Below are positions 1-64,000 of a stretch of DNA of 64,000 bases, one piece after another. Origin of the DNA: Mermis nigrescens (Eukaryota; Nematoda; Enoplea; Mermithida; Mermithidae). The notes under the pieces were generated by a model that saw only the letters and a list, made by a program, of their open reading frames with translations, had not been told where the DNA came from and ran no database searches. The first letter of the stretch is position 1, and the number at the start of each line of letters is the position of its first letter. The stretch lies in NCBI GenBank assembly GCA_036768485.1, contig JAVLUZ010000271.1:2648309-2712308 (forward strand), read 5' to 3'. The position numbers were made by a program, and so were the translations under genes.

Positions 1-149
1 ACGCTTGAGAAAGCATATTTTTACTTCAAAAAAACGAAAAACATAACAAATTCAAACTTTTATGTAGGGGATAGTGGCACGGCCTACTCCGATTTGAGTC
101 CCCTGATCATTTCCTTTTACGATATCATACATGCATACATACATATATA

Positions 150-360
150 CATGCCGTAGGGAGATCGTGAAAGATACACTCAAGCCTGGTAGCCCCTCCC
201 TGTCCCCCCATGGTCGGAAATTTTTACCCCCCCCCCTCCGATTTTTTGCAAAAAGTTGCATTTTTAGCCATTTTAGGAGTCGTTGTTGATCATTTTTGGC
301 CAAGAAGATCTTTTACCCCTTAACATGGCCGACCGGCCCCATCCAAAATTTTGAGCCGTT
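150..360. repeat. Dispersed C-rich repeat, copy 1
   Basis: A stretch with runs of C and the phrase 'cattttagccattt' resembles a second stretch at 2350-2530: both have C-runs, a 'ggtcgg' motif, a 'gccattt' segment and a 'cccca' end in the same order. I infer two old copies of one dispersed repeat. No terminal inverted repeats or target duplications are visible, so the class is unknown. Confidence 0.4.
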
Positions 361-556
361 ACTGTTACACGTCTGCATGCATATATGCAAATGATACAGC
401 CACCGTTTACTTAACTTCAATTCCCGATAACTTATGACAAAAAACTCGAAGAAATTTTAGCCTCATCCTATAAAAAGCATGGAATAAAGAAGGTAGATTG
501 GACCACACGTTGGCAGCGCTTAAAAATGCTGAGGAAGTCTGTGGGCCTGAAACATT

Positions 557-865
557 TCATACGTCAAAAAAGTGCTTAAAAATTATTGTATAGGGAGAAA
601 AACAATATTTCCAACGATTTCCATCCAACTCTACAAATTGGCATGGAACAATCTCGAAACACGACGGATGAATTTTATATATTTTATTCCAGATTGGATA
701 TCTTTCGGATTCTGGTGCGATATTTTCGTTGAAAGGGTCTAGGGATACACCCGAATTCCCACGCTCATTTGCGAGATAAACAAGCAAAATTTCAATAGAA
801 GCTGATAAAACCTCAAACTCAGGTCGATCGAGTTTATGACTTAGGAAAAAAGTTGTCATATTCAC
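557..865 (-). CDS. Possible host exon, unknown protein (102 codons)
   Basis: An open frame of 102 codons on the minus strand with mixed composition and no low complexity. Near its 5' end (about 845-855 on the plus strand) the minus strand reads a T-rich tract followed by CCTAAG, which could be a splice acceptor, in which case the first seven or so codons would not be translated. I recognise no domain. It may be an exon of a host gene or a chance frame in AT-rich DNA. No neighbour on the same strand supports it. Confidence 0.25.
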   Translation of the reverse strand: MNMTTFFLSHKLDRPEFEVLSASIEILLVYLANERGNSGVSLDPFNENIAPESERYPIWNKIYKIHPSCFEIVPCQFVELDGNRWKYCFSPYTIIFKHFFDV

Positions 866-1312
866 AATTTTTCCTAGAAAAACAAACCGCCTGAACTTTT
901 CCTTTGCCTTTTTTAATTTTCGGTCTAAAATTGTTGCTGAAAATAATTAAAATAATAATTAAAATAACTGAAATTCTTCAAAATTCGTTGCATCCTTCAG
1001 TGACCGAATCAACACTTTTTAACAAATAATTAAAAATCACAGACAACCAGCGCCTTATTTTAAGAACGACTGACTACTCACTTGCCTATTTTTAATTAAT
1101 TTGAATTTAATAAATAAATTTAAATACTGAAATAATCTCTAATCTTTAAACTCCTCATAACTCAACGTTGAGCCTTTACACCTACGCAAACGCATAGCAG
1201 CTTCAACATACTTTAAGAGCATATTAAACGTAAACATTAGTGAGCGAGCACTGTAAAAGGTCGCCTAGATGACTGATTTCGAAATTTCCAATAAGTATAT
1301 ATAGACCTAATA
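866..1312. other. Non-coding stretch, no recognisable feature
   Basis: AT-rich sequence with short runs such as 'aataattaaaataa' and no open frame worth reporting. It could be intron sequence upstream of the candidate exon that begins near 1336. Confidence 0.4.
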
Positions 1313-1335
1313 TTTGTTATTTTTATTATTTCCAG

Positions 1336-1691
1336 TCACAGATGGTAAAAAATTATTACAAAAGTTTATGACCATTAAATTCTCGCGCAAAAGTTTCAAC
1401 CTTGGAGGCCCCACTAAGAATGGGATGATTCCCATGCTCTTCTTACGCAAACCTTACTGTATCCACGAGGGACGAATTCAGGCGCAGAGGCAGCTTTTAG
1501 ATTTACGACAACTCCACCAACCCGAAGGCACTTACTTGAATAGCGTCTACAGCACACTAAAAAAGTTAACATATAGATTTGAATCAAAACTTAAAAAATC
1601 ACAACTACGAAATTTCAAGAAATTAAGAAACGCAGATTCAGATTTTATTTATGCAAAAGATTTCGAAACATTTTGTTCCACAAATGACTAA
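1336..1691 (+). CDS. Candidate terminal exon of a host gene, basic C-terminus
   Basis: A pyrimidine-rich tract ending in TTTCCAG (1329-1335) is a good splice acceptor. From there a frame of about 118 codons stays open to TAA at 1689-1691, and a canonical AATAAA lies at 1725-1730, 34 bases past the stop. The protein is rich in Lys, Arg and Leu, with a basic helical stretch near the end and no recognisable domain. The frame is also open for about seven codons upstream of the acceptor, so the ATG at 1314 is probably inside the intron and not the true start. Upstream exons are not identified. A foldback MITE begins only ten bases after the poly(A) signal. I infer a 3'-terminal exon of an unknown host gene. 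Confidence 0.45.
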
Positions 1692-1739
1692 AAATTTTCA
1701 ATTTTATAAATTTTATCGATTCCAAATAAATTCACCATA

Positions 1740-2143
1740 CAGTGGTCGCCATGAAAGATGACGCGCCATCACCCTCAGAAATATAATGGATGGTGCGTCG
1801 CGAGCGCCGCGTTACGTCCATCATGCGCCATCAACTCTTTTTTCTATTCAGCGCTATTAACCTCCATCATCCCATTAATCTGGCGATGCGGACGGCGCAA
1901 TTTAGCTATTAATAGCACCAGAAGAAGGAAGCGCGCCAGCATTCACATGCGCGCTTCCTTGTTGGCGCTATTAATAGCTAAATTGCGCCGTCTGCATCGC
2001 CAGATTAACGGGATGATGGAGGTTAATGGCGCTGAATAGAAAAAAGAGATGATGGCGCATGATGGATGTAACGCGGCGCTCGCAATGCGTTATCCATTAT
2101 AATTCTGAGGGTGATGGCGCGTCATCTTTCATGGCAACCACTG
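1740..2143. mobile_element. Foldback MITE, Tc1/mariner-like ends (404 bp)
   Basis: The element begins CAGTGGTCGCCATGAAAGAT and ends with the inverse (ATGGCAACCACTG), flanked on both sides by TA (1738-1739 and 2144-2145). The two halves are inverted copies of each other over almost the whole length, with the turn near 1935-1945, so the single strand would fold into one long hairpin. TA target and CAGTG ends are typical of Tc1/mariner-derived non-autonomous elements. It has no coding capacity; the open frames inside it come from the GC-rich repeat. Confidence 0.8.
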
Positions 2144-2349
2144 TATATTTGAACCAATCAGGATTTAATAAAGATCTAGAAAGAAATTTGCGATTTCCTG
2201 ATTTCTGCAAAACATGCATAGGAAGCGAACTTTACGATTCGCCAGCTTTGTAAGGCAATCAAAAATTAGATCTTTAGTTTGAAAATCATTCTGAAGACCA
2301 TGAAAATCCAAGCATACGTATGTATATCAGGAAGGTTGAAGGATCTTCC

Positions 2350-2530
2350 CAAGAGAAGTTGGTCGTCCCCCATCCCCCACAATCAGAAAATATTTGAACC
2401 CCCATTTTTGGCGAAAACATGCACTTATGGCCATTTATAGCTAAAAATTGAAGTCATTTAACCCCCGTCTCTGAAAAATGGTCGGGAACCCCATACAAAA
2501 TATCGAATCTTGATAGATATATATGACATC
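2350..2530. repeat. Dispersed C-rich repeat, copy 2
   Basis: Resembles 150-360 in the order of C-runs, a 'gccattt' segment and an 'aaaatggtcggg' motif. Diverged, with no clear ends. Confidence 0.4.
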
Positions 2531-3251
2531 AAGCTCTTAAGACCAGAAACATCAAAGCGCATCAAACGCAAAGTGAAGCCACCAAAAAAGCAGCTTACAT
2601 ATTTTTGATTGATTTGTGAGCAAAGCAACTCTCTAATTTGAATGCCAATGCTGATCAAAACTTACATGAGGCGATCGACAGAGTCATCGAAAAGCCACAG
2701 TAGGAGAATCCATATTAAAGACTCAATGCAGAAATTTACTAAATCGAATTGTTATAAATTTTGGTCAACGAATGCCGAGCTGATTAAGCGGCGGGCTCCT
2801 CTGCTCCTCAAAATACATAAATTTTCATGATTACTAAATATAATTTTGTAGCATACATGCACAGCACGGGAATTCTGAGGATGAAAATAAAGTGCCTTTT
2901 TCGGTCCAAGGCAGGCACGCGTCAATAACATCGTTTTTCAGCGTTTCTGGCGATGCTCTATCTTCCTAGAGAATAAAAACATAACAAATGTCAAAACAAA
3001 CCAAAAAAGTCGGAACAAATTGAACAAAATATAGTCAAAACATGAGTATAATGGCGCGAAGCGCCGAAAATTTGGCACTTTTGAGCGAATAAACAGCTAA
3101 AAACGCTTTAAAAAGCATCTGTTCAACAAATTTTTCGAAAATTTTTACGAACTTTCAAAAAATCACCAATTCTCAGAAAGGGAGGGGGTGAAAACATTTT
3201 TCCGGGGGAAAATTTTTCTAGGGGTTGAAACACCCCAGCCCCAAGATCATG
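2531..3251. other. Non-coding stretch with a degenerate repeat
   Basis: No convincing gene. From about 3050 to 3250 the sequence (hairpin GGCGCGAAGCGCC, then G-runs and 'ccccagcccc') resembles 3860-3985 and parts of 5890-6017, suggesting shared decayed MITE fragments. Confidence 0.35.
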
Positions 3252-3681
3252 TAGTGGTCGCCATGAAAGATGACGCGCCATCACCCTCAGGATTATAATG
3301 GATGGTGCGTCGCGAGCGCCGCGTTACGTCCATCATGCGCCATCATCATCTCTTTTTTCTATTCAGCGCCATTAACCTCCATCATCCCGTTAATCTGGCG
3401 ATGCGGACGGAGCGCACATGAATGCCTGTTCAATATTCAGGCGAGTGCGCGCACGTGAATGCCGTTCTATATTTAGGCACGTGCGCGCTTCTGGCATTCA
3501 CATGCGCGCTAAATTGCGCCGTGCCGTCCGCATTGCCAGATTAAAGGCATGAAACAGATAAATATCCTATAATAATAAAAAAGAGATGATACAGCATTAT
3601 AAACGAAAACGCGGCGCTCGCGACGCATCATCTAATATAAACCTGACGATAATAGTGCGTCATGTTTCATGGCGAGCACTG
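3252..3681. mobile_element. Second copy of the foldback MITE, right arm decayed
   Basis: The left arm (about 160 bp) is nearly identical to the left arm of the element at 1740-2143. The centre is different (two copies of a 'gtgaatgcc' motif with GCGCAC), and the right arm is recognisable but heavily mutated, ending GGCGAGCACTG followed by TA. The left end has T in place of the first C. This asymmetry is discussed in the findings. Confidence 0.75.
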
Positions 3682-3683
3682 TA

Positions 3684-4537
3684 TCATAAAAAGTAGTGTA
3701 AAGATAAATATTCAGTCGTAAGAATACCCAATCCAAGTGCAATCTCAATTTCCTAACAGAAATAAAAAATAATGCAAATAAAATTATACATATAATAAAC
3801 AAATTAATAAATTTAGACTATAGGTTTTGCAGAATTAGACTATAAAACGCTTAAAAAGGCAGACTTTGTGAAACTTTTACCAACTTTTACGAAAAATCGA
3901 CAATTCTGGGGGTCGCAGCCATTTTGCGGGTGTCAGTTGCCATTCTGAGGGGGTCAAAAGCCCCAAGAACACGTCTGTTTAACAGCCGGCGGCCTCACAG
4001 GCTTAAGGAACCACAGAGGAACAAAAACACAAAAGGCAAATGAACTACTTTTCTGCGTTTCTCAACGCCATTTCAAGCGGAAATTACAATGTGGAAGCCG
4101 AAAAACGGACAAAAAATATATAGTGCTGGCCTCTAAAAAAACAGTTAATTTGTAGCCTAAAAAAACCACCCCTTTTTTCAATAACCAAAAGGTGATGACT
4201 GATGATATTATACTGGCGAACAAGCTATGCCATGAGGATTACAACTGACCATACCTGGGCAATGGCCGGATCTTCAGCCTGTTCCGGCAAGCTGTTTTTA
4301 GGTTGGTTGGCAACTTTCCGAAAAAGGTTGCCTAGTAATCATTGAAATTTGTACCTATGATATTTTGATTAGTTTTTTACCCCACTTTACATGTTTTTTT
4401 GTAGTCATCTAAATAACAGTTAAAAATGCATGCTTATTTCACATTGTAAAAATAGAGTTGAAATTTATAATTTTGTCTTAATAGAGAATTGCCTCATGCA
4501 TGAGATAAAAAATAAGCAAGACAGCGTAGATTAATTT
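3684..4537. other. Non-coding stretch with decayed repeat fragments
   Basis: Holds a G-rich repeat fragment (about 3860-3985), the motif CCTAAAAAAACC (4154-4165), also seen at 12565-12745, and a segment around 4245-4300 (a 'catacctgggcaa' phrase and 'cagcctgttccgg') that resembles 12240-12320 and 12770-12850. No gene seen. Confidence 0.35.
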
Positions 4538-4790
4538 GTGTTAGCAGCAGCAAAAAAGAAGTCTTTTAATCGAACGCGTAGAACCGTGTGGCAAAAATAC
4601 AAATATGACTCCAAGTGCAGCTGTTTCATTATTTATAGATATTATATTGTAAAAGAAACTCGCTCTTTGAAAAACAACAATGCTTTATTTGCATGTGTGT
4701 CCATGATAATTCGTGTTTTTACATTCGCTATTTTGTATTTCACCTTGCGACGTTTTATCTGAATAAAGTATTATTATTATTACTAAGCCT
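4538..4790 (+). repeat. Possible 3' end of a LINE with (ATT)n tail
   Basis: The stretch ends with AATAAAG followed by (TTA)n at about 4765-4785, a common 3' end of arthropod non-LTR retrotransposons. The frame upstream is short and unrecognised. Assignment rests on the tail alone and is weak. Confidence 0.3.
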
Positions 4791-5336
4791 GAGCTACGGC
4801 CAACGGTCTGCCGCATCAAAATAGTTGTAAACTTTCGACCAAATTATTAAAGAGATACTAAATCGCGAGTAACCTATTTTTGTATTGCTCATGCTACTCA
4901 TCTCAATTAGCTTCTGGGCTATTTATGAATTCACTACCCTCGACTTTGCTGCAAGATGTGGCGTGGCGCTCTTTGAACCTTCATTGTAAGGGAAACAGAC
5001 GTTAGAAGAAGTGTAAAGCATCTGCTTATATTTAATGGGGTACGGCGTCTCGGTGATTTTCAAAAATTGCTTACTTCGCTCTTGCTACAAGATAAGGCGT
5101 TCTATAATTGAGCGTATAAATGCAAGTCTCCGTTGGACCTAGGAATTATACTGGGGAAATTCGCATTGACTGAACGCTCTTACTGTTAATGCATACTTGC
5201 TAGTTGCGCCTAAAGTTATTTTACGTACCTATATATTTAAGATGCCCGAATGAATTTTTGATTATCGAATATTTCTATAAAAAACGTCATTAATTATTGA
5301 TTTTCCTATAACTTTATTAGAAATTTCATTTTACAG
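4791..5336. other. Non-coding stretch, nothing recognised
   Basis: No open frame, repeat boundary or RNA gene that I can support. Its last 40 bases are the pyrimidine-rich tract leading into the possible splice acceptor at 5335-5336. Confidence 0.35.
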
Positions 5337-5435
5337 AAATATGTGGAGGAAGATCGTAATGATAATATATTAATAAATATTGGAAAAAGAGCTGTTCAAT
5401 CAGCTAACGATTATGAATACGATATTCCACCATAA
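5337..5435 (+). CDS. Possible short terminal exon, acidic end
   Basis: A T-rich tract ending in TTTTACAG (5329-5336) precedes 32 sense codons and a TAA at 5433-5435. The frame starts KYVEEDRND and ends DYEYDIPP, a composition unlike random AT-rich sequence. No poly(A) signal follows closely and no partner exon is known. It could be a gene fragment or chance. Confidence 0.3.
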   Translation, partial: KYVEEDRNDNILINIGKRAVQSANDYEYDIPP

Positions 5436-5889
5436 ACTGAGCTAAAAAACTTTCCATCGACCGAAAACATCTGGCAAGATAATGAAAGGACATGTAATTT
5501 GCGATGATTTTTGACCGTCCATGATCATAATTTCTCAAATTTTTCCGGTGGAGACCAATTAATGACATTTATCTACTTTATCTGCACTATGAAAGCCATT
5601 TTTCGCTCATAAAATAGCTTTTAAAACAATTTTAAGAGCATAAACAGATATTTTAGCATAGATTTGTTCTATCTTCAAGCGAAGCTTTCGGAAAAAATTT
5701 CTAAAGTTTGTTGTCAAACGCTACAAATACAGAAAATGCGCGGTAAATCAAGCTCCTATATGTCTTTCAGTCGAAATTTAGCGAATTTCGCCGGATTTTA
5801 GCTAAAATCTTTGAAATTTTATGATTTTTCCGCACAAAAGTGTCTGAAAATTTAAAAAATTTTTGGAAAAATATATAGTCAGAAAGTGA

Positions 5890-6017
5890 TTCTGGATAAA
5901 AGTAGACCATATAAAAAGCGTAAAAAACGCTATTTTGAGCGTTAAGAGCGAATTTTTGGCGCTTTTTGAAAAAGTTAGGGTACTGCCCCCCTTAAGGAAA
6001 TCCTAGATCCGCCACTG
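5890..6017 (-). mobile_element. Right-end fragment of a hAT-type MITE (CAGTGGCGGATC ends)
   Basis: Read on the minus strand the fragment begins CAGTGGCGGATCTAGGATTT at 6017. The same terminus starts the intact element at 56304. The inner part (about 5890-5940, 'aaaagtagaccatataaaaagcg') recurs at 8428-8450. The other end is not identifiable here. Confidence 0.5.
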
Positions 6018-6035
6018 CCGCCGCAGAATGGAAAA

Positions 6036-6125
6036 ATGGAAAATTTTGTTGAAAAAAATGAAGCAGAATCTGTGAACGTGCAAGGCACCTCAGCCTCGCA
6101 AAAATTGATTAATCACTATCTTGAA
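6036..6125 (+). CDS. Candidate first coding exon (30 codons) with a strong splice donor
   Basis: ATG at 6036 opens exactly 30 codons (beginning MENFVEKNEAE, ending LINHYLE) and is followed immediately by GTAAGT (6126-6131), a consensus splice donor, leaving phase 0. The peptide is acidic and resembles the disordered N-termini that precede BED or TTF fingers in hAT-related proteins, but that is only an impression. A possible acceptor (GCCGCAG) lies just upstream. It might be the 5' exon of the hAT gene 2.4 kb downstream or of the secreted-protein gene, but neither link is shown. Confidence 0.35.
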
Positions 6126-6468
6126 GTAAGTCCATGCATATACCCAGAAATCGAGATTTTTTGGGAAAATTTAGGGAAAAAGCGCTTATTTGAAGCAATT
6201 TTCTGAGGGTCACCACACCACAATGTATTTCTCAAGCTGTGCATGTCTGGTGGCAATTGAAGCTTTTCTGTTAATTTTAAATCAATGGACTGCACAAAAG
6301 AAAATTTTTCATGATTAGTTTTAGACAATGAATTCACTGACTACAAATTATATTAACCAGACACCAAAATAAAGTCTAGTATGTAAGTATCGCATTTTTC
6401 AGCAATCATAATTCATAATGCAGGTTATCAATGATTTTGATAAGAAATGAGCTATGATGAGTCATGGA

Positions 6469-6617
6469 TATACGTAGGCAGCACCGAAATTCTGGGTGGT
6501 CAAAGTGGTGTAAATGGCCAAAAATAGCTCTAAAAACGGTTAAAAATAGCATTCTGGGGGGTCGGCAGGGGGTATTTCAGATTCCGGGGGGGTCAGGACC
6601 ACCCACGCCCATGTGTG
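6469..6617 (+). mobile_element. CACGTGGGC-family hAT MITE (short copy, plus orientation)
   Basis: Begins TATACGTAGGCAGCACCGAA and ends CCACGCCCATGTGTG. The 8-bp target GTCATGGA is present before it (6461-6468) and after it (6618-6625). About 150 bp long; family members elsewhere in the window are 250-270 bp, so this copy is internally deleted. Confidence 0.75.
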
Positions 6618-6625
6618 GTCATGGA

Positions 6626-6882
6626 CATACCTGGGCGTGGGGGGTTTGGGGGTATGCTCCCCCAGAAGGCAAAATACCCAACAAGAAATGGCAAATTTTT
6701 AAAAAATAACCCCCTCCCCGAATTTCATTTTTAAAATTTTTCTGGGATTTTTGATGCCAATCGATAGAGCTCATCGAGATACGTTCAAAAATGGCGTTTT
6801 TTCGCCATAGCACCGTTTTTAATGTAAAAAATTTGACTTTAAAAATTTTCGCCCCCCAGAACTTTGGAGCTGCCCACCTCTG
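6626..6882 (-). mobile_element. CACGTGGGC-family hAT MITE (minus orientation)
   Basis: Begins CATACCTGGGCGTGG and ends GCTGCCCACCTCTG, the inverse order of the other copies. Flanked by GTCATGGA at 6618-6625 and 6883-6890. It sits directly against the shorter copy at 6469-6617 and shares the middle target copy with it. The G/C-runs and the 'atcgatagagctcatcga' region are the family's internal sequence in reverse. Confidence 0.75.
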
Positions 6883-7142
6883 GTCATGGAAGAACAGTAG
6901 CAGGTTCTCCAATTTTTTAAACAAAAACTAGATTAAAATTGCTACTAGTCAGTTCAACTGCATTTGCATTTTCTAAGAGAAAACCTGAAAGTTTGAACAA
7001 AAAAAACAAAAACATCAATGATTAAAATCGCTAAAATGCGTTACTTTGGGTCAATAAGAACAATCGCTTCATTCCCCACCCTCTGACTAGCATATCCATT
7101 TACAAAAATTAAACTGCATCTTTTTTCAGATTTACTGATAAT

Positions 7143-7979
7143 ATGCAGTACATGCTTATTATAACTCTAATCATCCTTATGCAAATCGATTATTCAACTT
7201 CTGATCCGGATTGCACATTCACTATCAACGAAATTAATACGAATTGGTTAAACAAAATTGGCACTAAAAATCAACACTTCATCGAATTACAAGCAATCAA
7301 CTGCCGAAACAAGGAAAAACCTCCTATGAAATTTTATTCTTTGCTCGCTATTATTGCAAGAGAGGAAACACTACATGATGGAACAAAAACATGCTCAGTC
7401 GGAATTGAATTTAACGTCAATTTATATCATGCTAGATTCAAGGAAAATAGCGACTACTTTGTTATTGGAAGTGAGGAAATTCCAAATAGCCAACGTTACG
7501 TGAATATTACATTTTCACAAAATTCAGTAACGAGCAAACAGAAAATAGAAGCCGGAGAAATTCAACAGTCAATAACCTCTTTGTTTAAAAAGAAACCGAT
7601 GACGATAATTACTAAAAAAGCTACAAAAGGCGCTGCAGCTGTTGTAGTGCTGAAAGCTAAGAAGGGATCGGCGCAAATACCAAAATTTTTTATACCATCA
7701 ACAGGAACATTAAAGATAAAGGACAGTGATCCTACATGGATTGCGATTGCATCACATGTGCATGATATGATTGCCTTTTCTCAAAATAAGCTTAGTAATG
7801 ATGATGAAAAGCATTTTCTTCCGTGTTATCATGGATTAAAAAAACTTGCAGGAAATGCATACGCCGCAGTTAATCATTATTCATTTATTTTACCAGAATT
7901 AGATTTTGCCGAGATAAAAATTCCTAAAAAAGCATTTGTAGGCTATTTTTGTATTTTTGCATGGTTTTTCCCAATCTGA
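7143..7979 (+). CDS. Secreted protein, possibly lamin-tail-domain-like (278 aa)
   Basis: An intact frame of 278 codons, the longest unbroken host-like frame in the window. Residues 1-20 form a typical signal peptide (hydrophobic LIITLIILM core, then STSDPDC). A good acceptor, CTTTTTTCAG, ends at 7130, 12 bases before the ATG, so a 5' untranslated exon probably lies upstream. AATAAA at 8056-8061 follows the stop by 77 bases. After the signal comes 'TINEIN', then 'HFIEL', then 'YFVIGS'. This order recalls the secreted lamin-tail domain (I-x-E-I-x ... FIEL ... GYYVIG), but the match is by eye. The middle is Lys-rich with an Ala/Val stretch (about residues 155-175). There are few cysteines (four or five after the signal). 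I infer an extracellular protein of unknown function; family placement is tentative. Confidence 0.6.
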   Translation: MQYMLIITLIILMQIDYSTSDPDCTFTINEINTNWLNKIGTKNQHFIELQAINCRNKEKPPMKFYSLLAIIAREETLHDGTKTCSVGIEFNVNLYHARFKENSDYFVIGSEEIPNSQRYVNITFSQNSVTSKQKIEAGEIQQSITSLFKKKPMTIITKKATKGAAAVVVLKAKKGSAQIPKFFIPSTGTLKIKDSDPTWIAIASHVHDMIAFSQNKLSNDDEKHFLPCYHGLKKLAGNAYAAVNHYSFILPELDFAEIKIPKKAFVGYFCIFAWFFPI

Positions 7980-8055
7980 AGCAAGAAATTATCGAATGAA
8001 ATTTCTTTTTTCTGGAGGAAAAACTGATGTTATTCAACGTGATTCATGAGTAATG

Positions 8056-8061
8056 AATAAA
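8056..8061 (+). promoter_or_regulatory. Poly(A) signal AATAAA of the secreted-protein gene
   Basis: Canonical hexamer 77 bases after the stop codon at 7979, in an AT-rich 3' region. Confidence 0.5.
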
Positions 8062-8416
8062 ATATAAATGCTAAGATGATTCACTAGAATTCTTATTTTA
8101 TATAACAAATATATAATTATAAAATCTATATAAAGAAATGTTAAAAATTGAAAAAATATCAAAAAGTCGAAAATTCAAAGAATCATCAAAAATATTAAAA
8201 CTGCAAAAGCTACCAATGACATCAAAATCCGTGCACACTCATAAGAAATTGTAAAAATTAAAAATGTTGAAACATATCCCCAATTGCATTTCAGCTATTG
8301 CAGGCAGACATAATGTGGAAAAGAGAGCCTCACCCGCTGGCCTAAAATACTTGAAAAATTGCTTCATGAATTTTGAGCCATGTTCAAGTTCTTGTTGCAT
8401 GAATATTGCGCCAAAT

Positions 8417-8480
8417 GTAATTCTAGATAAAAGTAGACCATATAAAAAGCGCAAAAAACGCCATTTTGCGTGCTATGAGC
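8417..8480 (+). repeat. Fragment shared with 5885-5945
   Basis: 'ttctagataaaagtagacca' and 'tataaaaagcgcaaaaaacg' recur almost exactly at 5890-5930. A dispersed repeat fragment just upstream of the hAT gene; it may be part of the same decayed element. Confidence 0.5.
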
Positions 8481-8558
8481 AAATTGTCAGTTAGATTCAC
8501 TACTTGTAATGATTATTCTTTTCTGTCGTTTGTACTTTCTTCTAGGCTGTTTAGAAGA

Positions 8559-10960
8559 ATGCACAGTAAGTCAAGAGGCGATCTTGCGGAACTAGAAGAA
8601 GAAATGGACACAGAACAGCTTGAAATGATTTCTGCAGAATCACAGTGCATTGCAATAGCGGAATCGGTTCAAGCGCCAATGTTGCCTTGCTCATCAGCTG
8701 CTTCAACCTCTTTCTCACTGGATGTGCCCGAATACAAAGACACGTCAGGCTACAAGCCAGAGTGGGAGAAATTCATTAATAAGTACACATCAAACTTATT
8801 TAGTGTACACTGAATCACAAGGGAGCGTAAGACATGGTTTGCTTATATGTCAAACTCAGAATTCCCTTTGCAATCGAGATTTGCATGTAGATTATGTCAA
8901 AAATACGCTGAAAGTGTAATTTCCAACAAGGCACATTTGCCCGAACTAGCAAAACCAAATGGCCATAGAAGCGATTCATACATTGCTAATAAGCACATGG
9001 TTATACGTCATGCATCCACGCCAGTTCACTTAGCCGTCATAAAAAAGCTTAAACAAAAAGAACTTAATACTATTGCACAACACACCATAAGTTCAAAAAC
9101 AACTGGACAAAATATAATACATGAACGATATGAAATAACCGGACGAGTAATTTTAACAGTTTACGCTGCTGTGAAAAGTGACAGTTCACTAGAAGCACAT
9201 GAGGTACTGATAACACTGAAAAAAGCAGGGACTATATATAGGAGTACATCATTTTGAACGGACTTCAGCTACACGTATGGCATCATCAATAAGTGAATCG
9301 TTCCATTCAGTGCTTATAAAACATATTATAAATTCAGAAAATATTGGACCTATTTCTATAATTTTAGACTCATCTGTTGATAATACAGCTGAAAATCACT
9401 TGATTGTTTATCTGCGGGCCTTAGAGCAAAATGAGCCTAGGGTCTATTTTTACAGAATGTTAAAGATTGAAGGATCAGAAACAGCGGATGCCTTGTCTAA
9501 TCTTTTGATTTCTGCATTCGAACGAGATGGTATACAAGCATCATTAAAAACAAACCCTGCCGGATTCGCATCTGACGGCGCTTCTGTAATGATTGGACAT
9601 AAGTCAGGAGTTCTTGGAAAGATGCGAACATACACAGGTTGACCCCTATATGGCATACATTGCATGGCGCATCGACTTCATCTTGCATCTAGGAAAGTTT
9701 TTGCTCTACTGCAGTTGATGTACTTCGAAGATATAATAAATAAGCTATATTCTTTTTACAGTAGATCATCCAAGAAAATGTCTTCTCTAAAAATCACAGC
9801 TGAGGCATTAGATACAACGTTTTATAGACTGATTATATTCATGATATTCGCTGGATAGGCTCAGAACACAATGCTTTAAAAAAAGTGCTTCACAACTGGA
9901 AAATTATCATTGCCAATATGGAACACATAATAACTTCAACTGAATTTGATAGTTATTCACAGGCAAAAGCTAGCAAATTCCTGTCAACATTTAAGACACC
10001 AAGATTTTTGACTACGCTCATTTTTCTGATTGATGGACTTCACAGAATTCAGATTTTTTCCAAGCAGCTGGAAGAAAAGCTTGGCGTCCTCATTGGAAAG
10101 GAAAGCGAGCGTACTGGACTAATTCAATCTATAAGGAGTCTCAATGAAAATACTGGGGACTATTTAAGCGGGTTTCTAGAGCAAGCAAGATGTTTTAAAG
10201 ACTTATCTTGGAAGAGATGTACGCTAAATGACTTGGATGATACAATGTGTAAAGTTCGTTATACAGGAATTGATGTAGGAGAAAATGTTCAAGACCGTCG
10301 CACGCAAAAAGCATCAAAGTTTCTACCACTGAGCAAATTACGTGAAAAATTTAGTAGTGTGGTTGCTACTGAAATAAAATGTTACTTTCCAGAGGGAAGT
10401 TTACAAATGTTTGATGCTTTTAATCCAAAAATGATACCTGTTGATCGCTACTTAATCCTGGATTATGGCATAGAAGAAATAATCAAGTTAGCAACTTTTT
10501 CAGCTTTGATGATCACGTTGAAGTTTCAGAGCAGTGGAGAGCTTTGCTCATGGACATGGCAGAAAAAAGCGATGAAGTATGCCGTTTGAAAGAATCAATG
10601 AATATTATTAAATTCTGGGCCCACTTTTTGGAGGACGACACTTTGCCCTGGAAAAAAGGAATTAGGTTTCTAGTACAAGTTGCTCTAGCTATGCCAGTTG
10701 GTTCAGCCGATGCTGAAAGGGGTTTTGCGATGATGAACAACATAAAAACAAGCAAACGAAGTAGTCTTGAGCACAAAAACCTAGAAGCATTACTTCGAAT
10801 CAAAATAAATGGAGTGCTGATAGAGAACTTTGATCCAAAAAGATACGCCATAGACTGGGTGAAGAAGCATGGGTTCAGAAGTGATGATACAACTAAACGT
10901 GGAAAGCAAGTCAGGATACATGATGAGAAAAAATATTTAGAAATAAGCCGTCAGTTTTAA
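8559..10960 (+). pseudogene. hAT transposase, broken (ZNF862/KIAA1586-like type)
   Basis: Consecutive frames together read as one hAT-superfamily protein of about 790 residues. In order: an acidic N-terminus; a TTF-type zinc finger around 8830-8990 (WFAYMSNSEF ... FACRLCQ); a catalytic RNase-H-like region (LDSSVDNTAENHLIVYLR near 9365, FASDGASVMIGHKSGV near 9565, CMAHRLHLA near 9662); a long helical insertion; and the C-terminal dimerisation motif (GSADAERGFAMMN ... LLRIKING) near 10695-10812. Breaks: in-frame stops at 8811-8813 and 9640-9642, and frame changes near 9235, near 9800 and at the T5 run 10496-10500. The family cuts and pastes DNA and leaves 8-bp target duplications. No terminal inverted repeats were found around it, so whether it ever mobilised the 8-bp-target MITEs in this window is unknown. 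Confidence 0.85.
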
Positions 10961-11103
10961 GTGTCTTAATCCGCACATCCTGCATAATTACGATATTATG
11001 GTACCTTGGAACAATGAATGAATCGATTGTAACAAATGGAATGAATAAAGTCATATAATTCGTGTGATTCTAGGATATATGAATTAGAAATATATGGAAT
11101 GAA

Positions 11104-12165
11104 ATGTTTGGTTTGGCTGGCTTCAAAAATGGGTTGGCTGGCTCCAAAAATAGGTTGGCTGATTCCACAAACAGGTTGGCTGGTTCAAAAAACAGGTTGG
11201 CTGGCTTCAAAAATGGGTCGGCTGGTTCCGAAAATGGTTTGGCTGGCTCCAAAATGGGTTGGCTGCATACGTGGGCAGCAAGAAAATTCTGGGGGGGGGG
11301 TGCAAGATTTTTTGAAGGTCGAAAAATGGCCTTAAAAATGGTGGTATGGCTGATAAAAACACCATTTTTTGACGTTTCTCATCAAGCACTATCCATTGGC
11401 ATCAAAAATTGCGAAAAAAAACGAAAAAAAATTTTCAAAAATCGAATTCTGGGGGAGGGGTATTTTGATTTCTGGGGGGGGGTATTTTGGTTTCTGGGGG
11501 TGCATAGCCCCCCCAAACCCCCACGCCCAGGTGTGGTTGGCTGGCTCCAAAAATGGGTTGGCTGGTCCCACAAACAGGTTGGCTGGTCCCAAAAATGGGT
11601 TGGCTGGCTCCAAAAATGGGTTGGCTGGTTCGAAAAACAGGTTGATTGGTTCCAAAAATGGGTTGACTGGTTCCAAAAACAGGTTGGCTGGCTTCAAGAA
11701 TGGGTTGGCTGGTTCCACAAACAAATTGGTTGGTTCCAAAAATGGGTTGGCTGGCTCCAAAAATGGATTGGCTGGTTCCACAAACAGGTTGGCTGGCGTC
11801 AAAAATGGGTTGGCTGGTTCCAAAAATAGGTTGGCTGGCTTCAAAATGGGTTGGCTGGTTCCAAAAATGGGTTGGCTGGCTTCAAAAATGGGTTGGCTGG
11901 TTCCAAAAATGGGTTGGCTGGCTCCAAAAATGGGTTGGCTGGTTCCACAAACAGGTTGGCTGGTTCCGAAAATGGATTGGTTGGCTCCAAAAATGGGGTT
12001 GGCTGGCGGCTTCAAAAATGGGTTAGCTGATTCCAAAAATGGGTTGGCTGGTTCAAAAAATGGGTTGGCTGGTCCTGAAAACAGATTGGCTAGCTTCAAA
12101 AAATGGGATGGTTCCAAAAACACGTTGGCTGACTCCAGAAATGGGTTGGCTGATCTTACACAATG
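11104..12165. repeat. 21-bp minisatellite A, split by a MITE
   Basis: Tandem 21-base units with core GGTTGGCTGG followed by a T/C-rich stretch and AAAAATG, about 37 units in two blocks (11104-11265 and 11544-12165). Because 21 is divisible by three, frames on both strands stay open for hundreds of codons (for example the heptad NGLAGSK on plus and ANPFLEP on minus). There is no codon or gene context to suggest translation. A hAT MITE (11266-11535) interrupts the array, using a repeat-unit sequence as its target. Confidence 0.9.
11266..11535 (+). mobile_element. CACGTGGGC-family hAT MITE inside the minisatellite
   Basis: Begins CATACGTGGGCAGCAAGAAA and ends CCACGCCCAGGTGTG, 270 bp. The 8-bp target GTTGGCTG flanks it at 11258-11265 and 11536-11543; it is itself part of the minisatellite unit. 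Internal G-runs of 6-9 bases are typical of the family. Confidence 0.85.
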
Positions 12166-12169
12166 ATTG

Positions 12170-12880
12170 GTTGCTCTCAACCACGAAATAAGGCGTCAGT
12201 TTTGTCCCTGTACAAAACATATCCCTCAACCCGTGGACCCTTCAGCCTGTTCCGGGATTGGTCCAGCCTGTTCCCGGTTGAGGCTGCAACGGGGTGTTGC
12301 CCAGGGTGTGCAACTGACCCCTGGTCATGCTTTCCAGATCATTCAGAAACTTGAGATGATAAATTTGTCGAAAAATCTCCTAAAAATTGCCATTTTTATG
12401 ATTTTTTTAAAGCATTTTTGAGGGTCAGTATTTCCACCCGTATTCATATTTGCTAGAATCTTTTATGTTTTCAACGTTAGGGCTCCCTTGCAGACTGATG
12501 TCAGAAAAAAATTTAGTCCTCCTTATGTCATCCACATAGCTACAGTATACCTTTAAAGTCAAACCTAAAAAAACCAGTTGTAACCTAAAAAAACCAGCGC
12601 TCAACTTTTACAAAACTTAGCAGGAATGTTTCTTGTAGCTCCTTCCCTGATGCCTGACATTTATTTTTCACAAAAATAAGAATCACCCCAAAAACTGCCA
12701 AAAAAGTTCGGTTGTAACCTAAAAACCACTGTAACCTAAAAAAAGACTTATGCTAAGTATATGTTGCCATCATACCTGGGCAAGGGGTTCAACCGGGTTC
12801 AACCGGGTACCAGCCGGAGCAAGTTCGGTACCAGCCGGATGGTCCACCAGTTGCACCCTATGTTTTGTACATAAACTTTT
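12170..12880. other. Spacer between minisatellites A and B
   Basis: No gene. It has a palindromic GC-rich stretch near 12230-12320 ('cagcctgttccgg' repeated), repeats of CCTAAAAAAACC and close variants at about 12565-12600 and 12716-12745, and a short duplicated 'ggttcaaccgggt' at 12785-12810. Confidence 0.4.
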
Positions 12881-12888
12881 TTTGGTGT

Positions 12889-14400
12889 AAAAATCGATTG
12901 GTTGGCTCCAAAAATCGGTTGCTGGGGTCTAAGAGTCGGTTGATGGGCTCCAAAAATCGGTTGCTGGGGTTTAAAAATCGGTTGGATGGCTCTAAAAATC
13001 AATTGCTCCTGGGTTCAACTAATTTTTGGAGCCCATCAACTGATTTTTAGGAGCTCCAGCAACCGATTTCTAGCCCCCAGCAACCGATTTTTGGAGCTCA
13101 CTAACCGATTCCTTGACCCCGGCAACCGATTTTTAGACCCCGGCAACCGATTTTTGGAGCCAACCAACCGGTTTACAGACCCCAGCAACCGATTTTTATA
13201 GCCAACCAACCAATTTTTAGACCCCAGCAACTGATTTTCGGACCCCAGTAACGGATTTATGACCCCAGCAAGCGATTTATAAGCCCAATAAGCGATTTAG
13301 GACCCATCAATCAATTTTTCGAGCTCACCAACCGATTTCTAGACCCCCAGCAACCGATTTTTGGAGCCAACCAACCGGTTTTCAGACCCCAGCAACCGAT
13401 TTTTATAGCCAACCAATCAACTTTTAGACCCCAGCAACTGATTTTCTTACTCCAATAACGGATTTAGGACCCAGCAAGCGATTTTTAAGCGATTTAGGAC
13501 CCATCAATCAATTTTTCGAGCTCAGCAACAGATTTTTGGAGCCAACCAACCAATTTTTAGACCCCAGCAACTGATTTTCGGACCCCAATAACGGATTTAG
13601 GACCCCAGCAAGCGATTTTTAAGCCCAATAAGCGACTTAGGACCCATCAATCAATTTTTCGAGCTCACTAACGATTTCTAGACCCCGGCAACTGATTTTT
13701 GGAGCTCACCAACCGATTTCTAGACCTCAGCAACCGATTTTAAGAGCCAACCAACCGGTTTTCAGACCCCAGCAACCGATTTTTATAGCCAACCAACCAA
13801 CTTTTAGACCCTAGCAACTGATTTTCGGACCCCAATAACGGATTTAGGAACCCAACAGGCGATTTTTAAGCCCAATAAGCGATTTAGGACCCATCAATCA
13901 ATTTTTCGAGCTCACAGACCGATTTGTAGACCCCGGCAACCGATTTTTGGAGCTCACCAACCGATTTATAGACCTCAGCAACCGATTTTTGGAGCCAACT
14001 AACCGGTTTTCAGACCACAGCAACCGATTTTTGGACACCACCAACTGATTTTTTGACCATAGCAATCGATTTTTAGACCTCAGCAACCGATTTTTGGAGC
14101 CCACCAGCTGGTTTTTAGACCCCAGCAACCGATTTTTAACCCCACTAACTGATTTTGGAGCCCAGCAACTGATTTAGGACCCCAGCAACCGATTTTCGGA
14201 GCCAAGAACTGATTTTAAGACCCCAGCAACCGATTTCCGGATCCCACCAACTGATTTTTTGACCCCAGCAATCGATTTTGAGACCTCAGCAACCGATTTT
14301 TGGGGTCCAGCAACCGATTTTTGGAGCTCAGCAATCATTTTTCAGATCCCAACAACCGATTTCTAAATCCCGGCAACCGAATCGGTTACTGGGCTCTCTA
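12889..14400. repeat. 21-bp minisatellite B with a change of strand
   Basis: About 70 imperfect units of about 21 bases with core CAACCGATTTTT plus GGAGCC, AGACCCC or similar. Units at 12889-13010 run in one orientation (AAAAATCGGTTGCTGGG), and from about 13015 onward they run in the other. Larger blocks recur (for example the 'cgagctca' unit at 13339, 13518, 13660 and 13913), showing irregular higher-order duplication. On the same strand the unit differs from minisatellite A at about three positions, so A and B are related. Confidence 0.9.
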
Positions 14401-14629
14401 AAAATCGGTACGTAAGTAATGCATAATTCAGAGATTATACTTAAGTAAGTAATGCCTAATTTAGAGAAAATAATAATTCGTCAGATCAAAATAAAACACA
14501 TGATGTATTTTTGTGATCTTCTACACATCGATGTATTAAAAATACATACATACTTGTCTGTCCACCTGTTTTATGTGTAAATAAACGCTAGTCTTTTATA
14601 CATGTACATTACTTGTTATTGATGTTTAG

Positions 14630-15775
14630 GCCGCGCTGAATTCTGACAATTTTTGTAATGCAAAATTGCGTTTCAAAAAGGTGAAATCTCAAAATTTTCC
14701 AGCGCTTCGCGCCAAATAGATTTAATTTTATTACTTGTTATTGATGCTTAAGCCGCGTCAAATTTGGACAATTTTTTTGTAACGCAAAATTGCGTTTCAC
14801 AGAGGTTAAATTTCAAAATTTTCTGCGCTTCGCGCCGAATTCGGATAATTTTTGTGATGCAAAATTGCGTTTCAAAAAGGTGAAATCTTAAAATTTTCCG
14901 GCGCTTCGCGCCGAATTGATTTAATTTTATTACTTGTTATTGATGCTTAAGCCGCGCCAAATTTGGACAATTTTTGTAATGCAAAATTGCGTTTCAAAAA
15001 AGGTGGAATCTCAAAATTTTCCGGCGCTTCGCGCCGAATGATTTAATTTTATTACTTGTTATTGATGCTTAAGCCGCGCCAAATTTGGACAATTTTTGTA
15101 ATGCAAAATTGCGTTTCAAAAAGGTGGAATCTCAAAATTTTTCCGGCGCTTCGCGCCGAATTGATTTAATTTTATTACTTGTTATTGATGCTTAAGCCGC
15201 GCCAAATTTGGACAATTTTTGTAATGCAAAATTGCGTTTCAAAAAGGTGGAATCTCAAAATTTTCCGGCGCTTCGCGCCGAATTGATTTAATTTTATTAC
15301 TTGTTATTGATGCTTAAGCCGCGCCAAATTTGGACAATTTTTGTAATGCAAAATTGCGTTTCACAAAAAGTGGTTCAAAATTTTCCGCGCTTCGCGCCGA
15401 ATTGATTTAATTCCTATTACTTGTTATTGATGCTTAAGCCGCGCCAAATTTGGATAATTTTTGTGATGCAAAATTGCGTTTCAAAAAGGTGAAATCTCAA
15501 AATTTTCCGGCGCTTCGCGCCGAATTGATTTAATTTTATTACTTGTTATTGATGCTTAAGCCGCGCCAAATTTGGACAATTTTTGTAATGCAAAATTGCG
15601 TTTCAAAAAGGTCTAAATCTTCAAAAATTTTTCTGGCGCTTCGCGCCGAATTCGGACAATTTTTGTGATGCAAAATTGTGTTTCAAAAAGGTTAAATCTC
15701 AAAATTTTCCGGCGCTTCGCGCCGAATTGATTTAATTTTATTATTCGTTATTGATGTTTAGAGGTTGCGCTGAAT
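14630..15775 (+). repeat. 121-bp satellite array, about nine copies
   Basis: Units of about 121 bases containing 'ttattgatgcttaagccgcg', 'ttgtaatgcaaaattgcg' and the hairpin CGGCGCTTCGCGCCG. The start phrase recurs at about 14737, 14936, 15058, 15181, 15302, 15423 and 15544, with shortened units at the two ends. Middle copies are nearly identical and edge copies are diverged, as expected for an array kept alike by unequal exchange. No coding potential. Confidence 0.9.
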
Positions 15776-17205
15776 TATGACAATTTTCGTGCATTTCAAG
15801 CAGGATTTATATTTGAAATGAAAACGTATATACTCTTTGACGACATGAAAATGAGGAACTCTGTAGAAGTTTTATTTTTACACAATGAATTGCATAAAAA
15901 ATAAGCATATTAAAGGCGGTGAATGTCTCTTCAAGATTAAAGGTCAATTGTTACTAAAGTAATGAGTTTTTAAACATAATTGCTATGCAAATTATCGATT
16001 GCACTATTTTTTTACACCATACTAATTTTGACACACCATTTTTAATTAAAAAATTATGTCGCGAGAAATAGTGCGACTTCGCGTGAAATTATGAATGGAC
16101 TTTGCGTGGAAGCAAGACTAACATGTTAAAAATTCAACCACTTTTCTGACTTAGGCAACCAACCAAAAAATTGGGCTCCGGTACCAGCCGAGACTTTAAG
16201 GCTTGCCCAGCTAGTGGTTGCCATGGCAACGAGAGTACTTTTCATCAAGTTGCACAATTTTGCACTGATTTCTTGCAGAGGATGTAGAAGACTCTTACCT
16301 ATAGTCGTTTTTATCACTTGAAGACTTTATTTGTGTATAGAACTTTTAATAAAATTCAGAAAAAATTATTGATTTTTATATAAATGTCATAAATGAACGG
16401 AAATATCCTAAAAGATAGAATTTTTTCAAAAAATGTGATCATTTAAGGTCAACTAACTGTTTTACGCTGCAAACCATGCACTTCGCATAACATTTTGGGG
16501 GTGGTTTTTTTATTTCCCATAGTTTTTTTACATCCCAAATGGAATTTGCTGGTTTTTTTCTAGTTTTGACTTTGATCGATTTTTCTCTTCAAGACTAAAG
16601 GGATCTATGAAATCAACTAAGTGGTGAAAGATGGAGCATCGATTGGTAGGAGAGAGCACAAAATTTAGTCTTTTTCAGACTGCTGCGAAATCCATCATCA
16701 GCAAATCAAATTGTTTGCTGCCAAGCAATCTAGCAACACAGGAAAAAATACCTATAAAAGGGAGATGCAAGGCTCTCGCGCGCATTTTTAGATTTAATTC
16801 AATGCATGTGCTAAAGGATGAATATTCAAAAAATTTCTATATGCCGAGCACATGTATCAAGGAGGAAGCAAAAGGCACGTGTCGGTCGGGTTTGAGCGTG
16901 CTTTACCAGCACGCGTTCTTTTACAATTTGATATACCCATACAGAAAGTCCCTGGATTCGTCAATTTCAGCTTATACCTACCACTAATTCTGCTGCCCCT
17001 TTTCTATATCAAATTTCAAGAGATTAGCAGCTAGAACGTACCATTTTTTTCTGCACCTTGATATCTGTTCTACTACTGATTTTCCCTCATCTCAATGCTT
17101 AAATCGTGCTTTGCTAGTCGACAACAGTGACAAAGCCCTGCCAAACTGGAGGATTAAAACAGTGAGTGGTGTAAAAAACATGTTTGCTGATCATTTGATT
17201 GTGCT
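15776..17205. other. Non-coding stretch, nothing firmly recognised
   Basis: AT-rich sequence. The frame at 16631-16987 (118 codons) lacks any recognisable motif, has no splice or poly(A) context and reads as a chance frame. No tandem structure or terminal repeats seen. Confidence 0.35.
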
Positions 17206-17215
17206 TACCACATGC

Positions 17216-17360
17216 TTAGGCTTAGGCTTAGTTTATGTGCCTTCACATTGGTGCAAAGGGATGATGTAAGCCTGAGTCAAATACGGCAAAAATTGCGGAG
17301 CAAGTGAAGCAAGTGGAGCAATTTTCGCCCCATCTTTGACTTCGGCTTAGATCATCGCCA
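17216..17360 (+). repeat. Direct repeat, copy 1 (partner at 18210-18370)
   Basis: Starts 'cttaggcttaggcttag', then a 'tatgtgc.ttcacattg' phrase, then 'gagcaagtgaagcaagtgg' and 'gagcaattttcgcccc'. The same order appears at 18210-18370, inside the spacer of the foldback element. Confidence 0.6.
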
Positions 17361-17382
17361 GGCACAAATCAGAAGCCTCAAA

Positions 17383-17580
17383 CAGCAATTTTTGGGTTTC
17401 TAGTCATCAAAAGCAGCACTATTACACCAAGACTTGCCATGAACCAAGTTTGCAATATGCAAATTAGCCCAATTTGCATACTATGCAAATTATACAAATT
17501 TGCATATGAAAACCTGGTCTCCGCGGCCAGTTTTGGGTTCCTAGTGATGCCCGTGATGACTAGAAACCCGAAAAATGCTG
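17383..17580. mobile_element. Small MITE with about 28-bp inverted ends (198 bp)
   Basis: Left end CAGCAATTTTTGGGTTTCTA and right end TAGAAACCCGAAAAATGCTG are inverse copies, extending inward through 'gtcatca'/'tgatgac'. A second inner pair, 'tttgggttcctagtgatg', lies just before the right end. No clear target duplication. The ends (CAG...CTG) and size fit a hAT-like or other non-autonomous DNA element. Confidence 0.6.
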
Positions 17581-18209
17581 TTTTGAAGAAAAATGGAAAA
17601 ATCAGTGGTATTGAATATATTCCGGGTAGTAATGATTCACAGTCAACTGCAGGTAATATAGCACACGATGTAAAATTATATGCAGTCAAAAACCCACGGC
17701 CTAGACTGCAGGTTATATAGCACAACATGTAAAATTATATTCAGTCAAAAACCAGCGGCCTAGACTGCAGGTAATATAGTACACAATGTGATATTGTATG
17801 CAGTCAAGTTGAATGTTTATTGATATGGGAAGCTGGCGATTTGCTCGCATTTTAACCTGCAGTAGATGGTTTTAGAAGGCACTTTTATTTGAGATGGTCT
17901 GGCAGATTTGCTTCCTCAATAGAAAAAGTTTTTGCCCTGCATGGGTAGCAACTTCAATAGCTGCCCAGTCAACCATTAGCGCATTTTGATGGGCCAGCAA
18001 AAGCTCTGGTCCTGCATGATAGATAGTGAGTAGCTGTCTCTGTTCTTGTCCTCATTCTGCGGAATAGTTTTATTTTAGTGGATATAAAATGCTTCAAAGT
18101 TTATTCGACAATCGAAACAAGGATTTTGGAAAGCATTTGGGAATGTTTTGGATTAGTCTCCGAAGTGTCAAGGACTTGTGATTTGTGACTGAGAGGGGTT
18201 ACCAATGTC

Positions 18210-18370
18210 TTAGGCTTATGCTTAGTTATGTGCATTCACATTGATGCCAGCGCATGGGCTAAGCCTGAGATAATGGAGCAAAAATTGTGGAGTGAGCGAA
18301 GTGAGTGGAGCAATTTTTGCTCCATTTATGCCTTGGGCTTAGTTCATGTCTAGCACCAATCTGAATCTGC
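18210..18370 (+). repeat. Direct repeat, copy 2 (partner at 17216-17360)
   Basis: See 17216-17360. This copy lies between the two foldback arms. Confidence 0.6.
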
Positions 18371-18459
18371 AAGCAATTGCTGTCGTCACATTTTTTCCAG
18401 TAAAATATGTATCTGATGGATTATAATTTTATTTCCACTAAAGCAAAACAATTCCTCAG

Positions 18460-18628
18460 AATATGGACAAGAACAGCAACGGCTACGCAACATCTATCAT
18501 GCAGGACCAGAGCTTACGCTGGCCCATCAAAATGCGTTAATGGGTGGATGGGCAGCTATTGAAGCTGCTGCCCATACAGCGCAAAAAACATTCCCTATTG
18601 AGGAAGCAAATCTGCCAGACTATCTCAA
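18460..18628 (+). pseudogene. Exon-like segment inside the foldback arm
   Basis: Between a possible acceptor (TTCCTCAG, 18452-18459) and a possible donor (CAAGTAAAAGT, GT at 18629) the sequence reads open: 'QQRLRNIYHAGPELTLAHQ', then 'NALMGGWAAIEAAAH', then 'FPIEEANLPDYL'. The inverted copy in the left arm (about 17890-18060, minus strand) keeps much of the same frame (IYHAGPEL, LAHQNALM, WAAIE) with an early stop and a later frame change. I do not recognise the protein. It could be a captured host exon or part of the element's own former gene. Confidence 0.4.
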
Positions 18629-19500
18629 GTAAAAGTACCTACCTTCTAGAACCATCAAAAAGGTTAAAATGCGAGCGAAGTGCCCTTTTTCATATGAATA
18701 AACATTGAACTTGACTGCCTATAATATCATATTGTGTCTATATTACCTGCAGTCTAGGCCGCTGGTTTTGGACTGCATATAATTTTACGTTGTGTGCTAT
18801 ATTAGCTGCAGTCTAGGCCATTGGTTTTTGACTGCACATAATTTCAAATCGTGTCATGTGCTATATTACCTGCAATTGACTGCAAATAATTACTGCCAAA
18901 TGCCGAATTTTCAATCATAGTAAAGTTCTAGAACAAATTGTCGATACGAGTACTGTGATCGACATGGCGCTGCCTGAACATCAAAAATAAGCGCCGGATA
19001 ATTTATTTTGGCTCTCTAACATGCAATTTAGAATTACAAAAATTGACCAAATCTGTTCAGTAGAAGAGAAATTTTCGATTATAGTGAAGTTTTAGAGCTA
19101 ACTGACGATAAAAGTGCTGCCACTGGCGTAGCCAGTGGGAAAATTTTGGCACTTGTTCACTTTAACCCCTATCGAATTTTTTTCATCTTTTTAACATTAG
19201 GATATATACAGCATTACAGCATTTTGATATATCTATCATATGATATAATCCTTGATTTTCATCAAGTTTTTTAAAATTTTTTAAAATTTTTTTTTAATTT
19301 TTTTTTTTATTTTTTTTATTTTTTTTTCCTTTCTTTATTTTTTTGTTTTTTTTCATTCTTTTCAGATTCATAATCAACTTTTGCAATAATTTACTTGATA
19401 ATAAATAGGAAAATGTAAGTTTTTGCTTCCAATATACTTAGGCTTAGGCTTAGTATATCTGAAAAGGTGTTTTAAGCTGCTTAGGTCGAGGTCGCTCCCG

Positions 19501-19580
19501 CTTAGGTCAATGTATAGATGCTTAGGTCGATGTATAGATGCTTAGGTCGATGTATAGATGCTTAGGTCGATGTATAGATG
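19501..19580. repeat. Four tandem copies of a 20-bp unit
   Basis: The unit CTTAGGTCGATGTATAGATG occurs four times in a row with one base different in the first copy (CTTAGGTCAA). Preceded by 'cttaggcttaggctta' and a partial unit. Confidence 0.9.
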
Positions 19581-19626
19581 CTAAGTACCATTCCCTCATA
19601 ACTTCGTTTTTATTTCTTATGAGAGA

Positions 19627-19696
19627 AGGTGGCTTAGCCGATTGGTAATATGTTGCGCTGTAGAGTGATAGGTCGGAGGGTCAAAACCTGTCACCT
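19627..19696 (+). tRNA. tRNA-like sequence (pseudo-tRNA or SINE head)
   Basis: 70 bases with a 7-bp acceptor-like pairing (AGGTGGC with GTCACCT, one G-T pair), an A-box-like TAGCCGATTGG at 19635-19645 and a B-box-like GGTCAAAACC near 19679-19688, at tRNA spacing. The D-arm is irregular and no convincing anticodon stem is present. I infer a decayed tRNA or the head of a tRNA-derived SINE, not a working tRNA. Confidence 0.4.
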
Positions 19697-20200
19697 GAAA
19701 GTCATTTTCTGTCTCGGAAAACCTCGTGTGAGAACCCTGGTGTTAAAAAAAGATGGAAAAAATTCACCCTGTATATACCCTAATGTTAAAAAAAGATAGA
19801 AAAAATTCGATAGGGGTTAAAGTGAACAAGTACCAAAATTTTTACATTTTCAAAAAGTGAGCAATATGGTTGCGTGATGCTGTTTTGCGATGAAAAATCA
19901 AAAAATTCGAAGCTTCGCGCCGGTTTATTCCATTATTTGGCAGTTTCTTCCGTTTTATTGGTGGAAAATCAAAAAATAAGGGCTTCGCGAGCATAAGAAG
20001 CATTTTTTCCGTCAAAAACATGAAAAAATGTTTGAGAAAATTTAATTTTTTAATGGCTTCAATCGTGCAGGATGATGTGAAAAAGCCCAAAAAACACGTT
20101 ATTTAACGGCCCCGCGCGTTTTTACGCGTTTTTTTAGACGAAAAAATTTTTTTTTGGAATTCCCCCCCTGGCGAAATTCCTGGCTACGCCTATGAGTGCT

Positions 20201-20824
20201 GCAATAGGCCCGGCACCCCAGGAACATCAATAAAAAAGCATTAAAAATAAATAACTCCGGCGCAAAGCAACGGAATGTGTGGAATTTTCTGGAGCCAAAA
20301 ACGCTGCCACCCAAATTCCACAAGTGACATTTTTCTGGAACCATCCCTCATCTCCTGTTTTTGTTCATGTTCTGTTCTCTCTTTCGCTGAGTACAGTAAC
20401 TAATCACTTATTATTATTGCTTAAAGTTAATAACTTGCTACTAAATCCATGGCCTTCACTACGTAATTTTTAAATTTTTGATACTTCTAGTCTATCAAAG
20501 CCAAGAAAATTTACTTTTGGCACGCAATGATCAGTGAAAGTGAATAATATGATGTAATTTCGAATAACGGCTGTCAGTCGAATAGCAAGTAAGACCAAAA
20601 AAAGTGCTACAGCCGTTTTGCAGGACTCTAATTTTTGATATTTTCGATGCGGAACAGCGCTTTCGACGATTTGCGTACATATGTTGTGTAGATAAAGATG
20701 TTAACGATGAAGTTTTACAAAGAAGACCAAAGAATTATAATAGATGCTAAAATGAGGTGGCATTTCGAATCAGAAAATGTGCAGTTTAGTAATCGATAAG
20801 ATATATGCATGTGTAGGTTATAAC
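20201..20824. other. Non-coding stretch, nothing recognised
   Basis: No supported gene. Short frames have no motif, splice or poly(A) context. Confidence 0.35.
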
Positions 20825-21045
20825 CACACGTGGGCGGGGGTGGGGGGCTTTTGGGGTATGTACCCCCTGCCCCCTTCTCCTCCAGAAGGCAGAATATTCC
20901 CGCCCAGACATTAAACTACCTCCAGAATTCAATTTTTGAAAAAAAATTTTACAATTTACGCCAAAACAACAAAAAAATGGTGTTTTTTGTCATATCACCA
21001 TTTTTAGGACCATTTTTTACCTTTGAAAAACCTTGCACCTGTAAG
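20825..21045 (-). mobile_element. CACGTGGGC-family hAT MITE, 3'-truncated copy
   Basis: Starts CACACGTGGGCGGGGGTGG, the family terminus in reverse, and continues through the family's C-run and 'gtcatatcaccatttttagg' segments. The opposite end is missing: the sequence breaks off after 'ccttgcacctg'. No matching 8-bp flanks. Confidence 0.6.
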
Positions 21046-21402
21046 AAAGATAGGATACAAAGACGTGATTAAAGATACAAAGATATGATTAAATGGGGTG
21101 TTCGTGTTAATATCGTTTATCACATAATTTTGCGTGTTATAATCCTGTTTTTAGGTGGCGAGTTCGTAATATGATAAACTAGGTAGGTACAAATCAAGTA
21201 GGCGGATACTTCAATGGGGTATTTATACTCCTGCACCATAGTAAAATGGTTAGTTTCCGGCATTCTAGCTTTATGCAGAGTACGTACGGTAGGTAGGAAT
21301 TAAGATCCCTTATGTAAGACTGACCATGGTCTTACATATTGAGAGGCAATCTGGGAAACTGATCACTTCTCAAGACCTCTCGACACCTACCGTACACCGG
21401 AA

Positions 21403-21592
21403 CTACCCGGCGACCAACACGTGTAGCACCAGTTTACGCCAATCAGCTCGACTTTTTGTGTTGATCCCTTTCCCTGCTGCTCGATTGATGTTTATATCAT
21501 TTTTAAAATCCGCCTGTATGTGTGATGGGGAAAATTCGTTCTTAATTTCATTAGCTCGATCATCGACATCGAACCCATGTGCCTGATGATGC
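21403..21592 (-). CDS. Possible terminal exon or element remnant, unknown
   Basis: On the minus strand an acceptor-like ACAAAAACAG (ending 21593) is followed by about 62 open codons to TAG at 21405-21403, including 'AHGFDVDDRANEIKNEF', 'HIQADFKNDININ' and a C-terminus 'SRADWRKLVLHVLVAG'. The composition looks coding and the frame has no low complexity. No domain recognised and no poly(A) signal close by. It may be a host exon or the tail of a degraded retroelement ORF. Confidence 0.3.
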
Positions 21593-21599
21593 CTGTTTT

Positions 21600-22490
21600 T
21601 GTGGGTGGTCCGATAAAAATATGTGCTATCAAAAATTTTTGATTTTTTTTAACATAATTATGTGTGTAATTTTCACCACGTTGTTTCATACGGCAATGAT
21701 GAGCAATAAGCTGGCGATATCTAATTTGAACCTTGCAATATTGTTTTCACTCCATGCGAAATATTTCTCAGTAATTCACGAGAAAACACAAAAACTATGA
21801 AGTTTTGGCTGAAAAGGTACGCAATGTGTAAATAACTAGTTTATTTCGAAAATCTCTGCAATCTAATTGTGACTATTCTACTGAACTCGCATTTGCTTAT
21901 GTTCGCTAATAACTGAACGGATTCCAAATAATTTTTACCATACGAAAATCAGATTTTTCGATGAAAATGCAACAAGTATTAAGTGTGCTAACTTACACTA
22001 AAGTCTATATCTGGTTGTGAGGCTGGTTACTCGATTTTGTTGCTGTGTATGCTGGTATTCTTTGCTGTCACTAATTTCCGAACCCCTTTAAATTGTTTTT
22101 GCGAACTCAATGTAAATATCTGTAATAATTTTAAAAATCGAATGCTACTTACTTTATTGTGCATGCTAATTGCATTAACTGAGCTAGAACAAATAATTTG
22201 AATAATTTTACCTAATACGAAAATTAATACTTTTGCAAAATCTATTGCAAACATGTTAATTGTATTAGCTCGATTCCAATTCCCCACTTTACCCCAGTCA
22301 TAAGCTGCTCATTTGACTTCGTACATATATGCTTGCTGTGTTTTACGCTGTACCGATGGTCTAAGCACTTTTGGGGTAGTTTTCGTGAATTCATTGCAAA
22401 TATTCAAAATAACCTTGAAAAGTAAATATGCAAAGTTTCTCGTGTTACTCTAAACATTATGCAAATTTTGAAATCCTCGGATATTTGACC
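21600..22490. other. Non-coding stretch upstream of the LINE fragment
   Basis: Short weak frames only. No repeat boundaries seen. Confidence 0.3.
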
Positions 22491-22499
22491 GCTCGTGCC

Positions 22500-22811
22500 C
22501 TATCAGGCCGTTCACTCCATCACGCATGCAAAATTATTTGTTTATACCTATCTCCGCCACCTTCTCCGAACCAGGCGTCTGCAAGGCCGACCCCTGATTT
22601 TGACCTAGCTTATGCTGAAATTTTATGTAGATGTATTGAATGGGCTTGTTCTGTTCCTTTTCCCTTTGTAATCTTAGAAGATTTTAATTTGCCAAAAATT
22701 AATTGGCGAATAAATTCGCTTCCTAGTGATGATCTTAATACCCTATTTTTCGACACACTTTCGGGCACTGGTTTACATCGGTTAATAACAGAAAATACTC
22801 ATGATAACAAT
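22500..22811 (+). pseudogene. LINE endonuclease, 5' part, interrupted by the LTR element
   Basis: The frame reads the apurinic-type endonuclease of a non-LTR retrotransposon: 'ICLYLSPPPSPN', then 'FPFVILEDFNLPKINW' (the conserved G/E-D-F-N block), then 'GLHRLITENTHD'. The frame stops being LINE at 22811, where the LTR begins, and resumes in the same frame at 37751. The upstream start of the LINE is not defined; this is a 5'-truncated or decayed copy of a CR1/Jockey-like element. Whether it is the same family as the RT copy at 45.2-47.3 kb cannot be tested because the regions do not overlap. Confidence 0.75.
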
Positions 22812-23877
22812 TGTAACTGCGAGAGTTACACGGTAGGCGAACCTGCCTTAGCAGTTCGCGATAGCCATTACATAGCCAATACTAGTAGCTGTCTATGACG
22901 GTGCACTGTGGGCTATGCCTTCGGTCTTCCCATTATTTCCCCAAATTTTCAACAATAAAAAACAATTAGATACTTGTCCGGTATCGTAGAGTTAAGTGTA
23001 TGATAATAGTAATTGTTTCATGCATACCGCTTGTGTAATCGAGAACATTCGATCTGAGATAAAAGTCATTTCAGTATTACGTTAAATTGATCGTTGTTTT
23101 ATTTTACTGTAATGGCCCTTGAGGCCAGTGTACTTAACGTTGTAGAGTAGTCTGGCGTTTTTGCTTTTCGTTAGCCAGTCGTACGTCGACATATTCCGTA
23201 CGTTTTCGTTTTTCTTTTGCTTTTGTCCGGCTATAGGCCGTGATTTCTTCGTCGAATAAATACATAGAAAAAACCTACCCAGTGGTTTCTGGCTATACCG
23301 AGGGTAAGGTCGGCTACATCCCTTCGTCGAGGACTTCCACCCGTTTTAGTGGACTGATAGGTAAATTCCGTATGATAGCTTATTTTATTCGAAAATCATA
23401 TTTTATTTCTCAAGCCAAAAAATCGATCAAAAATATTATTTAATCTTTAGGGATGATTGATCAGCATAGAGCTCGTTGTTGTTGTTTTCATTGTTCAGCG
23501 TGCTACACAAATTAGGAACCAAAAACATTTCGTTCAAGGCACTGATTGAAAATAAGTTAAATAACAACTTGAGCTTGAGATAGGTCAACTGACCTCCGCG
23601 GCAAATTCCGAGACTAGGTAGGTAGCCTTAGGTCTTAGGGCGTAGCTGCTGAGATCACCCGACGAGAAGCAGCCAGCAATATTAGGGCTGAGGGGATCGA
23701 AGCCGTAAGGTCTGTAAGGGTCCAAAGATCGAAAGCCATCCAGTGCCGCGCGATCGGGGCCAGCACTAAGCGCAGACTTAAGTACCTACGTACCTAGGTA
23801 AATCTCGCAGGTGAATGTTAGTACGGTTCGTATCTGTGATGATTCTTTAGACCCAGATCGAACCGGCTACATTTACA
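22812..23877 (+). repeat. 5' LTR
   Basis: Starts TGTAACTGCGAGAGTTACAC and ends CCGGCTACATTTACA, with TGTAA/TTACA inverted tips. It carries AATAAA near 22954. The first 20 bases contain a short inverted repeat (TGTAACT...AGTTACA). It should hold the promoter and poly(A) site, but I cannot place the TATA box or cap site with confidence. Confidence 0.95.
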
Positions 23878-24460
23878 TTGGACGTTCCCTCCTTTAGGCT
23901 GCTAGCTACAGCCGAGCTGATCAATCATCGTAAAATTATTTTTCGATCCAAAAATCATCATTTTGGCCATCTAAGAATGTGTAACGTTTCGTTCACCTTT
24001 GTTGTTGTATCGACCGCGATCGTGGCAGTGCGCAATTTAAGTAAGCGTCCGTGGTAAAGATTTTGTGTATCGTGGTAAAGCCATCGTTATTTTTCTATTT
24101 CCGTCGAACCTTTATCGACGAAAGGCAGCTCTCACGCTCGCATTTTTCTATAAACGTCGGCCCTCAGGCGACGATTCATCATTTTCTCTTCTGACGACGA
24201 AATTCCGTCATTCAAGTTTTTACTATACCTGTTGTTCTAACCACGTACACGTTCTTGCGCATTAGGCTTAGTCCTATCTGTTTTCGATCATTTCACGTCT
24301 GGTATATCTTACTTCACGTAAGGAAGTACTATTTACGTGGAAAAACCTGTTTTTCGGATCGACAAAGGCCAAATTCGGAACATTTGTTTTGGGAAAAATT
24401 TCGACGTATTGAAATTCATTTTACCCAAGGTCAGATTTTTGGACATTCTTTATTCCTAAA
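23878..24460 (+). other. Leader between 5' LTR and gag, with primer-binding site
   Basis: Begins TTGGACGTTCCCTCC directly after the LTR, the expected position of the primer-binding site. I cannot assign the tRNA. No ORF. Possible splice donors such as TTCACGTAAGG (about 24313) could serve the acceptor before ORF3, but this is a guess. Confidence 0.6.
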
Positions 24461-26690
24461 ATGGCAGGAAAAAAGGTTTTGTGGACACCGCCCGCTAAAT
24501 TGAAAAAACCTTCTACGCCACCTACTTCAACTCGCCAATTACCTACCGCGCCTGTTGACTCTAATAGCGCGAGTAATTCTGCGAGTAATGACACAATTAC
24601 GAAAGACGTAACTACTACGGCGAATAATGATAAATTACCCGCGTCACTAAATGCCGCGAGTAATACACAGTCCGATGATGAATTGTTATTGACAACTGTG
24701 CGATCGCGCATTAATCAAACTTCGATAACTAGATCGGACCCTAACATTGATAATTCATCAAATCATACAATGATTGATAATACGACTACTCATAACACAG
24801 CGAATAATCCTGAAACCAGTTCGGAGCGCGAAAATCCCAATTCTGACGTCGAAAGTAATCATAGTCACAGCATAAATGCCGACCAAGAGCGTGCTAATGC
24901 TAATGCGACTAATGATCTTCTTTTGAAAGCTCTACAAGCTATTCATTTACAATTTTCGGATCTTTCTACGCGCTTTGAACAAGATAAAAAGGCAAATGCG
25001 GATGAAATGCGTAAACTGCGTCTGGAGCTAAGCACTATGCTTAAACCCCAACCAGTTCTGAATCGCATAGAGAGTAATCCATCTGAGCGCGTTAACCACT
25101 CAATCGATAGCGCAAATTTTTCTGAATTCAATGCACAAACTGCGAATCGTGCGCAAAGTACGCATCGTGCATCTTCACTGTTGTCTACTAGCAACAGAGC
25201 GTCAAATTCACGCTCACCTTCGGAAACCGTTCCTGAAAATATAACTCAAAGTTGTACAAATCGCGCGCCTGTGATGTCTAATTTGTCACAGAATCCTTTA
25301 AACACGGGTTTGCAACCAGTGCAAAACTCGGGTTTTTCGGAAAATATACCTACGATTTCGCAGCCGTCGGTATCAATTTCGCAGACGTCGCGATCTCGAC
25401 CTTCGCTGTCTTTAAATCGTAATGCGCCTTCTTTCGTACCTAGCTCTTCTACTACGAACTCGCAGCAGCAATTGAATCCTCCTCCGCTGCAATATTTTCC
25501 ACCTCAAGGCGAAAATTTACCTAATAGCTATGTACCTAATCCCATAAATGTGGAAATACCACTTAATAATAATATTTTGCATTCTTCCAATATCGAAATG
25601 CAACCTGTTGAGATAAATCTATCTGGCATTAACACCGAATCTGCACCTCCACCTGAATCATCTAGTAGGAGAAGACATGTAAAATTTTCTGACGAAAGCT
25701 CATCTAACAGCTATGATCGCCCGCGCAGCCGTCGCTCGCGTCGCAAAAGTCGATCGCGCAGACGACGTCATCGGCATAGTTCAGGTTCTTCATCTGAAAG
25801 CTCTCGTGGTGACTCGCGTCTCGCTGATTCCTTGAATCGCGGACCATTTTTGCAGCAAATGCAATTTGCAATTGCTAATAAAAAATTTTTTGATGGCGAT
25901 AAATCGGATATGAAAGCATATTTTGCAGAATTTGAATCGCTTGCCAATACCTATGATATTGACAAAGCTGATCGTTTAAAATTCGCTACTGGATTTCTTG
26001 ATCCTTATGTTTTGCGTTTATACCGTTCGTTACCTGCTGACATACAACAATCGTATTCAAAAACAAAACAAGCGCTAATAGCCGAATTTTGTCCAATGGA
26101 CACCGGTGCGCTCTTTAATCGTTTTTTGTCACACAAACAGCAGCCTAACAAATCGGTTAAAGCTTATTATCTCTCGCTTCGCGAAGAATTAATTAAGTCT
26201 GATCCTTACCTTGAAATTGATTCGCCACATTTCAATAATTTAATGCGACATCAGCTAAAAGAAGGTTTATTACCACACATTTCGAAAGAGGCATATCACA
26301 AAAAACCTAGGGCATCATTAGCTGAATTTTTGGATAATGCGCTAAGCGCTGAATTTGCTAACAAAGAATTTGAGGATAAAAAGGCAGTAACGCCTTATGT
26401 ATTGGTAACAGCTGCTCCCGTAGGCAGCGCAGTACCTAAAGATACCCCTCGCGCAATTAATCAAACTGATTCAAATCGCTCACGTTATAAAACGTTTCAT
26501 CGCTCATCGCGTGCTGAGAAACCAGAAAGTTCTTCTCGTAAATATTGCACCTTTTGCAAGCGCATAGGTCACATTTATGAGGAATGTTTCACGCGTCAAA
26601 GGCAAGAAGTAACTAATAATACTAATCAGAACAATCAAGCAGAGCGAAATAATAATTCTATGGCTCGCAATTGCAGCCAATCGCGTTCTT
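24461..26690 (+). CDS. gag: Retrotransposon Gag
   Basis: About 743 residues from ATG 24461. Residues 1-400 are a Ser/Thr/Asn-rich, probably disordered region. A strongly basic Arg/Ser tract follows (about 421-450, RSRRSRRKSRSRRRRHRH). Residues 460-640 match the retrotransposon Gag capsid-like fold ('FDGDKSDMKAYFAEFESLA', 'VKAYYLSLREELIKSDP'). A CCHC zinc knuckle (CTFCKRIGHIYEEC) lies near 26547-26588. The frame is open further to 27052, but homology passes to the -1 frame at a T5 run (26689-26693), where pol begins. That is the usual gag-pol geometry, but TTTTTGC is not a canonical slippery heptamer, so a single-base indel is equally possible. Gag packages the RNA and forms the particle. Confidence 0.9.
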
Positions 26691-29600
26691 TTTGCGTCGA
26701 AATCGTTCGCCATCGCGTTCGAATTCGCAAAATAGACATCGATCTCAATCACGATATCGTAACCCTAGTCAACATCGCTCATTTAACTATGCAAATAATG
26801 ATAATCGCTTTGAATCAAAGCAATCACGATCGAATTTTTGGCAAAATCGTAATGATTATTACCAAAATTCGTGTGCTAATTATCAAAATTCGCGTTACGA
26901 CAATCGCTATAATAATCAATCGCGCCAAAATACACCTTTTGTACAATTTCCAAATGAACAGCGTGGGACATACTATAACTCGAACTATCGCAACGACAAT
27001 AATTTTAATCGCCCTTATGTTACATATACCGCAGATAACCAGCCCACCATGAATGTGCCCCCACCGCAGCCAACCCTTACATCTCCTCATGATGTAAACA
27101 CGGTTACTGCGAAAGGGCCAGAATCTAGCGCGCGTCCCAATCTATTTGCGTCGCAAGAATTTCTCAAAGAGTACAAACGTTTACAACGTCGTCTAGCAAC
27201 TTATGAAAAAATTAATATACCTTCTTCGAAGACGTTAGATCCTAATATTCCTATTGTAAGCCACGCTGGAACTAATTTACCCACTATTCTCGTCAAAGTT
27301 CATGGCGTTGATGTACCTGCTCTCATAGATACAGGTTCACAGGTCATCATGATGACCACATCTGCATTCTTGCGTCTTGGTTTTAATTTACCACCTAAAC
27401 AAGTTTCGCAAGTTGTGCATGGTGTAGGCGAAATTACTGCAGTCGTTCGCTATAAAGTAAATATGACTCTAACCATCGCGGAACAATCTATTTCTACCTC
27501 AGTTGCTATAATTGATCATTTGCCGGAAGACATGCTTTTAGGATATGATTTTTGCGAATCCGCACTCATGTGGCTTAATCCTATTGAGCGTTGTGCTTTT
27601 ATAAACGGCATAAAGGTTAATTTACTCTCATCTCATGAAAAATTGCAATTTCGCACGAAACCCAACCCAACCACCTCTGGTGTTGTGTGTGTGCATGTTT
27701 TGTTGCCCGAGCCTGTTATAATACAACCTAGGCATGAATTAATTACACCTGGCTATATAAGTCATGGTTCTTGCAATTTTGATTTCGCACTATTCGAACC
27801 AAATCCTGATTTTATGGAAAAAACTTCACTTTTTGTTGCTCCATCTATAGTCGATGCTACGCAACCCTTAATACCTATTCGCGTCTGTAACATCTCTAAA
27901 GCGCCAATTCGCATTGACTCTGGTGACATAATAGGTTCCTTAACCTCTGATGCAGAAGTAGTGTCACATGTCTCATCTGTTGATGACAGAACACCAGAAC
28001 TTTTTGCATCAATAAATAAAGCTATAAACGGCTCCGCCATTGATTCTAGACAACAGCAACAAATCTGTGAATTATGTCTAAAATACGACTCAATTTTTGC
28101 ACTAAAAAACGAACCTCTCGGTCGTACCCCCTTGATGAAACATCATATCGATACAGGGGATAATCCACCCGTTGTGGGAAAAACTTATCGTGTCAAACAT
28201 TCTAGAAGGGAATCTATGCAGAAAATTATAAATGAAATGCTTGCGGATAAAATTATTCGACCTACAACTAGCCCATGGGCAAGTCCATTATTTCTCATTG
28301 GAAAAAGGACGGCTCCCTAAGGCCAGTCGTCGATTATCGACGGTTAAATGACGTTACTAAAACACAAGTTTATCCTCTTCCGCAACTAGACGATTATTTT
28401 GATACTGTAGGCAGTGCTGCATATTTTAGCACACTAGATTTGAAATCTGGATACTGGCAAATCCCACTCGATAATAAATCTCGCGAAAAAACAGCATTTA
28501 TATGTCCTGTTGGTCATTATGAATTTGAAGTTTTACCTTTTGGGTTAAAGAATGCGCCCGCAGATTTTCAAAGACTAATGGAGCTCGGGCTCACAGGTCT
28601 AAATTGGAAATCTTGTCTCGTTTTCATCGATGACATAATTATCTTTTCACGCACTTTCAAAGAACATTTAAAAGATCTCGAAAATGTCTTTATTGCTCTT
28701 AAAAAGGCAAACTTACGTGTAAAGCCTGATAAGTGCCATCTTGCGCATGCAGAGGTAAAATTTCTTGGCCATAGCATAAGTGCAATGGGCATCGCTCCTG
28801 ACATGTCCAAAGTCAGCGGATTTAATCTCGTTTCCCGTACCAAAAACCGTAAAATCCTTGCAGAAATTCCTTGGTTTAGTCCAATGGTTTAAGAAATTCG
28901 TTAAAGATCCTGCTAAAATTGCTAAACCGCTATTCCATCTTCTGCGTAAAGATGTCGAATTGTGCTTGAAGGCTGAACACCAAACCGCCTTTGAGCTTCT
29001 GAAGAAAGCATTTACGTCCCCACCTATTTTGCAATTACCAAAGTTTGACAATGAGCACCAATTTATTTTAACAACTGACGCAAGTAACTATGCGTTAGGT
29101 GCTATTTTGACACAAAAACACTTACCATCAAAAAATCGTTTTATTCTTAGCTACGCTAGTCGCGTACTAAATTCTGCCAAATGTAATTATGCTACTTCGG
29201 AAAAAGAAGCGTTAGCGGTAGTGTGGGCCATCAAGCATTATCGACATTATCTTTACGGTAAAAAATTCATTGTCGAAACTGATCATCAAGCGTTAACCTG
29301 GCTAGTAAACGTAAAAGACCCATCGAGTCGATTACGCCGTTGGGGTCTCAAATTACAGGAATACGAATATGATATCGTTTACGTTCCTGGTGCATATAAT
29401 TGCGCAGCTTATCTTCTCTCACGTTATCCCAAATATGATCATGCAGAACGAAAATATAAAGTCGAGCACAAAAATATCGTTAACATCACCAAATTTAGAA
29501 TCAGAAGATTCTGAGTCAGATGATGAATCAGTTCCACCTGACCAATCGCGCGATAACGCGCCTACTGCACCAATTAATCATCCAAATGCGCAAAATAATG

Positions 29601-29871
29601 TTCCTACTGCGCAAACCGATCCTACTAATTCTAAACCACCTACATTTTGCGAATGCTTGTTACTTACCGATGCCGAAAAAGCTGAAATGCTAAGACCTGC
29701 GCGTTTACTCGCTGAGCAACGTGCAGATGACGAATTGCATAAAATTCGCATCACATTGAACGACTTAACAACGAAAAAATATCGTGACGAATTTTTTCTC
29801 GTAAACGATGTACTTTTTCGTCGTTTCCAACCTAAGCGCTCACCAACTGTTGTTCATCAAATAGTCATACC

Positions 29872-30141
29872 CATACGTGGGCAGCAAGAAAATTCTGGGG
29901 GGGGGGTGCAAGATTTTTTTGAAAGGTCAAAAAATGGCCTTAAAAATGGTGGTAGGGTGATAAAAAGACCATTTTTTGACGTTTCTCATCAAGCACTATC
30001 CATTGGCATCAAAAAATTGCGAAAAAACTGAAAAAAATTTTTAAAAATTGATTTCTGGGGGGGGTATTTTTATTTCTGGGGGGGGGGGTATTTTGGTTTC
30101 TGGGGGGGGGGTGCATACCCCTACTCCCACGCCCAGGTGTG
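29872..30141 (+). mobile_element. CACGTGGGC-family hAT MITE inside pol
   Basis: Begins CATACGTGGGCAGCAAGAAA and ends CCACGCCCAGGTGTG; 270 bp. The target GTCATACC is duplicated at 29864-29871 and 30142-30149. MITE plus duplication is 278 bp, which accounts exactly for the change of reading frame across it. So the linker between RNase H and integrase was open before this insertion. Confidence 0.93.
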
Positions 30142-31438
30142 GTCATACCCAAATCTTTGCGTCGCTTCATATTAACGGAATTTCATGACTCTATTTTCGG
30201 AGCTCATTTTTCATCGCGCAAAATCTTGCCCGCCATTCAAATGCGTTATTGGTGGCCGCGCATGGAAAATGATGTGATCGCCTGGTGTCGGAATTGTGAT
30301 GTGTGCTTACAACGTAAGGTCGCATTAAATTCCGCATCCGTTCCGCTGCAACCAATCGAAGTATTCGCACCCTTTGAACTCATTGCGTGCGATTGTTTGC
30401 ATATGCCGCGATCCCCCTCCGGAAATGACCAAATTGTAGTTTTTGTGGATTATTTCACAAAATACGTGGAAACTTTTGCTGTTTCTGATATCAAAGCGAC
30501 AACTATCGCAAATTTATTATTACGAGAAATTATACCACGTTATGGAGTCCCCAAGAAATTTTTAACAGATCAGGGGTCAAATTTTACATCTACCCTTATT
30601 TCGGAAGTCTGTAAATTATTAAACGTTCAAAAAATATTTACAACCCCATATCACCCCCAGTGTGATGGGTTGGTGGAACGTTATAATCGAACTTTGATTG
30701 ATGGTTTGTCGAAGCTGAGTGCGCGTTCCCAGTATGATTGGGAGCAATTTTTACCTTTTGCATTATTTGCATACCGCGTGACTCCGCAATCATCGACTAA
30801 TATATCTCCTTTCGAAAGGCTTTATGGTCGCGAACCAGCATTTCCTCTTGACACTTTACTAATAAATGACTTTGTGATAAATCCGAATTTACCTTCCGTT
30901 GCGGAAAAATATGTCATTGATTTAAAGCTGACTTTACAAGACTTGCATGAAATCGCATCTCAAAATTTAACGCAAGCGCGAAAGCAGCAGAAATCACAAT
31001 ATGACAAGTCCGTAACGCAAACAAATTTTTCTCTTTCGGATATAGTCTATCTTAATAATACCTCAGTCATTCAACCTGAAATAGGTAAATTATCACCCAA
31101 GCGTGTGGGTCCATACTGAATTATTGACTTACCTATGCCTGAAACTGCGAAAATCGCATATGTCTATAACCCCCTTATTGTTCATCACGTTCATAGGAAT
31201 AGACTTCTGTCTGAGCCTAAACTACCTTATTCTGACTTAATTGTGGAAAAACACGCGTACGTCCCTGGCGATTTTGTGTTGGTTAAATTACCACATCGCC
31301 CTCTTGCCCCGGCAGTTGTCATAAGTTTTGAGGATTTACCGGGCAGGGAACAAAAAGCTAAGGACTGCGCGCCTATACGTTTATTAAATGGCTCTAAAAC
31401 AGCACATGCCGTACCATTATCAAATGTTTTTCCTTTTG

Positions 31439-31445
31439 CAGACCC
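31439..31445 (+). promoter_or_regulatory. Probable splice acceptor for an ORF3 subgenomic mRNA
   Basis: The pyrimidine-rich tract TTTTTCCTTTTGCAG ends at 31441 and the ORF3 ATG follows four bases later (31446). The position, overlapping the end of pol, is where gypsy-type elements place the acceptor that expresses their third ORF. Confidence 0.55.
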
Positions 31446-33491
31446 ATGGCTGCAGAAGGCACCCCAAGCAAAGAGGCATTGCTGGAGGCAGCTGGTCGCC
31501 GATGCAAATTCGAAGGGCGTGATCCCGCGTCCTTAGATGAGTTTCGTTCGGCGTTGACCAGTATGGCATTGGAGCGGGGTTTGGTTGTACCAGACCCGCT
31601 GCCACAAAACGACAATAGTCGTGTTAGCGGTTTACAAGCATTCACTGCTAGATGGGTTAAGCACAAAGTAGCACATAAAGTTAAAAATCATACCAAGCGT
31701 ATAAACGATCAACAGCTCTGGTGGGAGAATAGATTTTGTAGATTTCCTTTGGTAACCCCTCGCGTACCAAGGAACAGGCCTATGCCTACGGTCATAGTCT
31801 CCGACGACCAGAAGTCGTTTGCCGCCATATTGGCGTTAATTCAACCATCAAATTTGACTAATGGCACACTATTTTTAGGCTACGATTCCGAATTTGTTAA
31901 TGACAGGAAAGGCAGGCATTATAAGACCTGGGACTTGCGTTTTCAGCAATTATGTCCCACCTACCAGGACCTCCATGGCCCATTCGTACGCTACGTCCAA
32001 GTTGCGAGCGCGAACGGTCATGTGTTCTGCTGGGACCTGGCAAAGTTCCCGCAACCTCCGTTCGGGCTTCACCAGTTGCTCGAAACACGTTTGACAAACG
32101 TATAAATGGTTTGTTACGATCCTACGCAAAATCGACTTGCGTATTTTCACGTATACGGTCCAACTTTTGAGGAAATTTTGGCAATCCCAGATGCAGAAAT
32201 TCGCAATCAACTGCACTGGAAGGATCCTTCCATTGCTAATTTTATTGATATTCAGCCATTAGCGAGAGAATTTACTCGTCGTTTTTGCATCACAGCACGT
32301 TCACACACATTGAAGCGCTTGGCTGAGTTCCTATTTGACATGTATCTTGACCCGAACGCGCCTGATAACTTTGGACAGGCGTGGAGCTTACCTTTAACTC
32401 GGAACATGCAGCATTATTTAGTGATGGACGCCCTCATAACTGTCGATGTTTTTATATTGATAGAAGGGACATCGCAAAATAATCGCATTACTGACGATAG
32501 AAAGCCTATGTCAGTCTCGTTTGTAGGCAATGAATTGCACATTAAGGCCACTGGCCCGAAAGCCAGAGTGCGTATACCATTGTCGACTAGTAAACCACCG
32601 CAAGGACAGTTGACCAGCACAGCTGCTGAAGCTGAAGTCGAAGTTGACTCGAATGGCGAAGAATTAATTAGAGTTGAGGACTTCTATGGCCCGGCTCCGC
32701 AACTTCCAGCGGCCATAGCAGCAGCCACCACCGTTGCCTCAGTAACGGAAGCATTGGCTCACACTAATGTTTTCGACAATCCTGACCTACAAGTTCAGGG
32801 TTCGCAAGCCGTTGCCGACTCAGTTTCTGGCCCGGCTCATGCACCTGATACCGAACCAAAATCTAAACCAACCAGTTTGAGTACGCCAGCATCTGCGTTT
32901 TCTTCGCAAACGGACATTCCATATGATTCGCCTATGGTCGATGTAGAACCGATCTCCACTGAAGACAATGATTTATCTCCTAAGCGTTTAGTCATGGCGT
33001 TATCTGACACTGAGGCGGAAAGACAAGCTAATTTGTCGCCACCGCGCACTACACGCGCGGCATTGGCCAGAAAAGGGGCTGTTACCGTTTCGCAACCGAT
33101 TGTCTCGCAATCGCTTGCGGCGGGCCAACAAGCGCCCTTGGGCATCAGTTCACTCGCACCTTTACCGACTTCACAGCCGGGTTGGGTAGAGCGTGATTTT
33201 GAGCCCGATATAATCATGACAGAGATTATAGGTTTTCCGCCGGTACCGCAACAAACTTTACCCGCGCATGAAGTACCACAAGTAGCATTGTATACGCAAG
33301 TTGCGACTCATTCCGCGCCACAAGGCGTGTCGGCACCAGATGCTCGTTTTATGGCTCCTATGGCCATGACGGGTGTGTCGAGTACTGTGGCGACTATTCA
33401 CCCACAGGCAATTCAAAGTCAGTCGTCAAATAGGGAAGTCGCCATACCCCCAATGATGCAAGCTATTCGCGAACGTATGGCCCGCGAATGA
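31446..33491 (+). CDS. Retrotransposon ORF3: RNase D/WRN-like (DEDDy) 3'-5' exonuclease
   Basis: 681 residues with one in-frame TAA at 32103-32105. The N-terminal 115 residues are basic and unassigned. Then the exonuclease pattern follows in order: 'SFAAILALI' helix; exo I 'LFLGYDSEF' with D147 and E149 (31884, 31890); 'RYVQVASANGHVFCWDL', the usual strand pair with hydrophobic residues after exo I; 'LHQLLE'; the exo II region 'VCYDPTQNRLAYF' just after the stop, where the expected Asp aligns best with Asn (32130), with Asp 32118 as an alternative; 'FIDIQPLAREF'; and exo III 'PLTRNMQHYLVMDAL', giving Y-x3-D (32415, 32427), the DEDDy signature. The C-terminal half is Pro/Ser/Ala-rich and probably disordered. 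Family members trim RNA or DNA 3' ends using two metal ions. This copy may be inactive (stop, and Asn at exo II). Domain assignment is by eye, without a search. Confidence 0.7.
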
Positions 33492-35879
33492 AAGCGCGAG
33501 AGTGCAAAGCCACTCGCGCTTACGTTCAGCATTTTTTCACCATGATGGAAAATATGACGCAAGAACCTCCGTGCACTGTCGCACCAGTCGTATTGCATGA
33601 GTTACATGACTGTTTGGGTGAAGTTGAAGGAACGCGTCTATATGATCAGCTGGTTGAAGCTGCACAAGTGTACTTCGACCGAGTGTATGCAATCCATTTG
33701 CAGCACGCGACTTCAACTGATTCCCCGTCGCGTCCATTAGTGTGGCCCTTGACCGCACAGCCTTTGGCTGATGTGGATCGTCCACCCGCACCTCAATTTA
33801 TCAGCGAATTGAGTGTGTTTAACCGATTGTTTTATCCCAACCAATACTTCGTGCGCATACGCTTCTTTATTACAACGGGAATGATGTTGTACGAAGTGCC
33901 GTTAGATTATTTGGTGGTGCACCCGCACCTTGATGCACCGACTGAAGTGTCTGATGGTGTTGCACATCAGGTTCGCCCGGAGTTATATCCACACAGGATG
34001 TCTCCAGCGCCAGATCATATGGCACCCATCTTAATATCGGCACGCCAGATGGTCGATATTTTTGATACTTTCCGAGAATTTCAAGCATTATATGATTCGG
34101 AGTATCGACACATGACAATCTTTTCTTCCATAGACGTCATGCGCGCTACAGCGCTTTTAGAATTCCTGGACAGGAAGTTCCACTTCTTTGCGTACGCCTA
34201 CGGAAATCCCGGAATAGGCTGGCGCATGGTGGAGCAGTTACGTCGCATGTTGCGCGTAGCGTTCCTTGGTGAATCTTATACACCTTCGCCAAGTGAGGCT
34301 TTTCCGGAATTCTCGGATTTAACGGCACAAATCGAAAGTCAACAAGTTTTACACAACATGATTTGACAAATTTGGCTAGCAACCGATCCGCCGCTCGAAG
34401 TTCCGGCTCAATTCGATTGTTTTAGAGGTCAACAAAAATTGGTCTTTTTCCTAAAACATCGAATTCAAGGCGAATTAGAAAAAATTCGTAGACAAAGGCG
34501 ACAGGCATCCTCGCAGGACCCTAGCGGATCCGCAGCAAGCCTTGAATTGCCAGAAGTCGACCTTTCTTTGGAAGCACAAATTGAAATGCGTAGAACACGC
34601 ATGACGATCGAGAAACGCGATCGTGAGAATTTGGCTACGGAAATGCCACGGCGTGTGACGAAATTACGCGCCGCCGGTTCTCTTACTGAAGCTTCCGAGG
34701 TTTGTCGTATGCCAGAAGACGAACATAAGGCGAAATTGAATCGATTTTATGACACCAAGTCCAAACACGCTTTGCGTCGACTGAAAAATTTGGAAAAGCA
34801 ACGAGTCAGAAGACTCGTTCAAGCTGAAGTTGCAGCTAAATTAAAAGCGCGTTTAGGCCCAAAGGGATCGAGGCGGCAAGAACCGCAATCGTCCCGGCAA
34901 CGCTATGCTGAAACGCATCACCGTTCACAATCGCAAGCACAACAGCAAACGCAAGTAAAACCGCATATACCGTAATATACAAGACTGCAAACCCAACCGC
35001 GGCAACAACAGCATTTTACGGAATCGCGTGAGCGTTCCGAGGCATATTCACAGGCCGATGCTGGTCATCTGTCGCGCTCGTGACAGCAGCAGCCTTACAA
35101 ATATCGCCGCCAACCACAGTCGAACCGCGGAACTCATTGGGACCGGTCACAATCCCATCAACGGCAGCAATGGGATCATACGTGGGCAGCAAGAAAATTC
35201 CAGGGGGGGTGCAAGATTTTTTTGAAGGTCGAAAAAATGGCCTTAAAAATGGTGGTAGGGTGATAAAAACACCATTTTTTGACGTTTCTCATCAAGCACT
35301 ATCCATTGGCATCCAAAAATTGCGAAAAAACCGAAAAAAATTTTCAAAAATTGATTTCTGGGGGGGGGTATTTTGATTTCTGGGGGGGGTATTTTGGTTT
35401 CTGGGGGGGTTGCATACCCCCCAAACCCGCCCACGCCCAGGTGTGAATGGGATCAATCGTATCGCTCTCCGTTGGAACAAAGCCAACCAGCCACCGGGGG
35501 TTATCAGCCACAACCTCGACCGGGTCCACTTTTGCCGAAACCGTGGCCTGTTACTCAACAACAACAGCGTCCACGCGAACCTTCACGTGAACAATCGTAT
35601 GGCTTCACGCCGGAGCAATTATTTACTCCGGTGCAATCTATACCGCATTGTTACGCGGACGACTACGAGGACGACGATGACTTTGAGGACGATGATCGAC
35701 CAGTCGACCCACATCGACGCCTACGCCAACACATGTATGGGCGTAGGCAATCACCATACCAATATCGTGAGCGTTCGAATACGCGTCGCGAACTGGAATC
35801 GGATCAGGAATATTTCCAACGTCAACGACGTCGTGGAAAACCGTATGGCTCGAAGGCCAATTATCAGGATCGTTATTAA
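33488..35879 (+). CDS. Retrotransposon ORF4, unrecognised protein (about 704 codons, interrupted)
   Basis: ATG at 33488 overlaps the ORF3 stop as ATGA (33488-33491). The frame continues through three stops (34364-34366, 34973-34975, 35081-35083) and, past the MITE at 35177-35445, to TAA at 35877-35879. MITE plus target duplication is 277 bp, exactly explaining the frame change. The first 290 residues look folded (long mixed helical/strand stretches, for example 'FNRLFYPNQYFVRIRFF' and 'EFLDRKFHFFAYAYG'). Next is a charged, probably coiled segment (EIRRQRR, 'RRLKNLEKQRVRRLVQAEV'), then a Gln/Arg/Pro-rich tail with an acidic patch (DDYEDDDDFEDDD). No signal peptide, membrane segment or known domain is seen. 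The basic and Gln-rich tail suggests nucleic-acid binding; that is inference. Confidence 0.6.
35177..35445 (+). mobile_element. CACGTGGGC-family hAT MITE inside ORF4
   Basis: Begins CATACGTGGGCAGCAAGAAA and ends CCACGCCCAGGTGTG, 269 bp, flanked by AATGGGAT (35169-35176 and 35446-35453). Very similar to the copies at 11266 and 29872, which suggests recent activity of the family. Confidence 0.93.
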
Positions 35880-36679
<800 letters not shown>

Positions 36680-37746
36680 TGTAACTGCGAGAGTTACACG
36701 GTAGGCGAACCTGCCTTAGCAGTTCGCGATAGCCATTACATAGCCAATACTAGTAGCTGTCTATGACGGTGCACTGTGGGCTATGCCTTCGGTCTTCCCA
36801 TTATTTCCCCAAATTTTCAACAATAAAAAACAATTAGATACTTGTCCGGTATCGTAGAGTTAAGTGTATGATAATAGTAATTGTTTCATGCATACCGCTT
36901 GTGTAATCGAGAACATTCGATCTGAGATAAAAGTCATTTCAGTATTACGTTAAATTGATCGTTGTTTTATTTTACTGTAATGGCCCTTGAGGCCAGTGTA
37001 CTTAACGTTGTAGAGTAGTCTGGCGTTTTTGCTTTTCGTTAGCCAGTCGTACGTCGACATATTCCGTACGTTTTCGTTTTTCTTTTGCTTTTGTCCGGCT
37101 ATAGGCCGTGATTTCTTCGTCGAATAAATACATAGAAAAAACCTACCCAGTGGTTTCTGGCTATACCGAGGGTAAGGTCGGCTACATCCCTTCGTCGAGG
37201 ACTTCCACCCGTTTTAGTGGACTGATAGGTAAATTCCGTATGATAGCTTATTTTATTCGAAAATCATATTTTATTTCTCAAGCCAAAAAAATCGATCAAA
37301 AATATTATTTAATCTTTAGGGATGATTGATCAGCATAGAGCTCGTTGTTGTTGTTTTCATTGTTCAGCGTGCTACACAAATTAGGAACCAAAAACATTTC
37401 GTTCAAGGCACTGATTGAAAATAAGTTAAATAACAACTTGAGCTTGAGATAGGTCAACTGACCTCCGCGGCAAATTCCGAGACTAGGTAGGTAGCCTTAG
37501 GTCTTAGGGCGTAGCTGCTGAGATCACCCGACGAGAAGCAGCCAGCAATATTAGGGCTGAGGGGATCGAAGCCGTAAGGTCTGTAAGGGTCCAAAGATCG
37601 AAAGCCATCCAGTGCCGCGCGATCGGGGCCAGCACTAAGCGCAGACTTAAGTACCTACGTACCTAGGTAAATCTCGCAGGTGAATGTTAGTACGGTTCGT
37701 ATCTGTGATGATTCTTTAGACCCAGATCGAACCGGCTACATTTACA
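36680..37746 (+). repeat. 3' LTR
   Basis: 1067 bp, matching the 5' LTR base for base as far as I compared, except for one extra A in a run near 37286-37292. Followed by the target copy CAAT (37747-37750). Confidence 0.95.
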
Positions 37747-37750
37747 CAAT

Positions 37751-37975
37751 ATACTTGATCTTCTCTTTGCATCTGATCAAATTTGTAACGTAAAAGTTGA
37801 TATTCCTTTTTCTAATAGTGATCATAATTCAATTATATTTGATTGTCTTTTGATGCCAGTCAATAATCCTAGATCATCTTTTACAACTTTCGTAAAGCTG
37901 ATTTTAATGCTCTAGGTCTTGCACTGTCTCAGTTCTTGGCCTGATCTTTTTGATTCCTGTTCTAATGTAAATTAT
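37751..37975 (+). pseudogene. LINE endonuclease, continuation after the LTR element
   Basis: Continues in frame from the fragment ending at 22811: 'ILDLLFASD', then 'IPFSNSDHNSIIFD', containing the SDHxxI block at the end of LINE endonucleases. The frame breaks after about 37890 and similarity fades by 37975. No RT follows here. Confidence 0.75.
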
Positions 37976-38109
37976 AATAATCATAGATAGCGCGTTAGCG
38001 CGTACCTATAATATACTTGGGTACCCCCAACATATGTCCCCCCTCACAGCTATAACGGCACACATCTGAGAAGTGCGGTTTTCTTTAAAAGGTAGATAAT
38101 AAAAAAAAA

Positions 38110-40535
38110 CTTAGTGCCCCCAGTTTTTTTTCTTGTTTACACTCAATACCGAGCGCGTCGTGAGTGTGTAAAGTTTACACCAAAAATTCAAATAATTTGC
38201 TGAGGGCCAATTTTTTTCAAAATGTTTTCCTAATTAGTAGGTTACGAATCTGGTCTTAAAATTTCTTTACACTCATTGGTTGTTGCACAGGAGTGTAAAC
38301 TAGACGAGTTTTTTACAGTTTTCGTGTGCAAGAGCATATCTAACTCAGTTTTACATTCTATGCAGTCTGATTGGTTTCAAAAGGTAGACGGTTAAAAAAT
38401 CTGAGGGGGACTTTTTTAATTTTTCTTAAAAAGTAATATTTTTGAATTTAGAGGCGGTTTATTGTGAAGAGGCTGAGACAAAAAATATTTTTCCCTGCCA
38501 TATCCTCCACTCAGTAGACAGAACGTGGTAACTACCTTTAAAATGTGCCTCGTCTTAAGCGCTACACGTCAAAATTTATTTTGTTTCTTTACAATCAATA
38601 TTGCGTTATTAGTGCGAGTGTAAAACTTTACACTGAAAAAAATTTTTCCGCCCATAGCGTCGTGGATGATGAATTTTTAAAAAATGTTTTCCCTAATTAG
38701 TAGGTTACGAATCTGGTCTTAAAATTTCTCTACACTCATTGGTTGTTGCACTGGAGTGTAAACTAGACGGTTTTTTACAGTTTTCGTGTGCAAGAGCATA
38801 TCTAACTAAGTTTTACATTCTATGCAGTCTGATTGGTTTCAAAAGGTAGACGGTTAAAAAATCTAGGGGGACTTTTTTAATTTTTCTTAAAAAAGTAATA
38901 TTTTTGAATTTAGAGGCGGTTTATTGTAAAGAGGCTGAGACAAAAAAATATTTTTTCCCAGCCATATTCTCCACTCAGTAGACAGAACGTGGTAACTACC
39001 TTTAAAATGTGCCTCGTCTTAAGCGCTACACGTCAAAATTTATTTTGTTTCTTTACAATCAATATTGCGTTATTAGTGCGAGTGTAAACTTTACACTAAA
39101 AAATTTTTCCGCCCATAGCGTCGTGGATGATGAATTTTTAAAAAAATGTTTTCCATAATTAGTAGGTTACGAATCTGGTCTTAAAATTTCTCTACACTCA
39201 TTGGTTGTTGCACAGGAGTGTAAACTAGACGGTTTTTTACAGTTTTCGTGTGCAAGAGCATATCTAACTAAGTTTTACATTCTATGCAGTCTGATTGGTT
39301 TCAAAAGGTAGACGGTTAAAAAATCTAGGGGGACTTTTTTAATTTTTCTTAAAAAGTAATATTTCTGAATTTAGAGGCGGTTTATTGTGAAGAGGCTGAG
39401 ACAAAAAATATTTTTTCCCTGCCATATCCTCCACTCAGTAGACAGAACGTGGTAACTACCTTTAAAATGTGCCTCGTCTTAAGCGCTACACGTCAAAATT
39501 TATTTTGTTTCTTTACAATCAATTTTGCGTTATTAGTACGAGTGTAAACTTTACACTGAAAAAAATTTTTCCGCTCATAGCGTCGTGGATGATGAATTTA
39601 AAAAAATGTTTTCCCTAATTAGTAGGTTACGAATCTGGTCTTAAAATTTCTTTACACTCATTGGTTGCTGCACAGGAGTGTAAACTAGACGGTTTTTCAC
39701 AGTTTTTGTGTGCAAGAGCATATCTAACTAAGTTTTACATTCTATGCAGTCTGATTGGTTTCAAAAGGTAGACGGTTAAAAAATCTAGGGGGACTTTTTT
39801 AATTTTTCTTAAAAAGTAATATTTTTGAATTTAGAGGCGGTTTATTGTGAAGAGGCTGAGACAAAAAATATTTTTTCCCTGCCATATCCTCCACTCAGTA
39901 GGCAGAACGTGGTAACTACCTTTAAAATGTGCCTCGTCTTAAGCGCTACACGTCAAAATTTATTTTGTTTCTTTACAATCAATATTGCGTCATTAGTGCG
40001 AGTGTAAACTTTACACTGAAAAAAATTTTTCCGCCCATAGCGTCGTGGATGATGAATTTTTAAAAAATGTTTTCCCTAATTAGTAGGTTACGAATCTGGT
40101 CTTAAAATTTCTCTACACTCATTAGTTGTTGCACAGGAGTGTAAACTAGACGGTTTTTTACAGTTTTCGTGTGCAAGAGCATATCTAACTAAGTTTTACA
40201 TTCTATGCAGTCTGATTGGTTTCAAAAGGTAGACGGTTAAAAAATCTAGGGAGACTTTTTTAATTTTTCTTAAAAAGTAATATTTTTGAATTTAGAGGCG
40301 GTTTTATTGTAAAAGAGGCTGAGACAAAAAAAACATTTTTCCCTGCCATATTCTCCACTCAGTAGACAGAACGTGGTAACTACCTTTAAAATGTGCCTCG
40401 TCTTAAGCGCTACACGTCAAAATTTATTTTATTTCTTTACAATCAATATTGCGTTATTAGTGCGAGTGTAAACTTTACACTGAAAAAAATTTTTCCGCCC
40501 ATTGCGTCGTGGATGATGAATTTTTAAAAAAATGT
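38110..40535 (+). repeat. 462-bp tandem array, about five copies
   Basis: The phrase GAGTGTAAACTAGACG recurs at 38291, 38754, 39216, 39676 and 40137, giving periods of 463, 462, 460 and 461. Units are about 95-98% alike by eye. The array starts and ends with diverged partial units. Short frames inside repeat with the unit and are not genes. Confidence 0.93.
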
Positions 40536-40872
40536 TCTCTGTGAGGTCAGAATAATGAATCTGACCTTCAAACTTTTCTACAATCAATACACAGTACCAG
40601 GGGTTTAAACTTTACACTCTATTTGATGAGTAAAAAAACAGATTCTGTCAAAGATTTCTAAGCCAACTTTTTCGGTTAAGAGTTAAGATAATTTAAATAA
40701 GTAAAAATAAAGCAACTTTTAAGGGCTACACGTCAAAGCAAACCGCGTTCAAAAAAACGTAATATTGAGTTGTTTATGGGGGTGTAAAGTTCGAAATCTG
40801 AGGTGTAAAATGGGCGAAAAAAAACAGGTTTTTTCGTAATTAATTGGTAAATCATATCAAATATTTTGCGGA

Positions 40873-41290
40873 ACATAAGTTTTGCACAAACAAACGTACT
40901 ACAATCAAAGGGCTTCAAACTGGCCCAAACCGGTTCAGATTTTTAAAGTTTACAATGTGGTGGACAGTGAAAAATACGTGTTTCTCCATGTTTTTGTTCG
41001 CCACCCCTTAAAAAAGTACTTTATTTTTATCCTATTCGACCTCTCCCGACTTCTTCACTTCATATTTTTGTTCGCCATCCCTTACAAAGTACTTTATTTT
41101 TACCCTATTCGACCTATCCCGACTTCTGAACAGAGAAAGTTGCGAACAAAAATATGCAAAAACACGTACTTTTCACTGTCCACTACATTGTAAACTTTAA
41201 AAATCTGATCCCCATTGAGTGTAAATAAAGTCCGTTTGGGCCAGTTTGTAGCCCCTTTGATTGTAGTACGTTTGTATGTTCCAAACTTAT
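40873..41290. repeat. Inverted repeat of about 180-bp arms
   Basis: The left arm (about 40873-41050: 'cgtactacaatcaaagg', 'ttaaagtttacaatgtggtg', 'gacagtgaaaaatacgtg') is the inverse of the right arm (about 41110-41290). The second copy of the complex has only one such arm (61185-61400), so the inverted duplication arose in copy 1. Confidence 0.75.
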
Positions 41291-41459
41291 GTTTGTAAAC
41301 TTTACACTGAAAAAATTTTTTGGGAAAATAAAATCAGTTTGTTTTTTTTTGAAACAGATGAAAAAAAAACCGATTGATTGCCCCAAATGTACATTCTTGT
41401 GCTCAATTTCCATATGCACGTACAAGACCGTTAAGCGCAACGCATAAGTGAGTCGCCCG

Positions 41460-42550
41460 GGACCACCTTCCCCTAAAAATTATCATATTTTTCATTCCAT
41501 TCCCACACATATTCCCAATCAAAATCCGGGATAGGAAAATGGGCACTCGGGCTTAATGCGACTTGAGTACGAATTGGTATGTGTGTTATCATATCTTACG
41601 TGTGTTAAAAGATCATATGTGTGTGTCTCATATTTGTGCCTGTCTCGTTTGTACATACCTTCACCGTAAACTTTTGCCCATAGGCCTATTGTCGTATTCA
41701 TAGATCCTTTTCATATCTCTTGGTTCGTGTTGTTACGCCTCTTTTTCCGCGTCAGTTAAAACTGCACTTTGAGATTTTACATTTTACAATTAGATTTTGA
41801 GCCTGACAGCCTCTCCGCCAGCTTCCACGCTGAGCGTATCATTTTCTTTTCGTCGCCGTACGTGAGCAGACTCCATACGTGCCCTTTTATCTGCTTGGCT
41901 GCAGAACTCGTCTGTTAGTTTTCCTGCGTACCGTGCACGCTTCATTTCGCCGTACGCTTTGTTTTTAATCATTCGTGTTTGTGCCAATTGGCATCAGTTG
42001 TATGCCTTTGGCAGGGCTTTGTGCCCTTGTTTAATTACATTGTTTGATTTTACCCCATTAGCGTAACACGACGGTCGGCAGCACGTATCCTCCATGCTGT
42101 CGCTATTTAATTGCTTTATAATTTTTCTGTCCAAAAAATATTGTAAAAATTAATTATCTAATGAACGATGCTGGGCTCGGTTGAATTTCCGTGCTGTTGA
42201 ATTCTGTCCTTGTGCTACACTATACTTAGGAACCCTCAATATTTTCAAGCACCGGAATTCGGTCCAAAACAAGCACCGGAATCTTTAATATTTTCAAGCA
42301 CCGGAATCTTTTTGAGCCCTCAATTGGGTTTCCGGGAACTTACTTTAATTAGGTACTTAATCTCAAAGGGGTTGAGTAAGTAAGTTTCACTAGGTGCGTG
42401 CGTAGAGGGCCGGGCTACCTTGAACAGGCCGGGCCGCTTACCCCCGAATCGCCGGCTGGTGATCGACCTCCTAAAAAGGGCGAGAACCCCCGTGTGAGCG
42501 CATAAGCTTGAGATTCGGGTTAAGTAAGCGAAGTGAACGTAGCTTGAGTC
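41460..42550. other. Segment without counterpart in the second copy, nothing recognised
   Basis: No gene supported. A minus-strand frame at 41790-41987 is Arg/Lys/Ala-rich but has no motif. Three copies of 'caagcaccggaat' occur at 42245-42310. Confidence 0.35.
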
Positions 42551-43084
42551 TACGTTTACACATCTGATATTTATTTCTCCTTGGGCCATTGTGGAGACTT
42601 AATTTTTTCATAAATGTTGATCGTAATATCAGATTTACGAATCCGACTGAAATTTTCTCTAAACTCTGTGGTTGTGTAAAGTTTACACTGCATATTAAGT
42701 CTTGTTCTAGAGCTTTGCGGGAGCTTAATTTGTTTCAAAATGTTCTACGTAAAATCAGAATTGAGAATCTGACTGTTAGTTTTCTCTACACTTAGTAGTT
42801 GTGTGAAGTTTGCACTAATCATTTGTTGTTAAAATGTAGTTTATACTACAAATTTATTTTACTTCCAAATCTGAGCCTTAGTGTTCCTTACAATTGATAT
42901 TTGCGTAAAGTTAATGCTGAAAAACTTTGATCTGTTAAAATAATGTAAGGTTGTCTTGTTTGAAGAGGATAATGCTGATGTTGAGAACAGTATTGTTTTC
43001 CGTGTTCTTGAACTGCTGTCATTATTGTGGCATGTTACTGTATGTGTTTACTGACTGATGTACTCAAATCATACTTATTAAAAG

Positions 43085-43775
43085 TGGGTTACTAGCAAGG
43101 AAAAATGCTCTGATGGAACAAAAAAGATGAATATACTTGGAATTGTGGATTATTATGGATGTAAAAGGAGGGGACTAGGAAAAATCTACCTAAAGTCGCA
43201 AAATCTGCTAAAAATCAGACTTTCTCTAAGCAACGCTAAAAATCGATGTATATTCTGCGGCCAACAGATTAAAATAAATATTTAACCATAAAAATGATTG
43301 AAAAAGCAGCACGTTAGCTATGCAGTAGCTATGGGAAATGATATTGAGTAAACTAATAGTCTTCTAAGCCAATTGAATGAAATAGCAAACATCGAAGACA
43401 ATTGGAGACATGGTTGGTTTAAAACAGTAGGAAACGCGTAAGTTGACTTGAAACAGACTAAATGTAGATACACTAGCATGCCCGAAACGATTGTGTGCAC
43501 TAATCCACTGGCTCCTGCTTTGCTTGCTATAATGCTCATAACAAAATAAAACAACTTTGAATACAATACCTCTTAGTTTTCTATCAATCAGGTGCCAGCA
43601 ATTTAAAAAAGTAACCTTGATAGATTTCGTACACTCTCATCTGAAACTTCGAACATTATTAAAAAAGACACTTTTTTAGAGGACGCAGAATATACTTCGA
43701 TTTTTAGCGTTGCTTAGAGAAAGTCTGATTTTTAGCAGATTTTGCGACTTTAGGTAGACTTTTCCTAGTTTAATA
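43085..43775. mobile_element. Foldback repeat 1 of the 43-45 kb pair
   Basis: The inner part of the left arm (about 43180-43262: 'aaatctgctaaaaatcagac', 'tttctctaagcaacgctaaa', 'gtatattctgcgg') is the inverse of 43682-43768. It shares its arm sequence with the element at 43893-45180. No ORF. Confidence 0.65.
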
Positions 43776-43892
43776 CATACACAATGCAAGTATAAATTGC
43801 TAAGTACCTAATGACATTCGCTACAACACTGACAAAGATAGGAATGACTACTATTTTTGTTAACAAAAAAGTTGTGTACTAGCAAGAAAAAA

Positions 43893-45180
43893 TGCTCCGA
43901 TTGAACAAAAAAAGGTAGAATATACTTGGAACAAAGAATTATCAAGGACGTAAAAGGAGGGGACTAGAAAATGCTCCTATCTACAAATGTCACAAAATTT
44001 GCTGAAACTCAGAAATTTACTAAACAAAGAAAAAAATGAAAGTAAGTAAATCAAAGAAAAAACCTACCTGTGCCTAAAACTGCAAGATCTGCTAAAAATC
44101 AGACTTTTTCTAAGCAACGCAAAAATCGAAGTATATTCTGCAGCCTCTGAAAAAAATAGGTGAACCTTCTCATATTGTCCACCATACAGTGGGCGGTTCC
44201 AAAATTCTGAGGGGGTTTTCAAATTGGAATATTGGCCTTAAAAATAGTGCTATGGCGAAGAAAACACCATTTTTGAACGTTTCTTGTCGAGCTCTATCTA
44301 TCGATACCTACCAAAAAACCCAAAGAGCAGAAAGATTTAAAAAATTGAATTTTGGAGGTATTGTTAGGTATTTGCGTTTTCTTGTTGGGTATTTTGCCTT
44401 GGGGTGCATGCTCCCCAAACCCCTACGTCTAGGTATGATGTCCAATGCTTAATATAAAGCTTATAAAATAAATCTCAAATCTGCGTTTTTGCTAATCACT
44501 TGCAACGTTAATTTATTCGATATTGTGGCTAGATAAATATTACAAAAAAAGTTATATCCTATGATTATTTGCAATACTGCAACGAAAGACTGTGATTTCT
44601 ATATAATGCATGCGTACCATTCAGTACTCTTCTGGCGTTTAATCCCACCAGACCACCCGGATTTTATTCCTGCCCATGTAAACTGATAACCATTACGCAT
44701 GGGAGGTTAGGGGTATGCACCAGTGTTCAATCAGAACGTCGAAAATTGCCGTTTTTCCAACATACCTATAATTACTATTTTTTGACCCAGAAAAATATTG
44801 CAACATGGCGCTGCTCAGCTATGGCGATATCTGCTTTTGCAGAGTGAGTGGTTCAGTTATGTAGCCCAATGTTTTATCTTTGTTCGACAGGATGCTGCTT
44901 TCTTCTGTAGGCCGCAGAATATACTTCGATTTTTGTGTTGCTTAGAAAAAGTCTGATTTTTAGCAGATCTTGCAGTTTTAGGCACAGGTAGGTTTTTTCT
45001 TTGATTTACTTACTTTCATTTTTTCTTTGTTTAGGAAATTTCTGAGCTTTAGCAAATTTCGAGACATTTGTAGATATGAGCATTTTCTAGTCCCCTCCTT
45101 TTACGTCCTTGATAATTCTTTGTTCCAAGTATATTCTACCCTTTTTTGTTCCATCGGAGCATTTTTTCTTGCTAGTAATG
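43893..45180. mobile_element. Foldback repeat 2 with 265-bp arms, containing a MITE
   Basis: The arm 43893-44155 is the inverse of 44915-45180 over about 265 bases, including 'gcaagaaaaaatgctccgat', 'gtaaaaggaggggactag' and 'agcaacgcaaaaatcgaag'. The 760-base loop holds a CACGTGGGC-family MITE (44183-44437). The broken LINE starts immediately after the right arm. Confidence 0.75.
44183..44437 (+). mobile_element. CACGTGGGC-family hAT MITE, diverged
   Basis: Begins CATACAGTGGGCGG and ends CCTACGTCTAGGTATG. Flanks TTGTCCAC (44175-44182) and ATGTCCAA (44438-44445) match at six of eight positions, so it is an older insertion than the copies in the LTR element. Confidence 0.65.
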
Positions 45181-45189
45181 TATTTGTTG

Positions 45190-47270
45190 GAGTGCTTCAC
45201 TCTTTAATTTACGCATTTGTCCCCTTGACTCACCCAAGCCCACGAAACGTAAATATCCCAAACTAATTGGAAGAATGTTAACTAAGAAACGTATGCTTTG
45301 GAAGAAACATAAACTACATCACTGGACTGATACAAAAATCAAATATAAATCTTTTTGCAAAAAAATGGATGTTGAAATTAAAAATTTCTCTGCTTCTGAA
45401 AAAATTAATCTTCTTTCTGACAAAAGTTTAAAATCTTTTTATAAATGTGTCGGTTAAATAATCATCGCTCTTTGCCACCTCTTCTTAATGGCTACAAAAT
45501 CGTTTCTGATCCTTTAGAAATGGTCAATTTGTTTAATAACTACTTTCCTTCTGTATTTTTCTGTTGATAATAATTGTCTTCCTTTTCTAGATTCGATGAC
45601 TGGTTCTGCATTGCAGACCATTCATTTTGACGCTTGTGAACGTGCAACTGGCTTTAAATCGAATAAAAAGGTTCTTTTTCTGTTGGTCCTGATGGACTCT
45701 GTAATTTTTCCTGAAAAAATTTCAAATTATCTTGCTATTCCATTAGCAAGTATATTTAATCTTTCTTTTTTATGTAGCACTATCCCTGATTTATGGAAAT
45801 TGGCCAATGTAACTCCTGTCTTCAAAAAAGGAGACGCAGCCTTAGTGAAGTAATTACAGACCGATTTCTATTCTGCTGCTCATCAAGTAAAATCATGGAA
45901 AGCTTGATAAACTCAAAAATTATCGATTTTCTCACTATAAACAGACTCTTATCTTCTTCTCAATTTGGTTTTTGAAATCAAAGTCTTGTGAATTACAACT
46001 ACTTAAATGTAAACAAAGCTGGTCGGTATCTTTGAGTAATAGGACTCCTGTCGATGTTGCTTACATCGACTTTTCTGAAGCTTTTGTAAAATTCCCTTTT
46101 CTAAGCTTTTATATAAGCTCTCTAAATATGGAATAAAAGGTCTACTTTTTAATTGGCTCAATTCCTTTTTACATGGTCGCTTTCAGCGTGTTTGTATTAA
46201 CGGAGTTTTTTCTGACTTCATGCCTGTTGGCAGTGGTGTCCCCCAAGGTCGTTGTATTAGTCCTACTTTATTCTTAATTTATGTAAATGACCTATGTAAC
46301 TTGATTAAATACAGTAAAAGTTACCTATTTGCCGATGATGTCAAAATCTTTGGTCCATCTTCTGATTATCATTTAATACAAGAAGATCTGGACAATATTT
46401 ATATTTGGTCTATAAATTGGCAACTTCCTGTTGCTTCGGAAAAATGTGCAATTTTACATCTTGGTAAAAATAATCCAAGAAAGCTTTATTCTTTGAATAA
46501 TATAAATATTCCAAATGATATTAGTTCCGTTCGTGATCTGGGTGTTTATATTTCCCACAATCTCAATTGTAAGAAACATTTAAATCACATAATTAAAAAA
46601 AGCTGTTTCTCGTTGTTTTCTAATACACTAAGCTTTTCTTTCTCGTGATAAAGATATTTTAGTTAGGGCCTATACTACTTATGTAAGACCCATGCTTGAG
46701 TATGCTGTTTCTGTATGGAATCCATATTATGCAAATGATATAAATCGTCTTGAAAAAGTTCAGCGTAAATTTACTAAACGTCTCTTTATTTTATTAGCAA
46801 TTTATCCTATCTTGAACGCCTAAAGCTTCTTAACCTACCTTCTTTAGAACTTCGTCGTCTTGTATGTCTATGTCTCTTGTATCAAATTATTAACGGTTTA
46901 TCTTGTATTGATGATAATGAATTCTTCATATTTAGTTCAGGCACAACCCGATCTATAAACAGTCGTAAACTTACGTTACCAGTTGTCCGTTCCAATGCTC
47001 ACCTCAACGATTTTTCGCAACGATGCCGAAAAATTTGGAACTCCTTACCTAATCAAATAGTCTCTTCTACCAAAATTTGTTTGTTAAAAAAAGAGCTGCT
47101 AAACATTGATTTTACAAATTTATTGCTGGGGCATACCTAATTGTATCACTTCCGTGATCTTTGTATGTCCTTTTGTTCAGTCGCTATTTTATCATGTATT
47201 TGCGTTTTATCAAATTTCGTGTATTTTTCTGGACAATAAACACTTTCTTGTCTTGTCTTGTCTTGTTAGA
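45190..47270 (+). pseudogene. LINE reverse transcriptase, broken (CR1/Jockey-like)
   Basis: Segments in several frames follow the order of a LINE ORF2. A basic linker after the endonuclease ('KKRMLWKKHKLHHWTDTKIK'). RT blocks: 'NYRPIS' near 45852, 'LSSSQFGF', 'DVAYIDFSEAF' near 46055, 'GSGVPQGRCISPTLFLIYVND' starting 46229, and the catalytic 'YLFADDVKIF' near 46323. Then 'SVRDLGVYIS' and the C-terminal 'RCRKIWNSLPNQIV' near 47023. At least six stops or frame changes. The 3' end carries a short (TCTTG)n tail at 47246-47268, a microsatellite tail typical of CR1-like elements. The 5' half is missing; the fragment begins next to the foldback arm that ends at 45180. Confidence 0.85.
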
Positions 47271-48433
47271 GAGATTTTGAGAGAGCGAGATCCAATTTGT
47301 TATTCGTAAATTTGGTTGAACAATTTCATATCATTAATTTCATATCATCAAGGCCAACATTTCAATTTTACACCGAGAAATTGTATCGTTTTCGGTCATT
47401 TGACCTTATCACTTTTAAATGCGACCTAAACTTACCGATTTTGCCTATCTTGAAAATGACCTAAAGTTACTTTCCATGTAAAATCAAAGAAGTTCATCGC
47501 AAGAAATTCTCATACTTATATTTTCTTTCGGTCATCTAACTATACCCATTCCATTTTACAATCGGAACTTACAAACTTTGTTTACCTTGAAAATCACCCA
47601 AGGTTACTTTTAATGCAATCCAAAGAGTTCATCGATAAATTTTATCGCTTTTCACGGACAGACACGTTCAACCCACAACTCAACTCTTGGACACTTTCTG
47701 GTCACTAACCGCATTTTGACTTCATAATATTAAACGGCCAAAACAAAAAGGATGATATAAATGCATACATAATTTTGCCATTTCGTAATTGCATAATTTC
47801 TATTCGAAACTTTGCAACTTAATTTGCACGATCAGAAGAGCGATCCCCGAAACGCACATCTCGAATCATGCACACTATATGCACGCGCCTTACCTGTGAT
47901 ATTGTGTTTTGTGTATACTATTGCCCGCCAGCCGTTCGTAGTCCGTTTTAGGTGATGAAGACGTAGTGGACCGGTCAATTGCGTAGCGAGCTGGCCGCTA
48001 CCGTATGCCCCATTGTTTATTAATTAGTGAATCGGCGTGAGGTTACATTGAAACTGTTTAGGGGCATGTTTTTTTGTGTTGACACACGTGTGTACGCTGT
48101 AGTGGCGCAGTTGTTGGCTTGCCAGAGATGACATACATAAATTGCAATATGGCATGGTCAGTGGTCACTCAAAGCGTGAAACCGCGCGGTTCATAAAAGT
48201 TGTTTTAATGTGTTGCTCGCCTTATAAATGTGATGCCGACGGAAACAGCATAAAAGAGAATATGTAACCTAGTAATAAGCGTAAGGGCAATGCTTCTAAT
48301 GGTAAGCGCGTATTTAAGCAGCAGCATATCGGTCTCAGGCGGTGACCATAACTAGTTTTTTTGAGCTGAACGAGTAAAGATACAATAAGTGCATGTCAAC
48401 AGGTACAATAATTAATTGCTTGTAAAATTTCAG
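47271..48433. other. Non-coding stretch upstream of a small gene
   Basis: No ORF or repeat boundary seen. Ends in TGTAAAATTTCAG (48421-48433), a plausible splice acceptor for the gene that follows. Confidence 0.35.
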
Positions 48434-48472
48434 AACTTCACTCGATAAAGTATATGTTCGCATTTATTCAAT

Positions 48473-48949
48473 ATGTTGGCCGAAACGCTGCGCCACAAGG
48501 TTGCGGACAAATTGTCCGACTATGTAACCACTGTGCGCCGTTGGCAAGCAATCAATGTCATCAGCGACATATCCGCAGAAGCCATTATCGAACCATTTTG
48601 GCACCATCTCAACGACAATGCGAAGGAGAAATTCGCCCATTTAGCCAGCGTCGCAGGTGTGGCGCCGGCCACGTATCTACACAGATACATGTGGAATCTC
48701 TTAACAGAAGATTCCATACCCGGCCATTTTGTCATGACCCGATTGGTCGAGCTCCTCGATCAAGAAGCTCAGCTTTGCTGGGCCTGCATGGGTCACGACA
48801 ATGGCAGTATGGAGGAGATTCTATTCCGGCTTGGTTGGGCCATTTCCATCAGCGCCCAACCACCGGAGGCCGACGCCAGCCAATGGAGCGCCGACAATGG
48901 CGTTGACAATTGTGGCCAATGCCACAACATCAATGGCGACACCAGTTGA
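48473..48949 (+). CDS. Unknown 158-residue protein, probably a host gene or terminal exon
   Basis: Intact frame from ATG 48473 to TGA at 48947-48949. Its G/C-rich third positions stand out sharply from the AT-rich surroundings, a strong sign of selection on coding. An acceptor (AAAATTTCAG) lies 40 bases upstream and AATAAA at 48979-48984, 30 bases past the stop, so it has proper 5' and 3' context. The protein is helical ('HKVADKLSDYVTTVRRWQAI', 'AKEKFAHLASVAGVAP', 'ELLDQEAQLCWACM'), with Trp and Cys scattered and a low-complexity, Asp/Asn-rich end. I recognise no family. The overlapping frame from 48454 is a shadow. It could be a retrogene, since only one exon is visible. Confidence 0.6.
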   Translation: MLAETLRHKVADKLSDYVTTVRRWQAINVISDISAEAIIEPFWHHLNDNAKEKFAHLASVAGVAPATYLHRYMWNLLTEDSIPGHFVMTRLVELLDQEAQLCWACMGHDNGSMEEILFRLGWAISISAQPPEADASQWSADNGVDNCGQCHNINGDTS

Positions 48950-48978
48950 CAAGGCTATGATAGCCCATTTCTCCGTTC

Positions 48979-48984
48979 AATAAA
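48979..48984 (+). promoter_or_regulatory. Poly(A) signal AATAAA
   Basis: 30 bases after the stop of the 158-residue protein. Confidence 0.5.
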
Positions 48985-48989
48985 ATGAA

Positions 48990-50745
48990 ATGAATAATTT
49001 TTATTTCAAAATAAAATAAAAAATTGCGGCAAAATGAAGGCCAGAAATGAATGAAAATTATAATTTCCTATAAAAGTGCTCGAAATTGATCAGAAAATGC
49101 GAAATAACGAAGTTTTATCACTATTTTTGCAGCAGGGAAGCTAAGGATGAATAGATTTTTACATTCTGAAATTCAACCCGGGAAGTTGATGTTGTAGTCA
49201 GTTATCGAATAGGCGGTTGCCGCTTAGTACTACACACACACACACATGTGTTAGAGCGGAAGATCCGGGAAACTGGTGTGCGGGTAAAATTTTGCTCACT
49301 AAGTAATGTAGTTGTTAGGTTGCATTGCCATGAGGTCTTCTCGGTCCAGAAAGTTCAATTTTTGAAACCCCAGACCAGCTGACCTCTCAGGCCGCACGGA
49401 TCACGCTATGCATCTATACACACAACACAACCTAGTATCTTGTATGTTCAAATGTCATAATCTATGATGAATTACTTTTTATGCTTTTTCATTTTTTTGG
49501 TCATCGTTTAATGTATAATTCGAGTACATAATACATTGGAACGCAATGTTAGGAACTTTAGAGATGCAGGAAATATATCTACTTGTTTTCCTCAATTCGC
49601 ATAACTCGCTAGCATATTCTCCCGCTATCTCGTTAGTCCTCGCTTATTTCTATTTGTGTACAATATACATTGTGTGCATAAATTGTGTGCGTCTGTTCTC
49701 TCGTATAATTTCTAAATCGCTTTGGTGCACTTTCAAGTCATCTGATAAGTGTTGTCGCTGCTTGTTTGTAACGTATTAAGTGAAATTTTTCAGCTACATA
49801 TCTTGTTACTTTACTAGTTTTGACGTTCATTCAGAGTAAAGAAATATTTTAAGCGTTTATTCAGTAGGTAATCGCAGTTTGTTTCATTTGCTCGATAGCT
49901 TTTTTACCAATTTTAGTCCACATGAACCAGGATACTGAAATAGTTTAGATGTCTGTCAGTTTTGTTGCTCGACAATGGATGTAAACAATATGTACGCATG
50001 TGTGATGTTCAGAAAATATTAGGTAATACAAACATATTTTGGGCTGTCCGCATATGTTTTAGCCCTAAATTATGAAATTGAATAAATATCAATTAAATCA
50101 ATCTTATGTATTTTAGAGAGAGAGAAATTCGTGATGTGCTGCAACCTAACAAGGCCGATGTGCATGCGGTTGAGCTAACATCATTTCCTTTGATCAATTT
50201 TTAGAACCAAACGACGGATTTGACTATGTTTTTTATCTCACATAGTTCTATATCTCATCAGTGCTTGGTTTCTACAGTGCGCTGATGTCAGAATCGGTCT
50301 CAGTGATAAAAACCATGCATTAAACTCGCAAACTTATTATGTGTTGCAGACGTGTAATATATGTAGGTGCGCAAGGTCAGGGTCGGCGCATTCAGATCAG
50401 TAAATTCATTGTTGACGCTTTTTCTGTATTCAATGGTGAAAATGATCATAATTGCCTACATAAAACATTTTTGCGTTGTAATACTGCATTTTGACTGATT
50501 TATATTGCTTTTAACGCCCAAAATTTAGAGGTTGATCAATTTGGCTAGCGAGTTTCTAAATCATTTATACACAATTTTTTGCATTTTTTGAGTAAACAGC
50601 ACACAAAATTATTAATCTAGCGCTGTGCAAATTTTGCAATTTTCAATGCGTTTGTCTTCAAAAATGCTGTAGAAAATGTTCCGTCAGCTCAAAATCGCCA
50701 GATAATACCTGCCTGGCTGAGCGTTCAGTGAGGGTAATACCCCCT
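48990..50745. other. Non-coding stretch, nothing recognised
   Basis: AT-rich with a short (AC)n run at 49231-49244. No supported ORF, RNA gene or inverted repeat. Confidence 0.4.
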
Positions 50746-50750
50746 CACGA

Positions 50751-50892
50751 CACATGAGCAGCAAGAAAATTCTGGGGGTCTGGTTGGGTGAATTCGCCAC
50801 AAATGTTACTAAAAATAGAATTATATGGTCTACAGCTGCGGAATTCAAATTCTGTGGAGGTGTTAACCCCCAGACCCTCATGTCCGTGTGTG
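50751..50892 (+). mobile_element. Short relative of the CACGTGGGC MITE family
   Basis: Begins CACATGAGCAGCAAGAAAAT and ends CTCATGTCCGTGTGTG, with an internal 'ttctggggg' as in the family. 142 bp. The flanks CCTCACGA and CCTCTCAC agree only partly, so it is an old or rearranged copy. Confidence 0.5.
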
Positions 50893-50899
50893 CCTCTCA

Positions 50900-52915
50900 C
50901 CACTATGCAATTGCGTATGCTTGTGTTGCTTAGTCTTTTCGTTTAGTGAATTGTAAGTAGGAAGATGACGTACCTATGGGCGATATCTTTTTACATTCCA
51001 AATTATTGTTGTCCTTTTTTATATGCGGGCAGCACGAATTTAGGAGTTTAGTTTCTTGTACATAAAAAGGACTTGTGTGCATTTTGTACGTAAACAATTG
51101 CTGAAAAAAGCAGTGATAATTTTTGACAACGCAATATTGTCGTTCTGCATTATTTTATGTATGGCGGATCCAGGATTTTTTCTAAATAATCTCGAAAATT
51201 GTGCAAAAAAATCTGTCCATTTTGCTTGAGGTATTGATTTTTTTTGCTGTCTTTTGATAGAATCTCTGTGATGGATGTGTACAAAAAAGTTAAAAATTTT
51301 CCACTTTTCTACAAAAATTCCTAATGCTTGTGTGAAAATCAGCCTAAAGCACCTAAAAATACTCGAGAAATCGTTGTAAGAACTGAAAAATCCTTGTTCT
51401 GCAAATAAACTACTCTTCTGATATAAACGAATAAACCCTCTATAGAGTCAAGAAAGTCAGCAAATGTCATTAATAAGTACTGGAAAAATTGTGATAAAAA
51501 TTGATAAAATCATCAAAAATGCACATTTTTCTTTATTGCACCCAACTTAATCCGTGTCTATGGTTTATTGGCTTATGTATGTACATACCAATTTTGTTTT
51601 GCCTATCTCCCATGCCCATTGTTGTGAACTTTTTCTTGCCAATCAATTGTTTTGTAACTCAATTTATCCGCTTGCATTGTGTGTGCATGTGTCAATCAAA
51701 GCTATTTTTGGCATATTTTTACTTATCAACAGTAGAAGAATGTTCATGCTTAATCAAAACTAAATTTTAGTATTAACGTATACCAGAAGCGACTAGAAGA
51801 ACAAAAATTTTCACTTTAGAACAAAGCTTAATTTTAGTGGTGTCTCGTGGCGTAAGAAATTAATTTTCATACTCGATCGACGCAAAACTTTCGTTCGGCT
51901 GCAGCACTAAGTTTTAGTGGCAGCCGATTACACACTGATTGCTTTGATCCAACAAATTATGTTTTACAATGAATATATGTTTGTCCTTAATGTGTTACAT
52001 ATAACTTTTAACTTTGCGGTTTTGAATTGAACCCATACATATAAAGCGGCCTACAAAAGTGGTTTAGAATTTTTGATGCAGTAATGCGGCTTGACACTGT
52101 CAAATGTCTGCCCTAACACGGTTGGTATGTTGTGATATATGACAAGTAGGGCCTTAGTTTGAAACATGTAAGCAGGCACTACTTTAATTTTCCTAAAAAA
52201 ACCTCAAAGCGAAGTGAAACGAAGCTTATCAAGCTTATCATTTGTTATGCACATTATTGTGATTGTTATCTTATGTATAACTAAATTTTATAATCAATTT
52301 ACGCCAAATCAAATTTTTATAATCAGTCGATCATTTTTTTGACGAAACGGTTAAGAGAACACCAATCATCAGCGTATACGATTTCACTGCACAAGTTTTT
52401 TTAAGCTGAACTTGGCAATCATGATATAGTGTATTAGCGTAAATAAGTGAAAGAAATCACCATCGAATTGAGCTTTAAAACACAGTTTTTAATAATTTTT
52501 ACAAAAAAATGAAATTTGTGTAATGTTTATATTAGCTGGAGATTATAACGTTAAACAGAAGTATGATGCTGAAGCAAAAAATTGAAATTCAAATAATTTA
52601 AGAACTAAACGCGCTGAACAAAATTAAAAAGAATGTTTTAAATCAGCGCAAAAACATTGATCTAGAATCATATGTAAATACATTCCAGGGCAAAACTTTT
52701 GTAAATTGGTGTTGAAAATCAATAAATTGTTACGAAATCATACGACGATCAGACAAGTATAAAAGAATGCGTCAATGTTAATTAAAATAAGATATTTCAC
52801 TGATGCACTAAAAGTTTGAGATGAAAAAAATTACTACAAATAGAAGCTCGGACGTTTACGATTTTTTAAATTAAGGTTTTTTACGTAGGTAACCGTTTTT
52901 GAAATTGATCGTACT
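50900..52915. other. Non-coding stretch
   Basis: Contains a 'ggcggatccaggatttttt' fragment at 51171-51190, the terminus of the CAGTGGCGGATC hAT family, without a clear partner end. No gene supported. Confidence 0.4.
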
Positions 52916-52921
52916 CACATG

Positions 52922-53173
52922 CATACGTGGGCAGCGCCGAAATTCTGGCGGATGGGGGGTGGGGGTTGCAGGATTTTTCAAAGGTCAAAAAATATTTTAA
53001 AAATGGTGGTACGGCGAAAAAATATCATTTTTCAACGTTTTTCATCGAACACTATTCATTGGCATCAAAAAATTGCGAAAAAAACAAAAAAAAATTCAAA
53101 AATTGAATTCTAGGGGTGGGGTATTCGGCCTGCTGGGGGTGCATACCCCCTGAACCTTCCACGCCCAGGTTTG
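52922..53173 (+). mobile_element. CACGTGGGC-family hAT MITE
   Basis: Begins CATACGTGGGCAGCGCCGAA and ends CCACGCCCAGGTTTG, 252 bp, flanked by perfect CTCACATG (52914-52921 and 53174-53181). Confidence 0.88.
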
Positions 53174-53181
53174 CTCACATG

Positions 53182-53900
53182 TTGCTATTTTCTGGGCCGG
53201 CTGGAAATCTATTTTAGGACATTTTAAGCACGTTTAAATGATTATTGCAATATAAACCTGAAAATAAAGATTTCCGATCGAACAGAGAAATTGACCGCTT
53301 TGTTTTTTTCGCTATCGCTCTATCATTGCTTTACTACAGTGTTTTATATAAGTAATGGGTATAGTTTATTAGTTTCGTATTCATTTTTATTATTTACGTT
53401 GTTGCAGTATTAGGCTTCCGTGGGTAAGTAGATCATCGATTATCGAGAAATAGGCTATAGGGAATGCGGGAATGCGTGTGCTAAACGGTTAGCTTAGGAG
53501 GGGGTCTTACCGTCAGAATGGCTAAAATCAATATGTAAAGCGCATTTTAACACATGTCTTCTATTAAGTAAGTAAAATAGGTTTAATCTAGATATAATAT
53601 TTAATCGTATAGTATTGAGTTCGCATACACATAAGCTAAAATTATCTATCAACATGTTATTCATCATAACTTGCAGATGTTTAAATGTACATACTTGTCA
53701 CTAGCATATCACACTAAGCTTAACTGTTCTAAAGAATAACAGCTAAGCTTAGCATGTCGACATGACTTAAAGCATTATACGAAAGCGAAGGCGACGCTCA
53801 TGAGCTTACAAAGTAAATAGTTTAACGCCTACCTTTAGTCCGTTCGTGTCACCCTGGCACCTTCCGGAACTATTAGTTCTAGAACTTTTAGTTCGGGATC
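53182..53900. other. Non-coding stretch, nothing recognised
   Basis: No ORF of note. A near-palindrome 'gctaagct'/'agcttagc' occurs around 53711-53755. Confidence 0.35.
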
Positions 53901-53917
53901 TTATTTTCTGTGTTATA

Positions 53918-54136
53918 GCATAGGCGGACGTGGATGGCAGCTGGAGAAGGGGGTTAAAGCGTGCGCACTGGCTCTAGAAATGTGCGCCCTGAGGGGGCTT
54001 CCCTATGTTATAACATAGGCGGGGGTGAGGGGTGCGCCCTGAGTGCGCCTTGGGTATCGGGGCTTTCGAACCCTCCCCATAAAACTACGATGCGACATTA
54101 GTCAGCGCTTCTGACTGCTGCGCTACAACTCTTTGT
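53918..54136 (-). repeat. tRNA-derived SINE-like repeat
   Basis: On the minus strand a tRNA-like head starts near 54135: A box TAGCGCAGCAGT (54125-54114), then a B box GGTTCGAAAGCC (about 54075-54064) at tRNA spacing. No closing acceptor stem or CCA follows, so it is not a working tRNA. The body has the palindrome CCTATGTTATAACATAGG (54001-54018) and two 'agggcgcac' segments. Confidence 0.5.
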
Positions 54137-54389
54137 TTGTATATTCTAAATAATTCTCATAAATGATAAATTCGTAAACATTACAGTACAGAGGCTTCAT
54201 TATATCATCGATTGTTTCGTACGTTCACCAAAACTTTTCGATCGTTTTCTTCATTCCATCTATGTCCAGCTCACCATCAGATTCTATTTCAATAAAAGGG
54301 TTTGTACGAATATAGGGAAGAGCATTTTAGCCTTTGGAATTTGATTTTTTGGCATAGCAAATAGTATTTCATCATTGCTGAATACATCA
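54137..54389. other. Possible further decayed Polinton sequence
   Basis: Minus-strand frames are short and broken. One stretch ('FIEIESDGELDIDGMKKTIEKF', about 54305-54235) looks coding but is unassigned. Confidence 0.25.
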
Positions 54390-54645
54390 CTTGTTTATTA
54401 AATTATTTGAGCTTTGTACGGTTCCAGTTTCTGTTCATGCAATCGCTTAAATTTGCCAAGTATCTGATTATATTTTATAAGTTTTAAATCAGATGGTATA
54501 TTTTTGCTGTTCAAAACTTTCTGCATCTCATTATCCGTGGAATCATGCAAAGCATCTATAGGCTTAGACTTATTGGTGATTTCAGCAGGTATTCAAATCA
54601 TTTTTTCAGTATGTTTCATTTTCTATTTGGTCAGAAAAAGGAATA
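54390..54645 (-). pseudogene. Degenerate small ORF next to the Polinton ATPase
   Basis: On the minus strand 'LHDSTDNEMQKVLNSKNIP' followed by 'LKLIKYNQILGKFKRLHEQK' reads open for about 65 codons. The pattern (D-x-E-M-x-x-x-L-x-x ... K-L-x-x-Y-N-Q-x-L-x-x-F) resembles a small conserved protein encoded near the ATPase in Polinton/Maverick elements. I recall the pattern only in general terms, so this is tentative. Confidence 0.4.
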
Positions 54646-54740
54646 TTACCATTTTGAAAGTTGTTTGCACAGTCTTATAATCGACTCCCTTTGAAGTTTT
54701 ATTGCTCGACTCAGAAGGTGTAAACACACAATATTGCGTT

Positions 54741-55409
54741 TCAATTATTCTTTACCCATTTTTGTTGGTTACTTACTCCATCATTATTAGTTTTTATAGA
54801 TTTTTCAACATAAAAAGTCGGATGCTTGCTGGATATGTTTGTTTTAAGTCCTAATTCATCTCTAGCATTTTGGGTGAGATCTATCAATAGATAGCCATGT
54901 GGCTGAGAGGTAGCATCAGAATAAGCTTCTAGAAAATATTTGGAATTTGTTGAATATAGTTGCCGAGACAAAATTTGTGACTGTGATTGATCGGCAGGGT
55001 TTTTAAATAAGACTATATAATGAGATTTTATGCGTTGAAGTTCTGAGCCCTTCAAAGAACACATTTTGAACAATGTGAATGATGCTAATATTGCAATGAT
55101 GACATCTTCTTGTGAAAAGCTGTACAATTTGAACATTTATCTTGCTCTCTTGCATTAGATCATCCAATATCAAAAGTTGCGGCATCGGACTAAACTTTTT
55201 TAAATAACTAAAACCAGGAAGCCCTTCTATAAATGAAACGTTTGCATTTCCCTATAAAACGGCTGATTTTCCGCAAAGCACCACCAAATCTTTTTAATCT
55301 TTGCATCAATCAAGTGTGCTCTCTTTTCTGATAATTGCCTGACAAAAGTTGTCTTTCCAGACTTTGTTGGCCCAGAAACAAGGCAAGTAAAAGGATGTTG
55401 AAAAATCAT
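54741..55409 (-). pseudogene. Polinton/Maverick packaging ATPase (FtsK/HerA type), broken
   Basis: Three frames together cover the protein. N-terminal 'MIFQHPFTCLVSGPTKSGKT' holds the Walker A P-loop (GPTKSGKT). Then 'KIKKIWWCFAENQPFY'. After a frame change near 55235 comes 'LLILDDLMQES', the Walker B strand, with 'LFTRRCHHCNISIIHIVQNVF' after it. After another change near 55050 comes 'SHYIVLFKNPADQSQ', 'FLEAYSDATSQPHGYLLIDL'. This is the characteristic set of Polinton genome-packaging ATPases. Only this gene and perhaps a small neighbour remain; no polymerase, integrase, protease or capsid gene was found nearby, so it is a relic. Confidence 0.85.
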
Positions 55410-55439
55410 ATTTTATAAATATGTATTAAGAAACAGGTG

Positions 55440-55441
<2 letters not shown>

Positions 55442-55471
<30 letters not shown>
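55442..55471. repeat. (TA)n microsatellite
   Basis: 15 TA units in a row. Confidence 0.95.
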
Positions 55472-55473
<2 letters not shown>

Positions 55474-55819
55474 GCATAATATTACCCTCAGAAATTTCCA
55501 TGTATCATATATCGACCACCTTATGCTACATTATTGATATCCAAGTCAGGTAAAATTGTATGCTTATGAGCTAAAACACTTAAAGATGGCGGAAGTGCAA
55601 TAAAACATTTTATGAAGATAATAAATGTACAAGGCTGTTACCTAGAAATACAACCTCAGCTGTTTGTAGGCTCTGCTGATGTAGGATTTCGCATAAATCT
55701 TTGCAAATTCTATGAGTTAATTAAATGAAAATGCATGTATGAAGTAGAACTGTTTCCTTGCTTAGTTTATAAATTCAGAAATGTAACGTTTTTGCTCTTT
55801 ACAAGTAGAAGAAGTTTAA

Positions 55820-56876
55820 CCCTTTATTAACGCCCGTCCCATTTTCCTCCACAAAGTTTGCTGCAAAATAACTCAAGAACAATGGAATCTTATAAAGCGT
55901 GCGAGTGTTCATTCGAAAGCATTGTCCAAGATCTGCAAGTTTATGTGTATTTTCTTTCATGTTAGTAGTGTGAATTTTGAAATATACTGTATTGAAATGA
56001 CCTCACTTTTTGTCCGCCACTTTGGTCGTCCCGGATTCCACAATTTTTTGTTTCTCTGGTCAGGAATTTTTACGAGCTGTGGAGCTCATTCAGGACTTTC
56101 TAACGGTATCTCAATAATTAAAATGCGGCTAATACTCTTTGAGAAATTGAGATCGAAAAATAAAGTCCCATTTTTGGGACGCGTGCTCATAAGTGACAGC
56201 ATGAAAAAGCAACTCTGTTTTTCTCTTGATGTCTTCATGACCTTTATTACCTTCAGAAATTGCTTGAATTCTCTCTTAGAATTGTACATACATACATACT
56301 ACCCAGTGGCGGATCCAGGATTTTCCTAAGGGGGGGCGGTACCCCTAAGGGGGTGGGACCCTTATGTATTTGGGCGGAAAAATTGCCCGTTTTTACCCAG
56401 ATATCGCTCAAAAATAGTTAATATGCGCATTATTTCGAACCAATGGGGGCTGGTCGCCCCTCATCCGTCCCTGATACTACCTATGTAAACCAGCTGCTTT
56501 ACAGTCTAAATTAGGTACATAGGTACCTATACCTACCTATATGTACCTTGTATGTATCTAAACTAGAGAATCGCCTTGGAACGACATCAGACTATATAGA
56601 GAACGTCAATATCAAAAATTTTCCATGCAAAAATGATGGCAAAAATGGGATGTACACTTATTGACGAGCGTCCTGCATGTAAACTTATTAAAGACCATCC
56701 CAAAAATGGGACATACACTTATTAACGACCGTCCCAAAAATGGGACTTTTTTTTCTCATGTCCCACTGTAGCTAGAGTCACGAAAAAAATCAGGGAGACT
56801 TTTTGAAGGATGGGGAATTCGGATATGAATGAGATTTTGAATGAACTACCCTACATAAAGTGCCGTTAATAAAGGG
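55820..56876. mobile_element. piggyBac-like non-autonomous element with TTAA target
   Basis: Ends CCCTTTATTAACGCCCGTCC (left) and GTGCCGTTAATAAAGGG (right) are inverse over about 16 bases and flanked by TTAA (55816-55819 and 56877-56880), the piggyBac signature. 1057 bp including a nested hAT MITE (56304-56473). The interior repeats the palindromic phrase GTCCCAAAAATGGGAC (56170s, 56698, 56735). The frame at 55922-56329 has no transposase motif I can see. Confidence 0.75.
56304..56473 (+). mobile_element. hAT-type MITE (CAGTGGCGGATC family), 170 bp
   Basis: Starts CAGTGGCGGATCCAGGATTT and ends CATCCGTCCCTG, imperfect inverse. The 8-bp target ATACTACC is perfectly duplicated (56296-56303 and 56474-56481). 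Nested inside the piggyBac-like element, hence younger than it. Confidence 0.88.
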
Positions 56877-57380
56877 TTAAAGTCTTTACAAGTGGGAAAA
56901 GGTGATTGTGGTTTTACTTTGAGAAATAAATTAGACAATAGTTTATTCTTTAACAAAGAACAGATCAATCTGAATTAAAGAAAACGACAAATAATTTAGT
57001 TTACTAACTCAAGTGAATGCAAGTCCGAATGATCACTGTTGCAATGCTATACCAGTAACGTATGTAGCTGGAATTCTGAATCTGGGGAGACCAAAATTTT
57101 GAAGCAAATATTCTAACAAATACTTGTAGACAGATAGAAATAATAGTATATTTGAGCGTTTCTCAACGAGCTCTAATTATTGGTGAAAAATAATTGGAAA
57201 AAAACAAAAAATTTTTCTTGAAAGCGCCCGAAAATTCTTGGCCTATCATCTCAATAGAATACTAAAATGTATTCTGACGGTCTTTCTATGAAGTGTCTAG
57301 AATTTCCATTTTTTTCCGTTGGGCACGTTTACAAAAAATACTCGTGGGACTAGTCCCCCATGTCCCCCCACAGCTACGTG

Positions 57381-57641
57381 CATAGGTGGGCAGCATTAAA
57401 ATTCTGGGGGTGTGTGAAAGGTTTTTTAAAGGTCAAAAAATGGTCTTAAAAGTAAGGGTATGGCGAAAAAAGACCGTTTGTCAACGTTTATCATCGAGCA
57501 CTATCCATTGGCATCAAACAATTGCAAAATTAAACGAAAAAAGTTTTCAATAATTTAATTCTAGGGGGAGGGGGTGTTTCGGCTTCTGGGGGAGGGTGTT
57601 TTGCTTTCTAGGGGGTGCATACCTCCCCACGCCCATGTGTG
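57381..57641 (+). mobile_element. CACGTGGGC-family hAT MITE
   Basis: Begins CATAGGTGGGCAGCATTAAA and ends CCCACGCCCATGTGT; internal segments match the copies at 11266 and 29872. No preserved 8-bp flanks, so older or rearranged. Confidence 0.75.
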
Positions 57642-58390
57642 CTCAAGTTCGTAGTACACCTTTTTTCATTTTTCGCTTACAAGTTTGTTGTAGTCCTTGA
57701 ATGCCTGCACGATACCTACTCTATTTGCCTGACAGCATGATGGCTTAAGTACCTACTAGTACATATTATATAGTGCTAGCTAATTCATTTACACTGCAAG
57801 CTTTAAAGTTTTTGAGACTTTTAAGACCTTTTAAAAAAGTTCGCTACTGCCTTTGTGCATAACTGCGAATCGGGTAGATATCATAACTTTACTAGTTATT
57901 CATTAGCTTTATCTGATGCGCTCTTGATACCTACCTACACTTAAACATTAAGCTGTAACTCGGCTTGAATAAAAAGGTCCTGAGCGCAGTGAATGAATCT
58001 ACGGGTTGTCAAGCAGCTGTGCATTGTTTTTGACTTATAGATTTTCGATTTGAGCCTAGGTGTTTCTTTAAGTTGTATTTTAGGGCTCAAACGATTCGTA
58101 CACATCAAAAGCACTACTTTTTAACGTTTATGACTGTGCTCGTTCATCTTTTAGAACATAAAAGCATTTTATTAAGTTAAAAATTGGTGCATTTGAGCCA
58201 AAGGATCATTAGAAACGCAAAAAACGGTATGTTTTGTATGATTTTTTTGGAAATGACGAAAAATGCAATCTCACCTCGTAATGATATGATTTCCATAATT
58301 ATTTTTGACATATTAAAAAGGTTTTAGTACGCCCCCGTCCGAAAATCATGGTCTTCGAGTCATTATAATCATGATAATTTTCTCATTCAG
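57642..58390. other. Non-coding stretch upstream of the signal-peptide exon
   Basis: No gene seen. The last bases, TTTTCTCATTCAG (58378-58390), form a good splice acceptor. Confidence 0.4.
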
Positions 58391-58411
58391 CTGTACTGAT
58401 TAGCAGAGGCT

Positions 58412-58528
58412 ATGGCCGATAACTATCAGATTTCACTTATCACTATTTGTTTACTTTATTATGGCAACGTATTGGGTGCTCCACCGATCAGCGTCCACAA
58501 CCGCACGTCGCCCCAAAACAATTCTGCG
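58412..58528 (+). CDS. First coding exon of a secreted protein
   Basis: ATG 58412 (context GGCTATGGCC) opens 39 codons and is followed at once by GTAAGT (58529-58534), a consensus donor; the intron would be phase 0. Residues 6-22 (ISLITICLLYYGNVLGA) are a signal peptide, with cleavage likely after GA; the rest, 'PPISVHNRTSPQNNSA', has two possible N-glycosylation sites (NRT, NNS). An acceptor at 58390 suggests an upstream non-coding exon. The frame runs on past the donor to 58762 but turns into AT-rich sequence without coding character. Later exons were not found in the window, so the function is unknown. Confidence 0.55.
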
Positions 58529-58534
58529 GTAAGT

Positions 58535-59757
58535 TTAGTCATAAAAAGGTCCGCTGCGACTTATAGGCAAATTTTGTTAACGTTAGGGTATACTGGAGTA
58601 ATGCGATTTATCAATAACCACATTAAATTAAATTATAATTTCTTTAATTCATTTTCACTTCATTTATATAATTTATTCGTTTACCTATGTATGTACTTAT
58701 TTATTGTGCAACTTATGTATGCGCAATTAAGTAGATATTTTTACGCTCAATCTGTGAAGTGACTTATTCACAAAAACTACTTTAGACCTACATCTACAAT
58801 CACACGTTGGATCAGTGGCCGCCGTATTCTGAACAATCGCCTGAGAACTGCAGCAGGGTGCGTTAACACGTTAATATTGAGATGCATTCGATTTCACATG
58901 AATCGGTTTGGGGGAGTTTAGCTTACAAACAGACGTAAGGGAGGAGTTTTAGATCCCGTAATCCAAATAAACTGCCGCCGAATTCCGGAGAGTCTCAGAA
59001 CTGAATTTTCCGTGATTTTTTTATGATTTTGACACATCCAACCACAAATTTTGCTCACTACCTGTTTATGTGTTAGTCCCTATAAATTCAAACTCCCCAT
59101 ATAAATCGAAAAGACTTCCCGGTAATTTGAATTTTTAGCGTTTTATGTTGTGTTATCGATGTTTGATCTCCAGTGCGGGCACTCCAGAATTTGGTTAACT
59201 GTCCATGTTTGCGTCCGATAAATCGTTTTTATAATGTTCAGTTTTGACTTTATAACAGAATTGTCTAAGATGGTTTCGAATCCAACCCTTGCCCACCGTG
59301 CCTGATCCTTTGCTTCGAGTGTAATAACTATCTCATACGGTATAAATATGCTATGTATTAATAAACGTCAGCGATTAACAATATTAGCAATGAACAAAAA
59401 TACGCCAAAATATGATCAACGCCGCTCCATAACAATGTGGTTCCAAACTTGACTGGAGACTTTTCCGTCTAAATTTTCAAGACAGATTACGAACCTAATG
59501 CAATGCTTGAACATAAATAAATTTACATACGCTCGCTCGAACGGAGTCTCAATAAATTGTAACCTATGTACGTACATTACAAAAAGGTTAACCAAAATAA
59601 CGCTACACAGAGACTTAATAAATAAGAACCAAGTAGGTATCGCAAATGACATGCACTGAAACGTTAAGCGTAAATAAACCTACAATGTATCATTTTTCAC
59701 AATTAACACTTGGCCATCCTTTTTTCTTATATGTTTATCACAGCGAGTGCGAAATTT
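58535..59757. other. Probable intron or intergenic sequence
   Basis: No exon, repeat boundary or RNA gene that I can support. The minus-strand frame at 59416-59652 has no motif. Confidence 0.35.
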
Positions 59758-61913
59758 GTGTCCCCCCTCACAGCAACAACGGCACACACCTGGGAGGTGC
59801 AGCTTTTTAAAAGGTCGATAATAAAAAACATAGATACCCTTTTTTACACTCAATACTGAGCTAGTCGTGAGCGTGTAAAGGTTACACCAAAAATTTAAAT
59901 GATCGGCGGAGGGCCACTTTTTGTTAAAAAATGTTTTCCCTGATTAGTAGCTTACGAATCTGGTCTTGAAATTTTTTTACACTCATTAGTTGTTGCACAG
60001 GAGTGTAAATTAGACGGTTGTTTACTTTTTTCATGTACACAAGCATATCTAGCTCAGTTTTACATTCTATGCAGTCTGATTGGTTTCAAAAGGTAGATGG
60101 TTATAAAATCTAGTGGAGCCTTTTCATTTTTTTCAAAGTAATATTTTAAAATTTGGATGCGGTTTATTGTAAAGAGTCTGGGACAAAAATTTTTTCCACC
60201 CAGAGCGTCGTGGATGATGAATTAAAAAATGTTCTACATAAGGTCAGAATAACGAATCTGATCTTCAAACTTTTCTACAGCCAGTGTCAGTTGAGGTATG
60301 AAGAGGTGAACTTTGAATTGTACATTTTTTCTAATGCCGATAGATAACTCCATATTGCATATTATTTGATCAGATTTTTCTTATTTCAGAGGTTTTTGAC
60401 TCGTCTTTAATAAATTATTATTTTTATTATCATAAATGTACTTTTCTTAGATTTCAGTGGAATGATGAATATTTTTCTATATAGTATAATCAAGCAGAAA
60501 TCTTGGCTGCGAGTTGAGTTGTTGCAATGGCTGGCGAATCCGTTCTCGCATGTGGATTTAAAGCTTGAATAATGGAATCAAGTCTTCTGAATACTAAGTT
60601 TTTTCATTTTTTTAATTCTCTTGGGCAAACCATGCACTTCATTTGACTTATTCATTTATTTAGGTTCTGCAGACAACACTTTTTTGTTTTACGAATTTAG
60701 CCTTAGTTCTCGAATGGAGGTGTAAAGAATGCGAAAATCTGGGGCTGAAAAGACACATTTTGGTCGAGTTTTCGACTTTGTTTATGTCTGCCAACAACTC
60801 CGGTTATGAGTTATAAGAAAATTTTTCTAGCAGAAATGTACTACGGATTAAGGGCTATCTTGTGCTTACCAAAACATTTTTCTACAATCAATACGCAGTT
60901 AGTACCAGGGCTTTAAACTTTACACTCCAGTGGATGAGTAAAAAAACAGATTTTGTCCAAGATTTTTCTCCCAACTTTTTCGGTTATGAGTTGAGATGGA
61001 ATAAATAAAATAAAAATAAAGTAACTACTAAGAGCTACACGTCGAAGCAAGTCGCGTTCAAAAAACCGTAATATTCAGTTGCTTATGGGGGTTTGAACTT
61101 CGAAATCTGAGGTGTAAAATAGGCGAAAAAACATCTTTTTTTCGTAGTTTGATTGGTAAATCATTTCAAATATTTTGCGGAACATAAGTTTGGCACATAC
61201 AAACATACTACAATCAAAGCGCTACAAACTGGCCAGAACCGAATTTATTTACACTCAATGGGGTGTTAGGTACAGATTTTTGAACTTTACAATTTGGTGG
61301 ACAGTGGGAAAATATGTGTTTGTTCATTTTTTTGTTCGCCACTTTCTCTGTTCAGAAGTCGGGCGAGGTCGAATAGAAGAAAAATTAAGTACTTTCTAAA
61401 GGGTACGCGTCACAGCGAATAGCGTTTGGTTACATCAATATTTAGCTTTTTCGGGAGGTGTTAAGTCAAAAAATGGGAGAGTTAACCGTGTTTCTGTCTT
61501 GTTTTTATTGCCAAGTTCTGGGTTATGAGTCTGGACATAATGCCAAGTCTAAAAATAATCCAGAAACCAAATGTGATACGCCACTTTGTTTGCACTCAAC
61601 AGTGGTGTAAAATGGATAACATCTGATATTTATTTCTCGGGCCATTATGGAGATTTAATTTTTATTAACCGTTGATCGTAATATCAGAGTAATATCAGAA
61701 TTACAAAGCCGACTAAAATGTTCTTCATTCTGTGGTTGTGTAAAGTTTACACTGCAAATAAACTTTAATTCTAGAGCCTTGCGGATGCTTAATTTTTCAA
61801 AATGTTCCAAGTAAAATCCAAGAATTGGGAATCTGACTGTTAGTTTCTTCTACACCTAGTAGTTGTGTATAAGAATTTGCTTTATTCATTTGTTGTTAAT
61901 ATGTAGTTCATAA
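59758..61913 (+). repeat. Repeat complex, copy 2 (unexpanded)
   Basis: Same order of segments as 38034-42850: 'cccccctcacagc' start, a single 462-bp-type unit (about 59850-60240), the segment with 'gtaaaatgggcg' relatives, one arm of the inverted repeat (61185-61400), and the 'acatctgatatttatttctc' to 'ttgttgttaatatgtag' end. Diverged from copy 1. It stops exactly where the DIRS-type terminal repeat begins. Confidence 0.65.
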
Positions 61914-62000
61914 TAAGAGATCTTACAAGGCTTCTTGAGGCCGATGTGAAATCATTATTGTACCTCTGCTATACTAAGACTTAAATCAGTGCTTGTTCCC
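61914..62000 (+). repeat. Terminal repeat of the DIRS-like element (inverted relative to 63027-63104)
   Basis: The sequence 'cttgaggccgatgtgaaatc' through 'tctgctatactaagacttaa' is the inverse of 63104-63032, and its end ('ctaagacttaaatcagtgct') also matches 63110-63133 in direct orientation. It lies downstream of the recombinase gene, as a right-end repeat would. Confidence 0.6.
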
Positions 62001-62893
62001 CGAGTAGGCGTGGTTTATAGCTCGTTAAAAGGTTTTTTATACCTGCTTCAGTGTTCACGAGAACAGGTACTTACGGTTTTTTTAATGCATTGCATTAAGA
62101 CGTTGACGAAAAAATAAAAAAAGTTGTGCAAAAACGTAGAACGCAGCCGATTTGTGCTGGGCGCAAACTATATACTGTGATCAAAAGTACGAACGAGTAT
62201 TATCTATGAAAAGAATCGTAAACGCAAGCCAGACCCGTGAAACTATCGTTTTTCGCACAAAGATCGAATATGACTGACCTCTTGGCAGAAAACTTGTGAA
62301 AAGGCCGAAAACAAAACTGGACGTTGTCTGGCTTGCACAAATGCATATTTAACAAGGTACGACGCGAAATTAATAAAGCAAGAAAGGTGTGCGCATGAGA
62401 ATTATTATTTTTGAATAAAAGACAATGAACAATGACCGCTGTACACGTCGGCTGATCAAAAGGTAGGTAATATACAAAACGGCGAACGTCGTGAAGAATC
62501 GTCAATGCCCTGAAAATAATTAGAATGGATTAGGACGAGACAAATGATCGTCATTTGAAACACATTAAAGGAAAATCTATTAACAGTGGCACATAGGAGT
62601 AGGTCAATATCTGATCAGCAGCCAGAACAAGGTTTTATTTTATTTTTTTATTTTTTATTTCCATTTTATTTATATTATTACTATTATCATTTTTTGAAAC
62701 AAGCGTATCCGCTCAAAGTTCAGATCAAGAATTAAGAATTATATGTGTAACTTTTGTTTCAATTAAGTAATTATTTGATATCCAAACAGTCGGAATTTCG
62801 AAACTTGAATTTGAAAGCTGCAAGCAATTCGTTGTATTATGTCACGATTGATTTTTTCCTTTCTTTAAATAAGGTCAAGCTTTCACAATTTAC
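62001..62893. other. 3' region of the DIRS-like element or flank, nothing coding
   Basis: No supported ORF. Contains T-rich runs at 62635-62670. Confidence 0.35.
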
Positions 62894-63994
62894 CTAAAAT
62901 CTCTCAGCGAGGTCCTCGACCATCGTATCGTCGTCCGTATCTTCCACGACGGTTGGCGCCACGGGAACGTGGGAAGTTTCGGCGTCTGAAAGACTTTTAT
63001 TTTTAATATGGAGAGGGCGGGAGGGAGTTAAGTCTTAGTATAGCAGAGGTACAATAATGATTTCACATCGGCCTCAAGAGGCCTTGTAAAATCTCTTATT
63101 GTACGCTCTGCTATACTAAGACTTAACTCAGTGCTGTTTCAAAGCTCACCTAAGTGGTCAAAAACTATTTGTGTGTAGTTAGATTCCAACTCTTTTTGAT
63201 AAAAATTGCGAAAAGTACTAGAATTACGGGTCCAATTCGCATGTTTTAAAATAGCAGCAACAGGTAAGCCTGATGCGAAAGCCTTAGAGGTAGAAGCTGA
63301 TCGAGTGGAATGAGCTTTATACATAGAAGTATCGATTCCGGCTAATTGTAGAGTTTTTAGAATCCACTTAGAAACCGTAGTCGTAGAAATGGAATGAAAC
63401 GGTTTTTTTAGACTTATAAAAACTTTTTGAGTTAGAGCCGCGGCATTGTTTAGTGCGATCTATGTAATTCAACAATGAAATAAATGGGCATATATTTTCC
63501 ACCGAAAACTTGAAAATTTTGATCACGACGGGTCTATTAAAGCGACTAGTTTTTGTTGACTCGGAAATAATAAATTCTATGTAAGAATCAAATACTTTCA
63601 TAGAATTAAGATCTAATTTTTGAATTTCAGAAGCTCTCTGCGGACTAGAAAGCGCAATTAGAGTAACCGTCTTAAATGTAATCATGCGCCTATCTTTAAA
63701 GGATAAATCATGACCCGAGGGAAACGCTATGCCGTTTAAAAATTTTAGTACAGTTTCAGTATTCCAAGTATGTACAGATCTAACAACTGGCGGACGTGCT
63801 CGCAAAACACCTTGCATAAAACGATGAATTAAATCTGTGCAAGCAAATTTACAGCCATGCTCTGACAAAAATGTGACGATAGCTGATTTAGCTAAAGAAA
63901 TTGTGCGATATGCATAGCCTAGTGAATATAGTGATTCTAAATAATTTATTATAATTTCTACAGTTGATTGAAGCGGATTGATGTTTTCTCGCAA
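62894..63994 (-). pseudogene. DIRS-like tyrosine recombinase (one frameshift, spliced C-terminus)
   Basis: The minus-strand frame 63994-63368 followed by 63324-63139 reads a tyrosine recombinase; the 5' end continues beyond the window. Catalytic residues: Arg in 'SSPQRASEIQKL' (63637-63635), HxxR in 'AHSTRSAS' (63312-63301), 'KHANW', and the nucleophile Tyr in 'FRNFYQKE' (63201-63199). The N-terminal part ('NINPLQSTVEIIINYLESLY', 'RPPVVRSVHTWNTETVLKFL') is the core-binding helix region seen in DIRS-type elements. One frame change lies near the A7/T7 run 63413-63419. Near the end, CTTAG|GTGAGC (63154-63144) is a strong donor. An acceptor TTTCAG ends at 62986. Joining them keeps the frame open for 30 acidic codons (ending VEDLAERF) to TAG at 62896-62894. 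The enzyme integrates circular DNA without target duplication. Confidence 0.75.
63027..63125. repeat. Hairpin-forming inverted repeat inside the predicted intron
   Basis: Arms AGTTAAGTCTTAGTATAGCA (63027) and TGCTATACTAAGACTTAACT (63124 end) pair over about 31 bases with one mismatch or insertion; the 40-base loop has its own GGCCTCAAGAGGCC palindrome (63079-63092). It lies wholly between the donor (63149) and acceptor (62986). It may be the internal complementary region of a DIRS element. Confidence 0.75.
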
Positions 63995-64000
63995 ACACCA

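What the first reader, a model, noticed from the sequence alone, without database searches (positions are those of the whole stretch)
31446..33491. A Ty3/gypsy retrotransposon that carries a DEDDy 3'-5' exonuclease as a third ORF
Seen: downstream of integrase the frame shows D-x-E (GYDSEF), the strand-pair after exo I, an exo II-like block and Y-x3-D (HYLVMDA) in the right order and at plausible spacing for RNase D/WRN/EXD2-type exonucleases. Known: Ty3/gypsy elements normally end at integrase or add a chromodomain or envelope; I do not know a described family with an RNase D-like ORF. Inference: the enzyme could trim cDNA or RNA 3' ends during reverse transcription, or interfere with host small-RNA silencing, where 3'-end trimming matters.
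Basis: partly seen in the sequence, partly recalled or inferred. Interest (0 to 1): 0.85.

Follow-up and report, generated by a model that had tools for sequence, protein, structure and literature searches.

The report
Worm retrotransposon with exonuclease and PWWP-integrase
A virus-like jumping gene, probably of a worm, carries an extra nucleic-acid-trimming enzyme that selection has kept, and its DNA-inserting enzyme ends in a chromatin-binding type of domain like that of LEDGF, the host protein that lentiviruses use; jumping genes with such an extra exonuclease were known from rotifers, the pairing with a PWWP-tailed integrase did not show up in the papers searched.

Summary
Window 22812-37746 is a 14,935-bp Ty3/gypsy element; behind integrase lies ORF3 with a divergent DEDDy 3'-5' exonuclease domain. 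This copy is broken: in-frame TAA at 32103-32105, exo II Asp missing. In the host genome (524 Mb, probably the nematode Mermis nigrescens) 92 copies of the ORF3 part were scored; 89 lack internal stops, and intact ORF3s run about 1,385 aa. The DEDDy residues are invariant in 13 of 13 aligned copies; median dN/dS of the exonuclease is 0.08. Related ORFs pass PF01612's cut-off, and a profile of ten of them scores this family 64.4-68.5 bits, 1,000 shuffles at most 5.2. So neither chance nor one-off capture. Unexpected: integrase here ends in a PWWP domain (28 of 28 loci, 27 places). In a sister family it keeps its motif, matches LEDGF/PSIP1 (E 3.3e-10) and has the exonuclease next door. My paper searches listed nothing like it. 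Function is unproven.

The parts
22812..23877 (+). 5' LTR (1066 bp, TGT...ACA)
   Evidence: 0 mismatches and one 1-bp gap against the 3' LTR
36680..37746 (+). 3' LTR (1067 bp)
22808..22811 (.). target-site duplication CAAT (second copy 37747-37750); the element interrupts a LINE endonuclease-like frame
   Evidence: The flanks put together with one CAAT give an uninterrupted frame
24461..27052 (+). gag-type ORF1 with one CCHC knuckle (knuckle seen by eye)
   Evidence: Retrotrans_gag E=0.0015, under its cut-off
26656..28320 (+). protease and start of RT
   Evidence: Asp_protease_2 E=1.1e-11
28272..28892 (+). reverse transcriptase (piece in another frame)
   Evidence: RVT_1 E=4.2e-35
28780..29514 (+). 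RNase H (piece in another frame)
   Evidence: RT_RNaseH E=3.5e-36
30142..31119 (+). integrase (H2C2, rve, start of GPY module); TGA at 31117-31119 in this copy
   Evidence: Integrase_H2C2 E=7e-20, rve E=3.7e-12
31120..31536 (+). rest of GPY module and C-terminal PWWP domain (PF00855 at about 31267-31458)
   Evidence: PF00855 E=0.0035, under its cut-off; AF2 model whose 50 listed PDB matches are 47 PWWP entries and 3 DNMT3 complexes; PWWP-profile hits in 28 of 28 loci of the family
31420..31441 (+). probable 3' splice site (T-rich tract + CAG) 4 nt before the ORF3 ATG
   Evidence: one of five that tie for best of 707 AG sites by a simple score; near-identical in 22 of 22 loci with contiguous ORF3a/b
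31446..32105 (+). ORF3, first part: N-terminal region and exo I (D-x-E in YDSEF, 31881-31895); TAA at 32103-32105 in this copy
32106..33491 (+). ORF3, second part: exo II block (catalytic Asp absent in this copy), exo III Y-x3-D, then Pro/Ser/Gln-rich stretch
   Evidence: PF01612 E=0.11; 89 of 92 genome copies without internal stop
33488..34975 (+). Middle and basic parts of the same protein in intact copies (two frames in this copy)
   Evidence: In frame with the exonuclease in intact copies
35355..35879 (+). Arg/Gln-rich C-terminal end of ORF3 in intact copies; in this copy a MITE (35178-35445) reaches into this frame

Best explanation
Shown: this is one broken member of a multi-copy Ty3/gypsy family in which ORF3, behind a PWWP-tailed integrase, encodes a protein of about 1,385 aa that begins with a DEDDy 3'-5' exonuclease domain, nearest among solved structures to WRN, EXD2, Egalitarian and mut-7, and ends in basic, Arg/Gln-rich regions. 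The exonuclease domain is under strong purifying selection with all catalytic positions kept in intact copies, so it is very probably a working part of the element's life cycle. Inferred: ORF3 is made from a spliced subgenomic RNA (acceptor ending at 31441), is brought to the element's RNA or cDNA by its basic C-terminus, and removes 3' ends, most likely non-templated or mispaired cDNA ends and RNA ends, so that strand transfer and integration can proceed (about 0.45 for this role). Integrase is then held on chromatin by its own PWWP domain, which keeps its motif in sister families and looks degenerate in this one.
For: Element anatomy, LTRs, TSD, empty site. Pfam domains: 5, 50. Copies: (92 scored of 2,299 first-look candidates, the window and its twin among them; 89 of 92 without internal stop; 34 of 92 in an open frame of at least 1,290 aa, one of these listed with a TAG inside the match); intact layout: 98. 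Catalytic positions: 13 of 13 copies chosen from the 28 loci fetched; 4 of 4 of this family. Profile of ten related DEDDy ORFs: 64.4-68.5 bits for 5 of 5 copies tested, best of 1,000 shuffles 5.2. PF01612 over cut-off in 7 of 7 related ORFs scanned (28.3-40.4 bits; chosen because they had matched PF01612). tblastn from the window's first ORF3 half to two of these loci, E 4.9e-9 and 7.1e-10. Profile of 12 ORFs (3 of this family, 9 others) against the PDB: 16 matches at E up to 1, namely WRN (best 3.5e-12), EXD2, NrnC, Egalitarian, mut-7 homologue, DNA polymerase I, diDNase, a putative exonuclease and BAD_0989. dN/dS of the exonuclease region: median 0.08, range 0.02-0.10, 75 pairs with dS over 0.02 among 13 distinct intact copies. 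Acceptor in 22 of 22 loci. No strong transmembrane segment: best 19-residue mean 1.65.
Against: PF01612 stays under its cut-off for this family (12.7-13.3 bits against 23.6; 3 of 5 intact ORF3s match at E 0.074-0.11, 2 of 5 not). A profile of bacterial RNase D/NrnC does not separate the window piece from shuffles (1.6 bits, at least 10 of 500 shuffles reach it), and hhalign gave under 1% probability. The single-sequence model failed (pLDDT 38). Of six group-one rows three lack a catalytic residue (L120 and L124 in exo I, L150 the exo III Tyr). No donor motif GTRAGT in 23878-24700. Activity, splicing and role are not tested; the 2017 rotifer paper says that catalytic activity is yet to be shown and finds no unambiguous link of ORF3s with copy number (PMC5408684).
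Confidence: 0.85

Rival explanations
1. The exonuclease counters host small-RNA silencing by trimming 3' ends of siRNAs or their precursors.
For: Solved relatives include a mut-7 homologue and Egalitarian, which act in RNA pathways (recalled; mut-7 silencing is named in PMC5408684); ORF3 is a separate, probably spliced product, which suits an accessory factor.
Against: Best match is WRN, which acts on DNA (recalled; named as such in PMC5408684). No small-RNA data here. At least 92 copies fit either role.
Confidence: 0.25
2. The domain is a nucleic-acid-binding pseudo-exonuclease, as Maelstrom and EXD1 are said to be (PMC5408684).
For: Weak similarity to PF01612; three of six group-one rows and the window copy lack a catalytic residue.
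Against: All five DEDDy positions invariant in 13 of 13 copies of this family, and the lowest median dN/dS of the ORF lies there.
Confidence: 0.15
3. A one-off host gene capture or chance motif without function.
For: The window copy is broken, and its PF01612 match alone is weak (E=0.11).
Against: 92 scored copies, purifying selection, related DEDDy ORFs in other families of the same genome.
Confidence: 0.01
4. ORF3 serves as an envelope-like protein.
For: Position behind pol and a probable splice site are those of env genes.
Against: No strong transmembrane segment in any part; DEDDy domain near the N-terminus.
Confidence: 0.03

Closest known systems
Bdelloid rotifer Vesta and Juno LTR retrotransposons with DEDDy ORF3 (Rodriguez et al. 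2017, PMC5408684)
   Same: Gag-pol element with a separate DEDDy exonuclease ORF3 behind integrase; the paper says ORF3s are expressed from spliced messages; DEDDy ORFs in more than one lineage of one genome
   Different: Host probably a nematode (inference); no dUTPase match between PR and RT in this copy; PWWP at the integrase end; ORF3 about 1,385 aa with long extra regions; conserved positions fit DEDD, where the paper writes that the motif is changed to DEED
Athena PLEs / Terminons (PMC6431247 passages, PMC5408684)
   Same: Retroelements with DEDDy and coiled-coil accessory ORFs
   Different: Penelope-type RT, no LTR or integrase
Dada DNA transposons with an in-protein DEDDy exonuclease (PMC3706591 passages)
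   Same: DEDDy exonuclease in a mobile element
   Different: DNA transposon; the exonuclease is inside the transposase
Chromoviruses (Ty3/gypsy with integrase C-terminal chromodomain)
   Same: Integrase ends in a chromatin-reader type of domain
   Different: PWWP (PF00855), no chromodomain match at E up to 1
Lentiviral integrase with host LEDGF/p75 (PSIP1) PWWP tether
   Same: PWWP of the HDGF/LEDGF kind: a sister-family domain matches PSIP1 at E 3.3e-10
   Different: Here the domain is part of pol, not of a host cofactor; tethering not tested

Membership tests
Ty3/gypsy LTR retrotransposon | LTR pair, TSD, PR-RT-RH-IN order | tested here: met
   profile A1 (integrase of P0001 with the window's tail): best solved match Ty3 Gag-Pol 3.1e-19
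DEDDy 3'-5' exonuclease (PF01612 kind) | D-x-E, exo II Asp, Tyr-x3-Asp | tested here: met
   13 of 13 aligned copies, aligned with RNase D and NrnC; the window copy itself lacks the exo II Asp
DEDDy 3'-5' exonuclease (PF01612 kind) | PF01612 over curated cut-off | tested here: not met
   This family 12.7-13.3 bits against 23.6; related ORFs 28.3-40.4 bits, met
DEDDy 3'-5' exonuclease (PF01612 kind) | Exonuclease activity | not testable with these tools
   needs enzyme assay
Bdelloid Vesta/Juno lineage | DEDDy ORF3 behind integrase | tested here: met
Bdelloid Vesta/Juno lineage | dUTPase domain between PR and RT | tested here: not met
   no dUTPase match in window:26671-28317 at E up to 1; one copy, broken pol
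Bdelloid Vesta/Juno lineage | Common descent of pol and of DEDDy ORF | not tested
Chromovirus | Chromodomain at integrase C-terminus | tested here: not met
   PWWP instead
PWWP domain (PF00855) | Profile over cut-off | tested here: inconclusive
   Window piece under it (18.2 against 25.6 bits); over it: P0001 40.6, sister integrases L120 52.2 and L126 45.1
PWWP domain (PF00855) | P-W-W-P type motif with cage aromatics (cage positions recalled) | tested here: not met
   Window family reads RPLAP; L120, L126, L134, L151 read GYPFWP or GYPYWP
Env-bearing errantivirus-like element | Transmembrane fusion protein as ORF3 | tested here: not met
   hydropathy scan only

The most novel reading that the evidence does not exclude
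Probability: 0.5. Interest if true: 0.8.

Novelty: new variant of a known kind. Interest (0 to 1): 0.62.

Why it matters
It suggests that DEDDy ORF3s are not a rotifer oddity: they occur, conserved under selection and in at least two groups of elements, in what is probably a nematode, so they may do something general for LTR retrotransposons. The PWWP-tailed integrase would be a natural, single-chain version of the integrase-LEDGF arrangement of lentiviruses, and makes the question how PWWP readers steer integration testable by comparing insertion sites of families with an intact and a decayed cage.

Tried and rejected
Protein database of 5.8 billion: ORF3b whole and its residues 1-135 found nothing; integrase found 197, of which 120 were listed, one of them (P0001) with PF00855. 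Viral contigs: six scans; five without a relative, one with a single 17-residue match that I take for chance. PHROGs and NCBIfam: only weak matches to unrelated families, E 0.12 to 0.5. Bacterial DEDDy profile: not significant (61-63). AF2 of the exo piece alone: unusable. Rfam at gathering scores and tRNA scan of the window: empty. Rejected: env; one-off capture. Origin of the DEDDy ORF from the host is open: a host-like piece (L115) scores 37.1 bits against the profile of the element ORFs, and no eukaryotic cellular DEDDy is in the tree.

Full report
What is in the window. An LTR pair at 22812-23877 and 36680-37746 (no mismatch, one 1-bp gap) bounds a 14,935-bp element. It is flanked by CAAT on both sides and interrupts a LINE endonuclease-like frame, which reads through when the flanks are put together with one CAAT (LINE by eye, no Pfam match). 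[quoted passage not shown]

State of this copy. Pol is in several frames; there is a TGA at 31117-31119 in integrase, a TAA at 32103-32105 in ORF3 and a TGA at 34364-34366. Two copies of one MITE sit in it, each with its own 9-bp duplication. LTRs this similar beside so many lesions suggest that lesions are partly older than the insertion, or partly assembly error; the probable source assembly is nanopore-based (PMC10989877, abstract and passages). A second copy, identical over the 4,383 bases compared, lies 178 kb away, but 200 and 300 bases of its flanks are identical too, so it is a duplicated stretch, not a second insertion.

Is the motif real? Within the window alone the case is suggestive: PF01612 is the only Pfam family to match the 132-aa downstream piece at E up to 10 (E=0.11, residues 49-116 on profile 99-165 of 173), nine shuffles match nothing, and the exo III pattern turns up in 1 of 200,000 shuffles (a looser form, met by 13 of 13 known sequences of which nine are close kin, in 122). 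Against: a bacterial RNase D/NrnC profile cannot tell the piece from shuffles (1.6 bits, shuffles up to 3.9), the upstream piece alone matches no Pfam family, and a single-sequence fold was unusable.

The genome decides. The window lies in a 523,963,438-base assembly of 860 contigs. Of 92 copies of the downstream ORF3 part that were scored (2,299 first-look candidates; the window and its twin are among the 92), each covers at least residues 1-458 of 461, 89 have no stop inside, and 34 lie in an open frame of at least 1,290 aa (one of those has a TAG listed). I worked with 28 loci, which are 27 places: L085 and L091 are the same, and L084 is the window. Where complete, ORF3 is a single protein of 1,366-1,390 aa that takes in the window's ORF3 halves and the frames down to about 35879. 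In 13 exonuclease regions chosen from these loci D-x-E, the exo II Asp and Y-x3-D are invariant. In 13 distinct intact copies (another choice: at least 1,283 aa from the same ATG; the other 15 of 28 loci were dropped as broken, cut short or duplicate) median dN/dS is 0.08 for the exonuclease region (0.02-0.10), 0.13 for the N-terminus, 0.22 for the Pro-rich part, 0.12 for each of the two later parts (pairs are not independent).

Family identity. A PF01612 search of the genome gave 22 matches, all over the cut-off. By the loci I sort them into 3 host-like pieces (L111, L115, L127), 6 with a PWWP-tailed integrase upstream (L119, L120, L123, L124, L126, L128), and 13 others, of which 5 show integrase in the locus (L113, L114, L121, L122, L130; the flanks are at most 1.5 kb) and none a PWWP. 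Seven of seven ORFs of these kinds scanned have PF01612 at 28.3-40.4 bits. A profile of ten of them, without the window family, scores the window family 64.4-68.5 bits (5 of 5 copies tested), 1,000 shuffles at most 5.2; in the profile of the PWWP-linked group alone (36.4-42.1 bits) the exo II Asp is aligned. tblastn links the window's first ORF3 half directly to L119 and L123 (E 4.9e-9, 7.1e-10). A profile of 12 ORFs hits 16 PDB sequences at E up to 1, best WRN 3.5e-12, then EXD2, NrnC, Egalitarian, mut-7 homologue, DNA polymerase I and kin. The tree parts the element ORFs from four bacterial sequences, with the order among the three element groups unresolved. Catalytic residues are complete in 5 of 5 group-two rows and 3 of 6 group-one rows.

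The integrase tail. Behind the GPY module pol goes on into a PWWP domain: E=0.0035 here, 3.7e-10 in the closest database protein P0001, and PWWP-profile hits in 28 of 28 loci of this family and in the 6 group-one loci (the profile was built from P0001, L120 and L126). The two-sequence AF2 model (pLDDT about 75 over residues 51-130; below 50 for 1-45) finds 47 PWWP entries and 3 DNMT3 complexes among 50 listed PDB matches, best E 5.9e-4, with modest TM-scores. The window piece alone finds nothing by sequence in the PDB; P0001's domain finds HRP-2 and PSIP1 (2.6e-5, 1.5e-4). A PF00855 search listed 101 matches in the genome, all over the cut-off (150 of 460 candidates scored); in the 20 best loci, 20 of 20 have integrase before and a DEDDy ORF after the PWWP. 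These 20 are not independent: five printed PWWP sequences are near-identical, and L151 is the same element as L124. The PWWP of L134 matches PSIP1 (LEDGF) at 3.3e-10 and keeps GYPFWP; the window family reads RPLAP, so its cage is probably lost.

Expression. A T-rich CAG acceptor ends 4 nt before the ORF3 ATG; it is one of five that tie for best of 707 AG sites and is near-identical in 22 of 22 loci with contiguous ORF3. No donor motif GTRAGT was found in 23878-24700. Splicing is inference.

Prior art. PMC5408684 (abstract and parts 1-3 of 5 of its text) already reports DEDDy ORF3s in Vesta and Juno of bdelloid rotifers and in Athena PLEs; PMC5718144 and PMC6431247 (passages) repeat it; PMC3706591 (passages) has DEDDy in Dada transposons. 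For PWWP in a Ty3/gypsy integrase, three searches (1 paper; 20 of 174 listed; 3 papers) listed nothing that describes it by title or abstract start. Of these I opened two: PMC11054761 (passages), a history of integration meetings that names PWWP once, for LEDGF, and PMC2706977 (abstract and outline), on LEDGF with other tethers. The M. nigrescens paper has no hit for exonuclease, PWWP or gypsy in its main text. That the host is M. nigrescens rests on assembly size and scaffold number (524,220,005 bases, 867 scaffolds) and is inference.

Noticed in passing
window 31120-31536; L083-L110, L119-L126, L133-L152: PWWP domain at the C-terminus of Ty3/gypsy integrase, LEDGF/HDGF-type with its motif kept in sister families, degenerate in the window family.
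   Followed up: yes
L113, L116, L121, L125, L131 (G000): A second set of DEDDy ORFs (about 430-550 aa) without a PWWP nearby, some with integrase upstream: DEDDy ORFs in at least two element groups of one genome.
   Followed up: partly
window 29873-30141, 35178-35445, also about 11266-11535, 52955-53125, 57379-57629: A short non-autonomous repeat (about 265 bp); the two copies inside the element have 9-bp target duplications.
   Followed up: partly
window 22419-22811 and 37751 onward: LINE endonuclease-like frame that the element interrupts.
   Followed up: yes
G000 C190:2493469-2508403: Duplicate of the window's element, identical in the stretches compared, with identical 200- and 300-base flanks, 178 kb away: segmental or assembly duplication.
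   Followed up: partly
window 8814-10960: Broken hAT transposase (Dimer_Tnp_hAT E=2.3e-6 in 10445-10957).
   Followed up: no
window 38212-40536 and 14608-15787: Tandem arrays with units of about 464 and about 122 bp (self-comparison).
   Followed up: no
window 32001-36000: The ORF3 region is 48-49% G+C against 39-42% in gag-pol, which could mean a different origin.
   Followed up: no
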